The position numbers were made by a program, and so were the translations under genes. 30,174 nt of DNA, taken from a virus. The notes under the pieces were generated by a model, which saw nothing but the letters and a program-made list of their open reading frames with translations, was not told the DNA's origin and did not search any database. The stretch is from the IMG/VR virus record IMGVR_UViG_3300023116_000216, positions 1 to 30,174 of that record, one strand, 5' to 3'. This document shows positions 1 to 30,174 of the stretch, one piece after another. Numbering within the stretch: position 1 is the stretch's first letter; each line of letters starts with the position of its first letter.

Positions 1-97
1 TTTCTTGTTCAACTCCGTTATCAAGTATTACATCGTTTGAAACAACTATAGTTCTAAGAACTATGTTATTTTCATCTATTTCTGCAAAATGTGCCAT
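1..97 (-). CDS. Partial conserved phage protein (MAHFAEIDENN family; 3' end outside window)
   Basis: Only the first 32 codons are present: MAHFAEIDENNIVLRTI, then VVSNDVILDNGVEQE. The start resembles a protein common in marine and T4-like phages that opens MAxFAxIxxNxxV and contains a later QTSYN motif (not in the window). ATG 97 overlaps the stop of the glycine-rich gene as TAATG, so it belongs to the same coupled series. The function of that family is not known to me; it is usually found among fibre genes. Confidence 0.65.
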   Translation of the reverse strand, partial: MAHFAEIDENNIVLRTIVVSNDVILDNGVEQE

Positions 98-966
98 TAG
101 AATGTTATAGATCCTGATCCTGTAAATTCATAAACTGTGTCTGAGCCAACTGTCGTTTCAGTTGGCGAACCGGTTGTGCTTGTTGCTGAACCATTTATTG
201 CTCTTATAATAACAACACCAGAACCACCTGCAGCAGAATTGGTACCATCACAACCACCAGCTCCACCACCGAGGTTAGTTCCTCCAGCTTGTCCAGCTGC
301 TGGATAGGCGTCACCACCGCCACCTAGTCCTCCAGTGGCACTATTGTTATCACCATATCCTGCTCCACCCCCTGCATAGTAAGTTGCGCTTCCTGTAATA
401 GAAGACTGTGATCCATTACCACCATTTCCACCACTATTATTGCTTGGAGAATTGCCTCCGGTAGCACCAGCGCCACCGCCACCACCACCGCCACCACCGT
501 TGGCAGTGCCACCATCATTACCTTGTCCTACAGTCCCTGAACCAGGTAAAGTCGGAGTGCTACTGTTAGAACCGCCACCGCCCCCAGAACCGCCATCAAG
601 GGCATCACCTGAGCTACTATGGCCACCACCACCGCCTCCTCCTGTTGCTGTTGCAGAAATCCCAGTACCAGATAATGATGAATCGTTCCCAGAAATTCCC
701 AGGGTGTTACCGGCTGTCTGTGCGGCTCCTCCTCCCCCTACAGTTACTGTATAAGTTCCTGATACAGCTACACCTGAAGCAGATAATAGACCACCAGCGC
801 CTCCGCCTCCGGAACCACCGGCACCACCTGTAGTTCCAGAACTACCTCCTCCTGCAACTACTAAGTAATCAATAGATGGGGCTTGAGCATTAACTGTACT
901 ATGAGAGTCTCGGAGATCAAATATTCCGCTATCAGTTTTATACTTGATGTATTTACCTTTCAGCAT
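97..966 (-). CDS. Glycine-rich adhesin-like tail protein
   Basis: This 289-residue protein starts with a short charged module (LKGKYIKYKTDSGIFDLRDS), then IDYLVVAGGGSSG, the usual entry to glycine-rich sandwich domains. Residues about 38-255 consist mainly of Gly runs broken by short Ser/Asn/Thr-rich loops, as in the polyglycine-II sandwich adhesins of T-even gp38 proteins, where the loops bind the receptor. The last part is GSGVVIIRAI and VYEFTGSGSITF, a common end for this class. Only one Cys. ATG 966 follows the previous stop by 3 bases, and the stop overlaps the next start (TAATG). Gly-rich genes of this sort often vary fast between related phages. Confidence 0.75.
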   Translation of the reverse strand: MLKGKYIKYKTDSGIFDLRDSHSTVNAQAPSIDYLVVAGGGSSGTTGGAGGSGGGGAGGLLSASGVAVSGTYTVTVGGGGAAQTAGNTLGISGNDSSLSGTGISATATGGGGGGGHSSSGDALDGGSGGGGGSNSSTPTLPGSGTVGQGNDGGTANGGGGGGGGGAGATGGNSPSNNSGGNGGNGSQSSITGSATYYAGGGAGYGDNNSATGGLGGGGDAYPAAGQAGGTNLGGGAGGCDGTNSAAGGSGVVIIRAINGSATSTTGSPTETTVGSDTVYEFTGSGSITF

Positions 967-969
967 TTT

Positions 970-1695
970 TTAGCTCAAAATCGTGTGAGATGTTACTGTT
1001 TGAGAACTACCACCATCAGCAGTAAAAGCGGTGTTCAGAACGCTTGTGCTTGTATTGTTTCCAGTTAATTCAACTAATGCCATATATACATCACCAGCAG
1101 TGCTAAATGGGTCATCGATCGACTCACTTCCAGATCCAAACTTTCTTAAACAGATAGTTGTGGTAGAAGTTCCAGTGTTTGCAGTATTCGCAAAAACTTG
1201 GGTCCACCCTGACGGAACTGTAAACGAGGCATTAGCGATTTCATGTGATGCAAAATACAGTAGCAATGAGCTTGATGGAACGCTAGTCAGAGTTAATGTT
1301 GAGTTAGCGCCGTGAGTTGTCCGGCTGTAAGCGTAATCCTCCGCACTTACAAATCCTCCAGACGGATCTGCGTTACTATTGCTCGTGGTAAACGTGACAG
1401 ACAGAGTGTCTCCTGTAGTTGTGTGACCCCCCGTCTCGTAGATTAAGTAAAAGTTAGTATCTGTTGAGCCCTGATTCGGTAGATCAATGATCTCTGTGTG
1501 CCAAGTTGTAGTGGCCTCGTAGTCAGACGCATTACCGGCATCAGCAGCAAAGAAAAGAACAGCGGCCTCTCCTGTAGCAACCGTAGCATCATTCACCTTG
1601 CTGTCATAAACGGCAGTCGTGTTGTATATGCCAGAGTCTGTGCCGCTAGTCTTAACCTGACCGATCAAGCCGCCATAATAATGAATGGATCGCAT
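970..1695 (-). CDS. Beta-rich structural protein, unknown
   Basis: This 241-residue Ser/Thr/Gly-rich protein starts at ATG 1695 with a good AAGGTGG Shine-Dalgarno. It reads as one long beta-sandwich chain: SIHYYGGLIGQVKTSGTDSG, WHTEIIDLPNQGSTDTNFYL, LTLTSVPSSSLLLYFASHE, SFTVPSGWTQVF, DVYMALVELTGNN. The pattern LLLYFASHE...PSGWT resembles proteins in which a sandwich domain is followed by a P-S-G-W turn, often seen in phage and surface beta proteins. It has one Cys. Only 3 bases separate its stop from the start of the glycine-rich gene. No family named; position points to the fibre set. Confidence 0.5.
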   Translation of the reverse strand: MRSIHYYGGLIGQVKTSGTDSGIYNTTAVYDSKVNDATVATGEAAVLFFAADAGNASDYEATTTWHTEIIDLPNQGSTDTNFYLIYETGGHTTTGDTLSVTFTTSNSNADPSGGFVSAEDYAYSRTTHGANSTLTLTSVPSSSLLLYFASHEIANASFTVPSGWTQVFANTANTGTSTTTICLRKFGSGSESIDDPFSTAGDVYMALVELTGNNTSTSVLNTAFTADGGSSQTVTSHTILS

Positions 1696-1704
1696 CTGAC
1701 CACC

Positions 1705-2073
1705 TTATGCGTCATCTAGCTCTTCGTAAGATATAACGATCTCTAGATCGCTAGCTGCACTTGCACCCGCCTCTATCTGGTCAGACTCCTCCAGATAAAT
1801 AGGAGAGTCCTTGCCAATGACTACCAGTGTGGTGTCAGCAGGAACAGTGATTGTGTAAGCCAAGGCGTATCTTGTGGTTGCGCTGCTGTCGTAGAAATAG
1901 ACAGTTGCCTCTGCATCATTTGTTCCGTCTACGTTTGATACGAGTATGCTGTTAATCTTTAGCAGTTTGTCTGCTCCGCACGTCAATATATCAGTGGTGG
2001 TAGTAGTACTTAAAGCTGCGCCTACTGTTTTTCCAAAAATACTTGTTACATTTACTAAATTTGGCGCTGCCAT
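1705..2073 (-). CDS. Conserved marine-phage structural protein (MAAPN family)
   Basis: The chosen start is ATG 2073 (122 residues); the frame opens earlier at TTG 2085, but the ATG has a perfect GGAGG 5-6 bases upstream. The protein reads MAAPNLVNVTSIFGKT, then KLLKINSILVSNVDGTND, VYFYDSSATTRYALA, TITVPADTTLVVIGKDS, PIYLEESDQIEAGASA, EIVISYEELDD. I recognise this as a small beta-sandwich virion protein frequent in cyanophage and pelagiphage structural clusters, usually beside fibre genes. Its molecular role is not known to me; it is probably a head, neck or fibre decoration protein. Confidence 0.7.
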   Translation of the reverse strand: MAAPNLVNVTSIFGKTVGAALSTTTTTDILTCGADKLLKINSILVSNVDGTNDAEATVYFYDSSATTRYALAYTITVPADTTLVVIGKDSPIYLEESDQIEAGASAASDLEIVISYEELDDA

Positions 2074-2074
2074 T

Positions 2075-3631
2075 TTATCCTCCAAAAATCATTGCCATTG
2101 CGATGGCCTTACCTGTTGAAATGCCTGTTGAAACAGCTGGAGCAAAAGAAGCGATCTCAGCTCCTGTGTAAGTAGGGTCTTGACCGTTTGTTTTGAAAAT
2201 ATATGCTTTGCCTGAATTACCTCCTGGAGAAGAGTCTTCATCTTCGTATTTAGCCCCAATAACAATATAATTACCCGATATGGCTATAGCGGTACCAAAG
2301 TTATCATTTTGAGCCGTCCCAAAAACATTTGGATTGTCAAAAGTGTAATTTGGGGTAGTAATTGTTGTTGTTGTAAATGTTGATATATCATATAGATATG
2401 CTTTACCAGAGCCACTGCCCGCAGAAAGAGGAGAAATGTCCTCCTCCTCTAGAGCTCCCACAAGAATATAATTACCCGATATTTCTAAAGCACCAGCACC
2501 AAAGTTATCGTTGTTGGATGAAGAAACTGGGTTGGGATTATCGAGAACGTAATTCGAACTTGTAATTGTACTCGTTGTAAATGTTGATATATCATAGACA
2601 TACACTTTACCTGAGGTAGTACCGCTTGCATCGTCTTCGCCGCGGGCACCAACAGCAGCATAATTACCTGAAATAGCTACATCACTACCAAAGAAATCCG
2701 ATACAGTATTACTATAAGCACTCGGATTATCAAGAACATAATTCGCAGTTGTAATTGTACTCGTTGTAAAAGTCGATATATCGTATATGTATGCTTTACC
2801 TGAATTAGAGCCCCCCGACTGGTCTTCGTACTGAGCGCCTACAATCGCATAACCGCCTGATATAGCTACACTAGCTCCGAAGTTATCATTTGCTGGAGTA
2901 TCATAATCATTTGGATTATCTAATACATAATTCGCGCTTGTGATTGTATCAGTTGTAAATGTTGATATATCATAAATATATACTTTACCTGAGCTAAAAT
3001 ATGACGGAGACTCATCTTCATCAGATGCGCCTACGATTACATAGTTGCCTGATATTGACACGCTAATGCCAAAATTATCAAAAAATGGAGAAGTTCCAGC
3101 ATTAGGATTTACTAGCGTATATAACAAAGCTCCTGTAATAACATTATATATATATGCTGTACCTCCGTTGAAACCCCCTGAATCATAAGGAGCTCCAAGA
3201 ATAGCATAATTACCTGATATTGCTGCTCTCCGTGGTTCCTCTACAAAACCAGTATATTCATAAGGAGATGTAGCGGCAGGGTTTTGAATTGTGTGTAAAA
3301 GCGCCCCCGTAGAAATATCATAGATATATGCAACACCATCACCACCATCTTCTCCTCCGGAGGTTATAATAGCATAATTATTTGATACAGCTACACAAGA
3401 ACCAAAATAATCGTTTTGAGGCGTCCCAAAAGCATTCGGATTATCAACAGTTTGGGTGTATAAAACATCGAGACCTTTTGAGACAGGAACACCTCCCTCG
3501 GTACTGCCGTCCCCAATATATAGTGTATTTTTATCAGTAACCCATATAGGTTCTCCCGCATCTGGAACAAATGCAGGAGATTGATTTAAACGGTCAGCTT
3601 CTAAGCCTCTCTTAAATTGTATTTTAGACAT
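2075..3631 (-). CDS. Tail fibre with predicted seven-bladed FG-GAP beta-propeller
   Basis: This 518-residue protein starts with an Mtd-N-like module (IQFKRGLEADRLNQSP, PIWVTDKNTLYIGDGS) related to the start of the 380-residue fibre. From about residue 62 it carries seven repeats of 55-65 residues of the form DNPN...NDNFG..VAISGNYAIVGA..ED...SGKAYIYDI, the pattern of FG-GAP/integrin-like propellers; seven copies would close one propeller. Repeats 3-6 contain an extra ISTFTTSTIT-type hairpin and are the most alike; repeat 2 is the most diverged. A short tail (FAPAVSTGISTGKAIAMAMI) follows. ATG 3631 has no Shine-Dalgarno but overlaps the stop of the 28-codon gene. It ends GGAGGATAA, giving the next gene its ribosome site. 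A receptor-binding role is likely. Confidence 0.75.
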   Translation of the reverse strand: MSKIQFKRGLEADRLNQSPAFVPDAGEPIWVTDKNTLYIGDGSTEGGVPVSKGLDVLYTQTVDNPNAFGTPQNDYFGSCVAVSNNYAIITSGGEDGGDGVAYIYDISTGALLHTIQNPAATSPYEYTGFVEEPRRAAISGNYAILGAPYDSGGFNGGTAYIYNVITGALLYTLVNPNAGTSPFFDNFGISVSISGNYVIVGASDEDESPSYFSSGKVYIYDISTFTTDTITSANYVLDNPNDYDTPANDNFGASVAISGGYAIVGAQYEDQSGGSNSGKAYIYDISTFTTSTITTANYVLDNPSAYSNTVSDFFGSDVAISGNYAAVGARGEDDASGTTSGKVYVYDISTFTTSTITSSNYVLDNPNPVSSSNNDNFGAGALEISGNYILVGALEEEDISPLSAGSGSGKAYLYDISTFTTTTITTPNYTFDNPNVFGTAQNDNFGTAIAISGNYIVIGAKYEDEDSSPGGNSGKAYIFKTNGQDPTYTGAEIASFAPAVSTGISTGKAIAMAMIFGG

Positions 3632-3717
3632 TATTTTTTAACAACTTTTATACTTATTTGTGGTTTTACTGTTACATTTACTGTATCTTTTACTACCGTT
3701 ACACAGGTAGTGGACAT
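3631..3717 (-). CDS. 28-residue micro-gene between two fibre genes
   Basis: An ATG at 3717 overlaps the fibre stop as TAATG and is served by a GGAGG in the fibre's last codons at about 10 bases. The frame reads MSTTCVTVVKDTVN then VTVKPQISIKVVKK, and its TAA overlaps the ATG of the next fibre gene, again as TAATG. The product is a basic, alternating-valine beta-type peptide with one Cys. It fills the whole gap between the fibre genes, and the next gene has no Shine-Dalgarno of its own, so translating this ORF may be the way ribosomes reach that gene. It could be a real small protein or only a coupling device. Confidence 0.55.
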   Translation of the reverse strand: MSTTCVTVVKDTVNVTVKPQISIKVVKK

Positions 3718-4859
3718 TAGAAAGTACCTCCGTCCACTGTAGCTACCTGAAGGTCGAACGAGATTGCTCCAGTAGAGCCTGTACCAGTACCGCTTATGCT
3801 TGAATCTGTGCTAGTAATTTGCACAGAGGTGATATCGCCCACGCCATAACCATAACTCAGAATTCGATCATCAATTGCTGCCGAAGTCATGAGAGAAGTA
3901 TCGTTATCTGCAAAAGCTTCAGCACTTGTAGTTACTGCTGTAAGTCCAACACTGTCGAAAGTAAAAGTATTTACAACTTCAAAGTCTGCTTGAATAACAC
4001 CGGTAGTTCCGCTAAATACTTCCGAAGTATTTGTTGCATCGGGAATATAGATAAACTTACCTGTACTATCGTCATGCCCGAAAAATCCAACTACTGCCGA
4101 ACCATTGTTCCAATTAAACTCTATACCTCTATCTTTGTTATCGTCTACTACTGGAGATACAGAACCGAGAGTAAAAATCGGGTCATCAATACTCACTGTA
4201 GTCGAGTTTACTGTAGTGGTTGTACCGTTTACTACCAAATCTCCTGTAACTGTGAGATCATTACCTATAGTTACATCGTTTGGTAGGGCGAAAGTAATAG
4301 TATCATTACTGATTGTGGTTACTATTTCATTCGCAGTTCCAAGAAAACTAAGTGTATTACCAAGAGTAAACTCATCTTCTGGAGAAGTAGTACCGTCACT
4401 AATATTAAAAGATTGAGATGCTGGAGTAATCCAAGAAGTCTGCCCCGCCCCATTCGTACTGAGTACCTGACCAGTGCCTCCGTCAGCTTGAGGCCAGTTT
4501 ACTCCATCAAGTACAAGATTACCTGCCCCATTCGGAGTAAGATTCAAGTTTCCATTTGTATCGCTAGAGCTTACAGTATTGCCGTTAATATTTACATTAT
4601 CAACATCGAATACATCAATTTTACCAGAAGCATCTACAAGAACAGCGCTACTCGCAGTCAAAGTGCCTGGGGTATGGTCTAGCAAATCTACATAGGCTTT
4701 ACCGCCGATTACAGTAACAGACGCAGGAGACCCACTTCCAGGATTTCCTATGTATAGCTTGTTACTACCAGATGCCGAAGAATACGCCAGTTCCCCTTCT
4801 TCTAATGAAGAGGGAGCTGAGGTAGTATCACTTCGTTTTATCTTAATTTTCTGTACCAT
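3717..4859 (-). CDS. Tail fibre protein with Mtd-N-like start
   Basis: This 380-residue protein begins with a module like the N-terminus of Mtd and other fibre proteins: KIKIKRSDTTSAPSSLEEGE, LAYSSASGSNKLYIG. A run of regular beta repeats follows (VDNVNINGNTVSSSDTNGN, LTPNGAGNLVLDG, NDVTIGNDLTVTGDLVVNG, STTVSIDDPIFTLG), which I recall from marine T4-like and other phage fibres and which suggests a trimeric beta-helix shaft. The C-terminus is TVDGGTF. ATG 4859 has AAGGGG upstream. Its last codons contain GGAGG and its stop overlaps the ATG of a 28-codon gene. Confidence 0.72.
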   Translation of the reverse strand: MVQKIKIKRSDTTSAPSSLEEGELAYSSASGSNKLYIGNPGSGSPASVTVIGGKAYVDLLDHTPGTLTASSAVLVDASGKIDVFDVDNVNINGNTVSSSDTNGNLNLTPNGAGNLVLDGVNWPQADGGTGQVLSTNGAGQTSWITPASQSFNISDGTTSPEDEFTLGNTLSFLGTANEIVTTISNDTITFALPNDVTIGNDLTVTGDLVVNGTTTTVNSTTVSIDDPIFTLGSVSPVVDDNKDRGIEFNWNNGSAVVGFFGHDDSTGKFIYIPDATNTSEVFSGTTGVIQADFEVVNTFTFDSVGLTAVTTSAEAFADNDTSLMTSAAIDDRILSYGYGVGDITSVQITSTDSSISGTGTGSTGAISFDLQVATVDGGTF

Positions 4860-4872
4860 AATTTATTTCCCC

Positions 4873-5208
4873 TTAAAAGGCTCCTCCATCGAGTGAGTCT
4901 GAATTATCAGTACCCGTGGAGATAGGTGTCCATTCGAAAACTCCGAGAGACACTTGTCTATATACAGCTAAAGTCAAAGTACTGTTCTTATACCAAAGAG
5001 CACCTTCTCTTAGATAGTCGCTCGCAGGTATTGTTTCACTATAAAAAATTTGATCCGCTAATTGTGCCAAAGCATCTTCAAGAGTATCTGTAGTAATTGC
5101 TCCTACTGGTGCTATGGAAACATTTGCTGGAATTACTCCGTTTATATCAATTATATCTGTACCATTTACGGTGATCTTTTGATTCTGATAGTCTAATTCT
5201 ATAGCCAT
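4873..5208 (-). CDS. Small fibre-associated protein ending DGGAF
   Basis: This 111-residue protein starts with a beta region (IELDYQNQKITVNGTDIIDI), has a short helix (TLEDALAQLADQIFY), and then ALWYKNSTLTLAVYRQ, resembling the GDIW...YRW modules of the central fibre. The C-terminus is LDGGAF, close to the VDGGTF end of the next gene's product. ATG 5208 overlaps the previous stop (TAATG) and uses GGAGG inside that gene. It is probably a fibre adaptor or a short fibre; no enzyme motif. Confidence 0.55.
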   Translation of the reverse strand: MAIELDYQNQKITVNGTDIIDINGVIPANVSIAPVGAITTDTLEDALAQLADQIFYSETIPASDYLREGALWYKNSTLTLAVYRQVSLGVFEWTPISTGTDNSDSLDGGAF

Positions 5209-5975
5209 TAGAAACTAACCTCCGTGTAATTTACTCTTGCAGACCATCTTGTTTCGTTAGCAGATGCCGCAGTTACATTAATTTGCAATTTATTTGTGCC
5301 AGCTAATACACTAGCATCGAAAGCCGCATTTTCTAGACCGAGTATTGTTTTTCCTACGGTTCCAATTATTGCTGTAGTGTTTCCTGTGTCTCGCTCTATA
5401 GCTCCCGTGAATTCAAATGCGCACGATTCATTTGTTACTATATCCTTTCCTACTACCAAAGCTGTAAAAGACAACACACTATTTTCTGATATATTGAGTG
5501 TACTTCCAGAAGTTCCACCTAAATATAATTCAGTAGGAGAGGTAGTAGTAGTAGAGCCAGAATAGATCCCAAGCCCAGCAGAGCTAAAACTTTCATCTGT
5601 TACTCCCGAATACGTAGCTGTTATAGTTACATCTTTGCGAACTCGTAAGCTGCCTATAAGTATTGTTGAGACTTTATTTGCCGAAGTTACTTCCTGCAAG
5701 TCATACTTATAAGTTTTTCCTTCTAAGTCTTTAGTAAAATTTCCAGGTATTACAAAATTGAGTATTCCGTTTGATCCATCTGGAGAGCCTGGAGACACTG
5801 GGCCATATTGAAGGTCGGCATCTACATCTGAGGTATCAATATCGCTCTTCAGTGTAAATATGTACTCATTTCCACTAATGTCAATCGCATTATTAGAGGA
5901 GTCTACAATTGTTACTGTAATGTCCCAAGAGTCACCTCTAATTTGTTCTGGAAATGTAAAAACCTTAGCAACCAT
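5208..5975 (-). CDS. BppU-N-like baseplate protein B with C-terminal fibre domain
   Basis: The chosen start is ATG 5975, giving 255 residues; the frame opens at TTG 5984, but the ATG makes a TAATG overlap with the upstream gene and has GAGGG upstream. Residues about 10-115 form the BppU-type domain (IRGDSWDITVTIVD, IDISGNEYIFTLKSDID, KYDLQEVTSANKVST, ILIGSLRVRKDVT), a clear paralogue of gene 10908-11267. Residues about 145-255 match a beta module common at the ends of phage fibre and appendage proteins (FTALVVGKDIVTNESCAFEF, TGAIERDTGNTTAIIGT, RWSARVNYTEV). It would anchor to the tail and carry an outward domain. The last codons include GGAGG, serving the next gene. Confidence 0.72.
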   Translation of the reverse strand: MVAKVFTFPEQIRGDSWDITVTIVDSSNNAIDISGNEYIFTLKSDIDTSDVDADLQYGPVSPGSPDGSNGILNFVIPGNFTKDLEGKTYKYDLQEVTSANKVSTILIGSLRVRKDVTITATYSGVTDESFSSAGLGIYSGSTTTTSPTELYLGGTSGSTLNISENSVLSFTALVVGKDIVTNESCAFEFTGAIERDTGNTTAIIGTVGKTILGLENAAFDASVLAGTNKLQINVTAASANETRWSARVNYTEVSF

Positions 5976-6163
5976 TAGTAACAACCCTCAATTTCAATAT
6001 CTACTTTTACTGGGCCGAAATCAGCTCCTATAGCTTGTACAGTCTCTACGTCCACTTCTATTTCTTCATACTCTAAAGAGAGCTTCAGCGCAGAATCAAC
6101 AAAAATACTGTTTCCACCCCTGAATCCGTTTGTGGCTATGGAAAGTCTTGATGCTAAACTCAT
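5975..6163 (-). CDS. Small conserved structural protein (62 residues)
   Basis: This short protein reads MSLASRLSIATNGFRGG, then SIFVDSALKLSLEYEEIEV, and ends VKVDIEIEGCY. It has a basic N-terminus, a strongly acidic beta-type centre and one Cys next to the end. It is linked by ATGA to the gene before and by TAATG to the gene after, a strong sign that it is translated and made in step with them. No family recognised; likely a small baseplate part or adaptor between the proteins on either side. Confidence 0.6.
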   Translation of the reverse strand: MSLASRLSIATNGFRGGNSIFVDSALKLSLEYEEIEVDVETVQAIGADFGPVKVDIEIEGCY

Positions 6164-6753
6164 GATCTGCTAAGTGTTGTAGTATCCCTGTTTGGTTGAC
6201 CGATTGTTACAGTAATATTTCCTACAGTGATTGACTCATCTGTAATCGTTACGTTATTTGAGGAGTCAAGTCCATCAACTTGCCACATTTCCCCAATTCT
6301 ATTTTGCAGTTCTAATAGTATAGGAGTAACTGCGGAAGCCGAAACACCTTCTGAAACTGTGTTTACGATTGAGCTTACTTCTACCGCATATTGAGGGGTA
6401 AGATCGTAAGCATAGTAAGCAGTATCAAAATCATCTGAGAAAAGAACTCCAGTTACTCTTACTTTTGTAAAATCTATAAGCAATTTCCAGTCATTTATAA
6501 GAAAGTATATATCACCCGAAAAGCTTGAGCCTACTGTTGGGTCTCCGCCGGTGCTTCTTATAGCTGGATCCCATTTTGCATTGTCATTAAAAGAAGATAC
6601 CCATTCTTTCCAAGCAGAGTAGACATCTTCTTTTATATCTAATTCCGTTACATCAGAATTTACTAATATATGTTTATTCAATCCATCAAAAGTAACTTTA
6701 TGGTAAAGTTCCCATAAAGCATAGTTACCATAATTGAAATGTATAGAGGGCAT
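6160..6753 (-). CDS. Conserved phage structural protein (DVYSAWKEW family)
   Basis: This 197-residue protein has an N-terminal block that I recall from cyanophage and other phage structural clusters: ITELDIKEDVYSAWKEW-like sequence (here TELDIKEDVYSAWKEWV), WDPAIRSTGGDPT, then GDIYFLINDWKLLID. The middle is beta-rich (VRVTGVLFSDDF, AVEVSSIVN), and a short helix ILLELQNRIGEMW is followed by a final strand region TITDESITVGNITVTIGQP. Its start resembles part of the 600-residue protein at 9048-10850. ATG 6753 overlaps the upstream stop (TAATG) and its TGA overlaps the next start (ATGA), so it is coupled on both sides. Function unknown, probably baseplate. Confidence 0.6.
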   Translation of the reverse strand: MPSIHFNYGNYALWELYHKVTFDGLNKHILVNSDVTELDIKEDVYSAWKEWVSSFNDNAKWDPAIRSTGGDPTVGSSFSGDIYFLINDWKLLIDFTKVRVTGVLFSDDFDTAYYAYDLTPQYAVEVSSIVNTVSEGVSASAVTPILLELQNRIGEMWQVDGLDSSNNVTITDESITVGNITVTIGQPNRDTTTLSRS

Positions 6754-8834
6754 TACTGAATAATCTCTTTCCAGTTTACTGTGACCATCAGTTTCACATT
6801 ATTGTGTAAAGCGGTTCTTGTCTTAGCATAGAAAGACCAGATGATTCGTGAACCTCTGAATCCTTTGATGTATGCGTTACCGCCAGGCCATGCTGGAAGA
6901 CTTGTAGTATCAACTGGATTTGAGAACGTATCGGTCGCTCTGTCATAATCACTATAGACTTCGAACTGGTTTGCCGCAACAGGTTTCACATAGTAGTAAG
7001 TACCGCCGAACGATTCCCAACCTGCGGGTGCGTCATAGACTTCGTACTGTTGGTTTCCATCTACGTCTGATGCATACTCTGCAATGTTGAGTGGAAATTC
7101 TGCTGCACCTGCCGCAATCGGATCACGCACTTCAACTCTTTCTCCCGATGCAACTGTAATTACAGCGGGAGAAGCATTTGTTACGGACTGAATGTTATTG
7201 ACAATAGTACCGCCATCATCCGCAAAGTTTTTAACAGCACCGTATTGCCAGTTATTAAAAGTATCAGTTGTATCTGTTTCGTATCGTCCAGCGAACATTT
7301 CTTGAAGTAGAATCTTGCCGTTCTCATAAGATGTAGCCGAAGAGTCTACCTCTACGGAAGTACCGGGAACTGCTGAAAAGTCAAATCCAGTAGCGACAGA
7401 ATTAATCTCTGCTTTGAGATCAATTACTGCATCTAAACCAAGACCTTTCCCAGGAGTAGCCGTACCGCCATCGAATCCAGCATCAAAACCATATGCATTT
7501 ACAGAGGTTGGCATATAGAGTGTGTGGTTTACTTCTCCGTTAGGTAGTTCTACTTTTGGAGTGATAGAAAAGAGGTATTGCCAATCGTCTGAAATATTTG
7601 CGGTTACAGTTGCGTGTTGTGTTGCATAGGTCGATGACTTACCTTTCTCATTAAGATCTAATGTTGTCTCAGTCCATACCGATGCAGACCATGTTTCGAT
7701 AGACGTATCATCAGTTGGACCAGTAACTGCTTTTACACTCCAACACGTGGGCAATGAAGCAGTCTGTGACATAGCAACTTCGTAGTTATTGCCATGAAAA
7801 TATGAATGCATCACAACACGAGCACCGTCGATGTATGTACCAAATCGTACTCGACCTGCACCGTGCCACTGAATATCAATCCAGTAAATGTTATCTTTTG
7901 ATAAATCTAATGTTGATTGTGAATCACCAGATCCGTCGACTTTATCACCGTTCCAATCACTTTGTGCGATTACCGTATCGACTCTACTGCCCGAAGTGGA
8001 ACTTCGAATAACAACATTTAGATTGTTGTTTTGATCAAGTCGGAACATGAAACCGTTGCTAGCATCAAACAAACCCCAGTTTCTTACACAACCCGATGCA
8101 CCCCCTGTGTTATTTAATCGCGCAGTGGCCATATAAAGATGTGAACTACCCGCAACATAGTGGTGGTATAGGTTAGATGAACAAGAGGCAAATCCTTCAT
8201 TTGCTACATGGTCGGGATCAGTAGCTCCTGGCACTTTGACTGTGACTGAGTTTCTGTCGTTATCGTAAACGACAGAGCCACCATTTAATTCTGACGGAGA
8301 GAAGTTATCATCGAGAACGTCTTTTTGACCAAATACATAGTCACCGATATGAGTAGCACCCGATGTACGCAATTTACCCCATGCGTCTAACTGAGGGAGA
8401 CCTTCTGCAAATCGAACGTTTGCCGAACCTGTGATGTCAACATCCATACCGTATTCTGGATTGTCGTAACCCATGATATTGTTGGCAGGTATGTATACGT
8501 CATAGGCGAGGGTGACTTGAGCAATGCTTTGGCCTTCATAAGAAATGATAGCGTCTGCGGCAGGCTCTAAATTTTCAAACTTAGCTGTTTTATTATAGTG
8601 AACCGCAAGGATGCCTGTACCGTCACCGCGATCAAATACGCCGTGAACGTGCATCATGCCGTTACCACCAAACCCTGCAACATTGTACATCTGACCAATC
8701 TGCCATGAATGGTCAGTGCTGCCGCCCACAATCGAGTTAAAATTCTTGTACTCAATCTCGGCAGTGTGTATCATGTACACACGATCACCAGTGCTCTCTG
8801 GTGGTATTCTTGTATATCTCTTCTCGCCTGCCAT
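6753..8834 (-). CDS. Large structural protein with lectin-like domain
   Basis: This 693-residue protein resembles, from memory, virion proteins shared by many marine phages. Residues about 35-130 are rich in Gly and aromatic residues (MYNVAGFGGNGMMHVHGVFD). Residues about 175-370 look like a concanavalin-type lectin sandwich: WGLFDASNGFMFRLDQNNN, QSDWNGDKVDGSGDS, IYWIDIQWHGAGRVRFGTY and HSYFHGNN. The C-terminal end has SRIIWSFYAKTRTALHNN and MVTVNWKEI. The start is ATG 8834 with an AAGGA Shine-Dalgarno in the preceding small gene; the stop overlaps the next start (TAATG). A glycan-binding fibre or baseplate role is likely but inferred. Confidence 0.6.
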   Translation of the reverse strand: MAGEKRYTRIPPESTGDRVYMIHTAEIEYKNFNSIVGGSTDHSWQIGQMYNVAGFGGNGMMHVHGVFDRGDGTGILAVHYNKTAKFENLEPAADAIISYEGQSIAQVTLAYDVYIPANNIMGYDNPEYGMDVDITGSANVRFAEGLPQLDAWGKLRTSGATHIGDYVFGQKDVLDDNFSPSELNGGSVVYDNDRNSVTVKVPGATDPDHVANEGFASCSSNLYHHYVAGSSHLYMATARLNNTGGASGCVRNWGLFDASNGFMFRLDQNNNLNVVIRSSTSGSRVDTVIAQSDWNGDKVDGSGDSQSTLDLSKDNIYWIDIQWHGAGRVRFGTYIDGARVVMHSYFHGNNYEVAMSQTASLPTCWSVKAVTGPTDDTSIETWSASVWTETTLDLNEKGKSSTYATQHATVTANISDDWQYLFSITPKVELPNGEVNHTLYMPTSVNAYGFDAGFDGGTATPGKGLGLDAVIDLKAEINSVATGFDFSAVPGTSVEVDSSATSYENGKILLQEMFAGRYETDTTDTFNNWQYGAVKNFADDGGTIVNNIQSVTNASPAVITVASGERVEVRDPIAAGAAEFPLNIAEYASDVDGNQQYEVYDAPAGWESFGGTYYYVKPVAANQFEVYSDYDRATDTFSNPVDTTSLPAWPGGNAYIKGFRGSRIIWSFYAKTRTALHNNVKLMVTVNWKEIIQ

Positions 8835-8837
8835 TTA

Positions 8838-8996
8838 TTAGTCCTTGTCCGATAGTACCTCTGCCAGTGCGCCCTTTATGACGCTGTAGTTTTTCACCAC
8901 TTCTAGCGAGCCGAACTCTTCAGAGTCTACTGTTGTGAGAGCGGCATTTACAAATTTGTCAAAATAATTAATAGCTTCTTGTAATTCTTTATTCAT
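8838..8996 (-). CDS. Small acidic helical protein (52 residues)
   Basis: This short gene lies between the terminator and the 693-residue gene. It reads MNKELQEAINYFDKF, then VNAALTTVDSEEFGSL, ending IKGALAEVLSDKD. It looks like two helices with an acidic bias; there is no signal peptide or membrane segment. ATG 8996 has AGG 7 bases upstream. Its TAA is followed by a second TAA and then at once by the next start, and its last codons supply the AAGGA Shine-Dalgarno for that gene. It may be an assembly chaperone or small virion part, but nothing identifies it. Confidence 0.6.
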   Translation of the reverse strand: MNKELQEAINYFDKFVNAALTTVDSEEFGSLEVVKNYSVIKGALAEVLSDKD

Positions 8997-9006
8997 CCTT
9001 AAACCT

Positions 9007-9039
9007 AAAAAGTAGAAGCGGGGCCCCGAAGAGCCCCAC
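9007..9039 (-). terminator. Intrinsic terminator with UUCG loop
   Basis: On the transcript, nine bases (9039-9031) pair with nine bases (9026-9018) around a UUCG loop (9030-9027) closed by C-G, an exceptionally stable tetraloop. Two of the pairs are G-U. Five U's follow at 9011-9007, after a 6-base spacer, so termination may be partial. No promoter was seen between here and gene 8838-8996, so downstream genes would depend on read-through. Confidence 0.75.
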
Positions 9040-9047
9040 TATCAAAG

Positions 9048-10850
9048 TTATACACCAACAGGATCTGCGTAGTTTCTTTCCAAAGGATTTGAAACTGTAA
9101 TACTTGCAGTATTGAGTTTTTCTATCAAGCCAGTAGCTGTTGCATACTGAGCTGAGTGCAGGCCAAGACCTACAAGAGTTACTGCTGCATTTGCATCAGG
9201 AGTGCGACCCCCGTCGTCATTTGCAGTATAATCATATACGAAGTTATAAGTACCGGCAGTATTCTTATCCTTAATCTCATAACTAATAGAAGCATCAGTA
9301 GCATCAAAAGGAACATCTGAATTAATAGTAATAGTAGTTCCTGTATTTGAAGTTATGAAGTATCTACCTGCATTGTCTCCGGAAGTAATAACGAGTACTT
9401 TTCCTTCCAACTCTCCGTTTCCTGTAGCATCGTAGTCCGGGCTAGTAGCTGTAACATTAAGAGCAAATCCACCCGCAGTAGCGCTTGCACCAGTACCAGA
9501 AGTAGGCCCAGTAAGTCCTGTAGGAGTTTCATTATGCAAAAATCCAGATACTTCTGGGTCTGGAGATACTACCGCATCGCTTTCTGTTACAAGAACTGCT
9601 GTTGCGGTACCAAAAGTTGCGTCTGGAGATACCTCGGTAATATTTGTATAAAAGAGGTAATATTTTGCATTTGCATCATCAATCATATTTTGATTGAAGT
9701 TCAATGTAACAGACACTGTAAACGGATAAGTCTGAGCAGTTCCGCTATCGTCAACAAATTCTACGTCGTTTCGGAAATCATTACCAACTCCCTCAATAAA
9801 TACGCCATCGTTATCTGACTGACGAAGAGTTTTCAGAGTAGCCCCCACAAATTCTAAGAGCGGGTCCGCAAGTACGCCAAAGTGAGTGCTAGTTTCATCA
9901 CCTGGGGAAGTATTAATATCGCCAGTAGAACGTAACTGTAGCTGTACATATTGATAAATTTGAGCAAGTGTAGCAAAATCTCCTGAATCACTAAATCTTG
10001 CATCAATTACGACCCCAACAGTAAAAGAAGTACCAGTATCGGAAATAGTTTCTCCTGGAGAAGCATAGTATTCGATTCTAATATTATCAAATACGGCATC
10101 ATGGGGAGATCCCGTAATCTCTGAATCAAGCAGAGCAATATTTGAGTCTACGCCTTCTGCAAGTGGGAATCGATACACCTGAGTAGCAATTGTGGATACA
10201 CCAATATCGGTTGTAGTAGCCTGGTCATAAGTAAAGCCAGTTACGTTACCTGTAGTACCTTCTGGAGCTGAACGAATATAAACAGTGAGTACTTTACTTC
10301 TTTCGTCAGTACCCCCATTTGTAAATACAAGAATAGGCTGATTAACCCGACCGTCATAGTCAAAGTCAGTTTTTGTTGTATCATCGTCAAAAGCGTAGTA
10401 AACTCTGTGGTTAGATTCGATATTACCGAGAGTAATAATACCAGCATATTCGAACTGAATAACACCTGCTGAGTCTCTTTCTGCCCATCCACCATTACGA
10501 ATATAAGGAATAGAGTCTACAAGACCAGAATCTGTCGAATTTGTAAGTCTCCAACCATTACGAAATTCAAATTGCTCCGCTGTAATTGCTTCCATTGGGA
10601 AAGGGTATTTAGGTAAATCAGTTTCAGATTTCCACATATCCTTAATAAAAGAATACAGTGCTTGCAAATCAACGCCACCTGCGTCACCTCCTGCATTTAG
10701 CAGAGGATTTGGGGAAAAAGTAGACTCATCTGAGTCTGAAATTAGCTCGATCGTTAAATTGTTTAGATCAAAGTATACATTTCCATTCGGAGAACCTGTA
10801 CTAGGTGCGCTAGATCTCGTCAGAAAATCAGGATCACTTATTCGTGACAT
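9048..10850 (-). CDS. Large beta-rich structural protein with phage-conserved N-terminal domain
   Basis: This 600-residue protein is probably a baseplate or fibre component. After SDPDFLTRSSAP and a short beta strand, residues about 50-120 carry a motif that recurs in marine and other phages: LQALYSFIKDMWKSETDLPK, FPMEAITAEQFEF, NGWR and YIRNGGW. The protein of gene 6160-6753 carries a similar start (KEDVYSAWKEW, PAIRSTGGDP). The remaining 480 residues are Thr/Ser/Asp-rich beta sequence with a helical piece (FATLAQIYQYVQLQL) and no cysteine. The start is ATG 10850 with an AAGGA Shine-Dalgarno. It is followed 9 bases downstream by a terminator hairpin. The exact role is unknown. Confidence 0.6.
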   Translation of the reverse strand: MSRISDPDFLTRSSAPSTGSPNGNVYFDLNNLTIELISDSDESTFSPNPLLNAGGDAGGVDLQALYSFIKDMWKSETDLPKYPFPMEAITAEQFEFRNGWRLTNSTDSGLVDSIPYIRNGGWAERDSAGVIQFEYAGIITLGNIESNHRVYYAFDDDTTKTDFDYDGRVNQPILVFTNGGTDERSKVLTVYIRSAPEGTTGNVTGFTYDQATTTDIGVSTIATQVYRFPLAEGVDSNIALLDSEITGSPHDAVFDNIRIEYYASPGETISDTGTSFTVGVVIDARFSDSGDFATLAQIYQYVQLQLRSTGDINTSPGDETSTHFGVLADPLLEFVGATLKTLRQSDNDGVFIEGVGNDFRNDVEFVDDSGTAQTYPFTVSVTLNFNQNMIDDANAKYYLFYTNITEVSPDATFGTATAVLVTESDAVVSPDPEVSGFLHNETPTGLTGPTSGTGASATAGGFALNVTATSPDYDATGNGELEGKVLVITSGDNAGRYFITSNTGTTITINSDVPFDATDASISYEIKDKNTAGTYNFVYDYTANDDGGRTPDANAAVTLVGLGLHSAQYATATGLIEKLNTASITVSNPLERNYADPVGV

Positions 10851-10907
10851 GGGGCATTCCTTTTTGAAGCTAAAAAGCTCTTTGGCGGGTTCGCCTAGGA
10901 AAAGTTT

Positions 10908-11267
10908 TTAAGTAGTTCTAGTAACGTCTTTTACGACTTTGACCTTACCAATTAGCAGCGTCTGGACATTTCCTCCTGTATCGGTTTGTTGTATGTCGTA
11001 ATGGTAATTCTTATTAGCTACAAGATTATTTGTTTGTGCGTTTGTTGCGGTAATATAGATAATACCGAGGGCATCATCCGGAGCAGAAGCATTTATAGTA
11101 ATCTGTAATGCAGCGTCTGCATCAATATCGTCAATGTTTTCTTTCAGCGTAAAGATATAACTGTAGCCAGTTATGTCCACAGGGGAATTTTCACTGGTAA
11201 GGGTTAACTTTATATTCCAGTCATCTCCCCGTACCAATGGTTGTAGGTCTCGTGCTGTAAACGACAT
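10908..11267 (-). CDS. BppU-N-like baseplate protein A
   Basis: This 119-residue protein is a stand-alone copy of the N-terminal fold found in phage upper-baseplate (BppU-type) proteins: LVRGDDWNIKLTLT near the start, PVDITGYSYIFTLKENID, DADAALQ, and a closing YHYDIQQTDTGGN / TLLIGKVKVVKDVT. It aligns almost end to end with the first ~120 residues of the larger gene at 5208-5975. That domain usually anchors fibres to the tail. It is the first gene after the consensus promoter. The start is ATG 11267; the Shine-Dalgarno is weak (GGAAA). Confidence 0.7.
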   Translation of the reverse strand: MSFTARDLQPLVRGDDWNIKLTLTSENSPVDITGYSYIFTLKENIDDIDADAALQITINASAPDDALGIIYITATNAQTNNLVANKNYHYDIQQTDTGGNVQTLLIGKVKVVKDVTRTT

Positions 11268-11320
11268 TATTGATTTTTCCGGTAACTAACTCCCCTAAGG
11301 GTTTTTTCAATATTATGAGA

Positions 11321-11349
11321 ATTATAGCAACCCCTAACGTAATTGTCAA
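11321..11349 (-). promoter_or_regulatory. Consensus sigma70 promoter for the distal structural genes
   Basis: On the minus strand TTGACA (11344-11349) and TATAAT (11321-11326) are both perfect, with a 17-base spacer. The run AAAAAATAATT directly upstream resembles an UP element. The expected start is near 11314, giving a leader of about 47 bases before the gene at 11267. This is the strongest promoter sequence in the window. TTAGGGG occurs once in the spacer and again 39 bases downstream in the leader, a possible operator pair. Confidence 0.88.
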
Positions 11350-11374
11350 GAATTATTTTTTATGAGGTATACCA

Positions 11375-11911
11375 CTATGGACTATCAAGAGAGTCTATTT
11401 GAGCTTGAATCATGTCTAAGGTTTCTTGATTTTTTGTTCCGTCCGTATTAAATATCTCAAACTCTACCATGTTATAATAGTAAGCATTTTTGCTTGGCCC
11501 TATCATTGCCTTTGGAGCATCAGCAGCAACTTCTAATCTATAATTTTGTAGAATAAATCTCTTTTCCATTGCTTCTTTTGCAGCAAGAGTGGGCTCTCTT
11601 CCTATTTTATCGTCGATTACAGATAAATCAGGATCTTGAAAAACAGGGGCAAAAGTTGCTATATAATTTAAAGCTTCTTGATGTGTTTCCATAGTAGAAA
11701 TTTCTTTTAATCTAAGCAAGCAATTTTTGCAAGTCACTCGGGAAATTTTTCTAGTAGCTAAAGGATTACTAATATCTCCGCAAAGAGGTATAGTTACCGC
11801 TTCTGTATCAAAAAATCCAGAAAATATAATATGTTTATCTGGTCTTGCAGCTTTGATTTGAGATGTGAGTGAGTTTGGATCTTGCTGTAAAAGTTCTTGA
11901 ATTTCGTGCAT
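11375..11911 (-). CDS. Small H-C-CxxC protein, paralogue B (putative zinc-binding)
   Basis: This 178-residue paralogue of the preceding gene keeps the same pattern: KHIIF with His27, IPLCG with Cys44, and VTCKNCL with Cys61 and Cys64. The end (YYYNMVEFEIFNTDG, then LDMIQAQIDSL) also matches. A helical insertion of about 50 residues (ETHQEALNYIATFAPVF to KRFILQNYRLEV) separates the two conserved parts. Start ATG 11911 has a full AGGAG Shine-Dalgarno 6 bases away. It is the last gene before the consensus promoter and may end that transcription unit, although no terminator is evident after its TAG. No enzymatic motif is seen. Confidence 0.6.
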   Translation of the reverse strand: MHEIQELLQQDPNSLTSQIKAARPDKHIIFSGFFDTEAVTIPLCGDISNPLATRKISRVTCKNCLLRLKEISTMETHQEALNYIATFAPVFQDPDLSVIDDKIGREPTLAAKEAMEKRFILQNYRLEVAADAPKAMIGPSKNAYYYNMVEFEIFNTDGTKNQETLDMIQAQIDSLDSP

Positions 11912-11920
11912 TTTTATCTC

Positions 11921-12295
11921 CTATAAATTATCTCTTATATTTGCTATTTTAGTTAAATACTCTTCTTCCGGGTCACCTAATTCAGTAACAAAACTAAAAT
12001 TAGTCATATTCTTATAAAAAGTTTCTTCTTGATCACCTATTATATTGCCAGGTCTATTTGATATATTAGATACTATTTCAGTAGCTTGTGTAAAATTACT
12101 GGCTCTTGCCAAGTCATCTATCATTTGAAGACATTCAACACAAGTAACCTGAAGAGGAGTCATAATAATTACAGCATCAGCATTTGTTAGGCCACAAATA
12201 GGAAGATTAATGTCACTTCCTGTTAAAATAAAATGTTTTGTAGGTTCTCCTGCGGGAGCAGGAGTGGGTGTTGGATCTTTAAAATAATTTACCAT
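11921..12295 (-). CDS. Small H-C-CxxC protein, paralogue A (putative zinc-binding)
   Basis: I do not recognise a named family for this 124-residue protein. After a Pro-rich start (TPTPAPAGEP) it shows KHFIL with His21, LPICG with Cys34, and VTCVECL with Cys52 and Cys55, a spacing that could bind one zinc. The C-terminal part (FYKNMTNFSFVTELGD, then LTKIANI) aligns with the end of the next gene, so the two arose by duplication. ATG 12295 has an AGGA site 6 bases upstream, formed across the stop of the fibre gene. It sits at the end of the tip/fibre unit, before the promoter at 11349. It could be a small virion or chaperone protein; the zinc role is inferred. Confidence 0.6.
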   Translation of the reverse strand: MVNYFKDPTPTPAPAGEPTKHFILTGSDINLPICGLTNADAVIIMTPLQVTCVECLQMIDDLARASNFTQATEIVSNISNRPGNIIGDQEETFYKNMTNFSFVTELGDPEEEYLTKIANIRDNL

Positions 12296-12303
12296 TTTTT
12301 ATC

Positions 12304-13602
12304 CTATGCTGGAACAAAAACTGTTTCGAAGTTAAGTTCTACTGTAGCCGAATCTTGTACTGTTTGTGTAGCGGAATCTCTTATTTCTAAAGTGATTGTA
12401 AATGTGTTACTAAGCTCTGATGTGGTCTGCCAAATCCAAAGATAATTAGTACCACTAAGAGTAATCCAGCTACCTACACTGGTGCCTGTGCCATTATTAG
12501 TAAAACTTACATTAGAATTAACAGTTCCTGAAGTTACTGTGACTCTAGCCTCATAATCTGCAGGGTCACCTCCAGTAATCCAAACATTTGAATGCTCTTG
12601 GGATTGGACTCCATCAATAATTGTGCCTATATTATAAGTATCGGCACTAGAAGTTCCTTCTAATTGAATACCTCCAGCAGCGGAGACTGTACCATCTTCA
12701 TCAACAATAGGCAATGTATCTGTGGCTGGAGTTAAGTTTATATTGGCGACATTCTGTATATTGAGATCAGCCGTATCTCGTATAGTGCCAGAAGTGCTCC
12801 CTGTTCTAAGCTGAAGAGTCAAAGTTTCTGTAGATTCATTGTTTGAATCGGATGCAGCACTAACAGTAAAACTTCCTGAGTTGCTGCTTATAGTAAAAGA
12901 CCCACTATCCGTAACTATATCATTACCTGGGTCACTCGCAAGACTCCAGTATAATGTTGTACCATTTGAGACATTTGTAGTATTTACTGTTATAGACTCA
13001 GAAGACCCTTCTAATACAGTGTAAGAGCCCGCGCTAAAGGCATAAGTTGGAGTGGGCGTTGTAGATGTATCATTAATTGTAACAGTTCTGGAAGCTGTTC
13101 CTATGCTTTCTGTGTATCCAGAAACATTTGGGTTACTAATTGTACATATTACATTTTCTGAGCCTTCAGTAGTAGAATCAGCAACAGTAGTTACTGTCAA
13201 AGTATTCGATGTAGTGCTATTACTAAAAGTAAAAGAACCTGTGGTGCCTGTAGAGGCTCCACTTGTGTTATAATCAGATCCATCTGTAGCAGAACCTGTA
13301 AGAGTGAAATCAACAGTACCTGTTATAGCGGTAGAGGCACTCGCACTAAATGTAAATGCGCTTCCTTCATTTACAGAGGTTGTGCTTCTTACTGCACTTA
13401 TTGTAACAGTAGGTAATGCTTGAGAAGCACCTCTAAAGTCTCCTATAGTGATTGTGCCTGAAGTGGGAATGGTATTCGGGTCTGTGGCTCCTGCGGACAC
13501 ATTAGCCCCTCCCTTATAGTATTCACTCAAGGATATAGGGTTGCTACCTCCAAACTCAGTTTGGATGGCACTCATTGACAAATTAGTCGTTGGCAGAGCC
13601 AC
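12304..13602 (-). CDS. Calx-beta-like tail fibre / structural protein
   Basis: This 432-residue protein begins with LSMSAIQTEFGGSNPISLSE and IPTSGTITIGDFRGAS, a leader I recall from many marine phage virion proteins. Residues about 65-180 fit a Calx-beta-like domain (TTSVNEGSAFTFS, DGSDYNTSGAS, ADSTTEGSENV, ending TVTINDTS). A second related beta domain covers about 185-285 (YTVLEGSSESITVNTT, SNNESTETLTL). The last ~140 residues are another Ser/Thr-rich beta region. It starts at GTG 13602, inside the last codons of the central fibre gene (20-base overlap), with an AGAGGA Shine-Dalgarno. It is probably a fibre or decoration protein attached near the tip. It has no cysteine in its fibre domains except one. 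Confidence 0.7.
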   Translation of the reverse strand: MALPTTNLSMSAIQTEFGGSNPISLSEYYKGGANVSAGATDPNTIPTSGTITIGDFRGASQALPTVTISAVRSTTSVNEGSAFTFSASASTAITGTVDFTLTGSATDGSDYNTSGASTGTTGSFTFSNSTTSNTLTVTTVADSTTEGSENVICTISNPNVSGYTESIGTASRTVTINDTSTTPTPTYAFSAGSYTVLEGSSESITVNTTNVSNGTTLYWSLASDPGNDIVTDSGSFTISSNSGSFTVSAASDSNNESTETLTLQLRTGSTSGTIRDTADLNIQNVANINLTPATDTLPIVDEDGTVSAAGGIQLEGTSSADTYNIGTIIDGVQSQEHSNVWITGGDPADYEARVTVTSGTVNSNVSFTNNGTGTSVGSWITLSGTNYLWIWQTTSELSNTFTITLEIRDSATQTVQDSATVELNFETVFVPA

Positions 13603-16600
13603 GCTTTAATTCCTCTACTTCTTCTTTTAGCTCTTTTATCGCTTCAATTAATAATGGAACAAGTTTTTCGTAGCGAACTGCAAGCATATCATTCTCTCGT
13701 CTTGCTACAGCTTCCGGAGCGACTTTCAATACTTCTTGTGCGATTACACCGATGTCGTGCATTCCTTCATAGGGAGATACGTGATTCCAATCAAACTCAT
13801 ATCCTCCTAGTTGAGTTACTTTTTCAAGTGAGTTAGAGATAGGAGTGACATTGTCTTTATATCTTTTATCTGAGGTAAAAAATGCTGTAATATCTCCTGT
13901 CGCAGTTATATCGCCAGTGACTGCTAGTCCTGACTTAAGGGTTGTTGCTCCATCTACATTAAGGGTAAGATCTATATCTACATCATCTTTAAAATTTACA
14001 TCGCCAACGACTCCGGGAGAGCTTCCATTAAAAAAGACTGCATCGCCACCAGCACTATTACGTAGATATAGTGCGTAACTTCCTGAATTAAGTGTTTGTG
14101 CATATACTCCAACTCCATTTTCCGAAGTTCCATTTACGCCCGCGTTACCTGATGTTGATACTGTTCCTCTACTGTTAAATCCAACAACTCCTGAACTTAC
14201 AGTAGAATTTGTTCCTAGGATTCCCTGTCTGCCGCTTGTTGTTGATTCTCCGAGTATACAAGCGTCTTGTGATGCGGATACAGAAGAAACAACTCCTGTT
14301 GATTTTAGCTGGCCATCAGTATCAATATCTCCGCCAAAGAAAACGGTTCCAGAAGTATTAATATTAAATCCTAAAGTACCTCCGGAATATCCTCGTAATC
14401 CTGCATTATCTATAACTACTCCCGATGTAGGATTGGCTCCAGCCACAGCTATAGTACTTGTCTGTATAGTCCTTTTATAATCACTGCTTGAGTCTAAAGC
14501 GTTAAAGGCTCTACTGGCTCCTGTAAGCTCATTTGCGTCAGCTTTAAAGAAAGTCGAACCATCTGCTATATCATCCAAGTCTCCAACAGCATTAGCTAAA
14601 TTACCTGCTTGTTCATACTCTACCCAAGCAGAACCGCTCCATCTGTATAATTTATTATTATCATCTGTATCGAGCCAGAAATCTCCAACGCCATCAGCAG
14701 TAGGGGCAGTTGCCTGAACAAAAGAAACTATTTTACCATCTGCTGTTGTTTGAGCAGCATCAGCAGCGTCAATGGCATTAAGAGCGTCAATATGTGCTCT
14801 GCCAATTAAGTCTGCTGCTGCTGCTACCCAAGAACTTCCATCCCATCTATAAAGCATAGAATAAGTATAAGGAACAGCTGGGGGAGCTGGAGAGCCTGAA
14901 ATATCTATCCATATATCTCCAGTAATTCTGCCAGATGTAGATGGTTGGGTAGTTTGTACAAAAATTTGCATAGTTCCCAAAGCTTCTGCAGCATCTAGCA
15001 GGGCTTGGCCAATATCTTGGTCTTGTATATTTACCCAGGCTAAGGGGGAGCCTTGATAACGGTATATTTTAAATCCATCGTCTGAGTCAAACCATATATC
15101 GCCTTCTACTTCTCCTTGGCCGCTAGGTGGAGAAGTTTGGAAAAAAGTTTCCCCGGAAGTTCCTTGTTTAGATTTACTAAATGTTTGTTTTTGATCTCCT
15201 GTTACAAGATTTTCTATATTCAAAGTATAGACAATATTTGCTGTATCTGAGCCCGCACTCATATTACTATGATCGCCAATAGTAAATTTATTTGCGGTTA
15301 CATTGGTAGTGCCTGCAGTAATATTTGAAGCGCTTACACTTACAGAAAATTCTCCGGCTGTTGGAGTGCCTGTTACACTATTAAGCTCTGTTGCTCCTTT
15401 AAATACTTCTATGTCCGTTCCAGAGCCTAGATAACTGGAGACATTCCCAGCGGCATCCGAAGTAAAAGAATGTGCTGCATTTGTAAGTACAACAGTATAG
15501 CCATCAATACCATCAGCGCCATCTACGCCTTCTGCTACTGCAAAAATAGAAACTGAATCTGAAGCCTCTACAACTTCCGGAGAAGTATTTTCTGCTACTT
15601 CTACTGAAACTACTACAGGATTACTTCCGAAAAATCCAGCATTCCAATCTGCAAGAGTTGCAGGAACTTGTCCTGAAATAAAATTATCCGTTATCCACTC
15701 TGGAGAGCCTGCGGCTCCATTAATTTTGAACCTATATATTGGATTCGTAAATCCAGAGGGAGTAGCAGTGGCAGTAATAGTGGGCGGACTTGTTCCATTA
15801 CTAATGTATACAGTATCTGGAGAGGTACTCGTATCGTATACTACTGAATAATCATCTGCTTCAAGTCGAACAACCTTACCGCTCGTTCCAGCTACTCCTT
15901 GTTTTCCTACTGTAAATGTTTGTTTTTGAGTACCACTAGATGTGCCCTCTATATCAAAAGTGTAAGTGATTTCAGCAGTATCACCAGTCATTCCAGAGTG
16001 ATCAGAAAAAGTTATGGCGCCGCCAGGAGAAACTGCTGCTCCATTTGTAGAAGATGCAGCTATATTTGTAGCTGATGCAGTTATTTTATACTCTCCCGCA
16101 GTAGGAGTTCCCGTAGTAATACCCTCTAGTTCTACAGCTCCCTTAAATACTTCGAAAGTAGTTCCTGAGCCAGTATAGCTTGTAACTGTGCCGTCCGTCT
16201 GTGCTGGAAATACATGAGCAGAGTTTGTGTTAATTACTGTGTAGCCATCTATGCCATCGTTACCGTCAACTCCATCTGCTACTGCGAAGATAGATACGGA
16301 GTCTGTTGCTTTCACTTCCTTTATAGGCGTATCTTCTGCTACTTCTACTGAAACTACTACAGGGTTGCTTCCAAAAAATCCAGTATTCCAATCTGCAAGA
16401 GTTGCAGGTACTGGGCCTGAAATAAAATTATCCGTTACCCATTCTGGAGAGCCGGCAGGAAACTCAGCTCCATTAACTTTAAATCTATAGACAGGGTTTG
16501 TAAAACCAGTTTGAGTTGCAGTAATAGTAATAGTAGGAGGACTTGTTCCATTACTAATATAGATAGTATCTGGAGAGGTGCTCGTATCATATACTACTGA

Positions 16601-19600
16601 GTAATCATCTGACTCGAGTCGAACTGTTCTTGTTGCTAATTCCTCTGGCTTAATAGTAAGTTCCATTGGATAGAAGCGCAAAGAAGGACTAATTGAAGAG
16701 TCATTTCGTACATACCCAAATATACAGTCGTTATTTATATCAACATTAAACTGAGGTTTTTCGTAAGCAGCTCCCGATATAGCTGTATCGCTATTAATTA
16801 GATTTACGAGTAGCTCAGTATCACTATTAATTTGTGTAACAGTTGCAACAGTAGAGCCTGCTTTTATATAGCCGCCTACTGCAAAATCTGTAGTAAAAGA
16901 AGTACCAGAACCAGTTATAGTACTCGAACTCGCAGGAACTGATATAGTTCCAGATCCTGCACTCCAGTAAGTACTCGGTGCGCCGCCTCCCGATCCTGTA
17001 TCATATAAATACCAAATATTGTTTGTGGTATCATTATAATATTTTACCAGCCGAAGAGGGTCAGATGTATTACTAGCATCGAAGTAAATAAAATGAGAAT
17101 TGTTTCTTCGTTCAACGTCGGACCCCATCGCAGAAAAGTCTTGAGAGGGTACACCAGAAACATCCTGAATATACGTGTCAGAAGCTCCTGAGGTGAACTC
17201 GTATTGTTTAGCGGGGTTTCCTTTCGTCGTGAAGACATATGTATTGGCCTCAAATTGTAAATCGGTTCCTTCAATATCAATATCTTGACTAGAAGTGGCT
17301 CCTATAGGCACGCCGAAAAGTCGAGAAACTACTGTTTCTTTTTCGACTCCTACACCAAAAGTAACAGATGCAGCTCTTGACCGATTTCCGTTAGTTGCAA
17401 CTGTCTGTACAGATACAGTATAAGTTCCAAGAGGTAAGTTAAATCCTGTAACTGTCGTGGTATCTCTGGATACAAGATAGAAAGGTTGAAATTTGGGCCC
17501 AAAAGTATGAGTTATACGATATCCGCCGATAAAACCATAATCAGGGGCATCCCAACTAAGTGTTCCATCGTTGGCGACTGTTCCATTATCGAGATTCTCA
17601 AGTATCATCTTGAGATTCTTTGGCGGTGGAATACTGTCATCTATACCAAGCGGAGGATTTACTGGGTCAGTTACACTAAGAACAAAATCATCATCAATAC
17701 TGTCAAATTTTTCATTATAGTGTTCTACAGCTGTAATAGAGTATTCATTCTTTGAATCTTCTGTAATTGACAGAATCTTATAAGACTTTGCAGAGCCGAG
17801 AACTGGAAGACCCTCACTATTAGTCTCTCGTAGTGCCCACACGTTCTGTGCCTGCGGAGCCGCAGTAAAAGGAGAACTTACAGTAAGTGCATTTACAGTT
17901 CCTGCGCCAGTAGATACTGGTTGACTTTCAACTCGCGTATACTCGCTCCAAGTAACCTGCACGTCATCACCGCTATCATCAGTAAGATTACTTGCAGCAC
18001 TTTCAGTAGTAATTCCAGGTATTAAATCTCCTCTGGTATACACGGCGCTGCTAATAGTTGCAGTATCTTGGTTAAGAAATGCGCCTGGAGAAGTAATCAG
18101 TACATTGAGTTCATAAGTAGAGCCAACATTCAGCTCCACAGAACTATCCAGAGGTACTTGAGTCGTGCTAAGAGTTCCTGTAGAAGATATTCTTCCGCTG
18201 TAACGAACATCGCCAGGATGTCTATCTGCATCCTGTACCTGTATAATATCTCCAGGCATAAGAAAAGCTGCATTTATCGCAGTCTTAAATGATACAATCT
18301 CAGTTTGATTTATAGCAGTCCACAGCTTCCATCGACCATATCGAAGCGCTTGGCCCTCAGAAGTTGCACCGAAAGCTACAGCATTTTCCGAAATGATTTT
18401 TGAAGTCTTAATGATATTTTCGCGGTCTTCAACTATCAGAGCTTCCTGCCGATAGTCGGAGGATGGATTGTTCCATGTTACAATAACTTGGTTTGACCGA
18501 GTTCTATTCCCTGTGCCTTCATAGGCGAAAGTACCATCAATAACATTTCCTTTAGAAAAATTGTATATCGGGTCTCCCGCTCTGTCGGAAACAGCGTAAA
18601 TCTGTCCATCAAGCCAATAGAGCATACCTCTAAAAATCGTCGCCAGATCTTTGAGAACTTTGTAAGCATCGGTAGCCTTAGTCAAATATACATTTGAAGT
18701 AAATCGAGGCTCTTGACCTCCATTGCCGTCAGGCACTAATTCATCGCAGTATTTTGCAATTCGATACAGAGCGAACTTATCAATATCAGTCTCTTGAATC
18801 CAATTTCCTAGACCGTAGCGATTATTAACCACCATGTCGTAGAAAACCCACGCTGGATTATTTGTATATTCTTTCTCGGATTTGAAAGCACCCGACCATG
18901 TTCCTGAGTATGATGCGACTCCTGTGGAGGACTTTTCTCGAGTTGTGTAAGTATCTGGAACAAGTACCTTCATGCCTCGGCAGAGATAAGTTCTTTTTGG
19001 ATTATTCGAGAAATCTCTTGTAGAAAATCGTGTGTGTGCGTATGCTGTGTAAGGCCAAGTAAGTGGCTCTGAAATCACTGCTGTAAGTTGAGTAATTGTT
19101 GCAGCACTGGTTCCTTCATAGCCGTCTACATTGGGGCCGTTCGTGCCATAGTTTGCTGCTGCATCAATATTTGATTCTCTTGTAACACGAATCTTAAAGT
19201 TTGTAAACGTACCAAATTTATTAAGGTCTATAGTCTCTAAAAAGCTAATTGGAGAAGTGTGTGTTCCTCCGTGAAAAACCTCCAAATTATAGGGCTGATA
19301 TGCTCCGAAAGAAGAACCTGCCGCATCAGTAGCAAGTGCAACCTCTATCTTGTAAAAAGCTTGTCCAGGTAGAGTCGCTCCTTTATCAGATCTATTATAA
19401 AGTGCAGGATAATTAAAAAGAATTTTTACTAAGTCTGTCTGAGTATACTTATCAACAGTTCCTCCAGAGTAAAAATCGCTTCCAGCATATTCATATACTT
19501 GAGTTCCTGTGTCACCTGGCCCTACAATTGCATTACTAACAGAAGTAGTTACAGCAGCAGCACTGGAAAGGGAACTATCTTTTGAAATAATTGGGGCTTG

Positions 19601-21118
19601 TCCCAAAGTTCCTGTTCGAAATTGAGGAGTTGTATTTTTATACTTGCTTGTAGCAGTAGTACCAGAATCTATAGAGTTTCCAGAAATATTTCCTTTAAAA
19701 GTACCTGTGAGAGTGGAAGCAGAAGCGAGTGTAAATGTTCCGGTTGAATAACTTGCAACTTCATGAGCAACATCAACTCTTACAGAATAGGTCGCAGTAA
19801 AATCGGTTATTCTATTTATAAATCCTTCTGTAGCTATTCTAACAGAGGAAGCGCTCGTTCTAGATTCAATAGGTCCGGAAGCTACGACCTGTCCTTCAGA
19901 ATCAATAAGACTTACTATTGTGTAAGATTCTCCTCTACCTGCTACAGAGTCTCCCGATCCTATTGTATAGCTAGTATCAAATATAGATGTTACAGTATTT
20001 ACTGTAAGCCTGCTTTTATTTGGCCAGCCGGATGTTATTGCTACACTGCTAGTAGTGCCTGTTTCGCCGCCTACCGCTGTAAGGTATCTTTTTTCTGTGA
20101 AGTCACCAAAATCTAAATTGGAAGGAACATTTGCTGAAGTTACTGTAGTGGTTCCATTAAAAGTAAAGTCTGCTGAAGTTGCACTTGCATACACAGGACT
20201 ATCAGAAGCATCTGCTAATGGCTTATCATCAAAATATACAGACGAAGTGCCGTTTACAAGTCCGTAAATTGGCCCCTCTGAAATAATGTCGACTGCTGTA
20301 ATATACTGAGCATTTGATTTTACATTATTAAATTCAGAAGCGGAGTCAATATCGACGCCCTGTCCAGGATCATTAATATTCTCTAACCCACCCGAAGAAT
20401 CACTAGACGGAACATTTGCATCGTATGCCTCGTTTTCGGCTGCGTCAGTTATATTTCCCTCTGCATCTACCCAAGCATTAACAGCCGCTATGTCAGAACC
20501 AGACTTATAATCGTCTTGATCAATATTGAGAGAGACAGGCATTCCAGGTACGCGAAGTTCGCCGTAAAGAACAGGTACTGGGTCACCTTCGGAAACGTTT
20601 CTTTGTCCACCATTAAAAAGGTAGCTTTCTTCTGGGTCTGAGTCCACAGAGGGGTCAGGGGCCATAAGCTGCTGAATACCAGTTAATGCTAAGTTAGTCG
20701 CAATACCTGCGGCTACTAGACCATAGGTACTTAGTGTCTGGGCTCCAGCGGCCGTAGTGTTGAAGAAAAAGGCGTTTAATGCACCCGAGCCTCCTGCAGA
20801 CACTACTAATAGAGCTGCAACAGCAACTGCAGCTAGTATTTTTCCACCACCAGATTTTGAACCTCCGATGACAGGAGTAATGATAATATCACCTTCTCGA
20901 AAAGGCAACAGACATTCACGAGGATCTTCAAGCATTCGTCCCTGTATCTCTACAGAGAATCCTATATCTTGTTCATGAGCTTCAATTAAATATTTTCTAA
21001 AATCAGGATAGTTTGCCTGAATACAACGGAACGCTTCTGCAACGCTATCGCCACAGAAGTCCAGTACTGGAGTAATCTCTTTGCCTAAGTGTCCGTCTAA
21101 AAATATTTTACGGTTCAT
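13583..21118 (-). CDS. J: Central tail tip fibre: I-J fusion with S74 intramolecular chaperone
   Basis: At 2511 residues this is about twice the length of lambda gpJ. Residues 1-85 look like the beta-grasp start of lambda gpI. Residues 90-150 are a Gly/Ala hydrophobic segment, followed by SYLFNGGQRNVSEGDPVPVLYGE as in gpI. The J part begins near 270 (ITAVDIISEGPIYGLVNG) and keeps J landmarks: YLCRGMKVLVPDTY, YSGTWSGAF, NNRYGLGNWI, YCDELVPDGNGG, PGDIIQVQDADRHPG. An FN3-like domain (about 1164-1257) follows, then a 251-residue module present twice (1499-1749 and 1750-1989), three GDIW...YRW modules (about 1991-2170), glycine-rich triple-helix-like sequence, and a C-terminal S74 chaperone (from about 2413) with the Ser2416/Lys2421 pair in SDKRYK. 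It would form the trimeric fibre that contacts the host receptor. Confidence 0.93.
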   Translation of the reverse strand: MNRKIFLDGHLGKEITPVLDFCGDSVAEAFRCIQANYPDFRKYLIEAHEQDIGFSVEIQGRMLEDPRECLLPFREGDIIITPVIGGSKSGGGKILAAVAVAALLVVSAGGSGALNAFFFNTTAAGAQTLSTYGLVAAGIATNLALTGIQQLMAPDPSVDSDPEESYLFNGGQRNVSEGDPVPVLYGELRVPGMPVSLNIDQDDYKSGSDIAAVNAWVDAEGNITDAAENEAYDANVPSSDSSGGLENINDPGQGVDIDSASEFNNVKSNAQYITAVDIISEGPIYGLVNGTSSVYFDDKPLADASDSPVYASATSADFTFNGTTTVTSANVPSNLDFGDFTEKRYLTAVGGETGTTSSVAITSGWPNKSRLTVNTVTSIFDTSYTIGSGDSVAGRGESYTIVSLIDSEGQVVASGPIESRTSASSVRIATEGFINRITDFTATYSVRVDVAHEVASYSTGTFTLASASTLTGTFKGNISGNSIDSGTTATSKYKNTTPQFRTGTLGQAPIISKDSSLSSAAAVTTSVSNAIVGPGDTGTQVYEYAGSDFYSGGTVDKYTQTDLVKILFNYPALYNRSDKGATLPGQAFYKIEVALATDAAGSSFGAYQPYNLEVFHGGTHTSPISFLETIDLNKFGTFTNFKIRVTRESNIDAAANYGTNGPNVDGYEGTSAATITQLTAVISEPLTWPYTAYAHTRFSTRDFSNNPKRTYLCRGMKVLVPDTYTTREKSSTGVASYSGTWSGAFKSEKEYTNNPAWVFYDMVVNNRYGLGNWIQETDIDKFALYRIAKYCDELVPDGNGGQEPRFTSNVYLTKATDAYKVLKDLATIFRGMLYWLDGQIYAVSDRAGDPIYNFSKGNVIDGTFAYEGTGNRTRSNQVIVTWNNPSSDYRQEALIVEDRENIIKTSKIISENAVAFGATSEGQALRYGRWKLWTAINQTEIVSFKTAINAAFLMPGDIIQVQDADRHPGDVRYSGRISSTGTLSTTQVPLDSSVELNVGSTYELNVLITSPGAFLNQDTATISSAVYTRGDLIPGITTESAASNLTDDSGDDVQVTWSEYTRVESQPVSTGAGTVNALTVSSPFTAAPQAQNVWALRETNSEGLPVLGSAKSYKILSITEDSKNEYSITAVEHYNEKFDSIDDDFVLSVTDPVNPPLGIDDSIPPPKNLKMILENLDNGTVANDGTLSWDAPDYGFIGGYRITHTFGPKFQPFYLVSRDTTTVTGFNLPLGTYTVSVQTVATNGNRSRAASVTFGVGVEKETVVSRLFGVPIGATSSQDIDIEGTDLQFEANTYVFTTKGNPAKQYEFTSGASDTYIQDVSGVPSQDFSAMGSDVERRNNSHFIYFDASNTSDPLRLVKYYNDTTNNIWYLYDTGSGGGAPSTYWSAGSGTISVPASSSTITGSGTSFTTDFAVGGYIKAGSTVATVTQINSDTELLVNLINSDTAISGAAYEKPQFNVDINNDCIFGYVRNDSSISPSLRFYPMELTIKPEELATRTVRLESDDYSVVYDTSTSPDTIYISNGTSPPTITITATQTGFTNPVYRFKVNGAEFPAGSPEWVTDNFISGPVPATLADWNTGFFGSNPVVVSVEVAEDTPIKEVKATDSVSIFAVADGVDGNDGIDGYTVINTNSAHVFPAQTDGTVTSYTGSGTTFEVFKGAVELEGITTGTPTAGEYKITASATNIAASSTNGAAVSPGGAITFSDHSGMTGDTAEITYTFDIEGTSSGTQKQTFTVGKQGVAGTSGKVVRLEADDYSVVYDTSTSPDTVYISNGTSPPTITATATPSGFTNPIYRFKINGAAGSPEWITDNFISGQVPATLADWNAGFFGSNPVVVSVEVAENTSPEVVEASDSVSIFAVAEGVDGADGIDGYTVVLTNAAHSFTSDAAGNVSSYLGSGTDIEVFKGATELNSVTGTPTAGEFSVSVSASNITAGTTNVTANKFTIGDHSNMSAGSDTANIVYTLNIENLVTGDQKQTFSKSKQGTSGETFFQTSPPSGQGEVEGDIWFDSDDGFKIYRYQGSPLAWVNIQDQDIGQALLDAAEALGTMQIFVQTTQPSTSGRITGDIWIDISGSPAPPAVPYTYSMLYRWDGSSWVAAAADLIGRAHIDALNAIDAADAAQTTADGKIVSFVQATAPTADGVGDFWLDTDDNNKLYRWSGSAWVEYEQAGNLANAVGDLDDIADGSTFFKADANELTGASRAFNALDSSSDYKRTIQTSTIAVAGANPTSGVVIDNAGLRGYSGGTLGFNINTSGTVFFGGDIDTDGQLKSTGVVSSVSASQDACILGESTTSGRQGILGTNSTVSSGVVGFNSRGTVSTSGNAGVNGTSENGVGVYAQTLNSGSYALYLRNSAGGDAVFFNGSSPGVVGDVNFKDDVDIDLTLNVDGATTLKSGLAVTGDITATGDITAFFTSDKRYKDNVTPISNSLEKVTQLGGYEFDWNHVSPYEGMHDIGVIAQEVLKVAPEAVARRENDMLAVRYEKLVPLLIEAIKELKEEVEELKRGSAND
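15152..15871 (-). repeat. Copy 2 of the tandem duplication inside the central fibre gene
   Basis: This copy is about 240 codons long. It lacks a few residues present in copy 1 (for example EFPAGSPEW in copy 1 is AGSPEW here). It ends at KSKQGTSG, matching GKQGVAGTSG of copy 1. The first ~110 residues are much better conserved between copies than the rest. Confidence 0.88.
15872..16624 (-). repeat. Copy 1 of a 251-codon tandem duplication inside the central fibre gene
   Basis: This copy starts at VRLESDDYSVVYDTSTSPDT and ends at the next VRLEADDYSVVYDTSTSPDT, 753 bases later. The two copies share long near-identical stretches, such as YISNGTSPPTIT, VPATLADWN, GFFGSNPVVVSVEVAE and DSVSIFAVA, followed by a more diverged second half. 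Confidence 0.9.
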
Positions 21119-21800
21119 ATCTGTAAATTCCGGTTAAGTACTTTATCCATAAAGGGTATAAACTTTCTCTGCAAGATAGTCGATTTACTGCATGATGAAA
21201 CATCACATCATCACCAATAAAAACTCCGCAGTGATTAGGAACATCTGCTCCCATTGTAAAAATTAGTAAGTCTTGTGGCTGTGGGTCATCTTCTACTTTT
21301 CTAAAGCCCCACTCAGCTATATGCTCGTCTGTAAAATAATTGTGCCCTTTTTCCCACCAATCATCGAGATATGGGGCACGTTCTCTCAAATCTATATTAA
21401 AGTAATGCTTGTAGTAATCTCTTGCTGCCTCTAGGCAGTCTGTGACACCGAACTCATACTCTCTGCCTATAAGAGGATTCAGTACCTCTTCAGGCTCCAC
21501 AATATTTAAGTCCATACCAGGATAAGAAAATATCCAGTATGGTATTCCTAGTATGTTACAATGTTTGATATCATTGCTACTAGGATCAGAAGATCCGCCA
21601 GGATGGTTATGAACAATAGCGAATATGTCAGCTCTTTTTCTAATTTCATTATACTGCTTTGGGTCAAGTATGAAGTCTTCGTAGTCTTCGGCAAGATTGT
21701 CACAAGGAAACCACTCTTTCTTTCCTTTTACTATTCCAATTATGCCACACGCTTCTTTTGGATACCACTTGTCAAAGTGCTCCTGTATCTCTTCGATCAT
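21108..21800 (-). CDS. K: Tail tip assembly protein K: JAMM/Mov34 and NlpC/P60 domains
   Basis: This 230-residue protein has the two-domain layout of lambda gpK. Residues about 1-105 form a JAMM metalloprotease-like domain: Glu16 (KEACGII), then HNHPGGSSDPSSND with His64, His66, Ser74 and Asp77, which fits the H-x-H-x7-S-x2-D zinc motif exactly. Residues about 115-230 form an NlpC/P60 domain with Cys122 (VTDCLEAARDYY), His190 (PNHCGVFIG) and a third His near 202-203 (MFHHAV). The gene lies between L and the I/J fusion; it overlaps L by ATGA and the fusion start by 11 bases. Possible roles are processing of a tail protein or local peptidoglycan cleavage. All catalytic residues appear intact. 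Confidence 0.92.
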   Translation of the reverse strand: MIEEIQEHFDKWYPKEACGIIGIVKGKKEWFPCDNLAEDYEDFILDPKQYNEIRKRADIFAIVHNHPGGSSDPSSNDIKHCNILGIPYWIFSYPGMDLNIVEPEEVLNPLIGREYEFGVTDCLEAARDYYKHYFNIDLRERAPYLDDWWEKGHNYFTDEHIAEWGFRKVEDDPQPQDLLIFTMGADVPNHCGVFIGDDVMFHHAVNRLSCRESLYPLWIKYLTGIYRYEP

Positions 21801-22723
21801 CTAAACTTCCTGCTGCCTGGGAATGCTCCAAAAGGCAAGGGTTCGGTTGTCATATGTCTTTGTGCGCCGCCATCTACATCGGCATTTCCATTTATGTCTG
21901 GTCGAAACTGAAATCTTGCTTTACAAGAAGAAAGTTTCTTACCGCAGACATCTCCACGAACCCAAAAGCGAGAGTCTGGGTCTGGAGTATTTCCTGTTCC
22001 TGCGCGTACACACTTCCATACAGTGTTATCATATTCTACATAGTCGTCTACAGCATAAGCTGTAGCTGCGGAATATACTGTGTAAGTTTCGTAAGGAATT
22101 GTGAGTGTATCACCAGAAGGAATAATTGGCACATCCCCATCTGTAAAATATGCTTTATAATCGGTACCGTCTATATTAATCTGGCTGTTTACTCTCCAGG
22201 TACATCCACCGACATCTGACCTATCGTATCCCTGATATACCCAAGAGCAGTATTTTCCAACTACAGTTCTACCTGGAATTGTGATACCTGTAACATCAAA
22301 GGGTGCAGCGAGTTCAAAAGATACGGAGACAGCGGTTTCTGCTGAGATTCTGTCTATATAGTAAATCTTTTTGGGAAACTCGACAGTTGGGCTTGTAGAG
22401 AGATGCTGCTCAAGAGTGCTACGAACAGTAACTTTTGTACCAATAAGGTCTTTGTTTTGAAGCCCGCCAAGAGAATCTGACCAAGTAGAAAGTACATTCG
22501 CTACAGTCATCTCGGGGCGGTTGATAGCTCCGTCAGCATTTATCTCAAGGCCAGTAACTTCAATTGGAAATGCTGAGTAAGTATTTCCATCAAACACAAG
22601 ATCTGCAAGAGTCTCGTCGACTCCTGGGTGCAGATATATGGTTCCTCCTGAGAGTTCAATTTCATAGAAGTATAGTATTCCACCTATCTCATGAAGTTGA
22701 ACTACATCTATTAAATCTGTCAT
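21797..22723 (-). CDS. L: Minor tail protein L (probable Fe-S, with inserted carbohydrate-binding-like module)
   Basis: This 308-residue protein matches lambda gpL in position, length class and C-terminal cysteines. Lambda L binds an iron-sulfur cluster through four cysteines; the likely equivalents here are Cys159 (GKYCSWVY), Cys174 (VGGCTWR), Cys260 and Cys267 (VCGKKLSSCKARF). Residues 1-155 carry the N-terminal minor tail domain (IEVTGLEINADGAINRPEMT). Between the two cysteine pairs, about residues 213-258, lies a segment like CBM5/12 modules (YSAATAYAVDDYVEYDNTVW, then PDSRFWVRG) containing a fifth cysteine, Cys238. Both ends overlap neighbours as ATGA. Family assignment is firm; the binding module is an inference from pattern. 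Confidence 0.88.
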   Translation of the reverse strand: MTDLIDVVQLHEIGGILYFYEIELSGGTIYLHPGVDETLADLVFDGNTYSAFPIEVTGLEINADGAINRPEMTVANVLSTWSDSLGGLQNKDLIGTKVTVRSTLEQHLSTSPTVEFPKKIYYIDRISAETAVSVSFELAAPFDVTGITIPGRTVVGKYCSWVYQGYDRSDVGGCTWRVNSQINIDGTDYKAYFTDGDVPIIPSGDTLTIPYETYTVYSAATAYAVDDYVEYDNTVWKCVRAGTGNTPDPDSRFWVRGDVCGKKLSSCKARFQFRPDINGNADVDGGAQRHMTTEPLPFGAFPGSRKFR

Positions 22724-23103
22724 GCTTCGTAAACTCTTCTAAAGGTTGCTGTAACTGTATGGCAGTCGTTCTGAGTATAGACCATATTCCAGGTCTCGCA
22801 TACTACTTTGAGCGTTCTTTCGGGAGGTGACTCATTCGTATCACTAATTGTATAATTAAAGGAGGTTGCGCCACCGAGAGACTCGAAGTAGCCTACTATA
22901 TCATCCGCTTCGGCGGATGGCCGATTGACGAAGGATATGTTGAAAGTCTCAGCTACGCTATTTATGCCATCAATCGCTCTTTGTTCATATCCATCGCCAA
23001 AACGAGCAGTAAGAACTTTGGGATTACTTCTTTTAGCTAAAGAACGGTCTGGTTTTATATCCCTGCTTCCATATGGTGCTGAAGTTGTAAATCCGATCGC
23101 CAT
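22720..23103 (-). CDS. M: Minor tail protein M (lambda gpM family)
   Basis: This 127-residue protein joins the tube end to the tail tip, as lambda gpM does. The diagnostic family motif is present around residues 32-45: TARFGDGYEQRAIDGIN, which aligns with lambda VRFGDGYSQRAPAGLN. The rest follows the family pattern: a beta-rich middle (ETFNISFVNRP), a helix (ADDIVGYFESLGG), TSFNYTISD, and a closing pair VCETWNMVYTQ / HTVTATFRRVYEA. Start ATG 23103 overlaps the tape measure stop (TAATG), and its own stop overlaps the L start (ATGA), so translation of H, M and L is likely coupled. Confidence 0.9.
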   Translation of the reverse strand: MAIGFTTSAPYGSRDIKPDRSLAKRSNPKVLTARFGDGYEQRAIDGINSVAETFNISFVNRPSAEADDIVGYFESLGGATSFNYTISDTNESPPERTLKVVCETWNMVYTQNDCHTVTATFRRVYEA

Positions 23104-26100
23104 TATGCTACTCCATACGGACTAAGTATTCCGCCTGCTCTCTTTTGATTCTGAAGTTCTTTTTGTACTGCTTGTGCAATAATGTTTCCAATATTTGGCC
23201 CCTGCTGGGAAGTATCGGTAGTAGCATTACCTTGATTATCAATAGCTACATTTACTGTAACATTATTCTGTTGACTTGAGCCTCCCATCATTTCTACAGG
23301 AATAGACCTTCCGTTAGGGAGCGGGACGACGGCTTCCGTACCATGTAAAATGGCTGGATAGCCCGAAGTGCTTCCTGAAGCAACACCGCCGGAAGAATAG
23401 CTTGGTACAGTTTTACCGTTACTTACTACACCTCCCATTCTAACTGATGGTGGTGCAGGTGCAGGTAGCAGGGCTGTATTAAAGTTTTGTGATTGGTCTA
23501 AAATAGCATTACTAGTAGACGCAGAAGTCGATAGACCTGAGATCGCTGCTTGAAGAATGCGAATTGTAAGCATCTCAGCAATAACTTTAGAAAGTGACTT
23601 CAATATATTTGTCGCCATATTTGCAAAAGCATCTTTTATGCTCATGGTTCCTTGAATAACAGAGTCAAAGGCAGAAGCCATTCCAGTTTGAAAATTATCT
23701 CTAAATGTTGCAGTCAATCTACCAAGATCACTAATTTGTTCTTCTTTTTGCCTCTGAAGATTTTCTAGTCTTGTTAGTTCCGCTCTTGCCCGCTCTAGTT
23801 CTAACTTTTTCTGAGCTTCTAAGGCAGGATTTAATTTTGCTTCTTCTATCGCAATCAATAAGTTTTCTATCTCTAATTGCTTTTGTCTTACGTCTAGCAA
23901 TGCGCTTTCAGCTTGAATCTGTCTATTAATTTCTTGAGATAGAAGGGTTCCCGCCATCACAGATTTATCTGTAGCCTCTTGAAGAGCGATTCTAGAAAGA
24001 GCTAGTTTTTGTTGAGACTCTATTAATCCATCAATTCTGTTCTTAAGAGCTACAAAGTCTCCGCCTTGTACGGCTTCATTTAATTTTTCAAAAGCATTTT
24101 CTTGGCCTTCTAGTTCTCCAAATGTTCTAACAACTGCTTGAGCAGCAACATCCGCATTCTCTAAAGCCGTTGCTAAATTAAATAGATCTGGGCTCAAGAG
24201 TGCTTCTTTTAATGCTACTATAGAGTTATCCAAACTAGCATTAAAACTAATAGCTTCTGAAGACGTTTCTTGTAGTTCTTGAAGTTTTTGTATTAGTGAT
24301 CCTACGTCGTCCCCGGCTTCTTCTAAAGCTCTCGATACAAGGGGGAGACTAGTATTTCCTAATAACTCTAAGACATCGCTAGTTTTTCCGAGCTTTACTG
24401 CATCTTCTAATAGTCTTGCTAGAGGTAAGGACTGATAGGCTTGAAGCTCTCTAAGTGTTCTCTCTACACCAGTATCTTCAAAACTAAAGCCTCCTTGGAT
24501 TGCTTCCAAGTCTTCTTTTACTGTGGATAAAGAGTCTGCGAATTGTTTATTTGCTTCTTCCGCAGCTAACGTGGCTTGTGTATTACTTTGAAGAACCATT
24601 GTCCAATTGGCAAAAGTACCTAATAGTCCATCTCCCTCTAAAGCACTCTGAAGGTCAATTGCATACTCCGTATTTTCAAACAGTGCGTCACCTAAATTTT
24701 GTAGACTATTTTGAAGATTATTGTCTAAATCAAAGCCTATTTTGGCCTGTTCTAATTCTATAAGGGTTTCGTTTAGGTCAAATAAACCGCTAGAGTTAAG
24801 TGCTATGAGTACTTTTTGGGCTAAACTTATAAATGTTTGGGCAACATAATCAGCAAACTCTCCTATTACTTTTTGTATATCTCCGAGTCCTCTTAAGAGA
24901 GAAGCTAAGGGAACTCTTATAAGACTTAGAGTTTTATTTACTATTGCTTCTATCCCTTTGACAATAGCTGTTAAAAAGTTAAATGCATTTGCCTGAAGTT
25001 GCTTAAAAGCTTCTACAAGAAGGGTAATAGTTCCTATGAAGCCAATGATGCTTACTGCTTTATTTATAGCCGCTCCAGCAACAGATGCCGTTTTAGCAAG
25101 CCCAGTCATTGTTTGAGACCAACGTAATTTTATACCCGCAGTAAATTTTTGAAAGCCTAATCCTACAAGCTTGAACTGGTTAGCAGTTTTCTGCCTCCAA
25201 GAGATTGTAAGATTGTTTTTCTTTTCCAATGACTCTTTTAACAGTTTAACTCTTCTTATAGCCTGTCCTTTAAAAATACCTGTAGTAATTTTTCCATTTT
25301 CTTCATATTGACGCTCTGCTGACTTAAATGCTTTTCGTAAATTAGCTTCATCAGATGCACGTAATTTTTCTCCATCCTTAATTCTTTTAAGTATAGGAGA
25401 CTCCGAACCTCTATCAACAATGCCGCCAGCTATTTTCTTTCTTCTTTCATCCTCTCTTTTAACTAGTTGCTCTACACTTAATGTTGCTTCACTAATTTTT
25501 TTCTTATAGCTTTCTACTCTATTCTTTGCATCATCATACGCTTCTCTTTGGCCCGCTGACCATTCATCAATTTTTTCATTAAATTTACCAAAAGGAACAA
25601 TTGCTTTTAATATTGATAAGCCAAAAAGACCGAAAGCAGCAATAGCAGCACCCGCAGATCTATTAAGAACTTCAGCTAGAGAAGATACTATGGGTAAAAA
25701 CTTTTGGGAGATGTCTTTTACGAGCTTATCGAAAGTTACCGATAGCTTGATAAAAGGATTAGATTGCAGTTCTTGAGAACCAAACTGCTGGTTGAGTTGT
25801 CTTTGTACTTCTAATAATACGGCTTGGCTTCTTTCAAATTCTGTGAGTTGGTCTACGTTCTTACCTAGAGCTGCTGAATACTGCTCAGTGGCATTCTTGA
25901 GCCTTAGAGTGATACCTAGTTCGTCCAAGAGTTCTGGTTCGGCTTTTGAAACACCTCTTAACAGTCTATTAAAAGAGTCTTCAAAGTCTCTACCAAGTGC
26001 AGAAGATACTTTTCTTGCTCCCTCTGCTAACTCGTTTAATTGATCAGGACTAAATCCTTTCGCTAATCCAATAGCTGCTGCTTCTGAGGCCTGTCTGAAT

Positions 26101-26513
26101 GTCAACATCGAGCCACTAGCTAACTGAACATCTCTCGCAACAGTTTTCATAGCTATGCCAGTGCTTTGAGCAAAGCTTAACTGGCTCTTTTCTAATATAG
26201 CTAAATCTGCTTGCCTTCTAAAGAAGTTAAAAGCGGCACTAACGGCGAATACGTTTGCTGCGAGAGTGGCATATGCGGGTACAAGAGTGCCTCCAATGCC
26301 CTGAGACATCTTAGAAAAGTTTTTAGTAGCATTAGCAGAAGCCTTAGCAGCTCCTTTTAGGTTTCTATCCGCAGTTCCTGCGGATTTCCCAAGATTTTCT
26401 GAAGTTTTTCCTGCTTTAGTTGTAGATTTTGCAAGTTTCTCAACTTGACCTTGCACAATCTTTATGTTTTTGCCTTCCGCTACAATGGTTAGGAGGACGT
26501 CACTTTTAGCCAC
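23103..26513 (-). CDS. H: Tail tape measure protein (lambda H-like)
   Basis: This 1136-residue protein sets tail length and passes into the host during DNA injection. It starts at GTG 26513, overlapping the T frame by 8 bases. The first ~250 residues resemble a tape-measure head domain seen in several phages (MLTFRQASEAAAIGLAKGF, then RGVSKAEPELLDELGI). Two hydrophobic stretches, near residues 285-305 and 475-500 (SIIGFIGTITLLVEAF), could cross a membrane during injection. Residues about 825-935 form a long charged coiled coil (LEIENLLIAIEEAKLN, ELERARAELTRLENLQ). The C-terminus has the Gly/Ser and Val-rich end (NNVTVNVAID, then ELQNQKRAGGIL) typical of tape measures. At roughly 1.5 angstrom per residue the tail would be about 170 nm (inference). 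It ends in a TAATG overlap with M. Confidence 0.92.
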   Translation of the reverse strand: MAKSDVLLTIVAEGKNIKIVQGQVEKLAKSTTKAGKTSENLGKSAGTADRNLKGAAKASANATKNFSKMSQGIGGTLVPAYATLAANVFAVSAAFNFFRRQADLAILEKSQLSFAQSTGIAMKTVARDVQLASGSMLTFRQASEAAAIGLAKGFSPDQLNELAEGARKVSSALGRDFEDSFNRLLRGVSKAEPELLDELGITLRLKNATEQYSAALGKNVDQLTEFERSQAVLLEVQRQLNQQFGSQELQSNPFIKLSVTFDKLVKDISQKFLPIVSSLAEVLNRSAGAAIAAFGLFGLSILKAIVPFGKFNEKIDEWSAGQREAYDDAKNRVESYKKKISEATLSVEQLVKREDERRKKIAGGIVDRGSESPILKRIKDGEKLRASDEANLRKAFKSAERQYEENGKITTGIFKGQAIRRVKLLKESLEKKNNLTISWRQKTANQFKLVGLGFQKFTAGIKLRWSQTMTGLAKTASVAGAAINKAVSIIGFIGTITLLVEAFKQLQANAFNFLTAIVKGIEAIVNKTLSLIRVPLASLLRGLGDIQKVIGEFADYVAQTFISLAQKVLIALNSSGLFDLNETLIELEQAKIGFDLDNNLQNSLQNLGDALFENTEYAIDLQSALEGDGLLGTFANWTMVLQSNTQATLAAEEANKQFADSLSTVKEDLEAIQGGFSFEDTGVERTLRELQAYQSLPLARLLEDAVKLGKTSDVLELLGNTSLPLVSRALEEAGDDVGSLIQKLQELQETSSEAISFNASLDNSIVALKEALLSPDLFNLATALENADVAAQAVVRTFGELEGQENAFEKLNEAVQGGDFVALKNRIDGLIESQQKLALSRIALQEATDKSVMAGTLLSQEINRQIQAESALLDVRQKQLEIENLLIAIEEAKLNPALEAQKKLELERARAELTRLENLQRQKEEQISDLGRLTATFRDNFQTGMASAFDSVIQGTMSIKDAFANMATNILKSLSKVIAEMLTIRILQAAISGLSTSASTSNAILDQSQNFNTALLPAPAPPSVRMGGVVSNGKTVPSYSSGGVASGSTSGYPAILHGTEAVVPLPNGRSIPVEMMGGSSQQNNVTVNVAIDNQGNATTDTSQQGPNIGNIIAQAVQKELQNQKRAGGILSPYGVA

Positions 26514-27292
26514 TAGTTTTTCTCTTCATTTTCTTGTGCTCTCTCTGTATTCTCTCTTGAGATTTAGTTATAGTATGAGCATCAAGTCTTGATAATATCT
26601 GAAGAACAAGTTCAGTATTATCTACATCGTAAAGATCTAAATAAATTGGTAAATTTGTATAATCTTTTCCCATGTAGCCTATTTCTGGGTATACTCTATT
26701 TCCGAGCATATGAAATATACTTATAGCTATCGCTACAATTTCTGGAAAATCATCGTCCCCTGGAGGGCATTTAGCAGGATCAGGCTCTCTACCAAGCTGC
26801 TCCTGCATAGCTAAATACTTACTTTTAGTTATTTTACTATCTTCAGCCTCTAGCCAGTCATCTAGACGCTTCCAAAGTAGTTCAGTCTGCTCTTGTCCGA
26901 AACGTGTCTAGATCAAATGCTACCTCATTGATCCACTGATCAAATTCGGCAGAATTCTCAACTAGACGCTCCGCATTTTCTAAGTCAAAAGGTAGTTCAG
27001 TATCTAAAGGATTGTCTCCTACATCAATGAGAATAAGAGTCTCTAAATACCCAAGAGTTAAACCTTTCCAATTTTTTATGATTGCCTTTGTAAATGCTTT
27101 TACAAATTTTTGCTCGTCCAGAATCTCTTCCATTTGACGAGTGCTACGGCCCATTTTATGAGTAGTACATTCTTTCTTTAACTTTAATAGTTCTTTTCTA
27201 GAAAGATTTGCTACCTCGACCTCAAATCCCGGACAATCGGGATACTCAACCCAAGCGGATTTACTATCCACCATTAAGTCATCAAGTTTCAT
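26506..27292 (-). CDS. G-T: Tail assembly chaperone G-T fusion via programmed +1 frameshift
   Basis: The T frame is open from 26907 to its stop at 26506, so it overlaps the end of G by 26 bases and is +1 relative to it. An ATG at 26808 exists but has no Shine-Dalgarno, and the upstream T-frame codons read as good protein (GQEQTELLWKRLDDWLEAED), so the frame begins before that ATG. A shift at UUU-C (26899-26902) would join G residue Phe131 to the T frame and give about 261 residues: join of 27292-26900 with 26898-26506. The T part has a Pro-rich start (REPDPAKCPPGDDDFPEI), a hydrophobic helix, and a basic tail (REHKKMKRKTSG), suiting a tape-measure-binding domain. It overlaps the tape measure start by 8 bases. 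Confidence 0.65.
26882..27292 (-). CDS. G: Tail assembly chaperone G (lambda gpG-like)
   Basis: This 136-residue acidic, mostly helical protein lies between the tube protein and the tape measure, the place of lambda G. Such chaperones bind the tape measure during assembly and are absent from the virion. Recognisable features are an N-terminal strand region (AWVEYPDCPGFEVEVANLS), then helices (KELLKLKKECTTHKM, EILDEQKFVKAFTKAI with NWKGL) and an acidic end. Start ATG 27292 has a GGAG Shine-Dalgarno at 6-base spacing. Like other G genes it has an overlapping downstream frame without its own ribosome site, reached by frameshifting at its extreme 3' end. Confidence 0.75.
   Translation of the reverse strand: MKLDDLMVDSKSAWVEYPDCPGFEVEVANLSRKELLKLKKECTTHKMGRSTRQMEEILDEQKFVKAFTKAIIKNWKGLTLGYLETLILIDVGDNPLDTELPFDLENAERLVENSAEFDQWINEVAFDLDTFRTRAD
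26899..26902 (-). other. Candidate +1 slippery site UUU-C
   Basis: In the G frame the codons are ACG UUU CGG ACA. A Phe tRNA on UUU can move forward to UUC, placing the ribosome in the T frame; the next zero-frame codon is CGG, an Arg codon that is rare in many bacteria and may cause a pause. The shift must occur between the T-frame stop at 26908-26910 and the G stop at 26882-26884. No -1 heptamer of the X-XXY-YYZ type fits, and -1 would not reach the T frame. Confidence 0.5.
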
Positions 27293-27339
27293 GTAATCTC
27301 CATATTAATTTTAGTGCATTTAATCCCAAAGTTATGCAC
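27289..27339 (-). CDS. Possible 16-residue leader peptide ORF before G
   Basis: A GTG at 27339 is preceded by a GAGGAG Shine-Dalgarno about 10 bases away and opens a 16-codon frame (MHNFGIKCTKINMEIT). Its TGA overlaps the ATG of G as ATGA, an arrangement typical of translational coupling. G also has its own GGAG site, so this ORF is not needed for G to be translated. It may be a chance frame; the clear Shine-Dalgarno and the exact overlap are the only support. Confidence 0.25.
   Translation of the reverse strand: MHNFGIKCTKINMEIT
27314..27339 (-). repeat. Inverted repeat GTGCAT...ATGCAC in the leader of G
   Basis: Two perfect 6-base arms (27314-27319 and 27334-27339) flank 14 bases, 22 bases upstream of the G gene start. 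It could be a protein-binding site or a weak RNA hairpin. The right arm contains the GTG that could start a 16-codon leader ORF. Function unknown. Confidence 0.35.
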
Positions 27340-27394
27340 GGAAGGATTTCTCCTCTGTTTCTTCAGGACAATAATCCGAATAAACTAGCAAGAG

Positions 27395-27419
27395 AAAACG
27401 GGGGAGAAGATCTCCCCCG
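27395..27419 (-). terminator. Intrinsic terminator after the major tail gene
   Basis: A 9-bp GC-rich inverted repeat (arms 27399-27407 and 27411-27419, 3-base loop) is followed on the minus strand by TTTTCTCTT and preceded by an A-tract. It should terminate, or partly terminate, the abundant tube mRNA. On the plus strand it is also followed by six T's, so it could work both ways. It lies only a few bases after the predicted start point of the promoter at 27429-27457, so that promoter's RNA would begin with this hairpin. Confidence 0.75.
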
Positions 27420-27428
27420 ATTTTTTAA

Positions 27429-27457
27429 ATTATACCTAACTACTACCAAAAAGTCAA
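27429..27457 (-). promoter_or_regulatory. Sigma70-type promoter upstream of the tail chaperone / tape measure genes
   Basis: On the minus strand TTGACT (27452-27457) and a perfect TATAAT (27429-27434) are separated by exactly 17 bases, in the AT-rich gap after the tube gene. The predicted transcript start is near 27422, immediately before the GC-rich hairpin at 27399-27419. It would supply G, G-T, tape measure and tip genes independently of the tube transcript. Confidence 0.7.
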
Positions 27458-27477
27458 GTAATATTTTTTACAAGGTC

Positions 27478-28599
27478 TTACGCCTTATAAATAATTGTTG
27501 CTTCGTCAGTCAGGTCAACATCACCGTTAGAAACTTGGCCATGGAAGGCAACATCAAGAGTGATCAGATCTTCAACATTGATTGCTGGTACTTCAAGATG
27601 AGCAGTAGGCATGTCGAGAACTAATCGTGGTGTAGAAGCGGTTTCTCCACCGATGTTGATAGCCATATCGAATACGTTTCGTACGGTTGTAGTATCTGCT
27701 ACGAGGTCGGCAAAGAGTTCGCCAGACTTTGAAGCAGATTGGTCATTATCCAGGTAGCAAGTAAGGTTACCTGTAATTGTTCGTGCACCTGTAATATTTA
27801 CACAAGGCTGATTTACTACACCGAGTTCCTCCGGAGTGAGGTAAGTGATATTATTTTCAATAGTAAATGAACCGCCAGTAAGTACAATATTATAAGTGTC
27901 ATCTGGGGATACGTCAGTACGCACCAGGCTTACAGTAGAGATACGGTTACGAATGATAGCACAGCTTTCATCAAGTCCGTTTGTCAATGCTGCTGCAACA
28001 TTAGTAGCATCAGCGCCTGCAAGAGTAGTACCGAGATCTGTAAGCGCACTACCAAAACCTGACCACTGAATAGTACAAATACCTTCGATATCGAAGTCAA
28101 TAGTCAGTGAATTTACAACTGCCTTATCAATCTTATAATACTGAGTATTTGAACCGTCCTCAAACGCTACAATAACTTCCCAGTTTTCTGGAAGAGATGA
28201 AAGGTTTGATTGTGACAGATTAAAAGTATTTTCTGTAGCGCTTACAGCGTTTACTGCGCTTGTATTATTATCAAATACACCGCTGGCTGCTGTAAAACCA
28301 TCAGCACCAAATGCCATTGCCCAAAGAGCTTCTTCAGGGCAACGAACTTGATCCGGGCTAGGGCTTACGAAATTAAAAGGTCTTGCGTAAGTGCTAAAAC
28401 TCCATTCTACTGGTGCCAAGCTGTCGTTAAATAGCAAACGAGCGCGACGAGAGGTCGCCCCTGCTTCGTTCACCGTAATTTCAGTAGCGTTTACATTCTG
28501 AGAAAAGCTGAATCCATCTAGTACATTAATCTGCCAAGCATCCCCGCCGGTAGACTCAATGAGATAGACTTTCGCATTTCTGGTAAATTGTAATGCCAT
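27478..28599 (-). CDS. Major tail tube protein, T5 pb6-like
   Basis: This 373-residue protein would form the stacked rings of the tail tube. From memory it resembles T5 pb6 in several places: RNAKVYLIES near the start, TEITVNEAG (about residues 38-46), FNDSLAPVEWSFSTY (about 57-71), then GGSFTIENNITYLTP and TGNLTCYLDND in the second half, each with a recognisable pb6 counterpart. That suggests the T5-type tube, in which one chain carries two tube folds and rings are trimers. It lacks the extra C-terminal Ig-like domain of pb6. ATG 28599 is preceded by a strong GGAG Shine-Dalgarno at 5-base spacing, fitting high expression. A promoter candidate and leader hairpins lie upstream, and a terminator-like hairpin lies about 60 bases downstream. 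Confidence 0.85.
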   Translation of the reverse strand: MALQFTRNAKVYLIESTGGDAWQINVLDGFSFSQNVNATEITVNEAGATSRRARLLFNDSLAPVEWSFSTYARPFNFVSPSPDQVRCPEEALWAMAFGADGFTAASGVFDNNTSAVNAVSATENTFNLSQSNLSSLPENWEVIVAFEDGSNTQYYKIDKAVVNSLTIDFDIEGICTIQWSGFGSALTDLGTTLAGADATNVAAALTNGLDESCAIIRNRISTVSLVRTDVSPDDTYNIVLTGGSFTIENNITYLTPEELGVVNQPCVNITGARTITGNLTCYLDNDQSASKSGELFADLVADTTTVRNVFDMAINIGGETASTPRLVLDMPTAHLEVPAINVEDLITLDVAFHGQVSNGDVDLTDEATIIYKA

Positions 28600-28612
28600 A
28601 TTCTTTCTCCAA

Positions 28613-28647
28613 AACAGATTACTCTGTTATCTTAACCTATAAGGTTA
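28613..28647 (-). promoter_or_regulatory. Two hairpins in the leader of the major tail gene
   Basis: Two perfect short inverted repeats lie side by side in the tube gene leader. One pairs 28633-28638 with 28642-28647 (6 bp, 3-base loop) and includes the terminator gene's stop codon. The other pairs 28613-28618 with 28623-28628 (6 bp, GUAA loop of the GNRA class on the transcript). They end just before the GGAG Shine-Dalgarno. They could stabilise the 5' end of an abundant mRNA or mark a processing site; neither has a following U-tract, so they are not terminators. Confidence 0.4.
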
Positions 28648-29097
28648 GTATCGAACTTCGCAGATTATCTCGCCAACACCAAGAGGGTCAAGTGCTCCTT
28701 CATCAGAGTCAATACTAATAATACTGATATGATGCGTACATTGAGTAACTCCATCTTGATCTACATACTCTAATCGAGAATTATTCTCAATTACAGTTTC
28801 TACGTCTTCAAAAAGTTTTTCTAATGCAAAGACAGCGCCCTCTTCGTTCACATAAACTCTTATGGTTAAGCTGAGAAATCTGTCTTTATATCCTCCACCC
28901 TGGTACTGTCGAGTCTCTGCTCCCGCACTTACATGAAGTGCAGGAAAATCTGTTACCTCATCCCAAAATATAAGTCTGGGGAGTATATTATTATTTAAGT
29001 TTGTTCTGAATGGCGTATTTCCATTTATGTCTTTAAACTTATTCTCAAGTGCGGTCACAATTGCCATCCGCCTTGAAGTATAGTCTCTATCCGCCAT
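28645..29097 (-). CDS. Tail terminator protein (lambda U-like position)
   Basis: This 150-residue protein would cap the finished tail tube and form the interface with the head. Its length fits tail terminators (lambda gpU about 130 residues, T5 p142 about 160). It has the usual layout: an N-terminal helix (TSRRMAIVTALENKF), a loop with proline and acidic residues (FWDEVTDFPALHVSAG), a central strand (FLSLTIRVYV), a helix (ALEKLFEDVETVIEN), and a final strand pair ending GEIICEVRY. It starts at ATG 29097 with an excellent AGGAGAG Shine-Dalgarno and overlaps the upstream stop by one base. It is followed by the tube gene, as in lambda (U then V). Identification rests on order, size and fold pattern, not on a signature residue. 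Confidence 0.7.
   Translation of the reverse strand: MADRDYTSRRMAIVTALENKFKDINGNTPFRTNLNNNILPRLIFWDEVTDFPALHVSAGAETRQYQGGGYKDRFLSLTIRVYVNEEGAVFALEKLFEDVETVIENNSRLEYVDQDGVTQCTHHISIISIDSDEGALDPLGVGEIICEVRY
28664..28691 (-). promoter_or_regulatory. Candidate sigma70 promoter for the major tail protein
   Basis: On the minus strand TTGACC (28686-28691) is separated by 16 bases from GATAAT (28664-28669), one mismatch from consensus in each box. The expected transcript start is near 28657, about 60 bases before the tube gene start. It lies inside the last codons of the terminator gene. A dedicated promoter would fit the need for many copies of tube protein. Not tested against chance occurrence. Confidence 0.45.
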
Positions 29098-30174
29098 TAT
29101 ACTCTCCTAGTATAAAATCTTCCTATTAATAAATTTGCTGCTATCTCTCTTATAGAGTTATCAATAAGTCTTCGAGGATCTCTGTCCTTACTGCCCTGTC
29201 TATATCCAGGTTCGAAAGTTTGATAGGGTCTTTTCATATAAGTATACCCTATGCTTGGATAGCCTCTTGCTGTAAGAGCAATGTCTGTTATTTTTACTGA
29301 ACGAGCAAATCTTCCTGTTCTATATCTAAGTGCAGGATAGTTCATATTTCCCGCAACAGTTTGTGTTATTTTTTGATTCAGTAAAGCTAACAAGGACACA
29401 GCAGACTGTGCCGCTTGAGTTTTAGCAACTTTAGGGGTTATAACTCCTATTGAACCTCTTTTTGCTATTCCTTTCTTTGTCTTTTTCTTTCTTGTTTTCT
29501 TAACAGTCTTGTTAGAATACTTAGGCTTTGTATTGTTTTTTGTAAGTTTTTTTAAATTTTTTCCTTCTTTTATATTATCCTCAAAAGAAGCAATAATTTT
29601 CTTTTCTTCTATAGTTTTTCTACTATCAGAACCTTCTATTTTAGTCCAGCTTTTCTTTTTATTTATAGCTTCTACTAATTTTTCAAGCTGAGCCTTAGTT
29701 CTATTTGCTCTTTTCTTTAGCTTTGTTGCACCCTCTGATCTATTTCTATTAGCTCCTTCAAAGCCAACTTCAAATTCTGTCTTTTGCTTACTATCCTTTT
29801 TAGTAAGTTTCATAGTAAAGCCTAAGTCTGATAATTCTTTTTCTGAAATACCTTCTTCGCGTATTTTTTCAGATATTCTAAACTTAGTCTCATTGCCTCT
29901 AAAATTAGCTACTGCGGTGGCCCCTTTATGCCCTAAGTCTAAAAAATTTCCTTTATCTATTTCTTGTTTTTCTTCGTTTTTTAGAACTACATTTATCTTA
30001 TTTACTAGTTCATTTTTTGGTGCTTTTATTGACTTCTGAAAACTTCTAAAAACGTTTCCAACTCTTCCTCCAGAAGCCTTGCCTTCCATTACTACACTAA
30101 AGTTTGCTAAATTTCCGGTTACTTTAGTCCATTCGTCATAAAAAGGTTTATTGTATTGAGAATAAACCTTCTGA
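29097..30174 (-). CDS. Putative tail-completion / head-tail connector protein (5' end outside window)
   Basis: This is the first gene of the tail cluster, sitting where lambda has Z, directly before the tail terminator, with which it shares a TAATG stop/start overlap. An ATG exists at 30089, but the frame stays open to the window edge (upstream codons read ...YDEWTKVTGNLANFSVV then M) and that ATG has no Shine-Dalgarno, so the true start is probably beyond 30174. Counting from that Met, residues about 40-220 are very rich in Lys, Arg and Glu and look helical or disordered. The last ~110 residues are folded-looking, with motifs MNYPALRYRTGRF, YMKRPYQTFEPGY and IREIAANLL, which I associate from memory with phage neck or tail-completion proteins. 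The role is inferred mainly from position; the long basic region is unusual for such a protein. Confidence 0.55.
   Translation of the reverse strand, partial: QKVYSQYNKPFYDEWTKVTGNLANFSVVMEGKASGGRVGNVFRSFQKSIKAPKNELVNKINVVLKNEEKQEIDKGNFLDLGHKGATAVANFRGNETKFRISEKIREEGISEKELSDLGFTMKLTKKDSKQKTEFEVGFEGANRNRSEGATKLKKRANRTKAQLEKLVEAINKKKSWTKIEGSDSRKTIEEKKIIASFEDNIKEGKNLKKLTKNNTKPKYSNKTVKKTRKKKTKKGIAKRGSIGVITPKVAKTQAAQSAVSLLALLNQKITQTVAGNMNYPALRYRTGRFARSVKITDIALTARGYPSIGYTYMKRPYQTFEPGYRQGSKDRDPRRLIDNSIREIAANLLIGRFYTRRV

Follow-up and report, generated by a model that had tools for sequence, protein, structure and literature searches.

A promoter-like site and a terminator-like hairpin, in either order, at the end of the tail tube gene in a large group of uncultured phages

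The tail tube protein of a phage is present in far more copies per virion than the tape measure protein, and the locus described here raises the question of how two such genes, lying one after the other on the same strand, may be expressed at different levels. Just after the tube gene, a strong promoter-like sequence is followed within a few nucleotides by a hairpin that looks like a terminator; one may ask whether this hairpin serves the mRNA that arrives from the tube gene, or the one that would start in front of it. The window (the whole stretch of DNA analysed, 30,174 nt) is a 30-kb virus record whose tail genes are on the - strand according to PHROG matches: neck/tail completion protein, tail terminator, tube, chaperone, second chaperone frame and tape. 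Upstream of the junction lies the open reading frame of the major tail (tube) protein (27478-28599, -, 373 aa; PHROG 3575 major tail protein, E 9.5e-56). The first gene downstream encodes a tail assembly chaperone (26882-27292, -, 136 aa; PHROG 313, E 2.9e-18), followed by the second chaperone frame (26506-26808, -; PHROG 3914, E 8.5e-18) and by the gene of the tape measure protein (23103-26513, -, 1136 aa; PHROG 3779, E 8e-45). The cultured homologues of the tube protein, among the matches listed, are mostly T5-like phages, with at most about 37% identity. Two tube queries made in search of a closer cultured relative each returned 903 phage records, all below 60% identity (at most about 37% among the matches listed), and the DNA search for a cultured relative matched three Proteus phages, over 65 bases only.

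Some features of this region are worth recording in their own right. The open frame of the second chaperone extends back beyond 26882 in a different frame from that of the first, so that it is probably reached by frameshift. It is +1 (or -2) relative to the first chaperone and opens near the end of the latter, in the TTTCGGACAAGAG region, where the frames overlap; a +1/-2 programmed frameshift between the two is likely. From the coordinates of the open reading frames, the relatives L007, L021, L051, L086 and L118 have the same +1/-2 look, and L015, L044, L104 and L116 a -1 look. A 16-codon frame (27339-27289, -), which runs from GTG to TGA and has AGGAG upstream, overlaps the chaperone start codon as ATGA; it may possibly encode a leader peptide or serve translational coupling. 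Elsewhere in the window, an imperfect tandem repeat of 189 bp (2.4 copies, 2535-2992) lies inside the open reading frame 2075-3631.

Read on the - strand, the junction consists of TTGACT (27457-27452), 17 nt, TATAAT (27434-27429), TTAAAAAAT, CGGGGGAGA-TCT-TCTCCCCCG (27419-27399) and TTTTCTCT. The first two elements, both found by the promoter scan and the -10 box also by the extended-pattern search, are hexamers of the TTGACA/TATAAT kind with a spacer of 17, as in sigma70-type promoters; the score is 11/12, and the -35 box starts 20 nt past the tube stop codon. Directly upstream of the -35 box is a AAAAAATA tract (27462-27469, -) that resembles an UP element. This tract is identical in the 12 sequences of an alignment, A1, of the window and 11 relatives, and looser in wider relatives. 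Transcription usually starts 7 nt after the -10 box, which gives a predicted start near 27422, so the new RNA would enter the stem of the hairpin at its position +4.

The hairpin (27399-27419, -) is a GC-rich stem of 9 bp, including 7 G-C pairs, closed by a 3-nt loop (-16.6 kcal/mol). It starts 9 nt after the -10 box, and the U-rich tail TTTTCTCT (27391-27398, -) follows immediately, as in intrinsic terminators; it ranks first in the list of terminators from the scan of 11000-30174. The earlier note on this DNA had described, at 27395-27457, this promoter with a start near 27422 and, within a few nucleotides of it, this hairpin with a U-tract; its coordinates and description are correct, and the tube, chaperone and tape identities that it gave agree with the PHROG matches. 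The hairpin was called as terminator-like on both strands, with an A tract on one side of it and a U tract on the other; the ten proteins searched against PHROG are all encoded on the - strand, and no convergent gene is known at the hairpin. Another strong terminator-like hairpin (9017-9040, -), with TCTTCGG at its top, occupies the gap between the gene that ends at 9048 and the gene that starts at 8834; none of the listed promoter-like sites is inside that gap. The identification of the junction hairpin as a known RNA family was rejected, since the six Rfam matches in 26800-27700 are weak and none comes near the gathering score.

Is the hairpin simply a part of this type of promoter? A search of the window for the extended form AAAAAATA-NNN-CTTGAC-N18-TATANT, which tolerated 3 mismatches at most, gives two occurrences, at 27429-27469 and at 11321-11361, exactly in both cases (shuffle mean 0.05), and TTGAC-N18-TATANT also occurs twice versus 0 control matches. 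A looser promoter scan of the window found no excess of promoter-like sites (49 versus 46.5 expected), so that only the strong, extended form is informative. The second promoter of this type (TTGACA-17-TATAAT, 11321-11349, -), found by promoter scan and pattern search, has the same A tract but no such hairpin, which shows that the hairpin does not belong to this type of promoter as such. A relative of 106 kb contains 15 promoters of the same type (control 1), a single one of which has a terminator-like hairpin within 120 nt: that of the tube boundary. The idea of a general phage late promoter always accompanied by a 5' hairpin was rejected on these grounds, the hairpin being absent at 11321-11349 and from 14 of the 15 promoters of the 106-kb relative.

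The arrangement recurs in relatives. In the first 20 related loci that were found by similarity of the tube protein, which correspond to 12 distinct junctions by eye (including the window), a promoter is followed by a hairpin throughout, the latter being weak in L013 and L014. The A tract, CTTGAC and TATA are invariant in these 12 junctions, while the hairpin sequences differ. RNAalifold predicts 4 pairs only from A1, an alignment ill suited to hairpins so unequal in length and position, and these were therefore compared sequence by sequence.

For a wider count, 308 sequences were reduced to 199 loci with a tube hit, 190 of which passed the filters (tube hit of at least 150 bits, open reading frame of at least 600 nt, 160 nt available downstream), and to 113 distinct junctions once those more than 90% identical over the first 100 nt had been removed. 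The relatives are a sample, taken among the matches listed in protein searches and in a promoter-pattern scan. The thresholds (promoter score of at least 10/12; stem of at least 6 pairs with 4 G-C; 4 T in 8; hairpin start at most 25 nt from the -10 box) were fixed after the first loci had been inspected and before the wider count. Among these matches, 47 of the 113 distinct tube ends have the order of the window, promoter then hairpin (class A), and 32 have the hairpin first and then the promoter (class B); of the others, 11 have a terminator-like hairpin but no promoter and 23 have neither, five T5-like references being included in these groups without promoter.

At the chosen thresholds, every one of the 79 junctions that bear a promoter thus also has a terminator-like hairpin, on one side only, and the best spacer is 17 in all of them. 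One of the 79 is the window; 69 come from protein searches, which are blind to the junction, and 9 from the promoter-pattern scan, which is blind to hairpins (4 of these 9 were also recovered by the protein searches). Extending the reach of the hairpin from 25 to 60 nt, or dropping the T rule, leaves the counts unchanged, and other settings shift at most 7 of the 79. With laxer stems, a hairpin appears on both sides in 5/79 (3 G-C pairs allowed) or 6/79 (5-bp stems), and under stricter rules (at least 5 G-C pairs, 5 T) 7/79 have no hairpin. The hairpins keep their T-rich tail: removing the T-tail requirement adds 0 junctions. Promoter and terminator in either order were found in 0 of 1580 dinucleotide shuffles of the 79 promoter-bearing junctions, a control that ignores relatedness, and in 0 of 101 gaps elsewhere in these loci, 5 of which have a promoter alone. 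A special status of the tube/chaperone boundary is supported by this comparison (79/113 tube ends versus 0/101 other gaps).

A scan of viral contigs by the promoter pattern alone, which returned at least 120 stretches, leads to the same place. Among 144 distinct occurrences of the pattern, in loci among the matches listed, a hairpin containing at least 5 G-C pairs follows in 18 cases. The window and the tube search account for 10 of them, and the other 8 sit at a tube boundary according to a gene-by-gene check (in one of them, L087, only the end of the tube gene is present). The observation holds, and the arrangement turns out to be conserved, and specific to this boundary, across a large set of uncultured phages.

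The conserved position bears on the possibility that promoter and hairpin form a gene for a small RNA of ~30 nt that acts in trans, to which we give almost no credence. A near-consensus promoter immediately followed by a terminator is indeed the minimal layout of such a gene. Against this, the sequences of the loop and of the segment from promoter to hairpin vary widely among relatives, the Rfam matches are those mentioned above, and the element is placed at the tube boundary.

The two orders are interspersed on the tree of 112 tube proteins, from which L248 was omitted as short. Before counting, three labels were changed by hand (those of L025, L027 and L178): a pair of T5-like references went to class D and one hairpin-only end to class C, which gives 10 members in class C (hairpin only) and 24 in class D. 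To account for class A takes 13 gains or losses, of which well-supported branches force no fewer than 7; for class B the count is 9, of which no fewer than 6 are forced in this way. Changes between A and B counted alone amount to 9, class D being one side of a branch. The type of the downstream gene changes 14 times on the same tree, and on independent pairs we found no association between the A/B order and this type. The tree of the tube protein need not be that of the junction, which can travel with the downstream gene by recombination. As read from this tree, the order of the predicted signals has changed repeatedly at one gene boundary. The ten tube ends that, after relabelling, have a hairpin and no recognisable promoter suggest that the promoter is not always needed.

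The distances are short in both classes. Counted from the -10 box, the stem of class A begins at 4-23 nt and is complete at 28-46 nt. In class B, 22-29 nt separate the end of the hairpin from the -35 box. Between the tube stop codon and the -35 box there are 9-41 nt in class A and 51-78 nt in class B. The order of the signals places the hairpin at the very start of the predicted next mRNA in class A, whose initial 45 nt have a mean folding energy of -18.0 kcal/mol (mean z -3.8), versus -3.4 kcal/mol (mean z -0.1) in class B, where z is below -2 in 3 of the 32 junctions. Class B being mostly devoid of a strong 5' hairpin, such a hairpin is not generally required by the chaperone/tape mRNA.

This argues against a role of the hairpin as a 5' stabiliser of the chaperone/tape mRNA, in the manner of ompA or papA, which we consider very improbable as its main function. 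The about 3 nt that precede the stem in the window would suit this role, and 5' hairpins can stabilise mRNA (as an excerpt of PMC3997798 has it). In addition, L013, L014 and L157, which have a strong separate terminator before the promoter, keep a weaker hairpin, of the GGTAGAAA/TTTCTGCC type, just after it (they are counted as terminator-first, the weak hairpin falling under the G-C threshold). Besides the terminator-first junctions, most of which do without a marked 5' hairpin, two observations speak against protection: the hairpins retain a T-rich tail, which is needless for it, and 19 of the 23 class A members with a long leader have 8-12 unpaired nucleotides at the 5' end. This is too many for the known effect of 5' pairing. 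The earlier note had proposed that one hairpin ends the tube mRNA and begins the next, possibly protecting it. The layout does allow the same hairpin to do the former two, and it is the protective part that is weakened; as a general reason for the arrangement, 5' protection was rejected on comparing both orders, the ompA/papA type being at odds with most of the 32 terminator-first relatives.

If the hairpin ends the tube mRNA, how would polymerases that start just in front of it get past? By simple folding, the hairpins of class A are not weaker than those of class B (-15.1 kcal/mol on average after the promoter versus -12.8 before it), so that they may stop most of the RNAs initiated at the promoter too. 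CTTCGG loops are typical of firm terminators. Such a loop is present in 21 of the 32 hairpins that precede the promoter and in 1 of the 47 that follow it. On independent pairs, and with a slightly wider definition of the loop, the contrast goes in the same direction in 4.9 of 6 pairs on average and never in the opposite one (median p 0.06, range 0.03-0.25). The scarcity of CTTCGG in class A, which is not significant once phylogeny is counted, is suggestive: it is as if embedded hairpins had to stay passable.

The leader between promoter and stem gives another hint. Among the 23 long-leader members of class A (20 of which were aligned, for viewing only), the leader complements its own loop better than the loops of others in 19, a value that is reached in 0 of 5000 permutations that ignore relatedness; these leaders are not complementary to their own tail (p 0.91). 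In the 24 short-leader members, including the window, the leader complements the sequence after the stem in 16 cases (0 of 5000 permutations, which again ignore relatedness), and no leader:loop complementarity was found (p 0.87). The leader of the window has just a short AAAA/UUUU match to its own tail. The leader:tail pairing lies partly upstream of the predicted start, so that it could form in full only in an RNA that arrives from the tube gene. As the permutations ignore relatedness and the leader:loop pairing comes in about three types of sequence, these complementarities are to be taken as a lead.

It could belong to a built-in attenuator: the promoter would mostly yield a terminated RNA of ~30 nt, and pairing of the leader with the loop, or a phage factor, would let a fraction pass, which would provide control of timing or dosage. 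The complementarity in 19 of the 23 long-leader members agrees with this, and when the RNA is cut 3 nt into the 3' arm, leader:loop pairing is predicted in 19 of 23, a figure that has no control. We consider this mechanism quite unlikely, since the few sequence types, which seem to track the downstream gene, represent few independent events, the early pairing (-1.7 to -6.1 kcal/mol) is weak compared to the complete hairpin (-11 to -23 kcal/mol), and the short-leader members, the window among them, lack the pairing with the loop.

That both orders occur and swap while the distance stays short, within the ranges given above, is also what one would expect if termination were coupled to restart. 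A polymerase retained on the DNA after release of the tube mRNA would slide to the adjacent promoter, within ~60 bp on either side, and start again, which would tie tape and chaperone to tube at a fixed ratio; the order of the signals would be free because sliding works both ways. In excerpts of two single-molecule studies (PMC6978380, PMC6978322), E. coli RNA polymerase is kept after termination and reinitiates at a downstream promoter in 37% of cases (55% where this was set against the upstream one); with added sigma, it reinitiates at its original promoter, upstream, in 43%. According to a 2024 paper (PMC11347151), the efficiency is set by sigma availability and distance, not by direction, and the process had yet to be demonstrated in vivo; antisense transcription that starts close to terminators in vivo agrees with it. 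A short distance is also predicted by the compactness of phage genomes, a near-consensus promoter could recruit polymerase unaided, and the use of the host polymerase is an assumption. The authors of PMC11347151, in the excerpted text, expect little benefit of recycling for lytic phages, speaking of phages that have their own polymerase. All considered, we regard coupled restart as unlikely here.

The explanation that we think probable is that the junction is a compact boundary of transcription units, where the hairpin ends the tube mRNA and the promoter starts the chaperone/tape mRNA, with partial read-through. The hairpin with its U-rich tail would be the terminator of the tube mRNA, at which most polymerases arriving from the tube gene would halt. 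The strong sigma70-type promoter just upstream would launch the chaperone/tape mRNA; polymerases that start there would transcribe the hairpin within the first ~25 nt and pass it in part. The level of chaperone and tape would then be the product of promoter strength and read-through, set apart from that of the high-copy tube. We infer these steps, from termination at the hairpin to partial read-through and the tube/tape ratio, from the arrangement of the signals. The most likely role of the hairpin is to end the tube mRNA, because it replaces the ordinary terminator whenever none precedes the promoter. The idea of the earlier note, that a single shared hairpin allows tube and tape to be expressed at different levels, is plausible and partly supported.

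Several known systems share a part of this design. An ordinary boundary between codirectional genes has one intrinsic terminator and one sigma70-type promoter, in the order that is seen in the 32 class B relatives; unlike it, the window and 46 relatives place the terminator downstream of the promoter, within the first ~40 nt of the new transcript. The T-phi terminator of T7 is a leaky terminator that follows gene 10, which encodes the high-copy major capsid protein, and lowers the expression of the genes that follow. Our proposal is similar in that a leaky terminator would follow a high-copy structural gene, but no T7 promoter is known to be fused to T-phi, and T7 relies on a polymerase of its own. 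In lambda PR'-tR' and in amino-acid attenuators, a terminator comes early in the transcript of its own promoter, as does the terminator-like hairpin in the predicted transcript here; the phage hairpin differs from them in that about 20 nt at most separate it from the predicted start, and in being also at the transcript end of the upstream gene.

The same geometry is found in an in vitro construct, the T7A1-tR2 38-bp template (Kang 2020, PMC6978380), which in the excerpted text fits a strong promoter together with an intrinsic terminator into about 40 bp; the phage junction is natural and conserved, and it also receives polymerase from an upstream gene. With the T7A1 promoter and lambda tR2 releasing at +38, termination is 33-39%, and 58% with NusA (same excerpt), which makes partial read-through from such a position realistic. 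Recycled RNA polymerase restarts at nearby promoters, upstream or downstream, as described in excerpts of that paper and of Harden 2020 (PMC6978322) and Song 2024 (PMC11347151). A promoter and a terminator within tens of bp and free in order fit recycling, and they fit simple compactness as well.

The T5-like phages (Demerecviridae) have homologous tube and chaperone proteins and a different layout: the end of the tube gene and the start of the next one are at most about 15 nt apart (in four annotated reference loci), and 5/5 cultured references (L023-L027) have a promoter-like site, scoring at least 11/12, some 200 nt ahead of the tube gene. We note that this site is inside the preceding gene in the four that are annotated, and that a GATATAAAAAC tract precedes the -35 box in 4 of the 5. 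In classes A and B, no strong promoter (at least 11/12) was found in the 300 nt before the tube gene in any of the 58 loci with enough sequence. The arrangement described here was not found in titles and abstract openings of the open literature on phage promoter/terminator overlap, on T5-like late promoters and terminators and on tube/tape transcription, which is no proof of its absence from print.

In these phages, the expression of the tube and that of the tape thus appear to be separated at the level of transcription by a very small element. Since both orders have apparently been built several times at the same boundary, these junctions form a natural comparison set, which may serve to address how a terminator acts on a polymerase that has just started, compared to one that comes from a distant origin, and whether restart at an adjacent promoter takes place in cells.
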